64,000 nucleotides of DNA from Candidatus Chlorohelix allophototropha (GTDB lineage: Bacteria; Chloroflexota; Chloroflexia; Chloroheliales; Chloroheliaceae): positions 62,001-126,000 of the forward strand of contig NZ_CP128400.1 of the NCBI RefSeq assembly GCF_030389965.1, written 5' to 3'. The notes under the pieces were generated by a model. That model was not told the origin of the DNA. It saw only the letters and a program-made list of their open reading frames with translations, and did not search any database. A program made the position numbers and the translations under genes. Positions 1 through 64,000 of the stretch are shown here, one piece after another (the first letter of the stretch is position 1; each line of letters opens with the position of its first letter).

Positions 1-1
1 C

Positions 2-2590
2 GGCACGGTGACGATAACCAATTCCACTCTCTACAGCAATTCCGCTAAAGGCGGCGGGGCTATTGAGAACCCCTTTGGCATGGTGACAATAACCAATTCC
101 ACTCTCTACAGCAATTCCGCTACCAATGGCGGGGCTATTTATAACAACGGCACGGTCACGCTAACCAATTCCACTCTCTACAGCAATTCCGCTACCCTAG
201 ACGGCGGGGCTATTGATAACACTGGCGGCACGGTGACGCTAACCAATTCCACTCTCTACAGCAATTCTGCTAACTACGGCGGGGCTATTTATAACTTCGC
301 CGGTACGGCTAATTTTCAGAACAGCTTGTTGCAGGGCAGTAGTATCTGTGCTGGCGGCGACTTCACCGATAAGGGCTATAACCTTGTGGCTACAACGAGT
401 ATCTATAACTGCCAGTTCAGCGGCACCAGCAAAACCACCACCGATGCGATACTGGGTACTCCCGGAAATAACGGTGGGGTAACCAATACCATTGCGCTGT
501 TGTCCGGCAGCCCGGCTATAGACGCGATTCCGGCGGCTTCTTGCGTAGTTACCGCTGACCAGCGCGGGGTTAACCGTCCGCAGGGTACGGGGTGCGACAT
601 TGGCGCATTTGAGACTCAAGTAGCCACCAAGTTGGCGATATCCACTCCGAGCGGGGCAGTGGCGGGTTCAGCTTTCACTACCCAACCCGTGATAACAGTC
701 CAAGACATATATAGCAACACCGCTACCAGCTTTAGCGGCACAGTGACCGTTGCTATCAAAAGTGGCACTGGCACAACAGGCGCTACTCTCGGTGGTACTA
801 CTACCGTTAGCGCGGTTAACGGCGTGGCGACCTTCTCCGGCTTGAGCATTGACAAGAGCGGCACGGGCTATGTGCTGACCGCGACCAGCGGCACTTTGAC
901 CTCTGCCGATACCAGCGGCTTCACGATAACAGCCGGAGCAGCCACCAAGTTGGCGGTAACTACTCCGAGCGGGGCAGTGGCAGGTTCACCCTTCACTACC
1001 CAACCCGTCGTAACAGTCCAAGATGTATATAGCAACACCGCTACCAGCTTTAGCGGCGCAGTGACCGTTACTATCAAGAGCGGTACTGGCACAACAGGCG
1101 CAACCCTTAGCGGTACTACTACGGTTAGCACGGTTAACGGCGTGGCAACCTTCTCCGGTTTGAGCATTGACAAGAGCGGGACGGGCTACGTACTGACCGC
1201 AACTAGCGGCAACTTATCCATCGATACTGCCAACTTTAACGTAGAACCCGGTACCTCTTCTCAGTTGGTGATAACCACCCAACCGAGCGGCGCAGTAGCG
1301 GGGGCAGCCTTCACTACCACAGTGACGGCACACGACACGAACGGCAACACCGCTACGAACTTTAGCGGCACAGTGACCGTTGCTATCAAAAGTGGCACTG
1401 GCACACCAGGCGCTACTCTCGGTGGTACGGCTACCATTAGCGCGGTTAACGGCGTGGCAACCTTCTCCGATTTGAGCCTTGACAAGAGCGGCACGGGCTA
1501 TGTGCTGACCGCCAGCGCCACAGGCTTAACCTCAGCCAATACTAACAGCTTCGATATAACAACCGGAACAGCCGCCAAGTTGGTGATAACCACCCAACCG
1601 AGTGGCGCAGTGGCAAGTTCAGCTTTCACCACCCAACCCGTGGTAACAGCCCAAGATGCGAACGGCAACACCGCTACCAGCTTTAACCGTGCGGTGACCG
1701 TTGCCATCAAGAGCGGCGCAGGCACAACAGGTGCACTGCTAAGCGGCACACTTACCGTCAATGCCATTAACGGCGTGGCAACCTTCTCCAACCTGAAGAT
1801 TAACAAGAGCGGGAGAGGTTATGTGCTGGTTTTCAACGCCACCGGCTTAACTTCAGCCCAAAGTAACCCCTTCAATGTTGTTATCATCGGACAGCCTTCC
1901 GACCTGATACCCCAACTCCGGGTTAGCCCCTCTCCGGTGGTAGCGATTAGCCCTGAGAACCTTGTTTCCTTCAGCTTCAAGGTGAAGAATATCGGGGTAG
2001 GCAGCACGAGCTACGTTCGACTGGAAATACCGATACCGCAAGGGCTAGAGGTAGGTTATCTGAAGAACACAAGCTCAGGCGTGTGGGTTACCCAAGTGAC
2101 CACCACCACCGTGACAATTGCCTTGCCGAGCCTTGGACAGGATCAGGAAGTGCACGGGACTTTGCTATTCCGCCCCAACGCCAACGCGGTAATCGGTACT
2201 GAGATCGAGGCGCGTTACAAAGTGGTGTTTGACGATGAAGTGGGATGCGGCAAGAGCTTGAACAGCAACACCCAACGCTTTGTATTCGGCGAAACGAACA
2301 GCAGCGAGGATGGCGCAATTCAGCGCGGCGCAGCAATAAGCGCAACTGTCGGCGAGAAGGTCAGCCTTGTGCAGAAGGGCTACCTAGCCAACGAGATTGT
2401 ATCGCTATGGTACACGAAACCGGACGGCACAAGCGTGAGTTTGGGAGAGCAACGCGCCAACGCCAACGGTGAAATTACCATCTTGCTGAACACCGCCGGA
2501 TTTGCGCCGGGCGATTATGCGGTCGTGGGCTACGGCAACCGCTCAGAAGTTACCCAAGTGAACATTCTGACCGTAGTCGCGGCGAGCTAG
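2..2590 (+). CDS. Large surface adhesin, 5' end outside window (beta-helix repeats, Ig-like repeats)
   Basis: The reading frame is open at the left edge, so the N-terminus and any signal peptide are missing. The first 100 residues hold four copies of a 24-26 residue unit (core TNSTLYSNSA..GGAI), typical of a right-handed beta-helix. A choice-of-anchor type motif (CDIGAFE) follows near residue 200. Four Ig-like repeats of about 104 residues come next (GAVAGS.FTTQPV ... GVATFS.L..DKSGTGYVL), then a DUF11-like beta domain from about residue 635 and a C-terminal beta-rich tail with no LPXTG or membrane anchor. The likely role is an extracellular or cell-surface protein in adhesion; this is inferred from the architecture. 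The same Ig-like repeat occurs in the truncated gene at 9963-11432. The exact length and start are unknown. Confidence 0.85.
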   Translation, partial: GTVTITNSTLYSNSAKGGGAIENPFGMVTITNSTLYSNSATNGGAIYNNGTVTLTNSTLYSNSATLDGGAIDNTGGTVTLTNSTLYSNSANYGGAIYNFAGTANFQNSLLQGSSICAGGDFTDKGYNLVATTSIYNCQFSGTSKTTTDAILGTPGNNGGVTNTIALLSGSPAIDAIPAASCVVTADQRGVNRPQGTGCDIGAFETQVATKLAISTPSGAVAGSAFTTQPVITVQDIYSNTATSFSGTVTVAIKSGTGTTGATLGGTTTVSAVNGVATFSGLSIDKSGTGYVLTATSGTLTSADTSGFTITAGAATKLAVTTPSGAVAGSPFTTQPVVTVQDVYSNTATSFSGAVTVTIKSGTGTTGATLSGTTTVSTVNGVATFSGLSIDKSGTGYVLTATSGNLSIDTANFNVEPGTSSQLVITTQPSGAVAGAAFTTTVTAHDTNGNTATNFSGTVTVAIKSGTGTPGATLGGTATISAVNGVATFSDLSLDKSGTGYVLTASATGLTSANTNSFDITTGTAAKLVITTQPSGAVASSAFTTQPVVTAQDANGNTATSFNRAVTVAIKSGAGTTGALLSGTLTVNAINGVATFSNLKINKSGRGYVLVFNATGLTSAQSNPFNVVIIGQPSDLIPQLRVSPSPVVAISPENLVSFSFKVKNIGVGSTSYVRLEIPIPQGLEVGYLKNTSSGVWVTQVTTTTVTIALPSLGQDQEVHGTLLFRPNANAVIGTEIEARYKVVFDDEVGCGKSLNSNTQRFVFGETNSSEDGAIQRGAAISATVGEKVSLVQKGYLANEIVSLWYTKPDGTSVSLGEQRANANGEITILLNTAGFAPGDYAVVGYGNRSEVTQVNILTVVAAS
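632..1880 (+). repeat. Four tandem ~315-bp repeats encoding Ig-like modules
   Basis: Units begin near 632, 944, 1264 and 1579 and are very similar at the DNA level as well as in protein. Long shared stretches suggest recent duplication or gene conversion. The fourth unit is the most diverged. Such arrays commonly vary in copy number between strains. Confidence 0.8.
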
Positions 2591-2607
2591 TTTAATAGAA
2601 GCAAATG

Positions 2608-2640
2608 CCTTCCTTTTCCTTGCTTGGAAGGGGTCGGTTT
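2608..2640 (+). terminator. Possible weak terminator after adhesin gene
   Basis: A 6-bp stem (CCTTCC at 2608-2613 with GGAAGG at 2626-2631) is followed by a T-rich run, 18 bp after the stop codon. The stem is short and the loop is 12 nt, so support is modest. Confidence 0.4.
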
Positions 2641-2807
2641 TTGTTTGAGTTGCGATATGGGGTAGCGGGCACAGTGGAACAATTTTGTACGGTTTGCGTT
2701 TTTTTCTGGCTAAACTTGTTATTAGTAGTTAAAAACCGCCAATTTGGGAGTATATTTTCGCGTTATTGGTAGCCCAGCATAGTAACAAGTGCCAATAATG
2801 TCATGCT

Positions 2808-4288
2808 GTGTCTCGAAATATCGTACCCCCACTTTTTGGAGAAAGTCTTATAAAGTCATACCCCCTAATTGCCCTTTTAAGTAGTAGACTTTCCTTCTCA
2901 GACCCTAATGAAAGAAGGAAATATGCTTCAACAAGGACAAGCTATAACTTTCCAGCAACGTCTGGAAATTGCAGAACTCACGGCAGCCGGTCAAACTGGC
3001 CCCCAAATTGCTGGGTTAATGAATTGTTCTTTCTATACCGTTCGTAAATGGCGACGTCGTTTTGAAAAAGGAGGACGGACTGCGCTAAGTTCACATATGG
3101 GACGACCTCGGACTGGCGTGCTTTCTAAATTTTCAACTGAATTAAAGCAACTGATTATTCAATTACGAAAAGACCATCCAGGTTGGGGACCGGATACCCT
3201 TTTAGTAGCTTTACACAAAACAACCCAAACATCTGCGCTAGCCTTACCAAGTCGAGCTCGTTTGGCAGCTTTTCTTAAACAACGTGGTCTGACGCGACCT
3301 TACCAGACTCATATTGAATTATTTCAGGCGCCTAAAAAGCCTCTTGAACAACCTCATCAGGAGTGGCAGCTTGATGCACAGGGTAGTACTCAAGTAGAAG
3401 GGGTGGGCAAAGTTAGTTTGATTACCATAATTGATGTAGTAAGTCGCCTAAAAGTAGAGAGCTATCCAAGCTTGGAACATCGCAATCCTTCACTTCCAGA
3501 ATATCAAATGGCCCTGCGCCGGGCTTTTCTAAACTATGGTATGCCTAAACGAATTACCCTCGATCACGGAACAGTTTTTTACGATAATACTACCCCTTCT
3601 CCCTTCCCAACCAAACTACATTTATGGTTCATTGGTCTCGACATCGAAGTGGGTTTTATTCGCAAAAGGCAACCGACCGACCACGGTATGATTGAACGGA
3701 CCCATCAAATCATGACTAAACAAGCTCTTTTAGGGCAAAAATATTCTTCCCAAGTAGGACTGTGGAACGGGTTGGATGAGCGACGAGAGGTTCTTAACAC
3801 TGAATTGTCAGTTCGCACCTTAAAGAAAGCCCCGCTTAAGGCTTACCCACAGGCTAAACACAGCGGTCGTTATTACCAACCGCAGTGGGAAGAAGATTTG
3901 TTGGATTTACAACGGGTAGGTACTTATCTAGGTCAGGGCCACTGGTTTCGGAGGGTTAAGGGCAATGGTCATTTTAATTTGGGTGGGTTGGGTTATTATA
4001 TTGGTAATCGTTTAATCGGTAAGCTGTTAGAAATCCGGTTTGACCCTGCCAAGATGAGTTTGAAATGCCAGCCTGAAGAGAGCCAGGAAGTGCTAGAGTT
4101 ACCAGTTCAAGGGATTAGTAAGATTGATTTAATGGGTGAATAAGCCAGCTTCAGGCACTTCCAGTTTACCAATTGGCTTTGCCTTTCTCCTCACAGGGAT
4201 CAACGCCTTTTACAATATTCTCAGCAATTAGGGGGTACGACTTTATAAGACTTTCTCCAAAAAGTGGGGGTACGATATTTCGAGACAC
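2808..4288 (+). mobile_element. IS481-like insertion sequence with 65-bp inverted repeats
   Basis: Positions 2808-2872 and 4224-4288 are inverted copies of each other, with a single mismatch visible over 65 bp. The element carries one DDE transposase gene. The repeats are unusually long for an IS of this kind. Similarity extends weakly outside the repeats (CCAATAA on both sides), so the true tips may lie slightly further out. No target duplication directly abutting the repeats was found. Confidence 0.85.
2923..4143 (+). CDS. HTH + DDE (rve-type) transposase, IS481-like
   Basis: Transposase of about 406 residues that catalyses IS movement. The N-terminus is a helix-turn-helix (QRLEIAEL...TVRKWRRRF) followed by a second DNA-binding segment. 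The retroviral-integrase-type core contains the acidic triad: Asp in WQLDAQGS, Asp in TLDHGTVF and Glu in DHGMIERTHQ. ATG 2923 is preferred over ATG 2908 because an AGAAGGA ribosome site lies 3-9 nt upstream of it. The gene fills the element between the inverted repeats and appears intact. IS481 assignment is from architecture only; another rve-type family is possible. Confidence 0.85.
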   Translation: MLQQGQAITFQQRLEIAELTAAGQTGPQIAGLMNCSFYTVRKWRRRFEKGGRTALSSHMGRPRTGVLSKFSTELKQLIIQLRKDHPGWGPDTLLVALHKTTQTSALALPSRARLAAFLKQRGLTRPYQTHIELFQAPKKPLEQPHQEWQLDAQGSTQVEGVGKVSLITIIDVVSRLKVESYPSLEHRNPSLPEYQMALRRAFLNYGMPKRITLDHGTVFYDNTTPSPFPTKLHLWFIGLDIEVGFIRKRQPTDHGMIERTHQIMTKQALLGQKYSSQVGLWNGLDERREVLNTELSVRTLKKAPLKAYPQAKHSGRYYQPQWEEDLLDLQRVGTYLGQGHWFRRVKGNGHFNLGGLGYYIGNRLIGKLLEIRFDPAKMSLKCQPEESQEVLELPVQGISKIDLMGE

Positions 4289-4570
4289 GGCAGAGTCTTA
4301 TTGGTAGTGCTTTTCGTGATTTGGTGCTCTATTCACCGGTTCTTAATTATCTTCTTAATTCTAGTGTGTGTTTTTTTGCCGTATCCTCCCTGCATGCCTT
4401 GTTCCTTTCCCCCCCTACAGAGATCCAGTTCTGGCAGGATCTGATATCAAGTTGGCGACATATGATTAAATTGAAGATGGTGGATTGTAGTATGATAGGG
4501 TCATAAAATAAATTGGCACAGGGATTTATCAACTAATATGCTAAATGATGAACACCATAAGGAGACAATG

Positions 4571-5482
4571 ATGCAGCTCACCCTTAACCAGGATATTCAG
4601 ATGCCCATGATTGGCTTCGGTACCTATCTGATTACCAATGATGAGGTCAAGACCGTTGTTTTGGAAGCTTTAAGGTCAGGGTACCGGCACATTGATACCG
4701 CCGAAGCGTATGGTAATGAGGAGGGTGTCGGACAAGCGATACAAGCTGGTAGGCAGGAACTTGGGTTAGCGCGGAAGGATATTTTCGTGACTACCAAGCT
4801 ATGGCCCGGAAACGACGCCTGGGGGCAACCCGTCAAAACCTACCAATCAACAATCGAGTCGCTGAATCAGAGTTTATCAAATCTGAAATTGGATTATGTC
4901 GATTTATATCTGATTCATGCCCCATTAGCCAAGGACCAGCGCCTGGAACAATGGAAAGCCCTCGTCGCGCTGCGTCAGATGGGGAAAGTACGCGCCATCG
5001 GTGTGAGTAACTTTAATATTACCCATATCGAAGAAATCAAATCTGCCGGTTTGCCACTCCCTGACGCCAATCAGATTGAATTACATCCCTGGTCTCAGAA
5101 GCCAGCCTTGACTTCATATCTGAGAGACCATAATATTGCGAGCATTGCCTACAGTAGCCTTGTGCCGCTCTCAACCTGGCGAACTGCGCCAGGACAGGAT
5201 AGCGCCAAGACCGATGCCATGAAACAAGCAGGCGCTGAGGCGGATTCACCTTTTAAGATAATGGCGCAAAAGTATGGTGTTTCCGAGGCACAGGTTCTAC
5301 TCCGATGGGGGTTACAGAAGGGTTATGCAATTCTGCCGAAAAGTACCAATAAGACAAGAATCCGGCAGAATTCTGATGTCCTCTCATTTGAAATTGATGA
5401 TGCAGACCTGACTGTCATCGAAAAAATGGACCGGGGTGACGGAGTTGCCTGGAGTTTTGGGGATCCCACGAAAGTATCCTGA
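4571..5482 (+). CDS. Aldo/keto reductase
   Basis: NAD(P)H-dependent oxidoreductase of 303 residues, (beta/alpha)8 fold, cytosolic. The family's catalytic tetrad is visible: Asp42 and Tyr47 in HIDTAEAYGNE, Lys76 in TTKLWPG and His116 in YLIHAPL. The typical GFGTYL and VRAIGVSNF motifs are also present. AAGGAG at 4559-4564 places the start at ATG 4571, 6 nt downstream, rather than at ATG 4538. An AraC-type regulator follows 88 bp downstream on the same strand, so the pair may form a small regulated unit. The substrate cannot be read from sequence. The two genes sit between insertion sequences, consistent with acquisition by transfer. Confidence 0.9.
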   Translation: MQLTLNQDIQMPMIGFGTYLITNDEVKTVVLEALRSGYRHIDTAEAYGNEEGVGQAIQAGRQELGLARKDIFVTTKLWPGNDAWGQPVKTYQSTIESLNQSLSNLKLDYVDLYLIHAPLAKDQRLEQWKALVALRQMGKVRAIGVSNFNITHIEEIKSAGLPLPDANQIELHPWSQKPALTSYLRDHNIASIAYSSLVPLSTWRTAPGQDSAKTDAMKQAGAEADSPFKIMAQKYGVSEAQVLLRWGLQKGYAILPKSTNKTRIRQNSDVLSFEIDDADLTVIEKMDRGDGVAWSFGDPTKVS

Positions 5483-5570
5483 TCACACCGGGATGCCCCG
5501 GTTACTCAGCAGTGTCACCCGATAGGGAACCCTGGCCATCAACGGCCGGCCATTCAAGGAGCAGTAAAAG

Positions 5571-6572
5571 ATGACCGAAAGGAATAGGCTGCGCTATGCC
5601 TTCGACAAAGGATGGCAAGCACTCTTCCACGATTTGGATATCGGTGTGCAGGATGTATTACGTTATGCACAACTGCCACTTGATCTTTTCTCGCGCCAAC
5701 CGATTACGATGAACGGGGCTGAGTATTTTCGATTTTGGAAGGGCCTGGCCTTTGTAACCCGGGATGACCCCACCTTTTCGCTGCGCTTGGTACAAGCCAT
5801 TTCGCCAGAAACCGTTGGCCCTGCGCTGTTTGTCGCCTTTTGCAGCAATGATTTGAATACCGCCCTTCATCGCATCGCAAAATACAAACCCCTCGTCGGA
5901 CCGCTCCATATGACTGTCGATCAAAGCGAAAGTCAGACACAAATCGCTTTTGGGAGTGTATTACCGGATGATCGGGTGCCCGAGAATTTGATCATTATGG
6001 AACTCGCGTTCTGGGTTCATGTGGCACGAATGGCAACCCGCGCCCCGATCATCCCCAAATCTGTCCAAATGTTGTTTGAACCACCTGAAAGAGAAACTCA
6101 CGAGGCGTTTTTTGGTTCATCCATCATCCTTAGTGAGTTCAATGGTCTAACATTTGAAGCAAAGGATGCAGCAAAACCATTTCTTACGACAAATCAGGCA
6201 ATGTGGTCAATTCTTCAACCTGAACTTAATAAGAGATTGAAAGATCTAACCAGGGAATCGTCCTTTAAGGAGCGTGTCCGGGCTTGCCTGGTCGAGATAC
6301 TCCCCAGTGGTCATTATTCAATGGCGGATGTCGCCTCCAAACTTGCGATGAGTAGCCGCACCCTTCATCGCCGACTTAAAGATGAAGCTACGACATTTCA
6401 GGCAGTACTGGATGAATTGAGAGAAGAACTTGCCCGACATTATTTAGGCGTATCGGATTATTCGAGTACAGAAATTGCCTTCTTATTAGGTTATGAGGAG
6501 ACGAACTCGTTCTACCGGGCATTTCGAGTATGGACAGGGAATACCCCCGAGGAAATTCGGTCTTCAGCCTAG
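5571..6572 (+). CDS. AraC-family transcriptional regulator
   Basis: Protein of 333 residues. The N-terminal about 200 residues match the arabinose-binding-type sensor domain found in AraC regulators of the OruR/ArgR-like group (YFRFWKGLAFVTRDDPTFSLRL). Residues about 235-333 are the double helix-turn-helix DNA-binding domain (MADVASKLAMSSRTLHRRLK, then IAFLLGYEETNSFYRAFRVWTGNTPEEIR). An AAGGAG ribosome site precedes ATG 5571. It probably controls the aldo/keto reductase upstream or an adjacent promoter; this is inferred from adjacency. The effector is unknown. Confidence 0.9.
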   Translation: MTERNRLRYAFDKGWQALFHDLDIGVQDVLRYAQLPLDLFSRQPITMNGAEYFRFWKGLAFVTRDDPTFSLRLVQAISPETVGPALFVAFCSNDLNTALHRIAKYKPLVGPLHMTVDQSESQTQIAFGSVLPDDRVPENLIIMELAFWVHVARMATRAPIIPKSVQMLFEPPERETHEAFFGSSIILSEFNGLTFEAKDAAKPFLTTNQAMWSILQPELNKRLKDLTRESSFKERVRACLVEILPSGHYSMADVASKLAMSSRTLHRRLKDEATTFQAVLDELREELARHYLGVSDYSSTEIAFLLGYEETNSFYRAFRVWTGNTPEEIRSSA

Positions 6573-7098
6573 TATGAGCGAGGTCGCCGTGTAATAAGCC
6601 CGGTAATTTTTATGTATAAAAGTTATGATTTGATCGAACAGTGGAGGTTTATCTGATTATACCGGTTTCAAGATGGGGGTTTTTGCATAACCCCCCGAAA
6701 CGGTGCATTACTACCACAAACCAGTTAATGTTGTGTTTCAAAATGTCTTAGAGGTTGTGATAATGGCATTATGAGACAACATCTGAGACGGGTCAATGGG
6801 TGTGTCTCAGAAATTATACTTTTTGAGACGCGCATTAGCTACCCGACCGGAGCGAAATACACCTAGGAACAGGATGCGTGTAAAAATCTATCACAAGGAA
6901 AAGAGACGGCCAATACAGAATAAATTAGCCGCCTGAGTTTAAATTCGGTAGTCACGGCAAACTCCTGGCGCGAAAAAGGCTCTTTTTAAGTAAATTTTCG
7001 GCTTTTTTGGTCTTTTTAGCGGAAATTTAATGATAGTAATAGATAACTGGAATTATCCATTGTTATATTAACCAGTTTTTCGACCCTTTGCAACTCTT
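6573..7098. other. Non-coding spacer with GTCTC/GAGAC palindromes
   Basis: No convincing gene. It holds a 13-bp palindrome (ATAATG-G-CATTAT near 6761) and paired GTCTCA/TGAGAC motifs around 6740-6830. One of these starts TGTGTCTC, like the end of the IS481-like element at 2808. It may be a solo IS end or an operator region. Confidence 0.4.
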
Positions 7099-7127
7099 TT
7101 GACAGGTGTTCGAATTATCCGTATAAT
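7099..7127 (+). promoter_or_regulatory. Consensus sigma-70-type promoter
   Basis: TTGACA at 7099-7104 and TATAAT at 7122-7127 are separated by exactly 17 bp, matching the housekeeping consensus in all 12 positions. The predicted start near 7134 is about 35 nt upstream of the small gene at 7169. Confidence 0.85.
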
Positions 7128-7168
7128 TCCATCTCTTACTGCCGCGATTACAAAAGAAAGTCTGAATA

Positions 7169-7471
7169 TTGAACGAACAGAATAAATTAACTTCTCCAAC
7201 TCCCCAGAAACTTAAAAAACCCCGAGGGGCGCAAAAAGGCAACCGCAATGCCGCTAAAATTGGCGAAGACCTAAGATTTGAAATGTACTTTTCTAAATTA
7301 AGAAGAGCTTTTTTTGAGGAATGGTTTCAATTGAAGTTTGGCAGACCTGCTATTAATGAAGATGAACTCAGAGAGGTAGCTCGCCACCTCGCTAATGCTG
7401 CGATTGACCGGGCGATGGTCGAAGATTTTGAACGTCTTAACCCTCGTCGCCTTGCTGGGGAAGTATTTTAA
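7169..7471 (+). CDS. Small protein of unknown function, GAxKGNxNAxK motif
   Basis: A 100-residue protein starting at TTG 7169, with an AAGAAAG purine run about 9 nt upstream. The N-terminus is basic and contains RGAQKGNRNAAK. That motif occurs at the start of many small proteins and terminase-like proteins of mobile elements (family knowledge). The rest is charged and probably helical. A perfect consensus promoter directly upstream supports expression. It lies just before an IS110 element and may be an accessory or host gene of the island. Function not recognised. Confidence 0.6.
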   Translation: MNEQNKLTSPTPQKLKKPRGAQKGNRNAAKIGEDLRFEMYFSKLRRAFFEEWFQLKFGRPAINEDELREVARHLANAAIDRAMVEDFERLNPRRLAGEVF

Positions 7472-7499
7472 CCCCTTTTATCCCTTCCTACGTCCTTGT

Positions 7500-7783
7500 G
7501 ATAGATTTTTGCTAGTATGAGTTGCAGAAGGGAGCGGAGCCAGTTATCCTCGGTAGTGTCTAGCTGGCGAGAACGCTTGTGGCAGTGGCGTTGGGGCTGG
7601 CCGAGATACGTGTTGGGACCTTGAGCCCGGTTTTTTTGCTTGGTTGCTCGCTCGGATCACGCTAGACTGGGAAACTCTCTCGACACTTAAAGCAAAAAGA
7701 GAGTTCAACCCGCATCGGTGCATGATCGTCACTAGCCCTCAAGTTTTAGCTGCCCTCTTCCTTCTATATTAAAGGAGGTCACA
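7500..7783 (+). ncRNA. Candidate bridge RNA region of IS110 copy A
   Basis: IS110 elements are known to express a bridge (seek) RNA from the non-coding end flanking the transposase, which pairs with target and donor DNA. The 284 nt upstream of this transposase have no ORF, are GC-richer than nearby spacers and contain a clear stem: AACTCTCT at 7673-7680 with AGAGAGTT at 7698-7705. Further complementary G/C-rich segments lie at 7530-7610. The exact RNA ends and guide loops are not resolved by eye. Confidence 0.45.
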
Positions 7784-9007
7784 ATGACTAAGGTAACCTC
7801 TTCTCCACGTTTCGTGGCTTTCGATGTTAGTAAACGTAGTATAGTTGCAGCAGCAGTGGATGCCGAACAGAAAATTTTACTCCAGCCCAGAAAAATTACC
7901 CTGGAGAAATTCGAAAACTGGTGCCAGAAAAATCTCTATCCAACTGATCGAGTAGTGCTGGAAGCTACCGGCAATGCCTGGCAATTCTATGACCAACTCC
8001 AACCTCTAGTGGCTTCCGTCACCATCGCCAATGCCTTGCAGGTTAAGCTGATTGCACAGGCCAAAGTTAAAACTGATGCCAGAGACGCTCTCAACTTGGC
8101 TAAACTTCACGCGGCAGCTCTGATCCCAGCCGTGTGGGTGCCACCTCAGCCGGTACGAGATTTGCGTTCTTTGGTAGCGCAACGCAACATCTTGGTAAAG
8201 CAACGTACCAAATGTCGCAATCGCTTGCACGCTCGACTTATGGCACATAATTTGTTTCCACCAGAAGGCAATCCTTTCTCAGAAGCAAATCTAAGCTGGT
8301 GGGAAAATCTGGTGCTGTCCCATGCTGAAAAACTACAAATCAGGCAAGCCTGGAAGCTACTCCTAGAATTGGAACCTTTAATAGGAGAAATCGAGGCAGA
8401 ATTTCTGCGCTTGAGTTGTTCTGAGCAATGGGCTTCCCAGACTATTTTTCTGATACAACTGCCAGGTTTCGGGATAGTCACGGTGATGACCATCCTGGCG
8501 GCCATTGGGGATATTACCAGATTTGAGAGCCCTAAAAAACTGGTGGGATACAGTGGCCTGGGTGCCAGTGTGTACGCCAGTGGACAAGTCTGCCGAACTG
8601 GCTCAATAACCCGACAGGGCCGCAGCGAATTGAGAGGGGCTCTTTTAGAAGCGGCCTGGTCGGCAGTGGAGTGTAGTCACTATTGGAAAGAGGAGTATAC
8701 GCGGTTAAGTATTCACCTGGGAAAAGGCAAAGCGATTGTGGCGATAGCCCGAAAGCTGTTAGTGGCAGCCTGGCACGTTTTGCATAAACAGCAAGTAGAC
8801 TGTCATGCTGAACCGGAATTGGTAGCCCGCAAACTAATGAACTGGGGTGCCAAATTGAAATTGGAAGGGCGAGGTCAGTTGACTACTCGAGAATTCCTGC
8901 TCCAAAAGCTTCAATGTTTGAAGTTGGAAGATAAAATAAGCAGTTTCAACTGGAATGGGCAAGCTTACACCCTGGTAGCAGCGCGAGCCACGGAAGTAGC
9001 TGGTTAG
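7784..9007 (+). CDS. IS110-family DEDD transposase (copy A)
   Basis: A 407-residue recombinase. The N-terminal RuvC-like domain shows the DEDD acidic residues: Asp14 (FDVSK), Glu60 (VLEATGN), Asp98 and Asp101 (KTDARDA). The C-terminal Tnp_20 domain has the helix-hairpin-helix-like LPGFGIVTVMTIL and the conserved GYSGLGASVYASGQ..R.GSITRQGRSELR with the catalytic-serine region. A strong AAAGGAGG site sits just before ATG 7784. The protein appears full-length. It differs strongly from the IS110 at 12935-14299, so these are two separate lineages. Confidence 0.92.
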   Translation: MTKVTSSPRFVAFDVSKRSIVAAAVDAEQKILLQPRKITLEKFENWCQKNLYPTDRVVLEATGNAWQFYDQLQPLVASVTIANALQVKLIAQAKVKTDARDALNLAKLHAAALIPAVWVPPQPVRDLRSLVAQRNILVKQRTKCRNRLHARLMAHNLFPPEGNPFSEANLSWWENLVLSHAEKLQIRQAWKLLLELEPLIGEIEAEFLRLSCSEQWASQTIFLIQLPGFGIVTVMTILAAIGDITRFESPKKLVGYSGLGASVYASGQVCRTGSITRQGRSELRGALLEAAWSAVECSHYWKEEYTRLSIHLGKGKAIVAIARKLLVAAWHVLHKQQVDCHAEPELVARKLMNWGAKLKLEGRGQLTTREFLLQKLQCLKLEDKISSFNWNGQAYTLVAARATEVAG

Positions 9008-9036
9008 CGCTGAGAACAATCTAAACGTAAAGCTGG

Positions 9037-9070
9037 CTGGTTGTGTTACTTTCAACCAGGTTTGTTTTGT
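9037..9070 (+). terminator. Terminator-like hairpin after IS110 copy A
   Basis: CTGGTTG (9037-9043) pairs with CAACCAG (9053-9059), and a T-rich stretch follows. It lies 30 bp after the transposase stop codon. Confidence 0.55.
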
Positions 9071-9077
9071 GTGTGCT

Positions 9078-9110
9078 TAAAAAAAGAAAAACGGCGCTTA
9101 TTCAGCGCCG
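9078..9110 (-). terminator. Strong intrinsic terminator on minus strand
   Basis: CGGCGCT (9092-9098) pairs with AGCGCCG (9104-9110) around a 5-nt loop. Read on the minus strand it is followed by a long T-rich tract (A-run at 9079-9091 on plus). It would end transcription arriving from the small minus-strand gene at 9187-9354. Confidence 0.75.
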
Positions 9111-9186
9111 CGCCTGCGTCCGTGAAACAGTCGGTGGGGAGGGGCTAACGTAGATAGAAGCAATGGGCTGTTTCACTCCCTCGGCG

Positions 9187-9354
9187 TTATAATTTTTCAA
9201 AATCCAAGCCTCTGACCCCTTGACAATTTAACTCATCGGTACACGTATCCTGTTCCTGGGTGAGCAGCAGCAAAAGCCCCAGTAACATAAAGGTTGTGGT
9301 AAAAAAAGCAACTCTGGAAAATTTGCGTGGTAGTGCAGATAGTTCAGGAATCAT
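9187..9354 (-). CDS. Small single-pass membrane peptide, function unknown
   Basis: A 55-residue product starting at ATG 9354, with GCGAAAGG as ribosome site about 8 nt upstream on the minus strand. After a short basic segment there is one hydrophobic helix (FMLLGLLLLL) and a polar Cys-containing tail (DTCTDELNC). A strong terminator lies downstream in the same direction. No homologue is recognised. A longer reading from 9411 is possible but has no good ribosome site. Confidence 0.45.
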   Translation of the reverse strand: MIPELSALPRKFSRVAFFTTTFMLLGLLLLLTQEQDTCTDELNCQGVRGLDFEKL

Positions 9355-9429
9355 TTTTTTTCCTTTCGCTAAGCCTAGAATTACCCGGTTTTGGCAAATA
9401 ACCATAAGCATTTTTCGTAAATTTCAGGA

Positions 9430-9962
9430 AGGAAATTAAATATTATGACCTCTCGTCGGTACTTATAGGTTTATGGTAGAAATCCCCGGCAATCATTTCC
9501 TGGATAACCTCAGGCAGGGTTTTCCAGTCTGGTTATGTAGGTTAGTATGAATATGTGCAAGGATTATAGCCAATCCCATATTTTGTTACAATTTTCACAC
9601 TGTCCCGTTGGTTCCTGTTCCGTTCATCTTAATACCCCAAGGTCGGGATTTTTAGGTTAAGGTAGACTGGAAGATAAGTGACCACCCTGTGGGCGGTCAC
9701 CCGCCTCATCCGACCAACCACTACAGAGTACTAGGCGGCAGGTTTGGGGCTTGTAGGGTGGTTGGTCTACTTCGGCGTTATAAATTTAATTCCTCTTAAA
9801 TTGGGGCTTTACTTTTCTCCTTATCGGTATAACTACCCCTAAATCTCCATACAGCAATCTTTTGGGGCAGCCTTTCACAACAAACTAATTGCAAGTGTCA
9901 AAACTTAACTTTCTCAGTAATCCTCCTTTGCATTGGCTTCTTGCACCTTATCCGAGCTGGTT
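9430..9962. other. Non-coding spacer with folded segment
   Basis: No gene is seen. Within it, 9662-9770 is dense in complementary arms: a 10-bp hairpin (9678-9687 with 9691-9700, one G-U pair), a 10-bp long-range pair (9712-9721 with 9758-9767) and an outer GTAGAC/GTCTAC pair. It may be a structured RNA or an IS end. Confidence 0.45.
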
Positions 9963-11432
9963 TTAGTTCTTAGACCAATTGAGTATAGCTGAAGCTTCCC
10001 CGAAATGGTCATAATACTCAGCTTTCACTTCGTGCAAGCCTCCTGACAGGTTGATTTGAGCAGTGTATTCAGTGGCAAGTTGATCTTTCCACTGGCTTAT
10101 CAGTAGCTTTCCATCCACATACACCCGGATACCATCATCTGCGTTAACTTGGAAAGTATATAACCCACTGTTGAACTGAAATTGTCCGACCCACCGCGCC
10201 GAGAAGTTATCATTGCGGATTACACCCGCTTTCGGGCTACCCCAATCCCAATCAAAATCTATATTACTTTCCGCTCGAACAAGAGCCGCAACCCCGCTCA
10301 AATCCCGACTATTATAATAGGAAGCGCAAAACTGACCCACGCTTACCTGGCTACATGAGGCGATGTTGAGGAACCAATTAACTTTAGCTACTGCCTTACC
10401 TAGATGCTCATAATATTCAACCTTGATTTCGTGCACTCCGGCAGTCTTGAATTGGAGGTCGGTTTGATACGAGTCTTTTGACTGATCCCACCACACGTTG
10501 ATGAGTGGTTTTCCATCCACATATAAGCGCATACCATCGTCGGTTACTATCCGAAAAGTGTATGTTCCGGCTTCAAAGTTGAATTTACCTTGCCAGCGGG
10601 CAGAAAAATTATCTTTATTAACCTTCGGGTCAGGGCTACCATTGCCCCAGTCGTAGTTAATTCTATCTTCAAATCTTGATAAAACCGGGCTGCCTTGCAA
10701 GGTTCTGTTATTGAAATACTGCGCACATAAACGCCCAAGTGGTACACCGGGACAGGTATCGGTAGAAACCACTGCGAACGGCTGACTTTCCACAGTGGTC
10801 AGGTTTGGAGATGTAGCAACCAATACATAACCCGTACCTGCTAGATCAATCGAGAGGTTTGTAAAAGTGGCAATACCGTTGCTAATATTGACTGTAGTTA
10901 TACCGCTCAACTTCGCTTGGGAACTATTGGTAGTGGGTTTGAGAGCAATAGTAACTTGACCGCTTAAGTTGAGCAGATTACCAGCAGAATCCACTACTTT
11001 AATCACCGGTTGCGTGGTAAAAGATTTCCCGGCAACTGCCCCACCCGGTTGGGTGGAAAAGACCAAAGCGTTGGGAACAAGCGGATTCACCTTCTGCGTA
11101 ACCGTATTTGAGTCATTCGCGCTAAAGTTGGTATCCCCGCTGTAGTCCGCGGTGAGCACGTGGTCGCCAGCAGTCATGGTAGTGAGCTTGAGAGTGGTAG
11201 TACCCGCATTTAGGTTAACAGTTCCCAGCAAAGTTGCGCCATCCCTAAACTCAACTGAGCCGGTAGGCATACCTCCGCTAGATGCGACAATAGCAGTCAG
11301 TTGCACCTCCTGACCTACGTTAGAAGGGTTGGGTGTAGCAGTTAAAGTGGTGGTAGTTGCCAATAAAGCGCTGCCCAGCCTAATATCAGTCTGGCTGGCA
11401 GGTGTGGCATAATAGCCATCGGTGAGGGTCAA
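9963..11432 (-). CDS. PA14-domain surface protein, N-terminus removed by IS3
   Basis: The frame runs from inside the IS3 edge to a stop at 9963, giving at least 489 residues and no signal peptide. From the N-side there is a Big_3_5-type Ig-like domain (residues about 30-110), one copy of the adhesin repeat also found at 632-1880 (GAVAGKSFTTQPV ... GTGYVLVAT, about 122-225), and two PA14 carbohydrate-binding-type domains (about 228-355 and 358-489; NFSARW..F.F..G.YTF....DDG.R.YVDG). The first residues (LKLTLTDGYYA) read as the middle of a protein, so the visible start codon is almost certainly not native. It is inferred to be a non-expressed remnant of a secreted carbohydrate-binding or adhesive protein. 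Confidence 0.8.
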   Translation of the reverse strand: MTLTDGYYATPASQTDIRLGSALLATTTTLTATPNPSNVGQEVQLTAIVASSGGMPTGSVEFRDGATLLGTVNLNAGTTTLKLTTMTAGDHVLTADYSGDTNFSANDSNTVTQKVNPLVPNALVFSTQPGGAVAGKSFTTQPVIKVVDSAGNLLNLSGQVTIALKPTTNSSQAKLSGITTVNISNGIATFTNLSIDLAGTGYVLVATSPNLTTVESQPFAVVSTDTCPGVPLGRLCAQYFNNRTLQGSPVLSRFEDRINYDWGNGSPDPKVNKDNFSARWQGKFNFEAGTYTFRIVTDDGMRLYVDGKPLINVWWDQSKDSYQTDLQFKTAGVHEIKVEYYEHLGKAVAKVNWFLNIASCSQVSVGQFCASYYNSRDLSGVAALVRAESNIDFDWDWGSPKAGVIRNDNFSARWVGQFQFNSGLYTFQVNADDGIRVYVDGKLLISQWKDQLATEYTAQINLSGGLHEVKAEYYDHFGEASAILNWSKN

Positions 11433-11501
11433 TTTGAGGGTATAATGAACCAGAAGAACTGAACAACTAAAAAGGGTTTGGTAAGGTGTATACTTAAAAA
11501 C

Positions 11502-11846
11502 ATGACAACACCTAGAAAAAAGTATTCACCCACATTTAAGTCTCAAAGAGTGCAAGAAGTGCTGGAAGGTAATAAAACCCTTACCCAGATAGCTTCTGAA
11601 TATGGTATTCATCCGAATATGCTCACTAAATGGAAACAACTGGCTCTAAAAGGTCTGCCACAATCCTTTGATGAGCGTACTCAGAAGCAAATCGCGCTGC
11701 TGACCGCACAGTACGAACAAGAAAAAGAACAACTTTACGCCGAAATAGGTCGCCTGACTACACCGCTCAGGTGGTTAGGAAAAAAAAGTGAAGCAGGCTT
11801 TGCCCAGGTCGGTCAGATTAAGCCTAATCGAAACCCAAAAAGCTGA
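11502..11846 (+). CDS. IS3 transposase OrfA (copy 1)
   Basis: A 114-residue HTH protein starting at ATG 11502 (MTTPRKKYSPTFK). Helix-turn-helix (LTQIASEYGIHPNMLTKWK), then a leucine-zipper-like segment (YEQEKEQLYAEIGRL). It overlaps orfB. It ends with a variant tail after the A-rich slip region near 11779-11786 instead of the usual LKKK end. Confidence 0.88.
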   Translation: MTTPRKKYSPTFKSQRVQEVLEGNKTLTQIASEYGIHPNMLTKWKQLALKGLPQSFDERTQKQIALLTAQYEQEKEQLYAEIGRLTTPLRWLGKKSEAGFAQVGQIKPNRNPKS

Positions 11847-12657
11847 ACTCTCACTCTCAAAACAAAGTGAGTTGCTAGGAATTAGCCGTTCCAGTTTGTA
11901 CTACCGCTCAGTAGCACCAACCGAACGAGAAATTGAGCTCAAACACCGAATTGATGAGATTTACACCGTTTACCCTTTTTATGGATATCGGCGAATTCAT
12001 CAACAATTACTGCGGGAAGGCAAGCACCTCAACCGCAAAACGGTGCAAAACTATATGCGGGAGATGGGGCTAGAAGCAATCTATCCTGGTCCTAATCTTT
12101 CGAAACGAGATCAAAAGCAGCGGGTATATCCCTATCTCTTAAGGAACCTGGCTATAACCAGACCCGCTCAGGTATTCGGTACCGACATCACATATATCAA
12201 GCTCAAACACGGTTGGCTTTATCTGGTGGCTGTCATCGACTGGTACAGCAGATATGTGGTAAGTTGGGAATTATCTGATACTTTGGAAATCGATTTTGTG
12301 CTTAGAACTACCGAGCGAGCGTTGGCGAAGATAAAACCGGAGATCTTTAACAGTGACCAAGGTAGTCATTTTACCAGTCCTAAATACACTGCTTTGATAT
12401 TGGGCGCAGGTGTAAAGTTAAGTATGGATGGACGTGGGCGAGCACTAGATAATGTTTTCACCGAAAGGCTCTGGCGTTCCTTAAAATATGAGTGTGTTTA
12501 TTTAGCACAATTTGAGAACCCCAAAGAAGCAAAGCTAGGGATTGGTGAGTATTTCGATTTCTACAATAATACTCGACCTCATCAGGCTTTGAAATATCAG
12601 ACACCGGCTCAGGTTTATTTCAATACCGTGACACCAGTAATTATGTTAAAGAGCTAA
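11788..12657 (+). CDS. IS3 transposase OrfB (copy 1)
   Basis: A 289-residue DDE integrase-type catalytic subunit. It has an HTH_21-like segment (PFYGYRRIHQQL) and an rve core with Asp in FGTDITYIK, Asp in NSDQGSHF and Glu in NVFTERLWRSLK, then YNNTRPHQALKYQTP. It starts at GTG 11788, with AGGA 7 nt upstream. It lies in the +1 (equivalently -2) frame relative to orfA, overlapping it by 59 bp at an A8 run, so a fusion would need slippage that loses one A. Independent or coupled initiation at GTG is the alternative. Confidence 0.9.
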   Translation: MKQALPRSVRLSLIETQKAELSLSKQSELLGISRSSLYYRSVAPTEREIELKHRIDEIYTVYPFYGYRRIHQQLLREGKHLNRKTVQNYMREMGLEAIYPGPNLSKRDQKQRVYPYLLRNLAITRPAQVFGTDITYIKLKHGWLYLVAVIDWYSRYVVSWELSDTLEIDFVLRTTERALAKIKPEIFNSDQGSHFTSPKYTALILGAGVKLSMDGRGRALDNVFTERLWRSLKYECVYLAQFENPKEAKLGIGEYFDFYNNTRPHQALKYQTPAQVYFNTVTPVIMLKS

Positions 12658-12757
12658 AAAGAGTTACTAGCTATTTAACATTATTAGTTCTATAGAAAGG
12701 ACTGTATCACTCCTTAACCAAGCTTTTATTTTTGTCTTGACAAACTGGGTCATTTCA

Positions 12758-12934
12758 AGGATTCGTTCTTGATAATCTAGAGGCAGTTTAATTAGGGATA
12801 AATACCGTTCTATTTGCTCCTCATATACACTGAGTTTAGTTGTTCGTTGCTGACAATCTTTTGCGATACGCTGAGATCTGCTATGAAAATCCGGTTTCCC
12901 CCTAACCAAATAGAGAAAGCGGTCAGAAAAATGA
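12758..12934 (-). pseudogene. Fragment of a serine recombinase C-terminal region
   Basis: The minus frame reads KDCQQRTTKL, YEEQIERYLS and LPLDYQERIL in order. This resembles the zinc-ribbon/coiled-coil part of large serine recombinases. It is cut by the IS3 copy at 12757 and lies against the IS110 at 12935, so both ends are missing. The family call is by resemblance only. Confidence 0.45.
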
Positions 12935-14299
12935 TCAAGCTAATTTGGGTTCAGGGTTTTTAAGATTAACCTGATAACCCAACCGCTCTAACCGCCGAAT
13001 TAACCGATTAGTAATAGTGCCACGTTTGCGTTCGTCCAAGTAATCATAGCCAAGCTCTTTGTACTCTTCTTTTCGAATAAACATATAATACACACTTACC
13101 AGAATGGAATGCGCTACTGCAATAATTGCTCGGCGTTTACCCCGTCTGCCCGCTAGCTTGGTGTAGAGTGCTCCCAGATAACTTTTCTTACTTTTTGCAG
13201 CAGCGTGAGAAGCTTGAATTAAACCCTTTCGTACTGGTCGATCTCCAGAAGATATACGTCCCGGCAATTGTTTTCCGGCACTCCGATTATTGCCCGGTGC
13301 CACTCCAGCCCAACTAGCCAGATGTGCGGCTGAGGGAAAACGGCTCATATCAATACCTATTTCAGCGATAAGCAGTTGGGCTACTTTACGGTCAATTCCA
13401 GGAATAGTATCTAATAAAGCCACTGCTTCTTCCCAATTCAACGTAGCTACAGCGGTAGCTGGGGTGCTGGGGTCTGGAGTGAAATTATTCTGACTACTTT
13501 CAAGAGCTTGACCTATTTTAGTAGCAGGGTCAGGACTGACCAAATTAACCGACGGACCCTCTTTCAATTGTCGTTCAATCTCAGAACTGAAAATCTCAAC
13601 TTGCTCATCCAGGAAATCAAGATGGGCTAAATGCTGGGTGAGTAGGAAACAGTGTTGATCTCGAACCTGGCCTTTCAGAGCTTTAGCTAATTCAGCTCGT
13701 TTGGCACGCATTCTACCACGTGCCAGTTCCGCCAGTTTTTGTGGGTCGGTTTCACCAGCGATGATAGCTTCTAGCATTTGCCTGGCGGATACTCCCCTAA
13801 TATCTGAAACTACACTAGCCAGTTTTAGGTTGGCCGCTTCCAGAACCTTTTGTAGACGATTGATCACACTGGCACGTTCCCTGACCAGATTGCTGCGCTG
13901 CCGGGTCAAATCCCTCAGATCACGTTGAGCACGTGGTGGAATAAAACTAGCTCGTAAGAGACCGTGCTGAAGTAATTCTGCCAACCATTGCGCGTCTAGA
14001 ACGTCGGTTTTGCGACCAGGGACGTGTTTAACGTGCTGAGCATTAACCAGTAATATCTCAAGTTGACCCTCCAAAATATTATGCACTGGTTTCCAATATT
14101 CTCCGGTACTTTCCATCGCTACAATCGTAACTTCCTCTTGTGAGAACCAATCCAACAGTTCCAGAAGCTCAATCGTAGTAGTGCCGAAGGTTCGAGTTTT
14201 TTGAAGCTGGGTACCATCTGCTTCCAGCTTAAGGCAACAGGCTACTACGCTCTTTTTATGAACATCCAGACCAGCACAAGAGGGATGAAGCACCAGCAT
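12935..14299 (-). CDS. IS110-family DEDD transposase (copy B)
   Basis: A 454-residue recombinase. The N-terminal RuvC-like fold contains Asp12 (GLDVHKKS), Glu in VAMESTGEYW, and the Asp pair in KTDVLDAQW. A central coiled-coil insertion follows, then the Tnp_20 domain (TIPGIDRKVAQLLIAEIG, GNNRSAGKQLPGRISSGDRPVRKGL) that carries the second active-site half. It starts at ATG 14299 after a GTGAGGT ribosome site. It is longer than copy A because of the expanded middle and a C-terminal extension (ERKRGTITNRLIRRLERLGY). It appears intact. Confidence 0.92.
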   Translation of the reverse strand: MLVLHPSCAGLDVHKKSVVACCLKLEADGTQLQKTRTFGTTTIELLELLDWFSQEEVTIVAMESTGEYWKPVHNILEGQLEILLVNAQHVKHVPGRKTDVLDAQWLAELLQHGLLRASFIPPRAQRDLRDLTRQRSNLVRERASVINRLQKVLEAANLKLASVVSDIRGVSARQMLEAIIAGETDPQKLAELARGRMRAKRAELAKALKGQVRDQHCFLLTQHLAHLDFLDEQVEIFSSEIERQLKEGPSVNLVSPDPATKIGQALESSQNNFTPDPSTPATAVATLNWEEAVALLDTIPGIDRKVAQLLIAEIGIDMSRFPSAAHLASWAGVAPGNNRSAGKQLPGRISSGDRPVRKGLIQASHAAAKSKKSYLGALYTKLAGRRGKRRAIIAVAHSILVSVYYMFIRKEEYKELGYDYLDERKRGTITNRLIRRLERLGYQVNLKNPEPKLA

Positions 14300-14530
14300 A
14301 TTTACCTCACTTACTAAGTTAGATATAGTTACTCGTTAAGTAGGGTTGGTTGAATGCCCAGTAAAAAGAACTCTGCTATGCGTGCTCAACTGCTTCTGTT
14401 TAACCAAAGCATTGGCAACAATTAAAGGTGCTCAAAGGCATTCCGGTCCGACTGTTGTCCAGGCTAGCAGCACCATTATCCATTAACGACCTCTCGCCCA
14501 ACTCTACCTTTTTAGAATAACATAGAGCCG
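14300..14530 (-). ncRNA. Candidate bridge RNA region of IS110 copy B
   Basis: The minus-strand leader of about 230 nt before the transposase has no ORF and is bounded by the start codon. By analogy with characterised IS110 elements it is the expected place for the bridge RNA. Stems were not resolved with certainty by eye; the repeated GAGCAC segments are the only pattern noted. Confidence 0.35.
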
Positions 14531-14786
14531 CTACACTATCTATTAATTAGAACCCCTAAAATCCATTTTCATGCTTAAAGGTGTCACATGAAAAGTTACA
14601 TAGTGACTGTTGTAGCAATACAAATGCACGAGCACACCACAGGTGTAGAATACGGGAAGGAAAGGAAAAGGATTCCGGGATAAAAATGCCGTTTTGGGTT
14701 TCTCTTAGAAGACCAATTTTGTAGAATAGTTGTTCTAGCAACACTATTGGCAAGAAGGGTGAGAAGAGAGGAGCTACGAGAAGGAG

Positions 14787-16310
14787 ATGTTAGAAGTTAT
14801 GGCCAGAAGCGCAATAAAGTACCACCGGAAACGAGGGGACAACTACAACGTAATTGCGGGCAAAGTGCAACATGATGCCCGTACCGTAAAAAGAGTGCTA
14901 AATGAACCTAGCGACAAGGTACAAACCCGCCCCAATCGTGAAAGTAGTGTGGCAGTCTTCAAAGAACAGATTGAAGGCTGGCTAGAACAAAAACTACAAG
15001 TGAAAAGAATGCTGGAACTAGCGTGGGAAGATCCCAAACAGCCCTACTGTGGCAGACCCACCGCCTTCTATGACTATGTGCGCAAGCTCAAAAAAGCCAG
15101 AGAGAACCAGGCTCATCAGGTACAGATACGTTTTGAGGGCTTACCTGGAGAGTTTTTGCAAATAGACTGGGGTGAAATTCGGGGAGTGCTGTTCAGTAAA
15201 CAAGATAGTGTACCCCAAACCTTCTACTTTTTCTGTGCCCGGCTGAAATACTCGCGTTTTATGTATGTGAGCTTTCAGAAAGATATGGCCGAAGAAACGC
15301 TGGTGCGCTGCCTGGTGGAAGCCCTCAACCGGATGGGGGGAGTACCGTGGGTAATTACCACGGATAATATGAAGACGGTGGTACTGAGGCGAGATGAAAA
15401 GAACCAACCAGTGTGGCATCCGGTGTGGCAGAAACTGGCACTAGAATTCGAGTTTCACCCGGAAGCCTGTGCCCCGGCCAGCGGAAACCAGAAAGGTGCC
15501 GTAGAAAATTTGGTAAAGTATACCAAAAACAATTTTCTAGCTGGTCGTACATTCTACGATGCGGCGGATCTGGTAAGGCAGTTGGAAGAATGGTTAGGGG
15601 TAGTGAATTACGAGCGTACATGCGCAGCGACCGGGGAAATTCCGGGTAGCTTACTGGAAATAGAGCGTAAACACTTCAGCCCATTGCCTGCTAGTGCCCG
15701 GGATTACGGTTTATTTACCAGCCTGGTGGTAAACCGGGAAGGGGTAGTCATTTTTGAGACCAACAAATATAGCGTACCGGCGGAACTAATGGGACAAACC
15801 CTGACAGCCCGGATACATCGGGAATGGCTGAAGTTATGGCGGGGTACGGAACTGGTGGCACAGCACCCCCGTTGTTATTCCCGAAACCGCCGCTTAGTAA
15901 TACCGGAACATTACACCCAAGCTTTTGAGATCAAACCCAGAGCCAGAACCATGGTGTGGCGGGATTGGTTGTTAAATTTAGGACCGCAAGTGTACCAGTA
16001 TGTGGCGGTAATCTGTCGACGGCAAAGAGCCACCATGAGTGAACAAATCCACCAACTATACGCGCTGGCCCAGCAGGTAGGGCTGGAAGAATTCCAGGCG
16101 GCGGTGGAATTGGCAACGGAACAACAGCTTTACGGGGCGGAATATCTCAAGGGTTTATTACTCAAGCCAGCGGGTTCAGGCAGTAATGCCGCTACCCTCA
16201 AGCCCACTCAACCAGCGGTGGAACGGCTACTCAGTGAATACGAACCACTGGTGGCCAACCGTTTTTCGGCCATACCTGAGGAAAATGAAATAGAAAGGGC
16301 GGTGGGATGA
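14787..16310 (+). CDS. istA: IS21-family transposase IstA
   Basis: A 507-residue DDE transposase. N-terminal helix-turn-helix region (YNVIAGKVQHDARTVKRVL), then the integrase core with Asp in LQIDWGE, Asp in VITTDNMK and Glu in QKGAVENLVKY, and a beta-barrel C-terminal domain. ATG 14787 and ATG 14799 are both in frame; GAAGGAG lies directly before the first and 12 nt before the second, so the exact start is uncertain. The stop overlaps the istB start by 4 nt (ATGA), showing translational coupling. Confidence 0.93.
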   Translation: MLEVMARSAIKYHRKRGDNYNVIAGKVQHDARTVKRVLNEPSDKVQTRPNRESSVAVFKEQIEGWLEQKLQVKRMLELAWEDPKQPYCGRPTAFYDYVRKLKKARENQAHQVQIRFEGLPGEFLQIDWGEIRGVLFSKQDSVPQTFYFFCARLKYSRFMYVSFQKDMAEETLVRCLVEALNRMGGVPWVITTDNMKTVVLRRDEKNQPVWHPVWQKLALEFEFHPEACAPASGNQKGAVENLVKYTKNNFLAGRTFYDAADLVRQLEEWLGVVNYERTCAATGEIPGSLLEIERKHFSPLPASARDYGLFTSLVVNREGVVIFETNKYSVPAELMGQTLTARIHREWLKLWRGTELVAQHPRCYSRNRRLVIPEHYTQAFEIKPRARTMVWRDWLLNLGPQVYQYVAVICRRQRATMSEQIHQLYALAQQVGLEEFQAAVELATEQQLYGAEYLKGLLLKPAGSGSNAATLKPTQPAVERLLSEYEPLVANRFSAIPEENEIERAVG

Positions 16311-17104
16311 ATAGTCTGGAACATAAACTCACCAGCCTAAAACTGGGCAGGGTAAAACAGGTATACAGCGATTGGATTGAACGGGCACGCGAAACCGGAA
16401 TGGATTACGGGGAGTTTTTAGAAGAATTGTTAAGCGAAGAGTTGCTATCTCGTCAGGAGAACCAACTCAAAAAGCGTTTGCACTCAGCCAGTTTCCCTTT
16501 TGAAGCCAGCCTGGAACAATTCGATTTCAGTCGCCACCCGGAACTGAAGCGCAGCGTGATTTTACGCTATTTCGACAGCAGTTTTGTAGAAAAAGCTGGG
16601 AATTTACTCCTAATCGGGGCAAGTGGGCTTGGGAAAACCCATCTTTCGATTGCAGCCGGAATTAAGATGGTGCAGTTGGGTTACACCGTAAAGTTCATTA
16701 CGGCTCAACAACTGGCGAACCAAGTGATTGCGGCTAGCACTCGCCAGGAAATAGCCAGGATTTTAGAGCCGCTTTTGAAATGTCAGGTGTTGGTATTAGA
16801 CGAACTGGGCTATTTACCGATGGACGCACGTGTAGGTCCGGCCTTATATGAGCTGATCAGCGGACGTTACCTCAGAGGTGCTACGATCATTACCAGTAAC
16901 AAAAGCCTTTCTAACTGGGGCGAACTGATCGAGGGTGGTGATACTGCCTTGATGGTGGCGATTATTGACCGTTTATTGCATCACGGAGAAGTTTTTTATT
17001 TAAGAGGTAGCAGTTACCGCACTTTAGGAAAGGAGAGTTACGGCTTAGAGCGTCGGCAACTTCCACCAGAAGAAAAGAAACCGGAAGCGGGAACTGGTTC
17101 TTAA
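16307..17104 (+). CDS. istB: IS21-family AAA+ helper ATPase IstB
   Basis: A 265-residue DnaC-like ATPase that assists IstA in target capture and integration. The Walker A motif GASGLGKT and Walker B VLVLDELGY are clear, followed by the sensor region (TIITSNKSLSNWGEL) and arginine-finger area (AIIDRLLHHGE). It begins within the istA stop codon, so it is co-translated. Length is normal for the family. Confidence 0.93.
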   Translation: MNSLEHKLTSLKLGRVKQVYSDWIERARETGMDYGEFLEELLSEELLSRQENQLKKRLHSASFPFEASLEQFDFSRHPELKRSVILRYFDSSFVEKAGNLLLIGASGLGKTHLSIAAGIKMVQLGYTVKFITAQQLANQVIAASTRQEIARILEPLLKCQVLVLDELGYLPMDARVGPALYELISGRYLRGATIITSNKSLSNWGELIEGGDTALMVAIIDRLLHHGEVFYLRGSSYRTLGKESYGLERRQLPPEEKKPEAGTGS

Positions 17105-17436
17105 AGATTTCAAGAGGCTAAGATTATTTCAGCCTAATAAGAGCTGGTTGAGCGCAAAAGCTTGGCTTTTGTGCGAACGCCAGCGTGCGACAGGCCACTG
17201 CCTGGAGCTTTTTCTTAAAAAAGTGGGTTAAATTCAGATGCATTTTTAGCCCGGAATATTAGGTCTTGACAACCGCAATCTACAACAGTTGGGGCGAATG
17301 CCGCAATGAGCTCCAAAGTCAACATCGACGAAACCTGTTGCGTTAGTTAGAACAACAGTTTCGTCAGGGGGCTAATATCTGCTTTGTAGCCACCTATTTA
17401 CGCGTATGATTCTTTTTAAAGTGCAAAGGTAGTGAC
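17105..17436. other. Degenerate spacer between IS21 and hsdM remnant
   Basis: No intact gene. A hairpin of about 10 bp (GCGCAAAAGC near 17153, with one G-U pair) has no T-tract. A stretch from about 17290 to 17405 reads like broken coding sequence (FRQGANICFVATYLRV after an in-frame stop) but could not be identified. Confidence 0.4.
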
Positions 17437-17779
17437 ATGAAGAATGCCGAGTTCAAATTTAACAAAGTCAGCTTGCTTATAGAAGCCTGCCGCATGATCG
17501 ACCAGATGGATATTTCATCTCAAAATGAGGATGTACAGGGCGCCCTGTTCGAGTATTTGCTCAGCACGGTAGGACGTAACGGGCAGTTCCGCACCCCACA
17601 CCATATTATTCGCCTGATGGTGCAGATGATTGACCCTAAACCCAACGAGCGCATCGGCGATTTGGCGGCAGGCACACGCGGCTTTCTGGTCTAATACCTG
17701 CTGGAAAAGCACACTCCCTCTGATGTGTTGACCTATGATAGTGAAGGCTGGCCCCATTGCCCTAGACGCATGCTCTAAC
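17437..17779 (+). pseudogene. hsdM: Remnant of type I restriction-modification methylase subunit HsdM
   Basis: The first 85 codons match the start of the N6-adenine methylase domain of Hsd[26 protein letters not shown], then the SAM-binding region. The usual DPACGTGGFLV has become [11 protein letters not shown] and is followed directly by a TAA. Beyond the stop the frame still reads as HsdM (YLLEKHTPSDVLTYDSEGWPH) before it breaks up near 17770. The loss of conserved residues plus the nonsense codon mean it is inactive. No hsdS or hsdR partner is present. Confidence 0.75.
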
Positions 17780-17819
17780 TTATTGGTACCCTTGACCAAG
17801 AACTGAAGAAGGAACTGCA

Positions 17820-18210
17820 CTTATGCCCGGATCTGCGAACTACTTAATGAAATCTACAGCGAAAGTCTTTCACCTGGCAGCCTAGTCAATATGATCAGGG
17901 AATGCTACGAACAATTATCCGAGCTAGAAAAAGCGATTAAGGCAGTTCAAAGTGTTACATTGCGATTGAAACCGGGTTGTACTTAGAAGGCAGGCGCCAC
18001 TTGGCTGCACGTAGCCAGCACGCCACATTATGCTCATCATTTACGGCGAGGTAGTAAAAAAGCTACAGACGAGATCGGGATTTTACCGGCTTTTGATGGA
18101 ACTGCAATACACGATGGTTGGTATAGTTATATGCGCTATGCCTGTACCCCACGGTCTGTGCAATGCCCACTTGCTTCCTTTCGCTACTTTGGTTTATTTA
18201 GTCACTATCA
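17820..18210 (+). pseudogene. Remnant of IS66-family transposase
   Basis: Three frames together give IS66 TnpC sequence in the right order: YARICELLNEIY..SLSPGSLVN, then ETGLYLEGRRH, then WLHVAST and RRGSKKATDEIGILPAFDG, then HDGWYSYMRYA and CNAHLL. The frame changes around 17975, 18020 and 18150 show decayed sequence. The fragment lacks both ends of the gene. Confidence 0.7.
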
Positions 18211-18347
18211 TTTTAGCGAATCGAAACTTTTGCTTGTTTTGTTAATCTCTGAAACGCCCTGCCTGAAAACTGTTACTTTAGTACCTTCTGCCTATCAGCA
18301 ATTTGTGATTTTTTATACAATTGTTAAGTTCTAAATGGAAATCACTG

Positions 18348-18376
18348 TTGACATACCAAAAATGTGTATGTAGAAT
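18348..18376 (+). promoter_or_regulatory. Sigma-70-type promoter for TPR gene
   Basis: TTGACA at 18348-18353, 17-bp spacer, TAGAAT at 18371-18376. The predicted start near 18383 leaves a leader of about 35 nt before the gene at 18420. Confidence 0.7.
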
Positions 18377-18419
18377 ATTTGAACTACTAAACTAGCTTGG
18401 ATTATGGAGAGGTATGTAT

Positions 18420-18974
18420 ATGGATAGCGATTTGCTTGCCCTTTTGAATCACGGAGTTGAAGAAGCAACTAACGGTAGCAAAAGTCGTGCCCGTACCTAC
18501 TTCCGGCATGCCACAAGTATTGATCCTGATAATGAAACTGCACTACTATGGCTTGCTTGGCTTTCCGATGATGCCTATGAAGCGGTAGAATTACTAGAGA
18601 AAGTGCTGATTCGCAATCCACGTAATGATATTGCACGTAGTTATCTAGATCAAGCAAAAAAAAGGCGAGAGGAACTTGAGCTTTTGGTATCTGGTTCTAA
18701 TTCGCTTAACCTTTGGCACCGTATGACGCCAGACCATCGCGCTAAAGTAAAAGATGCAGTAGTACCATATTTGGGTGAATTTTTATTAGGGCAGGGCTAT
18801 ATTACGCGGCAACAGCTAGAATCAGCGCTGAAACGTCATCGGGAATTGATACAACGTGGCAGCCCTAAATTGGTGGGACAGGTGCTAGTTGAACTAGGCT
18901 ACCTGAGCCAATCACAACTTGAGGCAGGTTTACAAGAACATCGCGGAGAATATAATCATCGTTTCCGGGAATGA
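18420..18974 (+). CDS. TPR protein with GspE/PilB N-terminal-like C-terminal domain
   Basis: A 184-residue cytosolic protein. GGAGAGG at 18406-18412 favours ATG 18420 over ATG 18414. Residues 1-85 form TPR-like helices (ARTYFRHATSIDPDNETALLWLAWL, EAVELLEKVLIRNP). Residues about 115-175 contain two copies of the LGE.L...GYIT..QLE.AL pattern seen in the N-terminal domain of type II secretion/type IV pilus ATPases (MshEN type, some of which bind cyclic di-GMP). No membrane segment. It sits alone, with its own promoter, among IS remnants. A scaffold or regulatory role is a guess. Confidence 0.75.
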   Translation: MDSDLLALLNHGVEEATNGSKSRARTYFRHATSIDPDNETALLWLAWLSDDAYEAVELLEKVLIRNPRNDIARSYLDQAKKRREELELLVSGSNSLNLWHRMTPDHRAKVKDAVVPYLGEFLLGQGYITRQQLESALKRHRELIQRGSPKLVGQVLVELGYLSQSQLEAGLQEHRGEYNHRFRE

Positions 18975-19337
18975 AATAAAGGATGTGCAATCTGTATATC
19001 TTTTCAAAAATCTGTGCATTTTTAGAGAAATACGCAAGTATGTTTGATGCTTGCAACGGTTGAACTTAAGACTTTTCAAGCAAGCGGGGTAAAACGGGAT
19101 GCCTGAAAAGCTATAGAAAGTTCTGCATTTAGATTGAGTTCAACCCACAAGCTATTTGTAAATTTGTACAAACTCGAGCTAAGTTGGGTTAGTTCTTGCT
19201 CAGGTGTTATTATTTTAAGCTATGAGCCTTGCCAATTGTGCTACTTGAATTGTTACCTTACCTAACTGGTTTGTTACCATATCCTACACCCTCTTAGCTC
19301 GACTTATATATAACCAATTTAGCAGCGATTGGCTGTA
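18975..19337. other. AT-rich spacer, no gene seen
   Basis: There is no ORF with a ribosome site and no clear hairpin terminator. It ends at the IS3 boundary. Confidence 0.5.
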
Positions 19338-19430
19338 TGGTGGTCAAGACAATCGGTTAAGATAGTTTAAGGTCGTTAGCTCCTTACTAATTGAATAAGG
19401 TCGAAGTCGTCATTCCCTTTGTCAGTGTTT

Positions 19431-20270
19431 TTAACCGAAGTAAACCCTACTTGGAGTCTGGTAATCCAGCGACTGATGCGGTCGGCGATTATTATAGAAA
19501 TCGAAATATTCGCCTAACCCAACAGTAGCTTCAGCGGTATTTGCGTAATCGGCTAAATAAACATTTTCCCACTTTGCTGAACGCCAAAGCCTTTCGGTGA
19601 AAATATTATCTAAGGCCCGACCTTTACCGTCCATGCTGACCTTGCTGCCGGCTGCTTCTACCAACCGGGTGTAGTGCGGGCTGGTAAAGTGACTGCCCTG
19701 ATCGCTATTAAAAATCACAGGTTGAGCTCTATTCAAAGCTCGCTCAACCGCCCGTGTCACAAAAGGTTGTTCTAAAGTTTCGCTTACTTCCCAACTTACA
19801 ACATAGCGGCTGTACCAATCAATGATCGCAACCAGGTAGGCCCAACTCTTACGCAACGGCAAATAGGTTATGTCAATGCCCCAAACGTGATTGGCATAGC
19901 TGGCTTCAATGTTGCGTAACAGGTACGGATAAACCTTATGCTCGTGATTACGCTTCGATAAATTTGGTCCGGGAGCAATGGCTTCCAGGCCCATTTCTCG
20001 CATATAACGCTGGACTGTCCGGCGATTAACCGCAAAGCCAGTCTGGCCGAGCTGACAGGTAATGCGCCGTGAACCGTAAAAAGGATAGTCGGTATAGATC
20101 AGGTCAATACGTCGCTTGAGCTCGATTTCAAAATCGCCAGGTTCAGTTTTCTGGTAATAAAGGCTCGACCGTGCCACTTGTAGCAAGTGGGCCTGAGTGG
20201 AAAGGGCCAATTCACTTTCTTCCCGTTCGACCAGGCTCAGACGGTTCGGTCGAGATACCGACACTTTCAA
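19431..20270 (-). CDS. IS3 transposase OrfB (second type)
   Basis: A 279-residue DDE subunit, with Asp in GIDITYLPL, Asp in NSDQGSHF and Glu in NIFTERLWRSAK, ending in YNNRRPHQSLDYQTP. It starts at TTG 20270 immediately after the A-run of orfA, in the +1 frame relative to orfA. It appears complete. Confidence 0.88.
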   Translation of the reverse strand: MKVSVSRPNRLSLVEREESELALSTQAHLLQVARSSLYYQKTEPGDFEIELKRRIDLIYTDYPFYGSRRITCQLGQTGFAVNRRTVQRYMREMGLEAIAPGPNLSKRNHEHKVYPYLLRNIEASYANHVWGIDITYLPLRKSWAYLVAIIDWYSRYVVSWEVSETLEQPFVTRAVERALNRAQPVIFNSDQGSHFTSPHYTRLVEAAGSKVSMDGKGRALDNIFTERLWRSAKWENVYLADYANTAEATVGLGEYFDFYNNRRPHQSLDYQTPSRVYFG

Positions 20271-20562
20271 CTTTTTTTTTCAGCCAGTTAAGCTGGATAG
20301 TTAGCTTACCGATTTCAGCGTAAAGTTTTTCTTTTTCTTTGTCGTGTTGCTCATTGATGGCTGCCAGATGCTTCTGAAACTGGGCTTCATCTGCAAAATT
20401 AGCAGGCATCGCCGTTAATGCTGCTTCGCGCCAGCGTCTCAACTGGGTGGGATGAACCCCATGTTTCGAAGCAATCTGGGTTAGAGTTTGCTCCTCTTTG
20501 AGGAGTTCCTGGACAATTTGAGCCTTAAAAGTCGGCGAGTATTTCTTTCTGGGTGTAGTCAT
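20212..20562 (-). CDS. IS3 transposase OrfA (second type)
   Basis: A 116-residue HTH/leucine-zipper protein (MTTPRKKYSPTFKAQ; LTQIASKHGVHPTQLRRWR). It ends beyond the typical LNWLKKK segment, where nine consecutive A residues in the coding strand sit at the orfA-orfB junction. Loss of one A would fuse the frames as LKKKLKVSV. Confidence 0.87.
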   Translation of the reverse strand: MTTPRKKYSPTFKAQIVQELLKEEQTLTQIASKHGVHPTQLRRWREAALTAMPANFADEAQFQKHLAAINEQHDKEKEKLYAEIGKLTIQLNWLKKKVESVGISTEPSEPGRTGRK

Positions 20563-20623
20563 AGTTTTTAGTATACACCTTCCTTAATCCTCACCGATTG
20601 TCCGGATTTGCTACGCCATTATA

Positions 20624-20788
20624 CTGTATCCCCCTTACCAGAGCAAGAAAATGGTAAAAGCGGTTCAGGAAGGTGGGCGATATGTTGAATACCTAGAAGC
20701 GCGAGCACCTTATGGGCATGATTCTTTCCTAATAGAATCAGAACAGCAAACTTCCGCAATCAAGAAATTCCTTGAGCGTTTAGCTTGA
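20624..20788 (+). pseudogene. metX: C-terminal remnant of homoserine O-acetyltransferase
   Basis: The plus frame gives 54 residues ending at TGA 20786-20788. They match the end of MetX-type alpha/beta hydrolases: LYPPYQS, then V.YLEARAPYGHDSFLIE with the catalytic His in GHD. The rest of the gene, including the nucleophile Ser, is absent because the IS3 element ends at 20618, six bases upstream. In the family the enzyme acetylates L-homoserine in methionine synthesis; this fragment cannot. Confidence 0.75.
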
Positions 20789-20912
20789 GGAGGCAGTTAT
20801 GGAAGGATAGAGAAATCCATTATTCTGTATACCAGTCCTGAACAATTAAAACCCATGTATTTTAATCTTACATAAGTTGATAAGCATACTTATAAAACAA
20901 TCTTAAAACCTA

Positions 20913-20941
20913 TTGACACTAGTTGGGACATTTGCTAAACT
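20913..20941 (+). promoter_or_regulatory. Promoter of small-RNA candidate
   Basis: TTGACA at 20913-20918, 17-bp spacer, TAAACT at 20936-20941. No ORF follows before the terminator at 21071. Confidence 0.65.
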
Positions 20942-20947
20942 TTCACC

Positions 20948-21113
20948 ATCAAAAAGTTGATGCCGAAAATATTCTGAATTTTTATAACTCTTGCGATCTG
21001 TTTTTAAGATGGCAATAGCCAAAAATTTGGGTGACGTGAGAAAAAAATAAAGAGCTGACTGGAAAACTGGAGGCTCACTTGTGACAACTAAAAGTCATAA
21101 GTGAGCCTTTTTC
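20948..21113 (+). ncRNA. Small-RNA candidate of about 165 nt
   Basis: A good promoter and a very strong intrinsic terminator bound a segment with no usable ORF. It does not resemble tmRNA, 4.5S RNA, RNase P RNA or a riboswitch class that I recognise, and the next gene is an IS transposase 420 bp away. It could be an orphan regulatory RNA, or a leader whose gene was displaced by IS insertion. Confidence 0.5.
21071..21113 (+). terminator. Strong intrinsic terminator
   Basis: AGGCTCACTT (21071-21080) pairs perfectly with AAGTGAGCCT (21099-21108). An inner TGAC/GTCA pair extends the stem, and a T-run follows. Confidence 0.85.
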
Positions 21114-21300
21114 GATAAAAAAAGGAACCTGATACATCAGTTACAAGTTAAGGTTTTTCTGGCTTTGTCAAATCTTTAGCAGTGTTAGGAAAGCCAGCAA
21201 AAGAACACTTTGTCCAATTTTCGATACTACTAGCAGGTGGGAAAAAGTATTTTTAGCACCTGCTGTAGTGGTTTACGGACAAAATTAGTCCGTAAAGATT

Positions 21301-21365
21301 ATCATTCTGAGGGCAACGAAGAAACTTTTGTTGTTAATCAGAGCCTTCATTTCGTTCAGGATGAC
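21301..21365. repeat. Imperfect palindromic repeat (CATTCTGA...GAACGAA type)
   Basis: TCATTCTGAGGGCAACGAA at 21302 is the imperfect inverse of TTCGTTCAGGATGA at 21351. Short elements of this wording are scattered between genes in many bacterial genomes. The surrounding 21114-21435 has no gene. Confidence 0.45.
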
Positions 21366-21435
21366 AAAATTGGTGCAAAATTGGTCTGAAAATCTATCTT
21401 TTTTGCTTGACAAGCCTTTAGATTCCTTAACTTGT

Positions 21436-22643
21436 TTTGCTACCGTACAGAAAAGAAGTTCTAGTGGGAAGTAGGTGATTGGCAATATGGTAAACTTTCA
21501 ATCTAACGCCAATTAGACAAAGAAAGGAATACCAATGAGTGACAATCACCGCCGCTATAGTGCCATAAAAGCCGGAATGCTGCAATTCTTTGAGAAAGCC
21601 CCGACTGGTAGGCAAGCACAATACCTTAAGGTGTTAATAGCGATGGTTAGTGGACTGGTAGGCGCACGAAACGCTCAACTGTCCGCCATAGCCAGCAAAG
21701 TTCCCAGTCAGGCTAAACGGGAAAGCCAAATCAAGCAGTTTAGCCGGCTAATCCAAAATGAACGGGTAGACCATGCCAGTTTCTTTGCTCCCTTTGCCAG
21801 GGCGCTACTTGCCTCACTAGCACATATCACCGTGGTATTGGCAATAGATGGAAGTACGGTAGGTCAAGGTTGTATGGCATTAATGGTGAACGTAGTCTAC
21901 CAGGGACGGGCTTTACCTCTCGGCTATCTAGTGGTGAGGGGCAAAAAGGGTCATCTGAAGGAGCAATGTCATCTGGAATTGATAAAACAGGTGCAGCCCT
22001 TAATCCCAACTCACACCAAGGTGGTGCTGGTAGGGGATGGTGAGTTTGACGGTCAACTCTTTCTAAGTCAGTTGCAAGGATATGGTTGGCACTATGTATG
22101 TCGCACCGCCAAAAATAGCTGGGTGTGGCTGGGCGATGTTCGCACTAGTTTTGGTGGTTTAGCCTTGATACCTGGCTCTTTAGTCGAGATAAACGACACG
22201 GTTTTTACTAAAGCCGAATATGGACTTATTACAGCGTTAGGCTGGTGGCAAAAGGGTTACGACGAGCCGATATATTTGCTCACTAATTTTGAGTTAGGCA
22301 ATGAAGCCTTGTGGTACTATCGGCAACGCTTTAGGATTGAGACATTCTTTTCGGATAGCAAAAGTCGAGGGTTTCGGCTAGAACGAAGTCACTTGAGTGA
22401 ACCAGACCGCTTAGGGCGATTGCTACTGGTGGCTTGTTTAGCTTATTTATGGCTGGTATATCTTGGCACAGTAAGCATAGTGGAAGGCTGGGATAAGATA
22501 ATTCACCGCACCGACCGCTGTGATTTGAGCTTATTTTCACTCGGTTTAGCCTTGCTAGACCATTTTGTTAATCTTTCTATGCCTATTCCCGTCGCTTTTA
22601 TTCCTTTTTCCTTGGAGCTAATTTAAATGTGTACGGTGGCAAA
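21436..22643 (+). mobile_element. IS4-like insertion sequence with exact 8-bp target duplication
   Basis: The ends are TTTGCTACCGTACA (from 21436) and, inverted, TTTGCCACCGTACA (ending at 22643), a 13/14 match. The 8-bp duplication TAACTTGT flanks it at 21428-21435 and 22644-22651. The total of 1208 bp and an intact transposase suggest a recent insertion. Confidence 0.93.
21535..22626 (+). CDS. IS4-type DDE transposase
   Basis: A 363-residue DDE_Tnp_1-fold transposase: Asp in LAIDGSTVGQG, Asp in LVGDGEFDGQ, and Glu in the signature Y..RFRIETFFSDSKSRGF (the Y-R-E-K motif of IS4). The start ATG 21535 follows AAAGGAA. It lies within well-defined inverted repeats, so it is the sole gene of its element. 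Confidence 0.9.
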   Translation: MSDNHRRYSAIKAGMLQFFEKAPTGRQAQYLKVLIAMVSGLVGARNAQLSAIASKVPSQAKRESQIKQFSRLIQNERVDHASFFAPFARALLASLAHITVVLAIDGSTVGQGCMALMVNVVYQGRALPLGYLVVRGKKGHLKEQCHLELIKQVQPLIPTHTKVVLVGDGEFDGQLFLSQLQGYGWHYVCRTAKNSWVWLGDVRTSFGGLALIPGSLVEINDTVFTKAEYGLITALGWWQKGYDEPIYLLTNFELGNEALWYYRQRFRIETFFSDSKSRGFRLERSHLSEPDRLGRLLLVACLAYLWLVYLGTVSIVEGWDKIIHRTDRCDLSLFSLGLALLDHFVNLSMPIPVAFIPFSLELI

Positions 22644-22701
22644 TAACTTGTAAACAATGGAACCTGTTCAAGCTTTTTACGGGATAAAAGGAGAAACTGA
22701 T

Positions 22702-22974
22702 ATGCAAGAACCGTCTAAAGTAGTAGATACTCAGCAGGTTATACATCAACCCTTTACTCAAGAAGATGCGGTTGAGCTTTACCGAACACTGGTAGAAATG
22801 CTAAATCAAAAAGCGCATTTAACCGAAATGCGCCAGAAAATCTTTAATCTGACAGCAGAACAAAAAACCCTTTTTAATATCGCGGTGTTAACCTATAACG
22901 TAAAGGCAGAGCAACTTAGGTCTGAAGGCTGGAGTATTCCGAACCTAGAGTTGTTGGATGAGAATAATTGGTAA
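22702..22974 (+). CDS. Small helical protein of unknown function
   Basis: 90 residues. AAAAGGAG at 22686-22693 gives ATG 22702 as start; an in-frame ATG at 22657 has no such site. The protein is mostly helical and charged (VELYRTLVEMLNQKAHLTEMRQKIFNLT) and contains no known motif. The IS4-like element sits 58 bp upstream of the start and separates the gene from a TTGACA at 21407-21412, so its original promoter was probably interrupted. Confidence 0.6.
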   Translation: MQEPSKVVDTQQVIHQPFTQEDAVELYRTLVEMLNQKAHLTEMRQKIFNLTAEQKTLFNIAVLTYNVKAEQLRSEGWSIPNLELLDENNW

Positions 22975-23075
22975 GTGACAATCCACAACTATATACACTC
23001 TCTCTATTGATAAAGCCATACACCAGAAGGATATAAGTTATGCGAGAAAGACGCAAGGGGTATGTCAATAGTGCT

Positions 23076-24428
23076 GTGTAAATGGAATTGACTGCGAATT
23101 CAAATAGCCACCCTTTCCTTAAAACAGATCGAAAGTTGGTTCAAAATATTGGTCCAATTAGGCACCGGCATGGTCCAGTCCGCCGTGATGTTGCGGTAAG
23201 CCAGGTAAAGCAGCTTTTTGGCTGCTTCTTTAGTTAGAAAAGCTCCCTTCGTCTTGATCACCTTGCGCAACTGGCGGTGGTACCCCTCGACGCTGTTCGT
23301 TGTGTAGATTAAGCGCCGGATTTCAGGCGTATAGTCGAAATAAGTCGACAATTCGCTCCAACCGCTGACCCAACTGCGCACTGCCACCGCATACTTCTTG
23401 TCCCATTTCTCGCTGAGAGCCAAAAGATTAGCCTCAGCTTCTTCTCGGGTGGCTGCTTTGTAGACAAGTTTGAGGTCGGCCATAAACGGTTTTTGGTCCT
23501 TGCTGACCACATACCGCAAGCTGGCCCGGATCTGGTGAATGATGCAGCGCTGAACCTCGGTGTAGGGAAAGACAGCAGCAATCGCCTCGCTAAATCCGTC
23601 CACGCAGGCAATGAAAATCTCTCTTACTCCTCGGACCTTGACTTCTCCTAACACACTCAGCCAGAATTTGGCTCCTTCGCCGGTGCCTTCCCCAATCCAG
23701 TGACCTAAAATGTCGCGCCGTCCTTCCAGGTCTACTCCCAGGGCATTGTACACAGCCACATTTTCGACCTTACCTTCTCGCCGCAGCTTGATGAAAATGG
23801 CATCCAGGTAGATGATGGTATGGTAGCTGCCAAAGGCCGGTTCTGCCATTCTTCCACCAGAGGTCACACCTTGTCGGTGATGGTGCTAATGGTCGCTGCA
23901 CTGACATCCATGCCCTACATCTCGACCAGGCTCTCCTGGATGTCACGAGTGGAAAGACCCCTGGCATAGCAGCCCAAAATCTTCTCTTCGAGCTCGTTGG
24001 TATTGTGAGCGTACTTTTTAAGAAGCTTCGGTTCGATCTCCCCGTTACGGTCTCTGGGCACGGCTATTTCGGTTTCACCGGCGCTGGAGCGGTTGATTTT
24101 GCCGTTGCGCGAGTTGCCACTGTTTCGACCTGCCGCTTCGTATTTGTCGTAGCCGAGGTGGTCAGTGAGTTCAGCTTCCAACAATTTTTCGAGGGTATGG
24201 CCGAAAACCCGGCAAAGGATGCCTTCTTTGCCGAAGAAATCGTCCATACTTTTGGCACTGCCCAACTGTTGTTGGATTAACTCCATGGGTGGTAAGGATG
24301 CCTGAATAATCTCCTGGGTCTGCTTCTTTTTTGAATTCGAGTTCTGGTTGCTGTCTGGTATAAATGGTTTTCTCCTTATTAGCTGGTTTTAATTGCTTTA
24401 TTGTAGCAGCAGCTTTTTCCATTTACAC
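23076..24428 (-). mobile_element. Decayed IS256-family element
   Basis: Inverted ends GTGTAAATGGAA at 23076-23087 and the complement at 24417-24428 bound a broken transposase gene. The flanking bases do not form a direct target duplication. Confidence 0.8.
23100..24286 (-). pseudogene. IS256-family (mutator-type) transposase, inactivated
   Basis: The product reads as a full IS256 transposase if repaired. The N-terminal part (24286-23918) has the LTDHLGYDKYEA and DIQESL segments. The catalytic part has Asp in IYLDAIF, Asp in ACVDGFSEA and Glu in TTNSVEGYHRQLRK. It is broken by TAG at 23915-23917, TGA at 23864-23866 and a frameshift just before YHTIIYLD (about 23825). Three independent lesions imply an old, immobile copy. 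Confidence 0.88.
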
Positions 24429-24456
24429 ACACTAATTTAAACCCTTCTAGCGAGCA

Positions 24457-26133
24457 TTACTGACGCTTTGTGCCAAAGTTTCGCGCCCCCCACCACAGCA
24501 GAATAGCGGAAAGCAATGCCGACATGCCTACCATAAAACCTTGTGTACGGCGACTCTCTTGCTCCATTCGCTCTACAATTTGCTTTAGCTCTTTAGATTC
24601 GAACTGAACCTGTACCCGCCCCCTCTCCAATCTTTCAAGGGTGTTGCTCAGGTCGCGCGGCAAGGTCACAATTTGGGTCACAGTAGAGCGCACTTGTTCC
24701 AGAAATACAGGGTTAAAGATATATTCGAGGAAACCTGAGCTATCACTCGAAGCGCTATTCTCCGGTTCAGGTTTAACAGAGCCTGTATTGCTTTTGGAAG
24801 AGTCGTCCAGCACTGCCCGTTTCAGGAAAGGCTTTGCCTCCTCAATAAAATCCAGTTGGGGGCTAAGATTAGTACACAAACCAATTAGAGTTTCCAAAGC
24901 ACGACTCAAGAAAGAAAAATCGGCTGGCAGGTAAATCGGCTGGCTATAAACTATATAGTTTACCTCTTCAAAAGCCTTGCGGAAGTTCATCTCCTTCAAT
25001 TGTCCTAGATTAATCCCGATGAACTTATCCACCACAAAGCTAACCGCCACCCGCACTTTATCCTCATCTTCTGGTTTTTTGATGAAGCCGAGATCGTTTA
25101 GGGCGTTTACTATTCCATCCACATTCCGGTTTACTGCGGCGAAAACGAGTTTGCGTAGTCCGGCTTTCATTTTCGGCTCGATAACGCCGACCATGCCGAA
25201 ATCAAGAAATACCAATTCAACACCGCTGCCGTTGTTGCGAACCAGCAAATTGCCGGGATGAGGGTCGGCATGGAAATGACCGTCAATCAATATCTGATTG
25301 AGATAAGCATTAGCCAGCACCCGCGCAGTCAGGTAACGGTCTATTCCGGCTGCCTCAAGCGCGGCGAAATTGGTAACTTTTATGCCGTCAATGAATTCGG
25401 TGGTCAATACCCGCTTGCTACTGCGCTCCCTGATAACTTCAGGCACATATACCCTTTTCAAATCTTTGAGATTTTGCTTGATAGCTTCGGCGTTATTGGC
25501 TTCTTCCACGTAATCCAATTCGCGCCGCAAAGTTACGTTAAATTCGCGGGCGATACCACGCAAGTCTGCGAGTTTACCCAAGTCAGTACGGCGTGATAAA
25601 AAATCAATCACCCGGTTCAGGGCTTCCAAATCGGCTTCAATAATGATTTCAATACGTGGGCGGCGTACCTTAACCGCCACATGCCGTCCATCCGGCAACC
25701 ACGCCTCATGCACCTGCCCTAGCGAGGCGCTGGCAAGCGGTTTAGAATCAATTTTCTGGAAAAGCTCCGAAAGGGGCGCATCAAAGTCTTTCTCGATAAT
25801 CGGCTGCAACTCGCCGAAATCAACCGAGGGCACAGCGTCCTGCAACTTGCTCAGTTCCTCAATCCATTCGTCCGGCAGCAGGTCAAAGCGCGCGCTCAGA
25901 TACTGCCCTAGCTTTATCAGAACCCCGCCCAATTCAATAGCGGTTTCACGAAAGCGGATGGCACGGCGGCGATTGCGTGCAACTGTACGCTGCTCCACCC
26001 ATTTTTTGCCCAGCACGGTACGCTGCGCTTTTTCCACCGTAATATCTAAAAGCAACCAGCGAAATAACCGGATAATCCGGTTGCGGCGTTGCTTCAAGCT
26101 GATAGGAGATTTATAGTTAAAATTTGCGCTCAT
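24457..26133 (-). CDS. UbiB/AarF/ABC1-family atypical kinase
   Basis: 558 residues. Members of this protein-kinase-like family support isoprenoid quinone synthesis or membrane lipid handling. The diagnostic KxGQ motif (IKLGQ, residues 73-77), the alanine-rich loop SASLGQ (135-140), Lys155 in VAVKV, HADPHPGNLL (288-297) and DFG (311-313) are all present, so it is probably active. A short C-terminal hydrophobic helix (about 531-550) would anchor it to the membrane. The region 450-490 is a Ser/Glu-rich linker. It is transcribed alone on the minus strand; its 3' side borders the dead IS256. Confidence 0.92.
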   Translation of the reverse strand: MSANFNYKSPISLKQRRNRIIRLFRWLLLDITVEKAQRTVLGKKWVEQRTVARNRRRAIRFRETAIELGGVLIKLGQYLSARFDLLPDEWIEELSKLQDAVPSVDFGELQPIIEKDFDAPLSELFQKIDSKPLASASLGQVHEAWLPDGRHVAVKVRRPRIEIIIEADLEALNRVIDFLSRRTDLGKLADLRGIAREFNVTLRRELDYVEEANNAEAIKQNLKDLKRVYVPEVIRERSSKRVLTTEFIDGIKVTNFAALEAAGIDRYLTARVLANAYLNQILIDGHFHADPHPGNLLVRNNGSGVELVFLDFGMVGVIEPKMKAGLRKLVFAAVNRNVDGIVNALNDLGFIKKPEDEDKVRVAVSFVVDKFIGINLGQLKEMNFRKAFEEVNYIVYSQPIYLPADFSFLSRALETLIGLCTNLSPQLDFIEEAKPFLKRAVLDDSSKSNTGSVKPEPENSASSDSSGFLEYIFNPVFLEQVRSTVTQIVTLPRDLSNTLERLERGRVQVQFESKELKQIVERMEQESRRTQGFMVGMSALLSAILLWWGARNFGTKRQ

Positions 26134-26266
26134 ATTACTTTTCTAGCTCTATAAAATTAGGGATTTGATAATCCCCTCGTTTTAACACCCGCCTATTATA
26201 CTAATTTTTGTTCAAGCTTAGTGTGTAGGAAAATTAAAGATAAGTGGCGAATTGAGTCTTTTTATT

Positions 26267-28501
26267 TTAGGGATTCAAAAAACGAATCGTCCCAACCGCA
26301 ATGGTCAGCAAGCGCGTATCGGGACCGGGCGCAAAATCAGAAGGGCGATTGGCTTTACCGCCTATTTTCAGAGTCAAAATATTCCGACCTGCTTGCAAAT
26401 CCAGCGTTACCAGCACGTTTTGCGGCTCAAGTCTGATGCTACGGCTTCCGTTTGGCAACTTCACCCCGTTCAGATATAAGTCCAGCGAGTGTGCTTCGTG
26501 GAAACTCCATGCGGGGAACTCCAATTCTAGGCGGCGGGGCTGACCGCACCAGAACTCAATCTTTGCCTCGCTCTCCTTAGCCCAGCGATAGACCATGCCT
26601 TTGGGGTCATTCTCCGCCTCATTCCAACTACTTAGAAGCGGGTAGTAGAAGAAAACGTTTTCTGGTACTCCGGTTGGCACTTCAAATACTTGCAAGCCCT
26701 CTTTGGCGTAAACAGGTCCTTGCGGAAACAGACGATAAGCCAACGCCAGCAATTTATCAAGCTGACTGCGCGATTGCACCCGCTCTTCATGAATAATTAC
26801 ATAGCGGGCGTTGAAATAGCGCAGCGTATCGAGAGAAAGCGTCTGCGCTGGCAAAATATCGGGCTTCGGCGCGGTCTCAAAGTTGCGAAACTCGCGAAAG
26901 ATTGGTACACCGTCCAATATAAAGTAAGCCGGATTGCGCGATACATAGCCCCCCAAGAGCGGTTTGCCGTGTTCCATCTGCGCCTCCATATAGGAGGTTT
27001 CGTATTGCGACACGGGCAAGTCGAGAATGGAATATTTAGCCGGGTCTTTTGCCAGTTCGCGATAAAACTGCGGCACATTGTATTCGGTCATCTGGTAGGG
27101 CGCAGGGAAAAGCTCAAACGCCAGCGTAAGGCAGAAAAAACCCGCCAAACTCGCCTGACCTAGTTTGCGCTTGTTCCAGCCAATCTCCAGCGCCAGCAAT
27201 TTAGCCAGACCCCACGCCGCCAGCAAACCTAACGCTAGCAACGCGGACAAAGCGTAGCGCGAAGGCACGCGAGTCACATTCAGTATTGGCATATCAAAGA
27301 TAAGCGAGGCTGGCAAAGGCGGACCGACTTCGACTCCGTTGATGTGCAGCCTGCGACCAAAACTGAGAAGCGCAAATAGTACCGCCACCAACAGCCAAAA
27401 TTCCGCACCAACGTTAATAGTCAATTTATTATGTAAAGTTTTAGGTTGTAATTTATTTCTCAGGATCGGCGCTAGCACAATTGCTACCCCAAGCAAACTC
27501 AATAGATAGACGGTGTAGCCGGGAAAGACGATTTTCTCAATCAGTGTGGCTGTCCAAGGCTTCACCGCCACTTTCAGGGCATTGCCCCACAGCGGCTGAA
27601 AAGGGCTAGGATAGAGATAAGCTAGCAAATCCGCGCTATAAATATTCTCCTCGCGTTTAGGTACGGCGTTAGGGTTGCTGGCAATATCCTGTATTAGCGG
27701 AATAGTAAATGGCAAGGTCAAAAGTACAAAAGCCAGCGCGATTGCCCCCGCTCTGAGAAATAACGGCACGATGGCAGAAAAGGTGCGTCGCCACAAGAGT
27801 TTCCCCGTTAGATACAGCATCAGCAAGACGCTGAAAATTCCCAGATATAACACGAACTGCAAATCGAGGAAAGTATTAAAAATTAGAAATAGCACCGTCA
27901 GGGTGGCATTGCGTACCCATTTCTCTTGCTCGGTCAGGGTTTTGAGCAGGAACAGGATGTAAAAGGGGATGAACTCGGTGGAAATCAGGTTGAGGTGTCC
28001 GAGCAAATGGTCAAAGTTGAAGGTGCTAAAACCATACGCCACCCCTGCTACCAGTCCTGCTCGCCAGTCACCCCACAGCCACAACGCCAGCCGATACGCC
28101 CCGTATGCGCCAAGCGTGAACGATAGCAGCACTATGAAGTTATAAGCGGCAACCGCACCATGTGCTGCCCCACCTAACCAGTCGAAAAGGTATTGCACCG
28201 GCAAGCTCACAAAGCCATTCCAAGCGTTGAGCGCGTGCAAAACCAATCTTGGCTGAATCGGATAAAAGAGCAGGTCGGTCTGGAAAGGGTTTTGTCCGGT
28301 TTCAAGGGCGTGGCGCACCCACCACAGGTTCCAGACCATTTGCCACGAATCCTTGTTATCCTCGCCCGGTACGGCAACCATAAAGCGGACAATCAAAGGG
28401 AAGGTGAACAACAGCGCCATCAAGGCAAAACCGCCCAATATTATAAGCTCGCGCCTAAGCGTGGAAAGTTTAGCGGTAGTTGCCGTTTGCAGTTTCAACA
28501 T
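26267..28501 (-). CDS. Multispanning GT-C-like membrane protein
   Basis: 744 residues. About ten to twelve hydrophobic helices occupy residues 20-480, followed by a soluble beta-rich C-terminal domain of about 230 residues. An early acidic and aromatic loop (GEDNKDSWQMVWNLWW) recalls membrane glycosyltransferases or YfhO-like proteins, but I see no decisive active-site signature. It starts 3 nt after the stop of the upstream GT39-like gene, so the two are co-transcribed. The likely role is in extracellular polysaccharide or lipid-linked sugar work at the membrane; inferred. Confidence 0.75.
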   Translation of the reverse strand: MLKLQTATTAKLSTLRRELIILGGFALMALLFTFPLIVRFMVAVPGEDNKDSWQMVWNLWWVRHALETGQNPFQTDLLFYPIQPRLVLHALNAWNGFVSLPVQYLFDWLGGAAHGAVAAYNFIVLLSFTLGAYGAYRLALWLWGDWRAGLVAGVAYGFSTFNFDHLLGHLNLISTEFIPFYILFLLKTLTEQEKWVRNATLTVLFLIFNTFLDLQFVLYLGIFSVLLMLYLTGKLLWRRTFSAIVPLFLRAGAIALAFVLLTLPFTIPLIQDIASNPNAVPKREENIYSADLLAYLYPSPFQPLWGNALKVAVKPWTATLIEKIVFPGYTVYLLSLLGVAIVLAPILRNKLQPKTLHNKLTINVGAEFWLLVAVLFALLSFGRRLHINGVEVGPPLPASLIFDMPILNVTRVPSRYALSALLALGLLAAWGLAKLLALEIGWNKRKLGQASLAGFFCLTLAFELFPAPYQMTEYNVPQFYRELAKDPAKYSILDLPVSQYETSYMEAQMEHGKPLLGGYVSRNPAYFILDGVPIFREFRNFETAPKPDILPAQTLSLDTLRYFNARYVIIHEERVQSRSQLDKLLALAYRLFPQGPVYAKEGLQVFEVPTGVPENVFFYYPLLSSWNEAENDPKGMVYRWAKESEAKIEFWCGQPRRLELEFPAWSFHEAHSLDLYLNGVKLPNGSRSIRLEPQNVLVTLDLQAGRNILTLKIGGKANRPSDFAPGPDTRLLTIAVGTIRFLNP

Positions 28502-28503
28502 CT

Positions 28504-30816
28504 CTAATTTGCCTTGAGGATGCTCACCGTCCCCACCTCAATTGAGTCGCTGCCATCCGTTAAGGTCAGGCGCGCACCGTTAGGTGGCTCATACATCCCC
28601 ACCTCAATTCTATAGTTACCTTCTGCAAGATTGGCAGGCAACGGCAACGGGTAATCATCTCTGGTAATTTCGCCCGGTCGCCATAACGAGGTAGGGCGTG
28701 TCCCGCCTAGTGGTGGCAAATCCAGTTGGCTGGCAATCTTGCCGTTCTCATCCAGCAAATGTACAAAAACGGTGTAATTACGCGGAGGTTCGTTAATTGC
28801 TTGCCAGTACAGCGCAAGGTTCAAAGTGCCCCCGGCTTGTAACGAATCGGGGTAGTCCGCTCCGATAAGATGAATGTCGTTGCCGAGTTTAACATCAGTT
28901 GCGCGTTGAATCTGGTAATCCTGTAGGTTGCGCGATACCGTTTTCAACGTAGTTCGCAGGATAATAACCCGCGCTCCCGGCTTATCCGTCCCGTTTACCT
29001 CAAAATCCTGTTCGAGTTGCAAGCCCGCCGGACGCGGACCGTCAATCAGGGCGTTGTAGGCAGCTTTAATCGAATCTTTCCCGGTAGTGCGCGACTCCTT
29101 ATGGTATGCCTCACTCAAAACCAGATAGTTAAAGCCATTGGCAGCATACCATTCCGGCGGATATTTCAATGCGCTTCCGCCTTCGAGACGGTAATTATTG
29201 CGCGGCAGCAACTCCACCGAGAAAGGCTCAATATAGAGTTTTGACCCGGCTGGTAGGTTCTTTTCAATGTACTCGGTGGCGCGGACACGGGCGGTTGGCT
29301 GTGCGTTCAAGTTGGCGTGTGTAGCAATATCGATAGCGGGGAATAAAATCACTACCAGACTCAACCCTGCCAGCACAAAACGGTTATAACGAGCAAACGT
29401 TCCCGGCAAATATTTTAGGGCTATTTCCACCAACCACACTAACGCAACCGCCGCGAAAATTGCCAGAAAAGGTATTACCGGCATCAGGTTGCGAGTGAAA
29501 TTCACCTTGTAAGAGGATAATTGCAGGAAGGAAATCAGCGGGAAAGCTAACAGCGTTACATCCTGCTTGAGATGTCGCGCAAAAGCCAACGCGATTCCGC
29601 CTAGCCCTAACCACAGCACCAGCAAATTGTTCTGTCCAAGCGCCTGCAAGTAGAACAGCCAGTTATTTTCGCCTTCGTAGCCGGGATGCCCGCTGTTCTG
29701 GTAATGGTTGATGATTGCGGCAATATCGGTCAGGAAATTTGGCAGATGGAAAAAGATAAAAGGAGAGGAAATAAAGAACCCGGCAAAAGTCCCCACTCCT
29801 GCCAACGGCAAATTCCAGTTCATCCACTTACGAGGGGAACGACCCAACAAGTGCGCCAACACCAACGGCAAAATAATCAGGGCGTTATTATATTTCGTGC
29901 CAATTGCCAACCCGCACAGGATTCCGGCTGCCAGATATAGCCATTTTTTCTCGCTACCTTTAAGGATTGGCAGAATCAACAGGAAGGGTAGAACTGCGAA
30001 AAATGCGCTGGGTACATCGGTGGTAATGTAGCGCGAGTTAATCACATGCAGATAGAAAAATGCCAGAAACAGCCCACCCGTTAACCCCACTTTGCGGTTG
30101 TACCAGCGCGAACCCACCAGAAATACCAGCAGCGCCGTACCCGCACCCAAGATTGCAGTGAGTATGCGCCCCCACAGATAGAAATCGGGTTTGACGGTTA
30201 GTACATCCAGCCCACCCGTTCCGGTGTATTTATCCCCCGCCACACCCGCCAGAAAACGCACAGCAAAAACCCCGCTTTGCAGATAAGTGTACAGGCTTGG
30301 GTAAGTAAAAGCCTGTCGGTCATTGTCAGGCAGCGCAGGGTTACGGTAATCGAGTGGGTCAAAATTCCCGGTTTGGACGATATGTAGGGCGCGATCTGCC
30401 ACCGCCCACTCGTCCACCTGCTCCAGATAGGGCAACCCAAAGTTTATACTCCACAAGCGCAATGCCAAAGCCGCCAATGTTAGCCCAATTACAGAAACAG
30501 CCGCACGTACTTTGACATTTTGCCATAGCAACAGGGGAGTTTTAAGCAGTTGTGCAATACCAAACGCCTCATACAACCGACCGCCCACCGTCACTACCAA
30601 CGCCAACCCCATTACTCCAAACAGCAGTTTGCGTCCGCCCGGAATCCGGTCATATAATTCCCAGTTTTTACTTATATATAGAAAGAGTAAAGCCGCAAAT
30701 GATAGCGCAATCCCTGCGTTCAAGATTTTCACGGGTAGAAGTTTGCGGGTAGGCTTTTTACCAGATTCCTTATCTTTATCGGGTTCATTTTTGATGGGCT
30801 TGGATTCCGTTTGCAA
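28504..30816 (-). CDS. PMT/GT39-type membrane glycosyltransferase
   Basis: 770 residues. A charged, Lys-rich N-terminus is followed by many transmembrane helices (first near residues 31-50 and 64-80). The first extracytoplasmic loop carries Asp135-Glu136 (LEQVDEWAVADRAL), the metal/donor-binding acidic pair of GT-C enzymes that use lipid-linked sugars. SRYITTDVPSAF and GLAIGTKYNNALI are also typical of the family. A soluble beta-rich domain forms the last about 250 residues. It is first of a two-gene unit with 26267-28501. Substrate unknown. Confidence 0.82.
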   Translation of the reverse strand: MQTESKPIKNEPDKDKESGKKPTRKLLPVKILNAGIALSFAALLFLYISKNWELYDRIPGGRKLLFGVMGLALVVTVGGRLYEAFGIAQLLKTPLLLWQNVKVRAAVSVIGLTLAALALRLWSINFGLPYLEQVDEWAVADRALHIVQTGNFDPLDYRNPALPDNDRQAFTYPSLYTYLQSGVFAVRFLAGVAGDKYTGTGGLDVLTVKPDFYLWGRILTAILGAGTALLVFLVGSRWYNRKVGLTGGLFLAFFYLHVINSRYITTDVPSAFFAVLPFLLILPILKGSEKKWLYLAAGILCGLAIGTKYNNALIILPLVLAHLLGRSPRKWMNWNLPLAGVGTFAGFFISSPFIFFHLPNFLTDIAAIINHYQNSGHPGYEGENNWLFYLQALGQNNLLVLWLGLGGIALAFARHLKQDVTLLAFPLISFLQLSSYKVNFTRNLMPVIPFLAIFAAVALVWLVEIALKYLPGTFARYNRFVLAGLSLVVILFPAIDIATHANLNAQPTARVRATEYIEKNLPAGSKLYIEPFSVELLPRNNYRLEGGSALKYPPEWYAANGFNYLVLSEAYHKESRTTGKDSIKAAYNALIDGPRPAGLQLEQDFEVNGTDKPGARVIILRTTLKTVSRNLQDYQIQRATDVKLGNDIHLIGADYPDSLQAGGTLNLALYWQAINEPPRNYTVFVHLLDENGKIASQLDLPPLGGTRPTSLWRPGEITRDDYPLPLPANLAEGNYRIEVGMYEPPNGARLTLTDGSDSIEVGTVSILKAN

Positions 30817-31009
30817 AACCAGCTTAACCTCGTAACATCATTAGTAATTCAAATAGGTAGCTCAAAATACTGAAATTGTACCGACACCGCCACATTATAT
30901 AACAAACTTCCCGGCTTTCAGAAATTTTCCTGCAAGATACTTTATTGCATGTTGCGGTTATAAGCATATGAGCTTAAAATAAAAGGGAAAGCATAAAAGG
31001 AGAAATGCG

Positions 31010-31963
31010 CTGGCTCAACAAATTACCTTAGATGAACATACGCACGATCATAACCACCACCACCATCAACACAGTTTTAGCGGGGCAGCGTTTAAAATCG
31101 GCTTTGCCCTCACCGCAGGTTTTGTAGTAATTGAGTTGGTAGCCGGGTTAATGGCTAATAGCCTTGCGCTTATTTCCGATGCCGGACACAACCTGACCGA
31201 TGCGCTAGCGTTGGCTTTTAGTTGGTGGGCACTTCGGATTGCGCGCCGTGCCCCAAACCACCGTAAAACCTACGGTTATCATCGCGCCGGAATACTGGCA
31301 GCTACTATCAACGCAGTTACGCTTATCTTGATTTCGATTTACATCTTTTACGAAGGCGTGCAGCGTTTTATGCAACCGCCGGAAGTGCAAGGCTGGACGG
31401 TGCTGAGCGTGGCGTGTATCGCGCTGATTATAAATCTCACGGTGGCATGGTTGTTGCACCACGATTCAAAAGATGACCTCAATACTCGTAGCGCATATTT
31501 GCATATCGTAGGTGATGCCGCCGCTTCGGTAGGAGTTATCATTGCCGGGCTGATTGAAATCGTAATAGGTTGGCGTTATGCCGACCCTCTTATCTCAATG
31601 CTTATCGGGCTTTTTATTCTCGTCTCAAGTTGGACTATTATCAAAGAGGCAACCAACATTCTGCTGGAAGGGATACCCGACGGATTGGATATGACCAGTC
31701 TGGTGCGAGACTTGATGAAGCAACCGAATGTGGAAGATGTGCATGATTTGCATGTATGGACGATTGGGCGCGATTATAAGGTGCTATCCTGCCACCTGAT
31801 AGTACAATGCGAATGTTCGTTGCAAGATGCGAACCGAACGGTACATGACATCAACCATATGCTAGAAGAACAATACCATATTCACCATGCCACGCTGCAA
31901 ATCGAAAGCGAATCTTGCGAATTGAACCAGATTTTTTGCGCTAATCCCAACGCCAGAAATTAG
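31010..31963 (+). CDS. Cation diffusion facilitator (Zn/Co/Cd exporter), apparent CTG start
   Basis: About 317 residues. CDF antiporters export divalent metal across the inner membrane. Six helices are visible. The metal site motifs are DAGHNLTDA (helix II) and HIVGDAAAS (helix V), and a cytoplasmic C-terminal domain follows (DVHDLHVWTIG). Upstream of the first ATG-type codon the frame continues into a His-rich metal-buffering tail (HTHDHNHHHHQH), which is real CDF sequence. In that frame no ATG, GTG or TTG exists between the stop at 30980 and 31136. AAAAGGAG at 30995-31002 stands 7 nt before CTG 31010, so CTG is the best start. ATG 31005 is out of frame. Confidence 0.88.
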   Translation: MAQQITLDEHTHDHNHHHHQHSFSGAAFKIGFALTAGFVVIELVAGLMANSLALISDAGHNLTDALALAFSWWALRIARRAPNHRKTYGYHRAGILAATINAVTLILISIYIFYEGVQRFMQPPEVQGWTVLSVACIALIINLTVAWLLHHDSKDDLNTRSAYLHIVGDAAASVGVIIAGLIEIVIGWRYADPLISMLIGLFILVSSWTIIKEATNILLEGIPDGLDMTSLVRDLMKQPNVEDVHDLHVWTIGRDYKVLSCHLIVQCECSLQDANRTVHDINHMLEEQYHIHHATLQIESESCELNQIFCANPNARN

Positions 31964-32012
31964 CGCAAACTCGAATACGATAAAGTTGAATTTGACTTAA
32001 GATGTCGGCTGA

Positions 32013-32792
32013 TTATGTTTTTTTCATCCGGGTCATCATCCACAAACTAAAGGGAGTAAGTGGGCTATTACTGACTGCTGCCAGCAATTGATACTTAAAA
32101 CCCACCGTCACTACTGTACGGTTGCCGCCCAACCTCTGTAAAGCTTCATCCACCACTTTTCCGGCATCCAGCCATAAGAAATTCGGAAGCTTCCTAAATG
32201 CTTTTAATTCCTCGCTATCATGTATGCCTGAGCGGGTAAAACCGGGACACAGCACTTCCGCTTTTACGCCAGTCCCCTCCAGTTCAACTCTTAAACCTCT
32301 GGTGAAATTAATCAGAAATAACTTGGTGGCAGAATAAACAATATTACCGGGGTAAGGGGCATAGGCGGCAACTGAAGCAACATTGATAACACCCCCTCGG
32401 CGGCGGGCTATCATACCCGGTAGGGCGGCGCGAGTAAGCCCAACGGTAGCCATAATATGGGTGTGTACCATCCCTTTCTGGCTGGAAGGTGTCATATCGG
32501 CAAAATTACCCATTGTGGCAAACCCGGCGTTGTTAATCAATAGTACTAAGTCGGATACTTCGGAAACACGTTTTTCAAGTTTTTCAAGTTCAACCGGAGA
32601 GGCAAGGTCTATGACCTGAACCTCAACTTTGATTTTATTATTAGTCTCTAGCTGATGGGCAAGCGCTTCGAGCTTTTGTTGCCGCCGCGCCACTAGAATT
32701 AAATCATAGCCATCCTTTGCCAACCGTCGCGCAAATTCTTCACCGATTCCGCTAGATGCGCCTGTTACCAGAGCGACTCCCTTACTGCCCAT
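32013..32792 (-). CDS. Short-chain dehydrogenase/reductase (DltE-like)
   Basis: 259 residues. Classical SDR features: TGASSGIG cofactor motif (10-17), NNAG (87-90), catalytic Ser140, Tyr153 and Lys157 (YSATK). The second-strand Arg residues (VARRQQK) suggest NADPH preference. The C-terminus ends in a basic tail (MMTRMKKT). Substrate unknown. It lies on the same strand as, and 105 bp downstream of, the PanE-like gene. Confidence 0.9.
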   Translation of the reverse strand: MGSKGVALVTGASSGIGEEFARRLAKDGYDLILVARRQQKLEALAHQLETNNKIKVEVQVIDLASPVELEKLEKRVSEVSDLVLLINNAGFATMGNFADMTPSSQKGMVHTHIMATVGLTRAALPGMIARRRGGVINVASVAAYAPYPGNIVYSATKLFLINFTRGLRVELEGTGVKAEVLCPGFTRSGIHDSEELKAFRKLPNFLWLDAGKVVDEALQRLGGNRTVVTVGFKYQLLAAVSNSPLTPFSLWMMTRMKKT

Positions 32793-32856
32793 TTTTCACC
32801 GCCTTTCAACCCAAGCTATTTATAACTGAAATGCGGACTGCCTATTGTTTGTATTT

Positions 32857-32888
32857 GGGCACTTTCAAAATCACCTTTGAAAATGCCC
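32857..32888. other. Stem-loop between panE-like gene and SDR gene
   Basis: 13-bp arms at 32857-32869 and 32876-32888 with one mismatch. A T-rich run follows only on the plus strand, so it is not a typical terminator for the minus-strand genes; it may be an attenuating or processing hairpin. Confidence 0.4.
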
Positions 32889-32897
32889 TTTTAAATC

Positions 32898-33848
32898 TTA
32901 TGCCGAATAGTGATAACCGACCTTTGCCGAGAGCGACAACAAAGCATATAGCGTTTCAAAATGAGGTACAGGCACATTATATTTGTGGGCGCGTTTCACC
33001 AATGCCCCTAGCAGTGCCTCAACCTCGGTGTGGTGGTCCTTCTCAAAATCGCGTTGTAGCGAGCTTTTGAAGGCAGTATCAAGTGGGAAGAGGGGGTGTT
33101 TGGCTCTCTCTACCATTTCAGGCGCAAAATGCACTCCTTCCGCATTGGCAACTGCGGCAGCTTCATCTACCAGCGCGGCATAAAGCTGTTTGGTAAGTTC
33201 AAAGCCGAAAACCTCACCACCATGCGCACGTGCCGTAGCAGTAAGGGCAGCGGTAGGCGCAAGCGCAAGAAATTTAGTCCAAAGTACCATATTGGGATCG
33301 TCACTGAGAGTAGCTTTGATATGCGCAGCGTTGAGCAATTCCACGAATTTTTCCATCCGGGTAGTACGCACCTCACTTAATTCGGCTACCTCGAAAGTGC
33401 TACTATCACGGGCAGGTCCATACTTTATCACCACACCCGGCTCGCCTAGCGTTGCCTCAACTCGCACTGCCCCGGCTACTACACTATCATTACCATACAA
33501 AATCGAGAGTTGGTGGGGTGCATCCAGACCGTTTTGAATGGTTATAATGGCGGTTTCGTGTCCCATCAAGGGCTGCAACATGTTACCCGCTTCGATAGTA
33601 TCAAAAGCCTTTACCCCGAAAATAATATAATCAACCTCGCCAACTTCTTCCGGGTTATCGGTAGCAAACACTTTGAGTACATCAGTCTTAACTTCGCCTT
33701 GATTGATATAGCGCAGGGTTAGACCTTTCTCTCGAATTGCCGCCAGATGCGCCCCTCGGGCAATGAAACTTACCTTATGATTGTTCAAGGCAAGTAAACC
33801 ACCTACATAACCGCCTACTGCGCCTGTACCAAAAATCGCAAACCTCAT
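32898..33848 (-). CDS. Ketopantoate reductase family protein (PanE/ApbA)
   Basis: 316 residues. An N-terminal Rossmann fold with GTGAVGG (7-13), the family loop IFGVKAFDT and the IITIQNGLDAPHQL segment containing the conserved Asn-Gly, and a C-terminal all-helical domain ending with FEKDHHTEVEALLGALV. True PanE reduces 2-dehydropantoate to pantoate with NADPH in coenzyme A synthesis. Many bacteria carry several paralogues with other substrates, so the symbol is withheld. It is transcribed towards the SDR gene. Confidence 0.85.
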   Translation of the reverse strand: MRFAIFGTGAVGGYVGGLLALNNHKVSFIARGAHLAAIREKGLTLRYINQGEVKTDVLKVFATDNPEEVGEVDYIIFGVKAFDTIEAGNMLQPLMGHETAIITIQNGLDAPHQLSILYGNDSVVAGAVRVEATLGEPGVVIKYGPARDSSTFEVAELSEVRTTRMEKFVELLNAAHIKATLSDDPNMVLWTKFLALAPTAALTATARAHGGEVFGFELTKQLYAALVDEAAAVANAEGVHFAPEMVERAKHPLFPLDTAFKSSLQRDFEKDHHTEVEALLGALVKRAHKYNVPVPHFETLYALLSLSAKVGYHYSA

Positions 33849-34052
33849 GATATGTCTCCCTCTTTGTCTGGTAGCTACTGACCTCTATTCAATTGTAAGC
33901 TTTGACAGGAATCGTTGCAAGAAATAAGCCACCAATTCCATATATCTAGTAATTCATACTGACTGGCACAAGCAAGGCATTTAGAATACAAATATCCTGT
34001 TTTTCTATTATACCCCCACATTATCCTTAAAATATAAACCTGCGAGTAAGGA

Positions 34053-34925
34053 TTATTCCTCTATAGTAGCCGTTCCCAAGGTCAAGCCGCTGATTACATA
34101 CCTACCAAGCAGATAAAAAAGCGCCAGCACGGGTAAAATAACTATCAGAGCAGTTGCCGCCAACGGTCCCCACGCAACCCCGCTTGCCCCGCGCATGGCG
34201 TATAACGCCATTGCCAGCGTTACATTGTGGGGTGTGCTAATAAACACCCAACCGAGCGCAAATTCAGACCACGCTAAGGTAAAGCTGATAAAGCCCGCCA
34301 CCGCTACCGAAGGCAAAATGAGCGGTAAGGTTATGCTACGGAAAACTCTGGTTATCCCCCCACCTTCAAGCATCGCCGCTTCTTCAAGTTCGGGTGGCAC
34401 AACCTGAATCGCGTTACGAACCGTCCAAATAGCGAATGGTACTGCAATTGCACTATAAACCAAAATCAATGAAAGAAGTGAATCCCTGATTTTCAGGTCA
34501 TTCAGGAAAATAAAGAAAGGAGCGGTCAAGCCTGCCGGAGGCAAGGTAAGTAATACCAGCGTCATAAAAAGAGCCGGTTTACGTCCGGGAAAGCTATAGC
34601 GGGCAAAAGCATAACCCGCCGTAATGCCACATACCAACGATAGCAAGGCTGTACCACCTGCCACAATCAGGCTGTTTCCAAGCAACCCAAGCAGAGTAGT
34701 GCTGGTGGTAGGACTATTCCAAGCAAGCTGGAAATTTTCGGTACTCCACTGTACCGGCACTAATCCGCTATCTTTAGGTCTGCCGGTACCGCTACTAATA
34801 CCGCTCAAAGTGCCGTCAAAAGCCAGACGCAACATCCACAGTACCGGTAACACCACAAAAAGTGAAGCAAACGCGAGCATTAGTTGGGTGCTAAGTTGTC
34901 TCCGCCATGTCATTTTCTCAAACAT
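34053..34925 (-). CDS. ABC sugar transporter permease, MalG-like
   Basis: 290 residues, six helices; the inner-membrane channel half of a carbohydrate importer. The EAA loop is present (EEAAMLEGGGITRVFRSITLPLI). ATG 34925 is supported by AAGGAGT 7 nt upstream, making it overlap the preceding gene by 8 nt; a longer reading from 34946 is less likely. Its partner is the C-terminal part of the fused gene at 34918-37185. No ATPase or solute-binding protein is encoded nearby, so these must be supplied elsewhere. Confidence 0.88.
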   Translation of the reverse strand: MFEKMTWRRQLSTQLMLAFASLFVVLPVLWMLRLAFDGTLSGISSGTGRPKDSGLVPVQWSTENFQLAWNSPTTSTTLLGLLGNSLIVAGGTALLSLVCGITAGYAFARYSFPGRKPALFMTLVLLTLPPAGLTAPFFIFLNDLKIRDSLLSLILVYSAIAVPFAIWTVRNAIQVVPPELEEAAMLEGGGITRVFRSITLPLILPSVAVAGFISFTLAWSEFALGWVFISTPHNVTLAMALYAMRGASGVAWGPLAATALIVILPVLALFYLLGRYVISGLTLGTATIEE

Positions 34926-37185
34926 ATTGGACTCCTTCCACCACATGGGTACGCCGATTAAATATCCAGATAAAACCGATTACAATTGTCATTATCAATA
35001 TATTTATCATGGCGGCGACAGAATAGCCGTTGTTATAACGTATCACAGCCCACCCCGCTAGAGATAAAGTGGTAGTTCCGGTTTGATCGGTATTATTGAA
35101 GAGCATCAGCGGTATATGGAAAGCGTTGAATAACAACACGCCTCGCAACAGTACGCCGGAAAGGATTGTTGGACTGATGAGCGGCCAGATGATTAAACGC
35201 CACATATTCCAGCGTTGTGCGCCATCCACTCTTGCGGCATCCACCACCTCGCTAGACACCGCCCGCAAGGCTACGGTTGAAACCAGTAGCATAAAGGGGA
35301 AGGCAACCCACACTCCCACAATTACCATAACCCAGAATGACTTATTAAAGGATATTCCTTCGGCGGTAAATTCCAGAATTCCGGCAAAAGGAGAAAGCCG
35401 CCAACTTTCCAATTGATTTGCCAGCGGTTTAACGAAACCAGCAAGGTCTATCAAAGGTGTGGAAGCAGATAACCAGCTATTGGAGTTACGCGCCTCCGGA
35501 GGAATTGCCAGCAGATTATTAATCCCTCCGTTATAATCATCAAACAGAGTTGTCCATATTAACGCTCCCACAAATTCGGGTATTGCCCACGGCAGAATAA
35601 AAAGGGTGCGCCAGAACTGACGACCTAATACGCCCTTGCGCTGCAATAACGAAGCCAGCCACAAGCCGAAACCGCTTGCCAGCGTCATAGTCACAACCGT
35701 CCAAAGAATATTAAAACGCAGGACAGCAGCGAATTTGTCCCACATGAATATTCCAAAAAATGCGCCAGTCCCGGTATAAATCAACGGCTTGTTGAGCAAA
35801 TAATCGGGCGGCATGCCCACCAACCCTCGCCCGAATCCAGCTACCAGCGCACCTGCCCCATCCCTGAGATTCTCAATCCTGAAAGTGGTAGTAGCCAGCG
35901 CGGTTTGCAAAAGCAGTGGATATGCCACAATTAAAGTGAGTAGCAAAAGTGAGGGCAAAAGCCAGACTAAGGCAGCCCTCCACGAACGGTTAGATTGTTT
36001 TGGAGTGGTGCGCCATGTGCGCCATCCTCGCCAAAGATTTACGCCCGTATCGGTTAACCAGCGCGAAGCCATCAACGAAACGGGAACAGTTAACGCCAAT
36101 ATATATTGAGGCCATTTGGTGGGCCAGAACAACAAAAAAATCAGGTTAGAAGCGAACCATAGTACAATCAAACGGTTCTGCCAGTTTGTTTTGAACATGC
36201 GCCAGACTGCCAGCAAACCAAAAACTGTAAATAGCCCATCCATGAGTAACGGAAAGGTTTCCGGGTGGTTTTGAGGTAGCCACGGAACGGCAACCAGCAG
36301 CCAAATTACCGGCTGTGTCCAGCCAAACCCTGAAGATTCTACATGAGAGCCGGTGGCGTAATTGGCATGGAAAGTCACTGCCGCTTGTAGTCGCCCTATT
36401 GGGTCGAGCCACAAAGCAGGGTCAGCGAGATAGAACACTGACAGCGCAAGCCCTATCCACAGTAATACCTTTCGCCATGATTTACGATCTCGCCATAGCA
36501 TCCAGATGAGAATGGCGAATCCTGCTGCCGCATAAGGAAACTTGCTGGAAGTGCACAAACCAAAAAAGATGGCAGAAAGCCACCACCATTTATCGCCACT
36601 TCGTTTGGAGCGCAGCAAAAGTAACAAAGTGAGAGCAGCGAAAAGGCAAGGAATCGCTTCCAGCATAACCTGTGAAGTGTACTTTATATGCCACGAGTTT
36701 AAGCCAATCAAAATCCCTGCCAACGGGTTATAAAGCGCTACTACCCCGGCAGTCAATGCGCCAATAGTAGCGCCAAAAGTACGTAGCGGTTTAATCTTCT
36801 GAGCAATACCGGGAGCATCTGGTAACTTATCGCCAACCGGTATCTTAACCAGCTCATTGTAACTATCAGAGCCTTGCGTAAAATAAAGTACCGCACCGTA
36901 TAGGAGCTTGATCATTGGCGGGTGTTCATAGTTAAACCGCTCGTTGACGATACCAGCGATATCTCCGGCAGCAATATAGCGAGCATACAACTGCCCACCG
37001 TATAAGTAATCATCTTCATCGTAATCAGGCGGTAGATAATCTGCGGCTCGTAACCTAACTAGCAACGACACTATAAAGATTGCAGTTGCCAAGCCAACTT
37101 TCAGTCCCAAATATAGCCTAGCACGCGAGGTTGCAACCAATCCTAACGAGGATTTAACCTTCTCAGGGGTTAATATAGTCGCCAT
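34918..37185 (-). CDS. Fusion of PMT-like glycosyltransferase and MalF-like ABC permease
   Basis: 755 residues in one uninterrupted frame. Residues about 25-400 look like a GT-C/GT39 membrane glycosyltransferase: an acidic first-loop motif at 54-60 (DYDEDDY), ERFNYEHPP (82-90), SWHIKYTSQVMLEAIP and many helices. Residues about 405-755 are a MalF-type permease: entry helix with LLPSLLLLTLIVAYPLLLQTAL, and the EAA loop EVVDAARVDGAQRWNMWRLI. AGGAGC precedes ATG 37185. The downstream MalG-like gene overlaps its stop, confirming the permease half is functional context. Such a fusion is not one I know. An assembly or annotation artefact is unlikely, as no stop or frame change separates the halves. 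Confidence 0.82.
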   Translation of the reverse strand: MATILTPEKVKSSLGLVATSRARLYLGLKVGLATAIFIVSLLVRLRAADYLPPDYDEDDYLYGGQLYARYIAAGDIAGIVNERFNYEHPPMIKLLYGAVLYFTQGSDSYNELVKIPVGDKLPDAPGIAQKIKPLRTFGATIGALTAGVVALYNPLAGILIGLNSWHIKYTSQVMLEAIPCLFAALTLLLLLRSKRSGDKWWWLSAIFFGLCTSSKFPYAAAGFAILIWMLWRDRKSWRKVLLWIGLALSVFYLADPALWLDPIGRLQAAVTFHANYATGSHVESSGFGWTQPVIWLLVAVPWLPQNHPETFPLLMDGLFTVFGLLAVWRMFKTNWQNRLIVLWFASNLIFLLFWPTKWPQYILALTVPVSLMASRWLTDTGVNLWRGWRTWRTTPKQSNRSWRAALVWLLPSLLLLTLIVAYPLLLQTALATTTFRIENLRDGAGALVAGFGRGLVGMPPDYLLNKPLIYTGTGAFFGIFMWDKFAAVLRFNILWTVVTMTLASGFGLWLASLLQRKGVLGRQFWRTLFILPWAIPEFVGALIWTTLFDDYNGGINNLLAIPPEARNSNSWLSASTPLIDLAGFVKPLANQLESWRLSPFAGILEFTAEGISFNKSFWVMVIVGVWVAFPFMLLVSTVALRAVSSEVVDAARVDGAQRWNMWRLIIWPLISPTILSGVLLRGVLLFNAFHIPLMLFNNTDQTGTTTLSLAGWAVIRYNNGYSVAAMINILIMTIVIGFIWIFNRRTHVVEGVQYV

Positions 37186-37469
37186 CTTATTGCTCCTGAT
37201 ATTCGGCTTCCTGCACTCAAATCATTAGCAATATTGTATGGCACTTACTACAAAAAAGCATCAACCCAAAGAACTAAATTGAACCGATGATAAGTTTTAC
37301 TGTTGCCAAACCCTAAAATTTTTGCAAGCTCAGTTTTGCACATTATTAATTTAATAGCAGGAGGTAAAGGACAGTCGGTCGAGTATCGCACACTCAAAAC
37401 CGCTTTTATATAATGAACCAGAAGAACTGAACAACTAAAAAGGGTTTGGTAAGGTGTATACTTAAAAAC

Positions 37470-37814
37470 ATGACAACACCTAGAAAAAAGTATTCACCCA
37501 CATTTAAGTCTCAAAGAGTGCAAGAAGTGCTGGAAGGTAATAAAACCGTTACCCAGATAGCTTCTGAATATGGTATTCATCCGAATATGCTCACTAAATG
37601 GAAACAACTGGCTCTAAAAGGTCTGCCACAATCCTTTGATGAGCGTACTCAGAAGCAAATCGCGCTGCTGACCGCACAGTACGAACAAGAAAAAGAACAA
37701 CTTTACGCCGAAATAGGTCGCCTGACTACACCGCTCAGGTGGTTAGGAAAAAAAAGTGAAGCAGGCTTTGCCCAGGTCGGTCAGATTAAGCCTAATCGAA
37801 ACCCAAAAAGCTGA
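37470..37814 (+). CDS. IS3 transposase OrfA (copy 2)
   Basis: A 114-residue HTH subunit identical in plan to copy 1 (ATG 37470). One residue differs: NKTVTQIAS here, NKTLTQIAS in copy 1. Confidence 0.88.
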   Translation: MTTPRKKYSPTFKSQRVQEVLEGNKTVTQIASEYGIHPNMLTKWKQLALKGLPQSFDERTQKQIALLTAQYEQEKEQLYAEIGRLTTPLRWLGKKSEAGFAQVGQIKPNRNPKS

Positions 37815-38625
37815 ACTTTCACTCTCAAAACAAAGTGAGTTGCTAGGAATTAGCCGTTCCAGTTTGTACTACCGCTCAGTAGCACCAACCGAACGAGAAA
37901 TTGAGCTCAAACACCGAATTGATGAGATTTACACCGTTTACCCTTTTTATGGATATCGGCGAATTCATCAACAATTACTGCGGGAAGGCAAGCACCTCAA
38001 CCGCAAAACGGTGCAAAACTATATGCGGGAGATGGGGCTAGAAGCAATCTATCCTGGTCCTAATCTTTCGAAACGAGATCAAAAGCAGCGGGTATATCCC
38101 TATCTCTTAAGGAACCTGGCTATAACCAGACCCGCTCAGGTATTCGGTACCGACATCACATATATCAAGCTCAAACACGGTTGGCTTTATCTGGTGGCTG
38201 TCATCGACTGGTACAGCAGATATGTGGTAAGTTGGGAATTATCTGATACTTTGGAAATCGATTTTGTGCTTAGAACTACCGAGCGAGCGTTGGCGAAGAT
38301 AAAACCCGAGATCTTTAACAGTGACCAAGGTAGTCATTTTACCAGTCCTAAATACACTGCTTTGATATTGGGCGCAGGTGTAAAGTTAAGTATGGATGGA
38401 CGTGGGCGAGCACTAGATAATGTTTTCACCGAAAGGCTCTGGCGTTCCTTAAAATATGAGTGTGTTTATTTAGCACAATTTGAGAACCCCAAAGAAGCAA
38501 AGCTAGGGATTGGTGAGTATTTCGATTTCTACAATAATACTCGACCTCATCAGGCTTTGAAATATCAGACACCGGCTCAGGTTTATTTCAATACCGTGAC
38601 ACCAGTAATTATGTTAAAGAGCTAA
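37756..38625 (+). CDS. IS3 transposase OrfB (copy 2)
   Basis: A 289-residue DDE subunit with the same sequence as copy 1 at the protein level. It starts at GTG 37756 in the +1 frame relative to orfA, after an A8 run. The catalytic residues are in FGTDITYIK, NSDQGSHF and NVFTERLWRS. Appears functional. Confidence 0.9.
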   Translation: MKQALPRSVRLSLIETQKAELSLSKQSELLGISRSSLYYRSVAPTEREIELKHRIDEIYTVYPFYGYRRIHQQLLREGKHLNRKTVQNYMREMGLEAIYPGPNLSKRDQKQRVYPYLLRNLAITRPAQVFGTDITYIKLKHGWLYLVAVIDWYSRYVVSWELSDTLEIDFVLRTTERALAKIKPEIFNSDQGSHFTSPKYTALILGAGVKLSMDGRGRALDNVFTERLWRSLKYECVYLAQFENPKEAKLGIGEYFDFYNNTRPHQALKYQTPAQVYFNTVTPVIMLKS

Positions 38626-38634
38626 AAAGAGTTA

Positions 38635-39783
38635 CTAGCTATTTAACATTATTAGTTCTATAGAAAGGACTGTATCACTCCTTAACCAAGCTTTTATTTT
38701 TGTCTTGACAAACTGGGTCATTTCATTTTGCCCACTTATGTGTCCGTAGATTGTATCTGTGGGTAGGTTTACGCCAAATAAATTAAGGGCATTATCCTGT
38801 TTATTATCTCCATTGGTAGCACGCGACTGTAGAATTTGCATCATCTGGGCAGAAGCCTTTTTACTAACTATATTCCCATCTACTAAATTATGCAGAAATT
38901 GTGCGCAATCTTTTGCCGAAGTGTAATTTTCATTATTAGGGTCTGGGATACCCAACTTACGCTGCAAAAGAGTTTCGCCATAGCCATTATTTTTGGCAAA
39001 TTCATTTACTTTCTTGAATCCGCCTAACTTGTCTATAAGCAGATTAGCTGCCGTATTATCGCTATGCACCAGCATATTATAAAGTATATCTTCGTAGGTG
39101 AATTTAGTACCTACCATCGTGGCTTGGTTCATTATCCCTGTTCCTGATACCTGATCGGATTTCTTCAGAATATAAGTATCTTTGAGGTTTAACCTATCCG
39201 CTTCGTCTTCTTCATACATAGAAGCAGCAATCCACAACTTGATAAGGCTAGCTGACGAAACCCTAACACGCTCATTTACCGTTACAGAACTCCCAGTAGG
39301 CAATAGCACTATGGCATTTGCACCTTTAGGCAAATTGCCAAATACTCGACCGAGGTTATCAATCTCAGCAGGGTCTTGTGTTGTGCTCGGTGTCGGCATA
39401 GTTGTTACAATAGGTCCAGATGCTGCTATGGTTGTGGCAAGCGCAAGTTTGTTAGCCTCAACAGCAGTGGTGGTAACGTTTGGTTTCACCTCAGTGGTAG
39501 TTGCACCAGCATTTAATAAATTGGTAGTTGTCCTAGCTATAAATGATGAGGTAGGATTAGAGCTAAAGTTGTTACCCTGAGTAATCAGAAAAACAACAAC
39601 CACACCTAGCGATATTACAGTTATCGATAGAATTACAAGCAAAATCCCATTGCCTTTTACTTTAGTTTGAGATAACCCAGAAGAGTACGCGACTGTATTA
39701 TGCGCAAATAAAGCTGTTCCGCAATAACTGCAAAAACGATCATTTGGCGGAATTACATTCTGGCATTTTAAGCAGATTGACAT
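38635..39783 (-). CDS. Zinc-ribbon, TM, class A beta-lactamase-like serine hydrolase; C-terminus replaced by IS3
   Basis: 382 residues. Cys4 zinc ribbon (C4, C7, C18, C21), one TM helix (about 47-69), a Thr-rich linker (70-140), then a penicillin-binding/beta-lactamase fold outside the cell. S179-L-I-K182 is the SxxK nucleophile motif and SDN (241-243) the second motif. The third motif is atypical (GHISG in place of KTG). From about residue 353 the sequence (MTQFVKTKIKAWLRS) is encoded by IS3 copy 2, so the last strand and helix of the fold are lost. It begins 1 nt after the FtsK-like gene stops, last of the type VII-like cluster. It probably acted on peptidoglycan or beta-lactams; the present form is likely impaired. 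Confidence 0.85.
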   Translation of the reverse strand: MSICLKCQNVIPPNDRFCSYCGTALFAHNTVAYSSGLSQTKVKGNGILLVILSITVISLGVVVVFLITQGNNFSSNPTSSFIARTTTNLLNAGATTTEVKPNVTTTAVEANKLALATTIAASGPIVTTMPTPSTTQDPAEIDNLGRVFGNLPKGANAIVLLPTGSSVTVNERVRVSSASLIKLWIAASMYEEDEADRLNLKDTYILKKSDQVSGTGIMNQATMVGTKFTYEDILYNMLVHSDNTAANLLIDKLGGFKKVNEFAKNNGYGETLLQRKLGIPDPNNENYTSAKDCAQFLHNLVDGNIVSKKASAQMMQILQSRATNGDNKQDNALNLFGVNLPTDTIYGHISGQNEMTQFVKTKIKAWLRSDTVLSIELIMLNS

Positions 39784-39784
39784 A

Positions 39785-42700
39785 TCAAACCTTCCGATTC
39801 AAATTATCACTTACTTGCTTCAACCAAGCTGCTGCTGGAATGTTGTATGGTCGGAATTTCTCCAATCGTCCGTCTTCTTCATCAAAAAGGTAAGCCCGGT
39901 GCGACCCAAGTTTGCTTGCAACAGGCGAATCCAACAAATTTGATGAATCTTCTGCGCTCATTTGCATTGCTACGCGCATCCCGAACTCACGAAGAACCCG
40001 ACGATCAAGGCTACGGTTCAGATTGTTCCAGTTATCGCACCATACAAGGGTGTGTATTCCAACCTCAGGTCCTTCCTTTAAAATAGTGGTGAAATTCTGG
40101 ATGGGGGAAGACTCCTTCGACTCCTCATTGCCATACCCTCCATAGGAACCAAACCCGCTATCATCTTGCCGAATTTCGTTGGCACGATGTAGCCCGAAAA
40201 CCGCTAGGAATTTATCCGGTCCGGGTGCGCCTTCTACCGCACTCCTACGTTTTACCTCAGCCGCAAGCACTGAAAGCATCCCCTGCAATTGGGAACGTTT
40301 ACCCAGCTTCAACGAGTGGGGTAAAAGTGCTTTCAATTGATCAAATTGATCAGAATAGGGTGAATCTACAGTTCCGAAATTTAGCAGGTAGAAATAATCA
40401 CTTCCAACCGGAGAAAGTTGGGCTGCAAGGCTAACCATGTTGGTCATAAACATGCCCAACGCCAGTTCTTCGTTTTTACTCACTATCAGTAAATTACTGC
40501 CACTCTGTCTTCTGAAATTAGCTGCCACCGAGTCTTTTATCGCAATCGGTTCTCCAAGCCACCCACTTACAGTTCGTCCTTTAGGTGCATAAGCAGTGGC
40601 TGAAAGCAGTTGCTGGAGCTGACGGTTTTTCTCTACTTCAGCAGGTTGATCCCCCTCAAAGACTAGTTGTGCGCCAAGTAGGTTTTCCTTTTTAGCCTTT
40701 TCAAAAATCTGTTCTAGGTACTGAGCCTGTTTCTCAGAGGAAAGGAAAGCTACCTGAAAATTTTTATTTCCTTCTACCCTTCCGTTTTCCGCATTATAAA
40801 TAGCTTCACCTGACCGGGAGAGAAGACGGGCTGCCGGATTATCATCAGCTAGAATGAGGCGGGAATCGGCTTCGCTACACTGTAGAGCGACTCTCACTCC
40901 CATCTGATCAATTGTACTGCGGGGTAAGGTATATGACCCGGTTAGCGTTTGAGTACATAACACCAGATGAATGCCAGCACTACGACCTTGTTTTACCAAT
41001 CGGTCTATTATCTGGGCGGCTCGGGATGAAATCTGATCATCTTCGGTGAAAAATTCCTGGAATTCATCTGCTATAAGCAATATGCGGGGCATAGCCTTTC
41101 CGGTAAGCTTTCTATACTGGGGCAGGTTTTGTACCCCACTGTCTCGGAATGTATCCCCGCGCCACTGCATTTGTGTATCCAAACCCTGCAAAACGCTCAG
41201 CCCAAACTCCCGCTCACTTTGGATTGCAATAACTCTAGCATGGGGTAGTTGGTGCTTCGCGTAAATCTTGAATTCCACACCCTTCTTAAAGTCTATGAGG
41301 TAAAGCTGTACTTCTTCGGGGCTATACTTGAGCGCTACGGAGGTAATCAGGGTATGAAGCAGAGAAGATTTTCCGGAACCTGTACGCCCCACCACCAATG
41401 CATGGTGCGCTGTTCCGCTGCCGCCAAACTCAAGTTGCTGGGATTTTTTGCTATCTGCCGGACCAAGCGCTGCATTAAATATTTCATATTTCTTGTCCTG
41501 CCACCATTCTTGGAAAGGCGGACAGATGTTTTCAAAAGGAACTACCACCTTACTGGCAGTTTGGGCTTTCTCCCCTACAGTTTTGGTTATTTGATCAAAA
41601 AGAGCATTAGAGGGAGGGTTGTCCAATTCCAAAGGAAATTCTTTGAAATCATTATCCTGCATTACAAAGTGTTTGCCGTTCCACTCTATAACAGTGGCGG
41701 ATTGTTCCAAATCGGAAAGAGTAAAACCATGCGGCATAGGCTTTCCGGGGTCCACCACAACCACTGTATATACTCCACAGCGAGGTCCGTTTTGGGCAAT
41801 ACTTACCAGACGGCGGGCGGCTGCTTCGCTGAAGTTGGCAGGAAAATCAAAAACCACCAATAACCGGTATGGCTCTATTACTGAAGCTATAGTATTATAT
41901 TCCTCAATATTTTTATACTGATTGCTCAGATATTTCTGTATCACATTCTCCATATGTTCGGAAAGATCCGCTAGACGTTGCTCAAGATGCTGTGGTTCTG
42001 TCCAAGCTTTTCCGTTAACCAGCTTGGGGTCATAATCTGATAGCCGTATCAGGGGCGCTACATTCTGACCCAACCCCACCGGGTCCAGAAAAGTGAAAAG
42101 CAATTTGCCGGGCTGTGTGCTGGCCAATAAGCGTAGTAAAAGAGACTGGATGGATTGTACCGCTTTAGTCTTTGCAGTGCCTGTGGCTTTGAAAACTAGC
42201 GTGCGGTTTCCCGTGAAAGGTATTAAAGCAGGTGTAGTCAGATTTAATTGCGGCTCCCCAATCCTGAACATACCCAAACTAACAACTTCCGGTATCTTTT
42301 GGGAGGCATTCCAGCTATTCCACACAGAGCTATTCCATGCAGGTGAAAGTACGTTAATTTGGTTACTAAAATCATCAATAGCAGGGCAGGCGCGGGCGAC
42401 ATGCTCCCGAAAAGAGCGCTCGGCTTTATCTAATTCTCGGGTATTTTGTTCTTGCGCGGCTGCTTGTTGGTTTTGATAAGCGGTTTTGGCGCTATTCAAC
42501 CGATATTGATGATCAGTTTTAAAGCCAGCTAATTTATTGTTGTATGTATTCTGGTTCTGGTCCGACATAATCTTGTGCCAATATTTCGCATCAGCCAGGG
42601 CTTGCACAAGCTTGCGGTATTCTAATTTATTAGTACCACTGCTGACGATACCCCAAACTACCAGCAAGATAACTTCAACCACAAAAGCCGCCACTACTAC

Positions 42701-43243
42701 TGGCACATTAAAATCTTGCCTGTACGAATAATAATTCTGAGGAGGGCGTGTAAGAATCCCAATACCAAACGGTAAACCAAAAAAACCTCCAAGTATAAGC
42801 AGCGCAAGGATTGTAGTAAGGCAGGAGTTAGCTTTTTTACCGGCAAACTTTTTGTTAGCAACCTCCTCGGCAATTTGTCTGCATTTTTCTATTTCTCGAT
42901 GGGGATCCGAGTTCGAGCGCGGGTAAGTGTTTTGGGGCTTAATCTTGTTTAGTGCAGGCTGTAGGATAGAAGGGGCGCGATTATACTGCTGCTGCACCAT
43001 ACCCAATAAACCTGCCGCTTGCTGCTCCACCTGTTTTAGAGCTTGTTCGGCATAAGCTTCGTCCTGCTTGAGTTGTTTTTCAGCAGCTTCTTGGGCTTGT
43101 TTATAATTGAGATCGGCATTATCTTTTGCCTGTTTCAAGCGGGTTTGCGCTTGGCTACGCTCATTGTTCAGGCTCGCAACCGGGTTAACATAACCGTTCT
43201 TTAGCAAAGCACGCTGACGAGCAAGCAGAGCAGGTTCCGACAT
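39785..43243 (-). CDS. FtsK/SpoIIIE-type ATPase of a type VII-like secretion system (EccC/EssC-like)
   Basis: 1152 residues, the presumed motor. Residues 1-140 are a Gln/Ala-rich coiled coil; two TM helices follow (about 142-165 and 178-200) and a second coiled coil (235-290). Then come three RecA-like modules. The first (about 320-560) lacks a clear Walker A. The second (about 590-850) has Walker A GRTGSGKSS near residue 619 and Walker B ILLIADEF near 724. The third (about 900-1140) is degenerate (VSKNEELALG). One active ATPase with degenerate partners is reminiscent of EccC/EssC, where substrates bind the terminal module. The start follows GGAGG. WXG100-like genes lie immediately upstream. 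Confidence 0.88.
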   Translation of the reverse strand: MSEPALLARQRALLKNGYVNPVASLNNERSQAQTRLKQAKDNADLNYKQAQEAAEKQLKQDEAYAEQALKQVEQQAAGLLGMVQQQYNRAPSILQPALNKIKPQNTYPRSNSDPHREIEKCRQIAEEVANKKFAGKKANSCLTTILALLILGGFFGLPFGIGILTRPPQNYYSYRQDFNVPVVVAAFVVEVILLVVWGIVSSGTNKLEYRKLVQALADAKYWHKIMSDQNQNTYNNKLAGFKTDHQYRLNSAKTAYQNQQAAAQEQNTRELDKAERSFREHVARACPAIDDFSNQINVLSPAWNSSVWNSWNASQKIPEVVSLGMFRIGEPQLNLTTPALIPFTGNRTLVFKATGTAKTKAVQSIQSLLLRLLASTQPGKLLFTFLDPVGLGQNVAPLIRLSDYDPKLVNGKAWTEPQHLEQRLADLSEHMENVIQKYLSNQYKNIEEYNTIASVIEPYRLLVVFDFPANFSEAAARRLVSIAQNGPRCGVYTVVVVDPGKPMPHGFTLSDLEQSATVIEWNGKHFVMQDNDFKEFPLELDNPPSNALFDQITKTVGEKAQTASKVVVPFENICPPFQEWWQDKKYEIFNAALGPADSKKSQQLEFGGSGTAHHALVVGRTGSGKSSLLHTLITSVALKYSPEEVQLYLIDFKKGVEFKIYAKHQLPHARVIAIQSEREFGLSVLQGLDTQMQWRGDTFRDSGVQNLPQYRKLTGKAMPRILLIADEFQEFFTEDDQISSRAAQIIDRLVKQGRSAGIHLVLCTQTLTGSYTLPRSTIDQMGVRVALQCSEADSRLILADDNPAARLLSRSGEAIYNAENGRVEGNKNFQVAFLSSEKQAQYLEQIFEKAKKENLLGAQLVFEGDQPAEVEKNRQLQQLLSATAYAPKGRTVSGWLGEPIAIKDSVAANFRRQSGSNLLIVSKNEELALGMFMTNMVSLAAQLSPVGSDYFYLLNFGTVDSPYSDQFDQLKALLPHSLKLGKRSQLQGMLSVLAAEVKRRSAVEGAPGPDKFLAVFGLHRANEIRQDDSGFGSYGGYGNEESKESSPIQNFTTILKEGPEVGIHTLVWCDNWNNLNRSLDRRVLREFGMRVAMQMSAEDSSNLLDSPVASKLGSHRAYLFDEEDGRLEKFRPYNIPAAAWLKQVSDNLNRKV

Positions 43244-43266
43244 AGTAGAATCCTCCGTCGTTAAAT

Positions 43267-43482
43267 TTATTTTACGTTGCGTTGAGCTTGATTTATCACT
43301 TGCGCCAAATTTGCCAATTCACGCTGAGCTGCCAGCGACAGAGGTTCCAGAGCAGACCAATAAGCCGTTTCAAAATCTCGCCGAGCTTTGTCGTCCCAAA
43401 CCGTTTTAGTTTGTTCCCAACATTGGGCAAGAATTCTCCAAGAGTTCTCTAGCTCCTCTTTCGTACCTGATAGGCTTGACAT
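43267..43482 (-). CDS. Small WXG100-like helical protein
   Basis: 71 residues, two amphipathic helices around a central turn with Trp29-Asp-Asp (TVWDDKARRDFETAYW) where WXG100 proteins have W-x-G, and a Phe/Tyr pattern following it. Strong AAGGAG ribosome site. It lies 23 bp upstream of the FtsK-like ATPase gene and 15 bp downstream of the coiled-coil/GNAT gene. By position and shape it is a secreted or structural EsxA/B-type partner; shorter than the usual about 100 residues. Confidence 0.75.
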   Translation of the reverse strand: MSSLSGTKEELENSWRILAQCWEQTKTVWDDKARRDFETAYWSALEPLSLAAQRELANLAQVINQAQRNVK

Positions 43483-43497
43483 ATAACGTGTCTCTCC

Positions 43498-44553
43498 TTA
43501 AAAATGTAGTGTTTTAAATATACTTCTGCCGTTGTCCCGAAGTTGATAACCCCGGCTAAGGCACTGTTGAAGGATATTGGGATCGCTAGGTGTATCGCCA
43601 TATATTTCGCGCACACCCCACTGAAGAGCAATTTCCTCCACCCGATCAAGCAGGGCATCCTCTATCCCTGATTGACTGAAGCTAGGTACTGGATCAATAT
43701 CTTGAAGGCGAACTCGATCAACTATTCCGGTATAAGCATCTCGCTCAAGTAAAACATTCGCTTGCCCTGCATTGCCTCTTCCGGGTAATGCTTGGGAACT
43801 GCCAAGCCCTTGCTTATTAAAAACCTGTATCATATACTGATCCCCGGTTGGGAAAGTACGCATAACTAGACTCCTGCCCTGAGCATCTTGCCAAGTGACA
43901 GTGCTGAAGCCTTTCGAAGTCGCGTTTTTGCTTGAACCGATTCCAGCAGTCAACCCTGCCCCAAGCCCTCCGGCGCTAAGGGCGCTACCATTGCTTTCTG
44001 GCATAAACCCACCTGAAACGCTCGCGGATTCAGTGGCTTGAGAACTGCCGCCGGGTAAACTCTCGGAGGTGAAGCCGGTCAATATGCTGATTTTCTGTTC
44101 CAGTTGCGCCGTTGCTTTGGGAAGCTCGCTTTGCAAATGATTGGACAAGCGACGGGCTACTTTGTCGAAATCGTCGTTGGCTAATTGCACCTGTTTATGC
44201 CACTGCTGAACTTTCTTCAGTTCTTCCTGGGTGCGATACAACTCTTGACGGGCATTTTCAATGGCAGCCTTTTGGGCAGTGCAATCAGGGCGGTGAAGGT
44301 TCCCATTCGAATCGTAATAGCCGCTGGCTTCACAAGCTGCAAAAGCTGCAAAAGCTCGTTGAACAGCCTCTTCTTTCCGGCGTAGCTCACTTTGCAAACT
44401 GCTCTCACGCTCCTCCAACCTACGCAGGGTATTCCGCGATTCTTGGAGGGCTGCGCTCAAAGCCTGCGTTGCTTCATTGGAGTAACGGGCAAGAGCCGCT
44501 TTGATATCTCCAAGAGCCTGTATTGATTTGACACTTGCCCCACCTGAACTCAT
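43498..44553 (-). CDS. Coiled-coil (LXG/WXG-like) protein with GNAT-like C-terminal domain
   Basis: 351 residues, no signal peptide or TM helix. Residues 1-165 are long helices with heptads (SRNTLRRLEERESSLQSEL), like the helical export domains of type VII substrates. Residues 166-215 are a Gly/Ser-rich linker. The C-terminal part has a beta segment (VTWQDAQGRSLVMRTFPTG) and then a stretch like the end of a GNAT acetyltransferase (IEDALLDRVEEIALQWGVREIYGD ... GYQLRDNGRSIFKTL). It lies between two WXG100-like genes, each within 15 bp or less. It may be a secreted effector with an enzymatic C-terminus or a structural component. No obvious immunity gene follows. Confidence 0.75.
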   Translation of the reverse strand: MSSGGASVKSIQALGDIKAALARYSNEATQALSAALQESRNTLRRLEERESSLQSELRRKEEAVQRAFAAFAACEASGYYDSNGNLHRPDCTAQKAAIENARQELYRTQEELKKVQQWHKQVQLANDDFDKVARRLSNHLQSELPKATAQLEQKISILTGFTSESLPGGSSQATESASVSGGFMPESNGSALSAGGLGAGLTAGIGSSKNATSKGFSTVTWQDAQGRSLVMRTFPTGDQYMIQVFNKQGLGSSQALPGRGNAGQANVLLERDAYTGIVDRVRLQDIDPVPSFSQSGIEDALLDRVEEIALQWGVREIYGDTPSDPNILQQCLSRGYQLRDNGRSIFKTLHF

Positions 44554-44562
44554 GTTATTCTC

Positions 44563-44835
44563 CTATCGCTGGTTCAGGAATTCACGTAGTCGCTGCGCTT
44601 TCCGCATCAGGAACGGCGCTTGCTGCTCGGATGAGCGAATAAATTGCTGTAGAACTCGCATTGTCTGCTCGAACTCCTGCGCGTATTTGCTATGTTCTTG
44701 GTCGCGCCATGTTTCGCCCAACCGGGAAAATTGCCCGTTCATATTACTGACCCCGCTTCTCATCTGCTCGGTAAAGTTCTTCAGTTGCTGCACAAAGCGT
44801 TCAATATCCTCTGGATTAGCGATTACTCCTGACAT
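44563..44835 (-). CDS. WXG100-family protein (EsxA/B-like)
   Basis: 90 residues, helix-turn-helix hairpin. Turn motif Trp43-Arg-Asp45 (GETWRDQEHSKYAQEFEQ) fits the WXG100 pattern with Asp for Gly, and the Y-x-x-x-F that follows resembles the bipartite export signal. In known systems such proteins form dimers and are exported by the EccC/EssC ATPase. Good AAGGAG site; 9 bp before the next gene. The strongest single marker that the cluster is type VII-like. Confidence 0.88.
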   Translation of the reverse strand: MSGVIANPEDIERFVQQLKNFTEQMRSGVSNMNGQFSRLGETWRDQEHSKYAQEFEQTMRVLQQFIRSSEQQAPFLMRKAQRLREFLNQR

Positions 44836-44872
44836 AAGAATTCTCCTTTTCTGTTCTAATAAAAGCTCAAGC

Positions 44873-45913
44873 TTAATTCAGCGCATATACCGTAAAGTTC
44901 GCATATTTAGTAGTAGTCCCGATAGTTGAATTGTTTGAGTACAACCCGGATGCAACTTTCACAGAACCGCTTACCATTTTTTCACCTGTATTCAAGGTGG
45001 CTATATACTGGTTGTTAAGGTAAAAATAGGCATTTGCACCGTTTACGTAAAGCACTAATCTATTAGTACCGCTTGAGGCTGTATTCATTTGGGGTAGGTT
45101 ACCTGTGCTTATTGATTTGGCATTGCCCCATGTAAGTTCCCAGTAACTGTTAGAAGAAACAATCAAGCGATACTGCTCATTTCCAGTTCCAATATCTCTA
45201 AACAACAACCCATAATCCCAGCCTTGCCCAGCCTTAACAGTTGGATTAGTGAAAACCACATCTACAAGCAGATCACGTAAATAAACCCCTGAGCTATAGG
45301 TTTCAACACCTGTCTTCGAGCTTTGGGTCAGGCTGCTGCTGTAGGGACCGTAAACCTTGCGAGCGCGCGAATCAAGCGGCGCCAAGATAGACCAAATCGC
45401 GCTGGCAGTGGCAGTAGGGATGGCAATAGCCGTCGCAGTGGCTTGAGCCTGAGCAACTGCGGTAGCGGTGGCTTGCGTTTGTGCGGTCGCAGTAGCTTGA
45501 GCCTGAGCAACTGCGGTAGCGGTGGCTTGCGTTTGTGCGGTAGCAGTGGCTTGCGCCTGAGCAACTGCGGTAGCGGTGGCTTGCGTTTGTGCGGTAGCAG
45601 TAGCCTGTGCCTGAGCAGCGGTAGCAGTAGCGTGCGCCTGAGCTTCAAGAAACCGCTGATATTCCATTGCTTGAGCCGTCGCGGTAGCGTTTTGCTTCCT
45701 GGTGTTCTCACTGCTAACACCAATGGCTATTATAGAACCTACCAATACAACAACGGGCACAACAAGCCACAGCCATGCCACCGAAGTGCGTTTCGCTTTG
45801 GTTTGAGTAGTTTGGGTTGTGTGTGCTGCCTGTGCCATTTGTTTACCGCACTCTGCACAGTAGCGGTTGATTTCAGGATTAACTGTGCTACAACTTGGAC
45901 AATTACTGACCAT
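44873..45913 (-). CDS. Zinc-ribbon TM protein with ATA-rich repeat stalk and jelly-roll-like domain
   Basis: 346 residues. Zinc ribbon (CPSC...YCAEC), TM helix (about 46-68), then a low-complexity Gln/Ala/Thr stalk of 18-residue units (residues about 75-165), then a C-terminal beta-sandwich (about 175-346; YGLLFRDIG...YRLIVSSNSYWEL ... NRLVLYVNGANAYFYLNNQYIATL) like DUF1080/concanavalin-type lectin folds. A paralogue without the stalk is at 48514-49314. Presumably envelope-anchored with the lectin-like domain outside. Confidence 0.8.
   Translation of the reverse strand: MVSNCPSCSTVNPEINRYCAECGKQMAQAAHTTQTTQTKAKRTSVAWLWLVVPVVVLVGSIIAIGVSSENTRKQNATATAQAMEYQRFLEAQAHATATAAQAQATATAQTQATATAVAQAQATATAQTQATATAVAQAQATATAQTQATATAVAQAQATATAIAIPTATASAIWSILAPLDSRARKVYGPYSSSLTQSSKTGVETYSSGVYLRDLLVDVVFTNPTVKAGQGWDYGLLFRDIGTGNEQYRLIVSSNSYWELTWGNAKSISTGNLPQMNTASSGTNRLVLYVNGANAYFYLNNQYIATLNTGEKMVSGSVKVASGLYSNNSTIGTTTKYANFTVYALN
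45441..45602 (-). repeat. Three exact-length 54-bp tandem repeats (stalk of 44873-45913)
   Basis: Units start at 45441, 45495 and 45549 and differ at only a few positions; a degenerate part-unit follows to about 45650. They encode Q/A/T-rich 18-mers and probably vary in number between strains. Confidence 0.85.
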
Positions 45914-45990
45914 TATTCCATCGCTTTCTAATCAAGATTGGTATATAAACAAGCGCAACATAAAAGGCACAATTCAGCCACCCGGTACTT

Positions 45991-47238
45991 TTACAGACGA
46001 GCTATTGTTTTTTCAATTAATCGAAGCTGTTCTTCTGCCTCACCTATAAGCTGGCGATCCAATTTCAGCCTTGCAGTATCAATTGCCTGATAGGTTGCCT
46101 GCTCCAGTATATTATTGTTCGCAGCAGCCTTATCATAGAGACTTTGGTAAGCACGAGTTACCCGATCAAGATCAATTAAATATTTAGCAGGATCGAATTT
46201 TAGGGACTGACTTTTACTTCGCTTGTCAAGAAAATTAATCCATTCATCATTCAAATATGTCAAAGATTTGTCATAAACTTGGTTATAGTTCGCAGTAGGG
46301 TAAACTTTATTGAACTTTTCCAAACCATACGTTTCGATAAGCCATGAAACGAAAGAGCCTGAAATATCGTAATACTCTCTGGATAAAAGACGACCATTGA
46401 AATATTTTTCAGGGGCTTTGGAGATTGAAGTTAGGGGGGTTAACCGCTTTTGCAGATAAAGGGCTGTTGCAAAATCATGTACCGTAATAAACCCACTTTT
46501 TCGCAGAAATTCATCGCTGGCATACATGGCAATGCCTTCAGCCAACATAATGTTGGCGCCCCATCCAATTTTATTATAGAAAAATAAATGCCCCAACTCA
46601 TGCGCAGTGATGTATTTTCGGTCATCTTTATCCCCGCTACCATCATAAAGCTGGTAAATTCTATCCTTTAGCACATCACTAAAGCCGCGAACTCCCAATC
46701 CTAGTGGGTCTGGCGCTCCATCGGTCCTTAACTCAAAGGTCATTGGAAAGATGGTTTCTACCTTTAGACGGTCTCTCACATATTTTTGGGCTTCTTGCCA
46801 GTTCTGAATGAATTCACCCAAGTTGGCAGCGCCAAAAGAGTTAGGTTCATAAATTACCGTGAGATTTAACTTCGACCACTCTTCCTGTACTTTTCCACCG
46901 GGCAGGTTTACACGTTTGTCCGGTGTAGGCATAGTAGCTATGGGGGTAGCTGTTGCAGTTGGGCTAGGTTCTTTTGTAGCTGTTGGAAGGGGCGTTGGTA
47001 TTGGGGTTGGGGTTATTATAGTCGTGGTAGCTTGGGCTGTATTTGTAGGAAATACTAAGAGTGAGGCTACTGTTGAGGTTATAGCAACCGATTTATCAAT
47101 ATTCTGGGCAGCCAAAGAATTGTTCTTCAGGTTGACCGCCAATCCAACTAATAAACCAACTAATAGGAATATAACCATTATTAGCCCTACCACCAGCCTA
47201 ACAATTAATTGTTGAGATTTTTGTTTGATTTTAACCAT
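45991..47238 (-). CDS. Membrane-anchored HExxH metalloprotease (peptidase MA-like)
   Basis: 415 residues. Uncleaved signal anchor (about 11-35), Thr/Pro-rich linker (50-110), then a gluzincin-type catalytic domain outside the membrane: His213-Glu214-x-x-His217 (TAHELGHLF) and a downstream AEG (233-235) whose Glu is the likely third zinc ligand. The C-terminal helical part resembles a TPR-like support. Unlike its neighbours it has no zinc ribbon. In the cluster it could process secreted substrates or modify the wall; inferred from position. Confidence 0.82.
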   Translation of the reverse strand: MVKIKQKSQQLIVRLVVGLIMVIFLLVGLLVGLAVNLKNNSLAAQNIDKSVAITSTVASLLVFPTNTAQATTTIITPTPIPTPLPTATKEPSPTATATPIATMPTPDKRVNLPGGKVQEEWSKLNLTVIYEPNSFGAANLGEFIQNWQEAQKYVRDRLKVETIFPMTFELRTDGAPDPLGLGVRGFSDVLKDRIYQLYDGSGDKDDRKYITAHELGHLFFYNKIGWGANIMLAEGIAMYASDEFLRKSGFITVHDFATALYLQKRLTPLTSISKAPEKYFNGRLLSREYYDISGSFVSWLIETYGLEKFNKVYPTANYNQVYDKSLTYLNDEWINFLDKRSKSQSLKFDPAKYLIDLDRVTRAYQSLYDKAAANNNILEQATYQAIDTARLKLDRQLIGEAEEQLRLIEKTIARL

Positions 47239-47265
47239 ATATTACCGGGTAGCCTTCTTTGTTCT

Positions 47266-48477
47266 TTAGGGTAAATCATTACGCCAAACCGGGTAGTAGT
47301 AGTCAAAATCATTACTGCTAGAAGTTATACGGTCACGACCGCTTCCATCCGGGTGTACTGCGTAAATATCACTTTCCCCGGAAGTTTTATCGCGGTCACT
47401 ATTGAAAAAAATATAATCTTCAACCCAAAAGGGTCTGCCGTTTTGCCCACCTGAAACGATATTGTAGACGTTTCCGGACAAATCAGTAACGTAAATATCT
47501 TTTGGAGTATAAACATCACTGCGACTGGTAGTGTTAAATGCTAATTTTTGCCCATCAGGTGACCATACCGGGAACCGTGCATTATCACTTAGCCGTGTCA
47601 CCTGATATTGACTACCCCCATTTAGATTCAATATCCATATCTGCCACAGACCATTTGTATATGAAGAATAGGCTATTTTGGAACCATCCGGTGAAAAAGT
47701 TGGTCCAAGCTTCCCTAGTCGATCTTGAGTTAATTTGCTTGAACGACCTCTCATATCCAGCAGGTATAACTCACCGTCATCTCCGATATATACCATTCTT
47801 CCGTCAGAGGATACATTAGGGTTTAGACCTGTAGCAATTCTGGAACTACTACTTCCATTTATAACATTTATTCCCTTATCCGCCTCAGTTACGTAAACAA
47901 AGTTATTTTGACCGGGTATCCAAAACCCTTGGCTTACATTTGCGCCTGCTGGTATTGCTATTTCTTCGGTACGATTAGACAAATTCACTTTTTTGATACC
48001 GGGTAAACCGTTGCCTTGGGTATAAGTTAAAAGTAGCCAACCTCTCTGGGTTACCGAACGATCTACTATTCGTGGAGAAGGGGTTTCTGTGGGAGAGGCA
48101 ACGGCGGTCGTAGCGCTTGCGGTTTTAGCAGAGGCGGTTGTGGCAGCGACAGTCGTTGCAATAGAGAGATTACTTTCGGTAGTAGCAACAATCTTGGCAG
48201 CAACAGCGGCAGCAGTTGTAGTATGCGTAGGAAAGCTATAAATATTATTATCAATCGAATCGGATTTATTACCTTGCGAAATCAGATAAATGACAACCCC
48301 ACCCAGCACTACTACCACTACTGAAAGCAACATTGCTACAGTAATCAAAGCTCCACCGCTTTTTGGCTGGGTAGTAGAAGAACCACCACCATTATTCAGC
48401 GCTAAAGTGGTTCCACAATAACTGCAAAATCGGTCATTTTGAGGAATTGTATTATGACAAGTTGAGCAAATTAGCAT
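47266..48477 (-). CDS. Zinc-ribbon TM protein with TolB/PD40-type beta-propeller
   Basis: 403 residues. Zinc ribbon (CSTCHN..RFCSYCG), TM helix (about 43-67), Thr/Ala-rich linker, then a six-bladed-type propeller built from repeats such as LGPTFSPDGSKIAYSS, FPVWSPDGQKLAFNT and DIYAVHPDGSGRDRI. The propeller is expected outside the membrane and typically binds proteins or carbohydrates. Co-directional with the flanking genes with short gaps. Confidence 0.83.
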   Translation of the reverse strand: MLICSTCHNTIPQNDRFCSYCGTTLALNNGGGSSTTQPKSGGALITVAMLLSVVVVVLGGVVIYLISQGNKSDSIDNNIYSFPTHTTTAAAVAAKIVATTESNLSIATTVAATTASAKTASATTAVASPTETPSPRIVDRSVTQRGWLLLTYTQGNGLPGIKKVNLSNRTEEIAIPAGANVSQGFWIPGQNNFVYVTEADKGINVINGSSSSRIATGLNPNVSSDGRMVYIGDDGELYLLDMRGRSSKLTQDRLGKLGPTFSPDGSKIAYSSYTNGLWQIWILNLNGGSQYQVTRLSDNARFPVWSPDGQKLAFNTTSRSDVYTPKDIYVTDLSGNVYNIVSGGQNGRPFWVEDYIFFNSDRDKTSGESDIYAVHPDGSGRDRITSSSNDFDYYYPVWRNDLP

Positions 48478-48513
48478 GTTTGACCTCTACATTAGCTAAA
48501 TAAGATCCTGAAT

Positions 48514-49314
48514 TTAATCCAGAGAATAAACTGTAAAGTTATCGTAACGAGTAATGCGCCCGGCAATTACATTGCCCGAAAGAAACCCTGTACCCACGCA
48601 AATATCTCCGTTCCCTAATATATCTCCAACTTCTAAGGTGGATATATATTTCTCGTTGAGGTAAAAATAGGCAGCTGAACCGCTTACATATAGCACCAAA
48701 TGATTGGAGCCGCCTTGCGCAATATTGAGATCCGATAGCGCGTTTCCAGCCACCCAGTTGTTATTTCCATTGTATAAATTCCACCTTCGCCCGGAACTGA
48801 TAATTAGGCGGTACTGTCCCTGCGGGGAATTTCTAATAAAGAATCCATAATCCCAGGTGCCTTCATTTGCGCCATAAGGATTGAAAAACCAAGCATCAAT
48901 TAAGCTATTCCGCAGAGTTACATTAGCGCACTTTATCCCTACATAATTTCCGTTAGGATGTTCGATATTCCCATTTGCGGGACCATAAATTTTCACAGCG
49001 CGTTTGTCCAGCGGAGCAATTATGTTCTGGATAGTTTGGGCAGTAGCAGTCGCTTTATCGAAAGAAGTAAATCCTGCTTGCGAAGCATAAGAAGTGGAAT
49101 TCGAGTATTTCGAACCGAAATTGCTCACTACCAAGATAGCGCCACCTATGAGCGCCAAAATAACAAGCAACCAGGTCAATTTAAAGCGTTTCTTTGGAGG
49201 ATCTGGCGGTAGTTTTGCTATTATAATTGGTGGAGTCAACTTTGCCCCGCACTCGGCGCAAAAGCGGTTGGTCTCAGGATTTACTGTATTACATCTTGAG
49301 CAGTTCGTAATCAT
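48514..49314 (-). CDS. Zinc-ribbon TM protein with jelly-roll-like domain
   Basis: 266 residues. Zinc ribbon (CSRC...RFCAEC), TM helix (about 45-64), and a C-terminal beta-sandwich (WDYGFFIRNSPQGQYRLIISSG ... NHLVLYVSGSAAYFYLNEKYISTL) paralogous to that of 44873-45913. No repeat stalk. It starts 9 bp after the previous gene. Confidence 0.8.
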   Translation of the reverse strand: MITNCSRCNTVNPETNRFCAECGAKLTPPIIIAKLPPDPPKKRFKLTWLLVILALIGGAILVVSNFGSKYSNSTSYASQAGFTSFDKATATAQTIQNIIAPLDKRAVKIYGPANGNIEHPNGNYVGIKCANVTLRNSLIDAWFFNPYGANEGTWDYGFFIRNSPQGQYRLIISSGRRWNLYNGNNNWVAGNALSDLNIAQGGSNHLVLYVSGSAAYFYLNEKYISTLEVGDILGNGDICVGTGFLSGNVIAGRITRYDNFTVYSLD

Positions 49315-49323
49315 AACGTTATG

Positions 49324-49956
49324 CTAAGCCTGCCTTTTGCGCCACATAGTACCACTGCTCCAAAAAGCCATCACCAGCCCAGCCAGAAACATAGCAATTA
49401 CCAACAAGCCCGCGCCAGTATCGTAGTCAAATAACATCCCCAGCCGCGCAAAAGGTTCTCCATTATTATCAAATAGCCAATTTTGAAACGAATAACTAGG
49501 TGCCCAATAAATATACTGGATAATTGTCAAGCTAAGAGCAGTAAATGCAACTGCTATAAAACGTTGGACGGCGCTGTCATTGCGCTTAACACCAAGATAA
49601 ATTAACCTACCTATTATCAAACCGTTGAGAGGCAAACCAATATAGAAACTTAAGCCATTAAAGGAAAATCTACTCAAGAACAGTGAAAAACCATCTTCGG
49701 GTGAAATTATGAATAAACTTATTTCTGTAAACCAGCATGGCGCGGTAATTATTACAGTAACCAGCAGAAAACCCACAAAGCCCCACAAACTCGCTACCCA
49801 GAGATTGGGACGAGATTGTGTAGCCACTTTGGCGGGTTTCTTTGGCTTGGCGGGCGCAACTGCAAGATTTACTCCGCACTCGGCGCAATAAGAGTTGGTA
49901 GCAGGATTAATGGTGGTGCAACTATGACAACTGCGAGGAGTTTGCATAAAGGTCAT
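49324..49956 (-). CDS. Zinc-ribbon multispanning membrane protein
   Basis: 210 residues. Zinc ribbon (CHSC...YCAEC), basic linker, then four or five hydrophobic helices (about 53-75, 98-115, 130-150, 180-200) and a C-terminal RKRQA. The start overlaps the stop of the preceding gene by 4 nt (ATGA), so the two are coupled. A channel or scaffold role in the secretion complex is possible; no family recognised. Confidence 0.72.
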   Translation of the reverse strand: MTFMQTPRSCHSCTTINPATNSYCAECGVNLAVAPAKPKKPAKVATQSRPNLWVASLWGFVGFLLVTVIITAPCWFTEISLFIISPEDGFSLFLSRFSFNGLSFYIGLPLNGLIIGRLIYLGVKRNDSAVQRFIAVAFTALSLTIIQYIYWAPSYSFQNWLFDNNGEPFARLGMLFDYDTGAGLLVIAMFLAGLVMAFWSSGTMWRKRQA

Positions 49957-50711
49957 GGCTTCACCGTCGGTGTCGGAGTTTGCGCAACTGCCGTTGTATT
50001 AGTTGGAGTTGGAACGCTTGTAGAAGTTGTCAGTTGTGCTGTCGAAGTTGTCGAGGCAGTAGTAGATGACGCCCCGCTGCTAGTTGTTGAAGTTGTAACG
50101 CCTATAGTAGTAGTCGCTTGCTGCGTTGTCGATGGGCGAGTGGTAGCTATAGCGTTGGTCGTGCTTGACGGGGTTGTCGAGGCAGTAGTCGTCTGCTGTG
50201 TTGTTAGAGGTCGGTTGGTAGTTGTAGCGGGAGAAGTTATAGGTAGGGTGATAGTTGGAACAGAAGTAGCAATAACCCCCGATATGGAAGGTTTTGGTGT
50301 TTCGCTAACTACGGTCGAAGTGAGTATAGTGACTGTAACAGAAGGTAGAACGCTAGTTGGCGTTGGCGCACTTAACATAGCGCCAAGCAAATAGCCGATG
50401 CCTCCAAAAAGGGATGCCCCAATTACCACAGCTATCAAATAAAAAGCGATTCTTGAAGGTTTTTTTGGTGGTTGTGGCGGCAGCGGAGCAGGCTGGCGCG
50501 TGTACTGATAGTTAGGTTGCGGAACAGGTCTAGCGGAATTTACTAACTCAGTTGGCACAGAATCGTCGGCATACCTAGATGCTACAGACGGTGGAGTTTG
50601 AGGCACCGCTACAGCCGCTCCGCAACGCAGGCAATTAGCAGTATTGTTGAATATATTAGCTCCACAGGTATTGCACTTAATTATTCCCAGACTGGAATTA
50701 TTTATCTGCAT
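49953..50711 (-). CDS. Zinc-ribbon TM protein with Thr/Ser-rich mucin-like tail
   Basis: 252 residues. Zinc ribbon (CNTC...CLRC), Pro-rich segment, TM helix (about 89-115), then about 135 residues made almost only of Thr, Ser, Pro, Val and Ala. Such tails are usually exposed, extended and often O-glycosylated; given the PMT-like glycosyltransferases in the window this is an attractive but untested link. Confidence 0.75.
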   Translation of the reverse strand: MQINNSSLGIIKCNTCGANIFNNTANCLRCGAAVAVPQTPPSVASRYADDSVPTELVNSARPVPQPNYQYTRQPAPLPPQPPKKPSRIAFYLIAVVIGASLFGGIGYLLGAMLSAPTPTSVLPSVTVTILTSTVVSETPKPSISGVIATSVPTITLPITSPATTTNRPLTTQQTTTASTTPSSTTNAIATTRPSTTQQATTTIGVTTSTTSSGASSTTASTTSTAQLTTSTSVPTPTNTTAVAQTPTPTVKP

Positions 50712-50735
50712 TTTTCTCTGCTTTCGTTGTGCGAC

Positions 50736-51938
50736 TTATACTTGATTGCCACATGTTGGGCAGAATTTGACCCGGAACGGGATGAAGCTGGAACATTTAA
50801 TACACTGGCGAGACTTATTAATTAATGGGGTAGCGCATTTGACACAATAAATCATGCGCCTGTTATTAGGAGTAAGACAATTTTTGTTGGGGCACCCGAT
50901 AGTCTGAGTCATTTTGCCCTGCTTCAGATCGTGACTTAACTCGGAAGCAGAGTTGTAGCGTTCCTGTGGGTTTTCGTTCAGATTGGAAAGGATTATTTCT
51001 TCCAGATCTACTTCCACTTTGGGATTCAGGCGACGTAATGCTCCCTGCATTCGCTGCTGCGGATCATCAGGCACACTCCCGCTCAGCATATAGTACATAG
51101 TGGCAGCCAGCGAATAAAGATCGGAGCGTGGCTCGGCATCCCCTTCTTTCTGTTCAGGCGCAACATAGCCCTTTGTGCCTACCCCTTTAGTTAAATTTGT
51201 TCCTTCTCGGACACTTCGCGCTATACCAAAGTCAAGCAAAGCAAGCGAGCCGTCGCTCTTCCGAATTTTCAGGTTATCCGGCTTTATATCACGATGGACA
51301 ATAGGTGGATTGCGGGCGTGAATTATCTCCAGAGCTTCACAGACACTAATACCGTACTCAATGACCTTACGAGAGTCCAGCAAACCCTTACCGGTCACAA
51401 TTTCAGACACATCTTCTCCGTCAATGTACTCCATTACAAAGTAGTGGCGAGGGCCTTCCTGTGTAACACCCTTAATCAATGAAGGGACTGAGCGTACCAT
51501 CTTGAGCGATTCCAGCACCTTAGCCTCATTCAGGAAGTGGTCAAGGAAAGTCTGACGCGCATCGTGGGGGCGACCCTGCTCTTCCAGTAATTCTTTCACT
51601 ACTACATCAGATCTAGTGTTTTGGTCGGTAGCTACATAGACTCGACCCATCCCACCGGGTTTTAAAGAGCGACGAATAACCCAACGCCCTGCTATAACTG
51701 TGGAAACTGGTAATGGAAGAATTGTTTGGCAATAACTACAATAAAGCGCATTGGGTGACGAAACATTGTTACAATAATCACATTTAATGGGGGTTTTTGT
51801 GGCTCCTATATTATATACTGGGTTGCTAGTTGTGGTGGTAGTTGTTGTTGCTGTCGCACTAGCAGTTACTATATAACCACATGAATTGCATGAATCAAGA
51901 GAAGGAGGGATATAGCTCTGACAATTAGGGCATTTCAT
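50736..51938 (-). CDS. Hanks-type Ser/Thr protein kinase with four zinc ribbons
   Basis: 400 residues, no TM helix. Two Cys4 ribbons precede the kinase (C3/C6/C17/C20 and C53/C56/C67/C70) and two follow it (Cys pairs between 349 and 396). The kinase has the Gly loop KPGGMGRVY (93-101), Lys115, His215-Arg-Asp217 with DNL (221-223), DFG (236-238) and APE (260-262), so all catalytic elements are intact. It is expected to phosphorylate cluster proteins, with FHA reading and PP2C removing the marks. The lack of a TM helix and four ribbons distinguish it from the usual PknB type. Confidence 0.9.
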   Translation of the reverse strand: MKCPNCQSYIPPSLDSCNSCGYIVTASATATTTTTTTSNPVYNIGATKTPIKCDYCNNVSSPNALYCSYCQTILPLPVSTVIAGRWVIRRSLKPGGMGRVYVATDQNTRSDVVVKELLEEQGRPHDARQTFLDHFLNEAKVLESLKMVRSVPSLIKGVTQEGPRHYFVMEYIDGEDVSEIVTGKGLLDSRKVIEYGISVCEALEIIHARNPPIVHRDIKPDNLKIRKSDGSLALLDFGIARSVREGTNLTKGVGTKGYVAPEQKEGDAEPRSDLYSLAATMYYMLSGSVPDDPQQRMQGALRRLNPKVEVDLEEIILSNLNENPQERYNSASELSHDLKQGKMTQTIGCPNKNCLTPNNRRMIYCVKCATPLINKSRQCIKCSSFIPFRVKFCPTCGNQV

Positions 51939-51962
51939 TTCTTCACCTACTTGTTAAGACGA

Positions 51963-53777
51963 TTAAGGATGTCGATAAAGTACAACCGTAGTATTATCAT
52001 GACCACTGGTAGCAATTGCAGAATTAATTAATCCGAAACAGTTACCCAATAAACTGCTTTGTCCTTTTCCATATACCAGTTGGGCAATCTGGTCGTCGGT
52101 TAGCGAATCGGTTAACCCATCACAGCATAGCAATAGAAAATCTCCAGATTGGACTGGGTAAAAAGCCACAAAAGATTCCGCGGCAGCACGGTAGCCCAAA
52201 TTGCGCGAAAGGACTCCTTGTAAACGGCTTTCATCCTCTGGGCGAGGTTCTTTATTTTTGAGTCGCATTTCAGCAATACGGGTGTGCTCTTGACTAATTT
52301 GGACCAAACGCCCCTCTCTGATTAGGTAAGCGCGACTATCCCCAACATTAGCCACCGCCACCTGATTATTAACCACTACTGCGAGAACTATGGTACTCCC
52401 CATGCTTTTTAGCTTTGGTTCACGTTGCGCCCGGTCAAATATCCTTTTGGAAGCCTCACTGATTGTTTCGCCTAATGCTCTCTCCAACGATTCTTTCAAC
52501 CCTGTATCCGGCAGAGTTGAGCGGTTTGGATTTGGCTGTACCAACACTGTTGGCTGGTTAGAATTAGAAACGGGACTAAGACGGGTTCTCTGCTGAGATT
52601 TGAGTAAAAATTCGAGATGTGAAGGTAGAACTTCTTTAATACATTCCAACGCAAGGCTGCTGGCTACTTCCCCGCCTTCTTCGCCTCCCATACCATCGGC
52701 TACCATTAAAACAGTGAAATTGCCGCTTTCCTTTTTGAAATTGTCAGCATAAAAGTTATCCTCATTGTTGTCACGGGATAAACCCATATCAGTCCAAGCT
52801 GCAAGATTAGGAGATTGGCTATATTTTAATAAAAGCTGATTGTTATTCTTTAAATCATTCAGAGCATTCTCTACTGCTTTGCCCATTAGGTAAACGCTTT
52901 TATAGCGTTTTTCCAAAGAGCGATGGATAGCCTTACTTATCAAACGATTAATGGAAGGTAGTAAGAAATCCGGTGAGAATAAATCGGTAAGCAACTTAAT
53001 ATTGCGCTCGTCATAATGGGTTTGCTCAAGTTGTTTTCCCAGATAAAGAGACAGCCAAACAGCGCCAATTGCGAATACATCAGCCCGCTGACTCAAGTCT
53101 TCACGATTGGAATATACTTCGGGCGCAACATGGTAATTGCTAGGAATCCGGTCGGATTCTGAAATCGGCAATCGACGCAATAATAATAAATCAGCTATAA
53201 ACAGATTACCCTGCTCTGAAACATACAAGTTTGAAGGCAGTATTTGCAGACACAATCCGCCCTGCTGATTGATTAGGAAAATCGCCTCACAAAGTTGTTT
53301 GATCCAAATCAAACGATGTTCATCATCACTCTGCGTCCACACTTCTTGAAGTAACCGTCCTGTTTTTTCTCCTAGGAGTTGGTAGAACCCGCCCTCTGCT
53401 TTAAAGCAGCTAAGGGATACAGGCAGAGACGCGCTGGCTACACTGCTCAGAATTTCGTGAGACTGGCTAAGTTGCTTTTCATTTTCCGAACCAATCCTTG
53501 TTTCCTTCAACAAAACTTTGACACCATCCTGCTCAGCCCGATAAACATTTACGATACTAGGTTCCATGCTTAATGGGCGAAGGACACGAATATCATTTAG
53601 CATCTTCCCGGATTGAAGCAATTGTAACGGTTGAGATTCCGTGAAGTTTTGAACGTTCCCTGTGGGGTCTGGTAAAAAAAGCCCGCACTTCTGGCAACTC
53701 TCGGCACCCGGATTTGTATAGGCACCACATCCGGGACATTTAGGGGGAAATTGGCTGTCGTTTTGTATTTGTGCCAA
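51963..53777 (-). CDS. Zinc-ribbon pseudokinase fused to PP2C phosphatase
   Basis: 604 residues from TTG 53777, with AGGAGG 8 nt upstream. Zinc ribbon (C14/C17/C28/C31); kinase-like domain about 60-310 in which the HRD Asp is Gln178 (LCLQILPSNL) and DFG is DLL (196-198), while Lys91, Asn183 and APE are kept; then a complete PP2C domain (about 325-604) with the metal-binding Asp residues in DNNEDNFY, VADGMGGEEGG, CCDGLTDSL and GHDNTT. The pseudokinase probably senses or docks the partner kinase or substrate. It is the phosphatase half of the signalling module. Confidence 0.88.
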   Translation of the reverse strand: MAQIQNDSQFPPKCPGCGAYTNPGAESCQKCGLFLPDPTGNVQNFTESQPLQLLQSGKMLNDIRVLRPLSMEPSIVNVYRAEQDGVKVLLKETRIGSENEKQLSQSHEILSSVASASLPVSLSCFKAEGGFYQLLGEKTGRLLQEVWTQSDDEHRLIWIKQLCEAIFLINQQGGLCLQILPSNLYVSEQGNLFIADLLLLRRLPISESDRIPSNYHVAPEVYSNREDLSQRADVFAIGAVWLSLYLGKQLEQTHYDERNIKLLTDLFSPDFLLPSINRLISKAIHRSLEKRYKSVYLMGKAVENALNDLKNNNQLLLKYSQSPNLAAWTDMGLSRDNNEDNFYADNFKKESGNFTVLMVADGMGGEEGGEVASSLALECIKEVLPSHLEFLLKSQQRTRLSPVSNSNQPTVLVQPNPNRSTLPDTGLKESLERALGETISEASKRIFDRAQREPKLKSMGSTIVLAVVVNNQVAVANVGDSRAYLIREGRLVQISQEHTRIAEMRLKNKEPRPEDESRLQGVLSRNLGYRAAAESFVAFYPVQSGDFLLLCCDGLTDSLTDDQIAQLVYGKGQSSLLGNCFGLINSAIATSGHDNTTVVLYRHP

Positions 53778-53825
53778 GATATAAGCCTCCTAGTCAGGAA
53801 TAGATTGACGAGTATAAGTTGAACA

Positions 53826-54389
53826 CTAGACTTGCTCTAGCCTCATGATTATTCTGCCAACAATCAATTCGTTACCATATTGAATTAGGGTAGGAGTATG
53901 AGGGGCTAATTTGGCAGCTTGGGAGCCTTGACGAATTTTGGTGCCATTTGCGCCTCCGGCATCTTCTACATACCATTGCCCGTTAACAAACTGAATTGTA
54001 GCGTGCTTCCTATGAACATAGCCCTCCGTATCCTGCTTATCCAGATCAATATGAGGGTAAAAGCCATCGTCCTCATCCCAGCGTCCAATTTCGTTTTCCC
54101 CGGCATTGAGAATGAATTCTTGTCCTATAATAGATCCCCGTGTTACCACTAACTTGGCAGTTGGAGATGCCCCAAGATTCGCAAATTCAGGTTGCTTATT
54201 ACTATTGGTATAGTTGTCTATAGCATCAAAATCTATAGCCCCTTGTGGGAGATTATTACTGAAAGGTATTTCAGTAGGAGCTTTATAAAAAGCTACCGAC
54301 GTATCTTCTGGCAGTTGGATAAAGCAGGTTTCGCAGTAACGGGCACCATCTATGTTAGATGTTTTACAAGCAGGGCATATTGCGCTCAT
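53826..54389 (-). CDS. Zinc-ribbon FHA-domain protein
   Basis: 187 residues, cytosolic. N-terminal Cys4 ribbon (CPAC...YCETC), acidic linker, FHA domain about 78-187 with Gly102-Arg103 (EIGRWDEDDG), the YVHRKHATI strand and Asn148-Gly-Thr (ANGTKI), the phosphothreonine-binding elements. It should dock on targets of the adjacent kinase. AAGGAG precedes ATG 54389. Confidence 0.9.
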   Translation of the reverse strand: MSAICPACKTSNIDGARYCETCFIQLPEDTSVAFYKAPTEIPFSNNLPQGAIDFDAIDNYTNSNKQPEFANLGASPTAKLVVTRGSIIGQEFILNAGENEIGRWDEDDGFYPHIDLDKQDTEGYVHRKHATIQFVNGQWYVEDAGGANGTKIRQGSQAAKLAPHTPTLIQYGNELIVGRIIMRLEQV

Positions 54390-54425
54390 AGTAAACTCCT
54401 TCTCATTGTAAAATTAATTAATGAA

Positions 54426-55682
54426 TTAATTATCATCAGGCATCAATTTGGTTTTTCGAGCTTCATTTTGAGCCTCGATTACGGTTTTTCGGGAAATTGA
54501 GCCCTGTGCGCCCAATTCAGTTAGCGCATTGTTAATGAGAGTTGTCTTGCGACTATCGCCGCGTTTATCACTCAAAGACCCTGCATTTTGCAACAAAACC
54601 GTAGCTTTTTGCTTTTCTCCAGATGCCGCTAACTCGGTGGCTTTACGCACCATTTTGTCTATCTGGGCATCATCTACCCAGCGTAAAACTTCGCCATTGT
54701 TGTAGACAAGATTATTGTCTGTGACAAAGTTAACAGCCAGACTTTCTGGTTTGGTTGACTGATTTGGTTGACCCGACAAATCATATTGCACAGAGATAGA
54801 TGCAATGTTGTAACGACCCGGGGCACGCCCAATTAAGGCAAGGTTAACCAGTAGGTTAATCTGTCGGTTACGCTCCATTGCGCCAAGTGTTATTTGATAA
54901 TTTCTGCTAATGGGATCTCCGTCTATTCTGACTTCTTTTACTTCTGGGCTAACGATTTTTGCTTCACGAAGAACATCATTCTGAAAGAATTTCAGCCCAA
55001 GCCTAACGTTGCTAAACACCGAATTCATCATTACACCTAACTCTTGCTGAAATGCTTGCCCAATTTTTTGAGGGGAGTCAATGTAATGCCATTTGCCACC
55101 ACTTCGCTCCGCAATCAAACTTAAAAGCTTCTCATTCCAATCAAAACCAACTCCAAAAGTGCTAAAAGAAATGCCTTTCTCGGCTTCCCTGCTAACAATA
55201 CCGGGGCATTGATCTTCATGCTCTGTATTGCCATCGGTAAGGAGAAGAACCCGGTTAAGACGATCTTTACTGAGATTGCGAAGTAATTCGGCGCTACCAG
55301 CCCTCATACCTGCAGGAATATTGGTTCCTCCGCTTGGCATTTTCAAGATACTTTGAATGGAACGAATAATTTGATCGCGGTTACTGGCAGGAAGGGCTTG
55401 TTGTACAACTCTTTCCGAGTCAGAAAAAGCAATTACAGAAACAAAATCGGTAGGGCTTAATAAATTTACGGCTTGAATGGCAGCTTCCAGTGCTAAATGT
55501 ATGCGCTTATCGTCTCCGTACATTGAGCCACTATTATCTATAACTAATGCAAGGTTTAACGGCAATCTGGAGATGGATTGGGCTTCACCCAGTGGAATTA
55601 TCTTGCAGAGCAAGTAAAGACCATACTCCTGACGAGTGCAAGGAACATTATCCTGAGAAAAAAGGGTTTCAAGTTGTAACAT
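54426..55682 (-). CDS. von Willebrand factor A domain protein
   Basis: 418 residues from ATG 55682 (AAGGAG 8 nt upstream; GTG 55691 is too close to that site). The vWA domain (about 40-215) has a full MIDAS: DNSGSM, the Thr region SGGTNIPAG and LLLTDGNTEHED. A beta-sandwich and a helical C-terminal part (EKQKATVLLQNAGSLSDKRGD) follow, as in vWA proteins found beside kinases and phosphatases. No signal peptide or zinc ribbon. First gene of the cluster, after a roughly 580-bp upstream region. Confidence 0.88.
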   Translation of the reverse strand: MLQLETLFSQDNVPCTRQEYGLYLLCKIIPLGEAQSISRLPLNLALVIDNSGSMYGDDKRIHLALEAAIQAVNLLSPTDFVSVIAFSDSERVVQQALPASNRDQIIRSIQSILKMPSGGTNIPAGMRAGSAELLRNLSKDRLNRVLLLTDGNTEHEDQCPGIVSREAEKGISFSTFGVGFDWNEKLLSLIAERSGGKWHYIDSPQKIGQAFQQELGVMMNSVFSNVRLGLKFFQNDVLREAKIVSPEVKEVRIDGDPISRNYQITLGAMERNRQINLLVNLALIGRAPGRYNIASISVQYDLSGQPNQSTKPESLAVNFVTDNNLVYNNGEVLRWVDDAQIDKMVRKATELAASGEKQKATVLLQNAGSLSDKRGDSRKTTLINNALTELGAQGSISRKTVIEAQNEARKTKLMPDDN

Positions 55683-55691
55683 GCGACTCAC

Positions 55692-56261
55692 TCCTTGTTA
55701 ATATCCTTACTTACAAAGATTTTAAACAGCCAGGAAAGTAACCGAGAATTCGAAAGCATATTTATTAAAAATGATTAATAATTGGGAAGTGAACTATATA
55801 GAACAGAAATCAAATGCTGTGAAATTTATATCATCTAAAAGTCCTAACCACCCACACCTTTAGAAAGTATTTTGAGTTATTGATTTCATCAAAAAATGTA
55901 TTTTCCAATTCCAATAACCATAAATTTCACAATGCTTGGCTATGCTATACTCTTTTGTTCAGTACAATTTTCAATGGTATCAAATTAAAAGGGCACTTTA
56001 AACCTCTTAATAAACTAGTAAGGATAAATTTTTTTTAAATCAGATGAGAATTTCACAAGATATTTCATTGTTCACTGTCTCCATTTGTTATTCTAATAGC
56101 TACACATTACAATACACATTAATAAATTCCTAGATTTGATAAATAATATTAAATAGGAACCCAACCGTTTTTTGGCTTAACGAAATCTAATGGAATTACA
56201 GCAATTCTGAAAACTAAACCATAGCGAAAGTTTAGAGAGCCTTTATAGAAGAGTGTATATT
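55692..56261. other. AT-rich region upstream of the type VII-like cluster
   Basis: No gene. It contains a perfect 12-bp inverted repeat (TGTGAAATTTAT at 55818-55829, complement at 55920-55931) spaced about 90 bp apart, which could be paired operator sites. I could not find a convincing -35/-10 pair on the minus strand. Confidence 0.45.
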
Positions 56262-56268
56262 AGTTGGA

Positions 56269-57766
56269 TTGACGTTTAGATAAACCAAAGGGCAAGCAGT
56301 GTTGGCACAACTTGCCCAGACGAGTAATGTTCTAATTGAGAAAGGACACTACTCGTATGAACCTTAACACACTTAAAGAATTTCGGCACGAAATCTATGA
56401 CTGCTTTGAATACGCCAGTGACGCATTGTTTAATCTGGCGGATGCCCTTATGACAGAAAGCCAGGCTCAATCGGTACTGGAACTGACCCTTTCGCCCAAT
56501 TTTGAGCGAAAATGGCCCAGTTTGTATGAGGCTTTGCAAATGGGTCAAGTTAACCAAACTCGCTTCGAGCAAACCATGGTGCGCTACGCCCCTCATCCCT
56601 TCGATGGTGAAAGATTGGTACTGGCAGTGGATGCTACCAATATCGAGCGACCCTTTAGCACTACATCTGCAGATCGTGGCTGGCTTTACAAACACAATCT
56701 GCCCAATTGTGATAAGCCCGTGACCGTGGGTTGGCAATTCTCGACCGTGGTGGTGGTGCCGGCTCAAACCAGTAGCCATACATACATTGTCTCCAACCGC
56801 AGGATCAAAACCAGTCAAACACCAGCAGAGGTAGCCAGCCAGCAACTGAGCGAATTGCGCCCATATTTTGCTGAAAGACCGCTCAATCTGGGAGACCGGT
56901 ACTACCCCACCAAAGCATTTATTCAAAATAGCAGTAAGGACTATGACTTGCTGCTGCGGCTCAAGTCTAACCGAGTATTCTATCGAAAAGTGGTGAGAGA
57001 TGAGCAGAAACGAGGTCGCGGCGCTCCCGCTAAACACGGTGCTCGTTTCCAATGTAATGATCCCAATACGCACGGTTTGCCGCAGCGAGTGTGGGTTGGG
57101 ACGGACGAAAATGGACACAAACTGGTAGTAAGCGCATGGACTGAGCTGCATTTGAGGGAAGCACCTGAACTGGCACTGAGCATAATCCGAATACAGCGTG
57201 AGGCAGCCAGTGGTAAAACCCATGACCCTCTGGAAAGTTGGTATGTGTGGTCGGGTCAAACTGAGCTTGACCTGACGCAAGTCTGGTCGTATTACAAGAG
57301 GCGTTACTCGATAGAACACGGCTATCGTTTTGACAAACAAGATTTGTTGTGGGAAAAACCACGCTTGCGCTATCCGAGCCAGTTTGAGTTGTGGACGGCG
57401 ATAGTCAGTTTGGTACACGACGAATTGCAAATCGCTCAAGGCTTGGGCTTGGAAGTGTTGCGACCTTGGGAAAATAGTCAACGAAAGCCAAGCCCTCAGC
57501 AAATTCGACGAGGCTTGTCCGGAATAATTGTGCAGTTGGGCAGTCCGGCCAAAGCCAGCAAAGTGCGAGGAAATGGGAAGGGTCGAGCGGTTGGCACCAA
57601 AGTAAGACCGGCTACCCGCTATAAGGTGGTCAAAAAGGGGTTTTCTACCTCTAATTTGACGAATATTCGCTGTTAAATTTGCTGGTAACTGGCTACAAAC
57701 TGTCATTCTTTTGTAAGTTCCGATACGGGTTTCTATTTCCTATAGCCCCGTTTATCTAAACGTCAA
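56269..57766 (+). mobile_element. Intact IS with 17-bp inverted repeats and 7-bp target duplication
   Basis: Perfect inverted ends TTGACGTTTAGATAAAC (56269-56285 and inverted at 57750-57766). AGTTGGA is duplicated at 56262-56268 and 57767-57773. It carries one transposase gene. Clean ends imply recent insertion. Confidence 0.93.
56357..57676 (+). CDS. DDE transposase (DDE_5/IS701-like)
   Basis: About 439 residues. Asp in LAVDATNIERP, Asp in LNLGDRYYPTK and Glu in RYSIEHGYRFDKQ form the likely triad. The C-terminus is basic. ATG 56357 is used; an upstream in-frame TTG at 56336 is less likely because GAAAGGA lies between them. A long antisense reading frame exists over the same bases but is a shadow. 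The family name is tentative. Confidence 0.87.
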   Translation: MNLNTLKEFRHEIYDCFEYASDALFNLADALMTESQAQSVLELTLSPNFERKWPSLYEALQMGQVNQTRFEQTMVRYAPHPFDGERLVLAVDATNIERPFSTTSADRGWLYKHNLPNCDKPVTVGWQFSTVVVVPAQTSSHTYIVSNRRIKTSQTPAEVASQQLSELRPYFAERPLNLGDRYYPTKAFIQNSSKDYDLLLRLKSNRVFYRKVVRDEQKRGRGAPAKHGARFQCNDPNTHGLPQRVWVGTDENGHKLVVSAWTELHLREAPELALSIIRIQREAASGKTHDPLESWYVWSGQTELDLTQVWSYYKRRYSIEHGYRFDKQDLLWEKPRLRYPSQFELWTAIVSLVHDELQIAQGLGLEVLRPWENSQRKPSPQQIRRGLSGIIVQLGSPAKASKVRGNGKGRAVGTKVRPATRYKVVKKGFSTSNLTNIRC

Positions 57767-57773
57767 AGTTGGA

Positions 57774-58146
57774 TTCTCCCGCAGCTTTAATGCTATTGGT
57801 TTTTATTGCTTCTCCCTTTTAACTCGTGAATTTATTGACTGTCGAGAGCAAGCATGGCAGTTGCGGAAAAACCATTAGTTGGTGTAAACTGGAAAAGCAG
57901 TTGATAACATAGCCGAAAATAAAAACAGGATATTAATGAGAAAACCAGTGACTGCGAATGATGAACTTGCCCGGGAATAGTGGAGTGTGGGAATAGTCGG
58001 ACAGGCAATTGTTCAAACTGAAGTTGTCACTGGAATGGTAAAGTATCCGGAGTTTCCGAAAACACTGCCACCTGCGACCTTGAAATACTGGTAGAGCGCG
58101 GCAGTCTGCACCGTTTCATCAAAGAATCATCCCGCCGCTACGTGCT
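57774..58146. other. Spacer with coding-like debris, no intact gene
   Basis: Short broken stretches resemble coding sequence (for example 58077-58149 reads as CDLEILVERGSLHRFI to a stop) but frames are interrupted and no family is recognised. Likely gene remnants. Confidence 0.4.
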
Positions 58147-58572
58147 TTAGAGCTTGTATTCTTCCAGCAACGGCGCAGCATACTGACGGTAGAACTCCGG
58201 GCGATCTTGCGCCAACCAACGCAAGGGTGCCAACAACCCCGGTGGCAATTTCAGTTCTAGCGCGCGCCGGATAGCAGCGATGGCTTCCTCATCGAGCTGC
58301 AAATACGCCAGCCCCAGCCCTTGCCAGAAAAAAGCACCCCATAAATCTGGGTATAATGGGATAGCTAAAGTAGCTTTTTCTACTGCTTCATCGTATTTTT
58401 CCTCAAACCAGAGGACAAAAGTATTACAGACAAGCTCATTATAATCTTCAGGATCGCCATTTGAAATAATGGCTTTAACACGTTCTACTATATTCTGATC
58501 AGGTCGTTCGTAGAAAAAACCTGCCCATTCGTACAAAAAAGCTGCTCCGCTTTCAGTTTTATCAAGTTTCAA
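58147..58572 (-). CDS. TPR-repeat protein lacking a normal start
   Basis: 141 residues from TTG 58572. Two to three TPR-like helix pairs (NTFVLWFEEKYDEAVEKATLAIPLYPDLW; FFWQGLGLAYLQLDEEAIAAIRRALEL). The same frame continues upstream with clear TPR sequence (NIELARADFCRALKL) to a TGA about 75 nt further, with no ATG, GTG or TTG, so the protein is probably 5'-truncated. An inverted repeat AACACT/AGTGTT lies at the break. Most likely a remnant of a larger TPR protein. Confidence 0.6.
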   Translation of the reverse strand: MKLDKTESGAAFLYEWAGFFYERPDQNIVERVKAIISNGDPEDYNELVCNTFVLWFEEKYDEAVEKATLAIPLYPDLWGAFFWQGLGLAYLQLDEEAIAAIRRALELKLPPGLLAPLRWLAQDRPEFYRQYAAPLLEEYKL

Positions 58573-58795
58573 AGCTCGACAAAAATCTGCTCTGGCTAAC
58601 TCTATATTTATCAGATATTGTATGATTTTATAATTTCAACACTGGAAGTGTTCGAAGTAATTCGTGACCGTTTAGTTCACCCGAATAAGCCACAAGCTTA
58701 AAATACCTGCATCATTTTAGGGTACGCTAAAACTGGACTGTACCCAAGCCCAAGGTAGTCAAGCTTAGCTATAGCAAGGCTTGAAATTATCTAGC

Positions 58796-59400
58796 CTAGC
58801 GCACTTCTGAGCGAGCTTCTTCCTTGATAAGCTGGAAATACTCTGCCTGCCCCAGTGCCTGTCCAATTAATCCCTTTATGCCCACCCGCTTTATCACTTT
58901 ATCTTTTTGCCATACCACAAACCCCCGCTCTCCAGCTGCTACCTCCAGGCTGACCATACTTCCCTACCCACTCCTGCCCCAAATAGTAGCCGCGTTTATC
59001 TACCTGGACTGCCCCGTTACTCTGCACCTTGCGCACAAAACGGCGTTTGTCTACCGCCAGGAGCCAGCGGTGGCAAGGTTAGTAGTGCCGGTAGAGTGGG
59101 AAAGGCTACTCTGGGCGGCTTGTTTTTACAACTGAGCCCTTGATGTGGTCTTTCCCAGTTGTAATGCTCTTTGAAAGCTTTGGTAACCTCGTTCACTTCC
59201 GCCAAGTTCTGAGGCTGCTACACTTTAAGACACTCCTCCCCATAAGCGCGGTGATAGCGTTCGACAAATGCGTTCAAATCGGGACGATGAGGGGGACATA
59301 TGTTAACTTTTACCCCGATACAATGCCAGAACTTCACAAAAGCTGAAGGGAAATCCCGTCCAATGGGTTCATCATAAATGACAAGTTTTGCCTGAGCCGG
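58796..59400 (-). pseudogene. Decayed IS481-like integrase-type transposase
   Basis: Translated segments follow the family order: YDEPIGRDFPSAFVKFW, PPHRPDLNAFVERYH with the catalytic Glu, HYNWERPHQGLSC and PPRVAFPTLP, then a C-terminal domain ending in the stop at 58796-58798. The chain is broken by TAG at 59218-59220 and by frameshifts after about 59080. The 5' half is missing. Confidence 0.75.
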
Positions 59401-59518
59401 TTCCTTAAAATTATTTTCTTTAGAGCCGCTAGGTCAAAAAAGTGATGGTTCATTCCATCCTGTTTTCTAGTAGGATTAGTAATTCTTGCTATGTTTCTAG
59501 AAAAGAGGAGGGTTATCA

Positions 59519-59785
59519 ATGGCTAAACCAACTTGGAAAGTTTCTCGCCAACTAATTACTATTGCTTATGCTCAAGCACGTTGGGATCAAGCTTATCAAA
59601 ATTTAGTGCAGTGGTCACTTGAACTTGAACAATCACAGACTGGGCTGCAGGAGAAAAATACATTGGATATGAAAGGGGCTGATGATGAGAATAGCAGTGT
59701 ATATCCGAGTATCCACTCAGCGCCAAGCCGAGGCGCAGACAATCGAACAGCAACTGAGTTGCCTTCAGACCTTTTGCCAGAGTAA
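59519..59785 (+). CDS. Small protein overlapping the recombinase start
   Basis: 88 residues. A strong GAGGAGG site lies just before ATG 59519. The first 45 residues are helical and aromatic-rich (ARWDQAYQNLVQWSLELEQ). The last third overlaps the recombinase gene in another frame and is low in complexity. It may be a regulator or a leader peptide coupling translation to the recombinase. Confidence 0.5.
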   Translation: MAKPTWKVSRQLITIAYAQARWDQAYQNLVQWSLELEQSQTGLQEKNTLDMKGADDENSSVYPSIHSAPSRGADNRTATELPSDLLPE

Positions 59786-61430
59786 AGAGTGGAGTTGGCC
59801 TCCTGCCTTTATCTTTCGAGATGATGGTTACAGTGGGGCTACCCTTAAAAGACCAGGGTTAGATAGTTTGCGAGATTTTGCTGCTCGGGCAAGTTTCGAT
59901 CTGCTGCTGATTACAGCTCCAGATCGGTTGGCTCGCAAATATGTTCACCAAATGTTGCTGGTGGAAGAATTGGAAAAACTGGGATGCCAATTACAGTTTG
60001 TGGAGCATCCCCTGAGTCAGGATCCTCACGACCAACTCTTACTACAAATCCGCGGGGCTGTGGCAGAATACGAGCGGAGCCTGATCGCTGAAAGGATGCG
60101 GCGAGGGCGACTGCACAAATTTCAGACCGGGGCTTTACTTCCCTGGACCAGTCCTCCGTTTGGCTATCGAATGGGATTGGCACACCCGCGTGATCCAGCT
60201 GGTTTACATTTAGAACCAACTGAAGCTGCTATTGTAGCCGAAATCTTCCAACGTTACCTGCAACCACAACAGAGTTTATGGGGGCTGGTCAATTATTTTA
60301 CCAAAATAGGTCTCCCCACTCCTAGTGGGAAAGCCCGTTGGAATAAAACTTCTCTGCGCTGGATCTTGACTAACCCGGTCTATAGCGGTACAGTTTTTGC
60401 CCAAAGGAGTTGCCATCAACCCGCCCGTAAGCGTTATTCCGCTATGATACCAGTTGGAAAAAATAATACGACCCTTAAATGGCGTCCTTCAGAAGAATGG
60501 ATCGAGGTCTGCCAGGTAGAAGCCATTGTAACAAAGGAACAATTTGAACAAGTGCAGAACAAATTGCGGAAAAATCAGCTGGAAGCCTCCCGCAACAATA
60601 CAACCCACCAATATTTATTGCGGGCGATGTTAAGTTGTGGTAGTTGTAAACGAGCTTTTCATTGCCGAAGCGCTAAGGGGCGAGGGTATTATGTTTGTGA
60701 TGGTAAAAAAATGCTGACCCAAACCGGAATGGACGCGAAATGTACCATTTCACGCTGTCCTCACACTCAACAACTAGATGAACTGGTCTGGCAAGATTTA
60801 TGCGCCTTACTCCAAGATCCTGGAATACTAAAACAGGCCCTTGAGCGGGCGCAGAGTGGAGAATGGTTACCCCAAGAATTACAAAGCCGTCAGGCTAATT
60901 TGCATAAAGCCATTGCCAAACTAGGTAACCAGATCGAGCGATTGACAGAAGCTTATCTGGCCGGGATCCTCCTATTGGAGGAATACAAACGCCGACGTGC
61001 TGAGTTTGAGCAACGTCAGGCTAGCATAAATGAGCAGCTCAAGGAATTAAGCGCCAGTAGCGCCCGTCATCTAGAAGTGGTCAAGGTAGCTCAGAACTTA
61101 GAGGAATTCTGTCATCGTATAGCCAGTAGTTTAGAGCAAGCCAATTTTGAACAGAAACGTCAACTGGTCGAATTACTAATCGACCGAATAGTAATAACTG
61201 GGGAAGAGGTGGAGATCCACTATGTGGTCCCCACTACCCCTGCCAGCGAACAGGTGCGTTTTTGTTATTTGCGTTCAACCTATACCAATCTATATTCCCT
61301 TCAACCAGGAAATGCGACCGGTAGAACCGGGGAAATGTTATTTCTTGGTGAAAATACGGGAAGCTGCCGCGTATTTCCCTGCTTCCTTATTGGAACAGCC
61401 CAAACAGTTGCTGGTCACTTCGCAAGTTGA
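59682..61430 (+). CDS. Large serine recombinase
   Basis: 582 residues. The resolvase domain has the catalytic Ser in YIRVST (about residue 11) and conserved Arg residues in TAPDRLARKY and AERMRRGR. The recombinase domain (PPFGYRMG...TSLRWILTNPVYSGT) and zinc beta-ribbon (LSCGSCKRAFHCR...YYVCDG...C..RC) follow, then a long coiled coil. Normal family members end soon after VRFCYLRSTY; here the frame runs about 45 codons further into DNA that encodes the next gene in another frame, so the insertion junction probably lies near 61290. Works as an integrase of its own element. Confidence 0.92.
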   Translation: MMRIAVYIRVSTQRQAEAQTIEQQLSCLQTFCQSKEWSWPPAFIFRDDGYSGATLKRPGLDSLRDFAARASFDLLLITAPDRLARKYVHQMLLVEELEKLGCQLQFVEHPLSQDPHDQLLLQIRGAVAEYERSLIAERMRRGRLHKFQTGALLPWTSPPFGYRMGLAHPRDPAGLHLEPTEAAIVAEIFQRYLQPQQSLWGLVNYFTKIGLPTPSGKARWNKTSLRWILTNPVYSGTVFAQRSCHQPARKRYSAMIPVGKNNTTLKWRPSEEWIEVCQVEAIVTKEQFEQVQNKLRKNQLEASRNNTTHQYLLRAMLSCGSCKRAFHCRSAKGRGYYVCDGKKMLTQTGMDAKCTISRCPHTQQLDELVWQDLCALLQDPGILKQALERAQSGEWLPQELQSRQANLHKAIAKLGNQIERLTEAYLAGILLLEEYKRRRAEFEQRQASINEQLKELSASSARHLEVVKVAQNLEEFCHRIASSLEQANFEQKRQLVELLIDRIVITGEEVEIHYVVPTTPASEQVRFCYLRSTYTNLYSLQPGNATGRTGEMLFLGENTGSCRVFPCFLIGTAQTVAGHFAS

Positions 61431-62406
61431 ACTGCATCATCCTGCCCTGCAAACCGATCGCCTACTTTCACTGCGTCATATTCGCCCAATCGAGCGAAAC
61501 CAAGCGCGTTTACTGGGTATCAGCTCAAATCTGGTAGCCTTAATTCCGGCAACAGTAGACTCTTTCTCCGTTTCTGTAGATTTTCTGGTAGATAGTCAGA
61601 ATCTCTTAGCCAAGTTAGGTAGAACCATCAACGAAGGTCAATTCCTGAAAGAATTAACCCTGGTACCGGATATCCAGGCTATCGCCGGGACTGTTAGCAA
61701 GATTGCAGGCGGGTTGGTAAAAGCTTTTCTTAAAGAGGAGGAGCAAAAGCCGCTCCTGCAATTTAGCGGTAGTTTTAATCTGGTCAGGGAGGGTCTTCGA
61801 GAAGGGTTCTATGTCATTTTAGGTAGTCTTGATCCTAACTTTCCTCTACCAACCGCTTCTGTCAATAGTCAGTTCTTGATTCCGGTAAATGGTGGTCTAA
61901 TACTTAATGGTCAACCTGTAGAGAAGCTTTCATATGTTATTTTGGAAGTATGCCGGGCTGATAACCGCACTGCGGAGCTAAACAACGGAGCACTCTGGAA
62001 TAGCAAATTACGCGAAGCAAAAGCCGTTGAAGATAAGATCAGATTGGCGCTCAATCAGCAAAAAATAAATGAATACCGCGAGCAATGGGGCAATCTCATA
62101 GAAGCCTTTGCGCTGCTACTCCGAAATGACTTCAATTATTTGGAGCAGGAAGCTGATGAAATTATTGCTGCAAACATTGAGAGTGGACTGAAGAAATTTA
62201 AGGATGCCTCAAATTCCTTCGGCAGATTAGAAATCAGTTCGCTGGGTGGTGACGAAGACGAAGAAGAGGGAGAATGGGAGGAGGGATTGAAAAAGCATCT
62301 TTTACCCAAACTCAATGTAGAACTGGAAGTAGTAGCAGATCAATATAGATTAAAAGAGGAGAACGCCCGCAAGGAACTTGCAGAGCTTGGTTTGCTGAAT
62401 ATGTAG
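61312..62406 (+). CDS. Unknown protein with acidic coiled-coil C-terminus, probably 5'-disrupted
   Basis: About 364 residues from ATG 61312; the frame also extends back to 61222 inside the recombinase gene. The N-terminal half is beta-rich (PGKCYFLVKIREAAAYFPASLL; SVSVDFLVDSQNLLAKLG), with a mid-region resembling a cytosolic globular domain. Residues about 250-364 are helical, with a strongly acidic stretch (GGDEDEEEGEWEEG). No ribosome site of quality precedes it, in line with insertion of the recombinase element at its 5' end. No family recognised. Confidence 0.6.
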   Translation: MRPVEPGKCYFLVKIREAAAYFPASLLEQPKQLLVTSQVELHHPALQTDRLLSLRHIRPIERNQARLLGISSNLVALIPATVDSFSVSVDFLVDSQNLLAKLGRTINEGQFLKELTLVPDIQAIAGTVSKIAGGLVKAFLKEEEQKPLLQFSGSFNLVREGLREGFYVILGSLDPNFPLPTASVNSQFLIPVNGGLILNGQPVEKLSYVILEVCRADNRTAELNNGALWNSKLREAKAVEDKIRLALNQQKINEYREQWGNLIEAFALLLRNDFNYLEQEADEIIAANIESGLKKFKDASNSFGRLEISSLGGDEDEEEGEWEEGLKKHLLPKLNVELEVVADQYRLKEENARKELAELGLLNM

Positions 62407-62518
62407 AAAGGTTTATTGATACTGCATATTCTATGCAATCCGCAAAGCTGAAGCGATATCAACTCAAAAAATATAGTGGGCGAATTGTGGGTTGCTAACC
62501 TTCCCAACTCGTCCTAGA

Positions 62519-62560
62519 ATTTGAAAGGGGTTTGCAGAAATGTACGAACCCCTTTCAAAT
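62519..62560. terminator. 14-bp perfect stem-loop, possible bidirectional terminator
   Basis: Arms 62519-62532 and 62547-62560 are exactly complementary around a 14-nt loop, 113 bp after the stop at 62406. There is no T-run directly after it, so Rho-independent action is uncertain. Confidence 0.5.
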
Positions 62561-62639
62561 ATGCTCTTAAAAAATGCAAGGTACAAATTTCCCACTTGTA
62601 AAGTTTAAGAAAATATCAAAATTAGGCTCAAAATCCTTT

Positions 62640-62766
62640 TTCTACGCTTCTCGTGGAATCGTGGACAAATTCTACGCTTCTCGTGGAAAATTCTACGTTT
62701 TAAAAGTCTCAGCCTGTATCATCCAGCCTCAAACTGCACAAATTCTATTCTACGTTTCTCGTGGAA
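62640..62766 (+). repeat. Array of REP-like hairpin repeats
   Basis: TTCTACGCTTCTCGTGGAA occurs at 62640-62658 and 62670-62688, a one-base variant at 62748-62766, and a half-copy at 62691. Each full copy folds as a 7-bp hairpin (TTCTACG with CGTGGAA, one G-U pair) with a 5-nt loop, but only in RNA read from the plus strand. Confidence 0.75.
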
Positions 62767-63038
62767 ATCACACCTACTAATTTCAATCTTTTAGAAAGTT
62801 ACAAATATTTTCCAAGTAAAAACCTGATTTATTTGTCCAAACCAACCTAGCTTACTTATTCACACCTCGCAAAAGGCTTAATAAATACAACTTTAGTTCA
62901 GATTGTGAAATATTTAACTAATCCTTCACATTAATTTACGTAAGCATTTACTTTTATAGCTTATATTTACCAATAGGAAAATCAATCAATTTTTCTAATG
63001 TATATCAGATACTTTTGGTAGGTCTAAATTATAACCTT

Positions 63039-63401
63039 ATGGTTTATGCGTTTGCTAAATATAAGGAAGCAACAGTGAAGGTTGAGGCTGCAAAAATGCA
63101 CACCGGAACTCTATCGGATGAAATTCGTCGTTATTCCATTAATTGTGAAACAGCGAATCAAAATACTGGAGAGGCATTAGAAATTTTGGGCGATTACGAC
63201 CAGTATCTACTTTGCTGGGGCGGCAATACAGATACCGATTGCTTTAAGGTTGTTAGACGACCCGATGGCTACTACATTATTCCTTTTGGGAAAGAACCAG
63301 ACGGTTTTGTCTATGAGGAACTTCCGAGTGGCCCTTATGCTACTAATACCACTGCTGAGCAAGAAGCGATTTCAAGACTTAAGCTTGTTATGTGCCATTG
63401 A
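63039..63401 (+). CDS. Small protein of unknown function
   Basis: About 120 residues from ATG 63039 (TTG 63015 is an alternative; neither has a good ribosome site). Mixed alpha/beta composition with EIRRYSINCETA, LLCWGGNTDTDCFKVVRRPDGYYIIPFG and a C-terminal helix. No family recognised. A strong terminator follows 20 bp after the stop, which supports transcription. Confidence 0.55.
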   Translation: MVYAFAKYKEATVKVEAAKMHTGTLSDEIRRYSINCETANQNTGEALEILGDYDQYLLCWGGNTDTDCFKVVRRPDGYYIIPFGKEPDGFVYEELPSGPYATNTTAEQEAISRLKLVMCH

Positions 63402-63421
63402 AGCCTTAAATATACTCCCAG

Positions 63422-63452
63422 ACCCGGTTCAAATCAGAACCGGGTTTTTTTT
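63422..63452 (+). terminator. Strong intrinsic terminator
   Basis: ACCCGGTTC (63422-63430) pairs perfectly with GAACCGGGT (63437-63445) and is followed by eight T residues. It ends the small gene at 63039-63401. Confidence 0.9.
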
Positions 63453-63453
63453 A

Positions 63454-64000
63454 TCATGAGGCTTTAACTTTATAGACATTGTTTCGTTTGGCATCTGCAA
63501 TATAAAGCGAACCATCTGCGCCTACTGCTACCCCAACCGGGTTTTCCAGTACCAAACTGGCGTTGCTTTCAATGGTTTGGAGCAAACTGCCATCGGGAGA
63601 ATACTTATATACACGTGCGTTCGTGGGGTCAGAAATAAATAGATTTCCGACACTATCGAGCGTAACATAAGGTTCGTTGAGATATTGATCGCGCCAATTG
63701 GGGAATTTTATCTCGCTTATGTAGTTACCATCACGGTCTAAAATCTGAAGACGTTTATTGCGCATATCGGTTACATAAACCTTGCCAGATGGCGATACTG
63801 CCACGCTCACCGGCTCATCAAATTGCCCCGGGCCGCTTCCGCGCCCTCCGAATTGTCGTAGGAAATTGCCATTGGCATCAAAAACTGCCACTCGCCGATT
63901 TCCGGTATCGGCTACATATAGTTCTTTGCGGGTTGTATCATAGAAAATACCGCGTGGTCCGTAAAAACCTTTAGGCTGTGTTTTTGCTTGCTCTAAATCA
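63454..64000 (-). CDS. NHL-repeat beta-propeller protein, 5' end outside window
   Basis: At least 182 residues; the frame is open at the right edge. It contains tandem NHL repeats (GPRGIFYDTTRKELYVADTGNRRVAVFD; FDEPVSVAVSPSGKVYVTDMRNKRLQIL; ENPVGVAVGADGSLYIADAKRNNVYKV). Such propellers bind proteins or ligands, often outside the cell. The signal or TM segment, if any, would be beyond the window. Confidence 0.85.
   Translation of the reverse strand, partial: DLEQAKTQPKGFYGPRGIFYDTTRKELYVADTGNRRVAVFDANGNFLRQFGGRGSGPGQFDEPVSVAVSPSGKVYVTDMRNKRLQILDRDGNYISEIKFPNWRDQYLNEPYVTLDSVGNLFISDPTNARVYKYSPDGSLLQTIESNASLVLENPVGVAVGADGSLYIADAKRNNVYKVKAS

What the first reader, a model, noticed from the sequence alone, without database searches (positions are those of the whole stretch)
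34918..37185. Glycosyltransferase-ABC permease fusion
One frame encodes a PMT-like GT-C domain followed by a MalF-like permease with its EAA loop, directly coupled to a MalG-like gene. It would tie lipid-linked sugar transfer to sugar transport in one polypeptide. I know of no described example.
Basis: partly seen in the sequence, partly recalled or inferred. Interest (0 to 1): 0.65.

Follow-up and report, generated by a model that had tools for sequence, protein, structure and literature searches.

The report
Sugar transferase fused to sugar importer
One bacterial gene really does join a membrane enzyme that attaches sugars outside the cell to one half of an ATP-driven sugar importer; the same joined gene recurs in about two dozen other Chloroflexota genomes, so it is a conserved and apparently undescribed design, though what the two halves do for each other has not been shown.

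Summary
The finding is real. ORF 37185-34918(-) encodes one 755-aa protein. Residues ~20-395 have a Pmt/ArnT-type GT-C fold (VIA Z 24-26) with an intact DE/EHPP motif. Residues ~397-751 are a MalF/SugA-type permease (Z ~21) with its EAA loop, joined by a positively charged cytoplasmic linker. A dedicated MalG gene overlaps its end.

It is not an assembly artefact. The same in-frame fusion occurs in over 20 Chloroflexota genomes at 33-56% identity. In trees, the fused permease domains (100/99) and their MalG partners (100/98) each form one clade. Eight sampled loci sit inside maltodextrin operons (e.g. SBP-MalF-MalG-GH13-FUSION-MalG-GH13). In a sister GT clade, a separate GT gene follows a different MalF-MalG pair, so the association probably arose twice.

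All 24 aligned fusions carry W533 and E537 where E. coli MalF has sugar contacts Y325 and S329, and lack N376 and N440. They are probably not plain maltodextrin importers.

Most likely it is an active glycosyltransferase built into a CUT1 importer served by the genome's single MalK-type ATPase. The acceptor, perhaps the importer's Pro/Thr-rich binding lipoprotein, is inference. Genome: matches 'Ca. Chlorohelix allophototropha'.

The parts
34918..37185 (-). GT-C / MalF-type permease fusion gene, 755 aa (start 37185, stop 34918-34920)
   Evidence: conserved in 24 aligned fusions
36001..37185 (-). N-terminal GT-C (PMT/ArnT-like) glycosyltransferase domain, residues 1-395, about 10 TM helices
   Evidence: Pfam PMT_2; VIA-align Z 24-26 to Pmt4, Pmt1-Pmt2 and ArnT over residues ~20-395
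36907..37026 (-). First extracytoplasmic loop with D54/D56-E57-D58-D59-Y60 and E87-H88-P89...K93 motif, residues 54-93
   Evidence: D56-E57 in all covered fused, split and stand-alone relatives
35971..36048 (-). Cytoplasmic linker, residues 380-405, net charge +6 (mean +5.4 over 24 fusions)
34921..35970 (-). C-terminal MalF/SugA-type CUT1 permease domain, residues 406-755
   Evidence: BPD_transp_1; MalF profile hit E 1e-37; Z ~21 to SugA/MalF
35575..35595 (-). LPWAIPE, residues 531-537: W533 and E537 replace E. coli MalF Y325 and S329; invariant in 24 of 24 fusions
35161..35256 (-). EAA coupling loop region, residues 644-675
   Evidence: sequence; conserved in A1/A2
34053..34946 (-). Partner MalG-type permease (probable start 34925); all fusion-linked MalG form one clade 100/98

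Best explanation
Shown by sequence and model: a conserved single polypeptide in which a 10-TM GT-C glycosyltransferase of the PMT/ArnT kind, active-site loop outside the membrane, is fused through a short cytoplasmic linker to the MalF half of a CUT1 ABC importer; its dedicated partner is the overlapping MalG gene. Inferred: the fused MalF and MalG form the permease heterodimer, energised by the genome's single MalK-type ATPase and fed by a binding protein encoded elsewhere, and the GT domain is catalytically active with a polyprenyl-phosphate sugar donor. Inferred, weaker: the fusion keeps the enzyme next to its extracytoplasmic acceptor, most likely the transporter's own lipoprotein binding protein (Pro/Thr-rich linker, like known Pmt acceptors) or a glycan handled by the transporter, whose substrate is probably not plain maltodextrin. 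The 0.55 is for 'active GT plus working importer subunit in one protein'; I put the binding-protein acceptor at about 0.3.
For: Two-domain protein with both folds. Same fusion in over 20 genomes. Fused permeases one clade 100/99 and their MalG one clade 100/98, so a dedicated pair. D56-E57, H88-P89, R135 and K215 conserved in nearly all covered fused, split and stand-alone GTs, so the enzyme looks active. EAA loop retained. Charge pattern fits 10 TM + 6 TM with GT loops outside and EAA loop inside. Association seen again without fusion: SBP-MalF-MalG-(GH13)-GT in the Chloroflexia f2 genomes and others, with a different MalF lineage. Eight fusion loci lie in maltodextrin operons. One MalK-type ATPase in G000. 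Cognate SBPs have P/T/A-rich linkers, and S. coelicolor Pmt glycosylates ABC binding lipoproteins and a permease (PMC6593405).
Against: No activity data. P/T-rich linkers are general among the SBPs of these genomes, so they do not point to this GT. In f13 genomes the pair lies between prfA and prmC, and in Chloroflexia it stands alone, without maltodextrin genes. No dedicated SBP identified for the window's transporter; the best orphan candidate (C2:1490688) also occurs in relatives without the fusion. One genome keeps the permease without the GT. Relative placement of the two domains in the model is uncertain (pTM 0.58).
Confidence: 0.55

Rival explanations
1. Recycling or vectorial metabolism: the GT builds or remodels an envelope glycan, and the attached importer takes back the sugar or oligosaccharide released there, as LpqY-SugABC recycles trehalose in mycobacteria. 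The fusion serves to channel substrate.
For: The closest solved relatives of the permease half include SugA of LpqY-SugABC, a system considered to be potentially involved in recycling cell-wall components (PMC8603345). The permease sugar site is rebuilt with invariant W533/E537, as expected for a substrate other than maltodextrin. Lipobox-bearing GH13 amylases and SBPs lie beside many loci.
Against: The neighbours in operonic cases are maltodextrin genes rather than envelope-glycan genes; no acceptor or hydrolase common to all loci was found.
Confidence: 0.25
2. The GT-C domain is no longer an enzyme but a structural or sensory module of the permease, like the extra N-terminal TM helices and P2 loop of E. 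coli MalF.
For: E. coli MalF also carries an N-terminal extension before its core; the fused GT is short, with no C-terminal extracytoplasmic domain.
Against: The DE motif and other polar active-site positions are invariant in the fused clade and shared with unfused relatives; a purely structural module would be expected to lose them.
Confidence: 0.13
3. The permease half does not import; the MalF-MalG-MalK module uses ATP to drive or gate the GT (a transporter turned mechanical driver).
For: Sugar-contact residues N376 and N440 replaced and S329 changed to Glu in all 24 fusions.
Against: EAA loops intact in fused MalF and MalG; F436 and N437 equivalents are kept; two loci (f114, f122) have an SBP gene directly upstream, consistent with import.
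Confidence: 0.06
4. Annotation or assembly artefact: two genes joined by a sequencing error.
For: None found.
Against: Same in-frame junction in 24 aligned sequences from many genera and in a closed genome.
Confidence: 0.01

Closest known systems
MalFGK2-MalE / SugABC-LpqY type CUT1 sugar importers
   Same: Permease fold over residues ~397-751 (Z ~21), EAA loop, MalG partner, shared MalK-type ATPase; nearest paralogues are the maltodextrin MalF of the same genomes
   Different: Carries a whole GT-C enzyme at its N-terminus; sugar-contact positions changed (Y325W, S329E, N376A/G/S, N440Y/H)
Protein O-mannosyltransferases (Pmt1/2/4) and ArnT, GT39/GT83-type GT-C enzymes
   Same: GT-C fold over residues ~20-395 (Z 24-26), DE motif in the first outer loop, HPP-like motif
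   Different: No C-terminal MIR or periplasmic domain; a transporter subunit follows instead; only 12-15% sequence identity in the structural alignments
Stand-alone GT-C genes linked to MalF-MalG in Chloroflexia f2 genomes and others (L042-L044, L046, L052, L086, L087)
   Same: Sister GT clade (100/100); next to or near SBP-MalF-MalG with or without GH13
   Different: Separate gene; ~300-aa C-terminal extension, with Reg_prop propeller repeats detected in L042 and L083, instead of a permease; its neighbour MalF belongs to another lineage
Pmt glycosylation of ABC binding lipoproteins in Streptomyces (PMC6593405)
   Same: Links a PMT enzyme to ABC-importer components as acceptors
   Different: There enzyme and transporter are separate, and the enzyme is general

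Membership tests
CUT1 (MalF-type) ABC importer permease | BPD_transp_1 domain with MalF-like core fold | tested here: met
   Pfam E 4e-19; MalF profile E 1e-37; Z ~21
CUT1 (MalF-type) ABC importer permease | EAA coupling loop | tested here: met
   EVVDAARVDGA...WP in window; conserved in A1 and in the MalF alignment
CUT1 (MalF-type) ABC importer permease | MalG-type partner and MalK-type ATPase in the genome | tested here: met
   MalG adjacent and a clade of its own; one OB_MalK ATPase
CUT1 (MalF-type) ABC importer permease | Cognate solute-binding protein | tested here: inconclusive
   None in the window; an orphan 33% match to the L085 SBP at C2:1490688, also present in relatives lacking the fusion
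Maltodextrin-specific MalF | Sugar-contact residues Y325, S329, N376, L379, G380, F436, N437, N440 (roles recalled from published E. coli structures) | tested here: not met
   F436/N437 kept in 24 of 24 and G380 in 23 of 24; N376 and N440 lost in all, L379 kept in 3; W and E at 325/329
GT-C glycosyltransferase (PMT/ArnT type) | GT-C fold | tested here: met
GT-C glycosyltransferase (PMT/ArnT type) | Acidic motif in first extracytoplasmic loop (DE in Pmt) | tested here: met
   D56-E57 in all covered rows
GT-C glycosyltransferase (PMT/ArnT type) | Transfer from a polyprenyl-phosphate sugar to an acceptor | not testable with these tools
   needs biochemistry
Protein O-mannosyltransferase (Pmt proper) | Mannose to Ser/Thr of a secreted protein | not testable with these tools
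   Pfam matches PMT_2 rather than PMT; acceptor unknown

The most novel reading that the evidence does not exclude
Vectorial glycosylation: the GT domain acts on the very molecule that the attached importer binds and moves (or on its binding protein in each transport cycle), so that glycosyl transfer and ATP-driven uptake are coupled in one machine with a purpose-built sugar site (W533/E537).
Probability: 0.15. Interest if true: 0.85.

Novelty: new variant of a known kind. Interest (0 to 1): 0.62.

Why it matters
A fusion kept in about two dozen genomes, plus a probably independent operon linkage, is strong genetic evidence that a PMT/ArnT-type glycosyltransferase and a CUT1 sugar importer work together, a link not found in the papers searched. 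It would connect surface glycosylation with sugar uptake in Chloroflexota, offers a natural fixed complex for structural work, and marks a permease subfamily whose substrate is probably not the annotated maltodextrin.

Tried and rejected
Frameshift or assembly artefact: rejected. Apparent split genes in G743: the GT ORF on one contig and the permease ORF on another share 23 identical residues at the contig ends, so it is a broken fusion. Dedicated SBP by co-occurrence: the L085-type SBP is not specific to fusion genomes. Thr-rich SBP linkers as proof of the acceptor: they are general in these genomes. Sequence search of the GT half in PDB: no hit; only the fold search found it. In-window PMT paralogue as motif control: it aligned poorly in the first outer loop and was uninformative there. 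Plasmid tblastn: only ordinary permeases matched, none covering 80% of the query. Literature: four searches for GT-permease fusions, GT39 with ABC transporters, or Chloroflexi maltodextrin operons with a glycosyltransferase gave nothing relevant. Occurrence outside Chloroflexota could hardly be tested: the one wide genome scan used exact peptide patterns and found only 2 of the known cases.

Full report
Observation. The window has one open reading frame at 37185-34918 on the minus strand, 755 codons. Pfam finds PMT_2 (residues 169-258) and BPD_transp_1 (505-745) in it, both above their cut-offs; NCBIfam's nearest model for the permease half is MalF; the following ORF is MalG-like.

Identity of the genome. 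G000 has 6.09 Mb in five contigs, C1 2.96 Mb, C2 2.45 Mb, C3 375 kb. These are the replicon sizes of 'Candidatus Chlorohelix allophototropha' L227-S17, a closed genome (PMC10972752). The window lies on the 2.45 Mb replicon.

Two real domains. AlphaFold2 with an alignment of 24 fusions gave mean pLDDT 75.5, with most of the GT half between 85 and 97, and pTM 0.58, so the relative placement of the halves is not reliable. Structural comparison: model residues ~20-395 align to Pmt4, Pmt1-Pmt2 and ArnT with Z 24-26, and residues ~397-751 to SugA and MalF with Z about 21. A profile of the fusions hits E. coli MalF at E 1e-37. Charge counts over 24 fusions fit an N-in topology with about ten helices, a cytoplasmic linker of mean net charge +5.4, then the permease with its EAA loop inside.

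Catalytic signature. In the first outer loop D56-E57 is present in all 21 fusions that cover it, all 8 operon-linked separate GTs and all 7 stand-alone GTs; H88, R135 and K215 are nearly universal too. By knowledge of the family, the acidic pair in this loop is the catalytic motif of Pmt-type enzymes. The GT half therefore looks active; activity is not shown.

Conservation of the fusion. Search of genomes found the in-frame fusion in two Anaerolineae MAGs, in 10 of 400 sampled Chloroflexota including G000, in about 20 of 396 sampled Anaerolineae-class genomes, and in further genomes of the window's own class: G759 intact, G788, G777 at a contig edge, and G751 broken by a frameshift. In the window's own order it is in 1 of 5 genomes. 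Two apparent exceptions: G743 is a fusion cut by a contig end, since the two pieces share 23 identical residues; G525 has the permease with no GT trace within 3 kb upstream, a probable loss or assembly fault. The query fusions are 33-38% identical to the window's; G759 is about 50-55%.

Evolution. In a maximum-likelihood tree the 24 fused permease domains are one clade (100/99), sister to the maltodextrin MalF of neighbouring operons and of G000's own maltodextrin locus at C2:379-383 kb. The MalG proteins next to fusions are likewise one clade (100/98). The GT domains fall in two clades (100/100): fused ones with a few stand-alone genes, and operon-linked separate genes. The separate genes sit beside a different MalF lineage, so the link between this GT family and MalF-MalG most likely arose twice. 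That is the strongest evidence that the pairing matters.

Neighbourhoods. Eight sampled fusion loci, from five families, lie in or beside maltodextrin operons, for example L038: ROK, SBP, MalF, MalG, GH13, FUSION, MalG, GH13. In five f13 genomes the pair lies between prfA and prmC, and in the window's class it stands alone. In L085 and L072 an SBP gene precedes the fusion directly; in L072 that SBP is itself a fusion of Peripla_BP_4 and SBP_bac_8. G000 has one MalK-type ATPase, C1:2569868, and 12 SBP_bac_8 proteins. The orphan SBP at C2:1490688 is a candidate partner, but relatives without the fusion also have it.

Substrate. Aligning to E. coli MalF and taking its published maltose contacts from memory, the maltodextrin-clade MalF keep N376, L379 and G380 (10 of 10 each) and N440 (8 of 10). 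All 24 fusions have W at 325, E at 329 and A/G/S at 376; 23 have Y and the window H at 440; F436 and N437 stay. The fused transporter has a uniform site of its own, so it probably moves something other than plain maltodextrin.

Mechanism. Shown: architecture, conservation, intact motifs, dedicated MalG. Inferred: active GT with polyprenyl-phosphate donor, and a working importer sharing the MalK-type ATPase. Weakest: the acceptor. The lipoprotein SBPs have Pro/Thr/Ala-rich linkers like Pmt acceptors, and Streptomyces Pmt glycosylates ABC binding lipoproteins and a phosphate permease (PMC6593405); but such linkers are general in these genomes, so this is suggestive only. Recycling of envelope sugars is the main rival.

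Novelty. No paper in the searched library describes a GT-C/ABC permease fusion; absence from that library is not proof. Each half belongs to a known kind, so I call the whole a new variant of a known kind: a CUT1 permease with a built-in glycosyltransferase.

Noticed in passing
window 11478-12657 and 37446-38625: Two nearly identical IS3-like elements (two ORFs, 122 and 289 aa); the second lies directly upstream of the fusion gene, so whatever normally precedes the fusion may be displaced.
   Followed up: partly
window 38635-55691 (-): Run of zinc-ribbon proteins with an FtsK/EssC-like 1152-aa ATPase (39785-43243), Ser/Thr kinase, PP2C-like phosphatase, FHA-like and VWA-like proteins; looks like a phospho-regulated secretion-like cluster (read by eye from the translations).
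   Followed up: no
window 26267-30816 (-): Two more large multi-helix membrane proteins, one a PMT-family protein (PF02366) and one without any Pfam match.
   Followed up: partly
L071 8763-11153 and L080 3536-5953: Maltodextrin-type binding lipoproteins with two complete SBP domains in tandem in one chain.
   Followed up: partly
L072 8947-11259: 771-aa lipoprotein directly upstream of a fusion gene that joins Peripla_BP_4 to SBP_bac_8, i.e. two different classes of sugar-binding protein in one chain.
   Followed up: partly
L042 7402-9510 and L083 7756-9867: Separate GT-C genes of the sister clade carry a C-terminal Reg_prop beta-propeller; the L042 gene stands beside SBP-MalF-MalG, whereas no MalF-MalG was found beside the L083 gene.
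   Followed up: partly
L033-L037: In five genomes of one Anaerolineae family the fusion-MalG pair lies between prfA and prmC, within a translation-factor neighbourhood (UvrC, PrfA, PrmC, Sua5, TsaD).
   Followed up: partly
L147 6506-12195 (G751): The fusion is frameshifted in the permease half, and its MalG is broken and displaced about 2.7 kb downstream; looks like decay, an insertion or low-quality assembly.
   Followed up: partly
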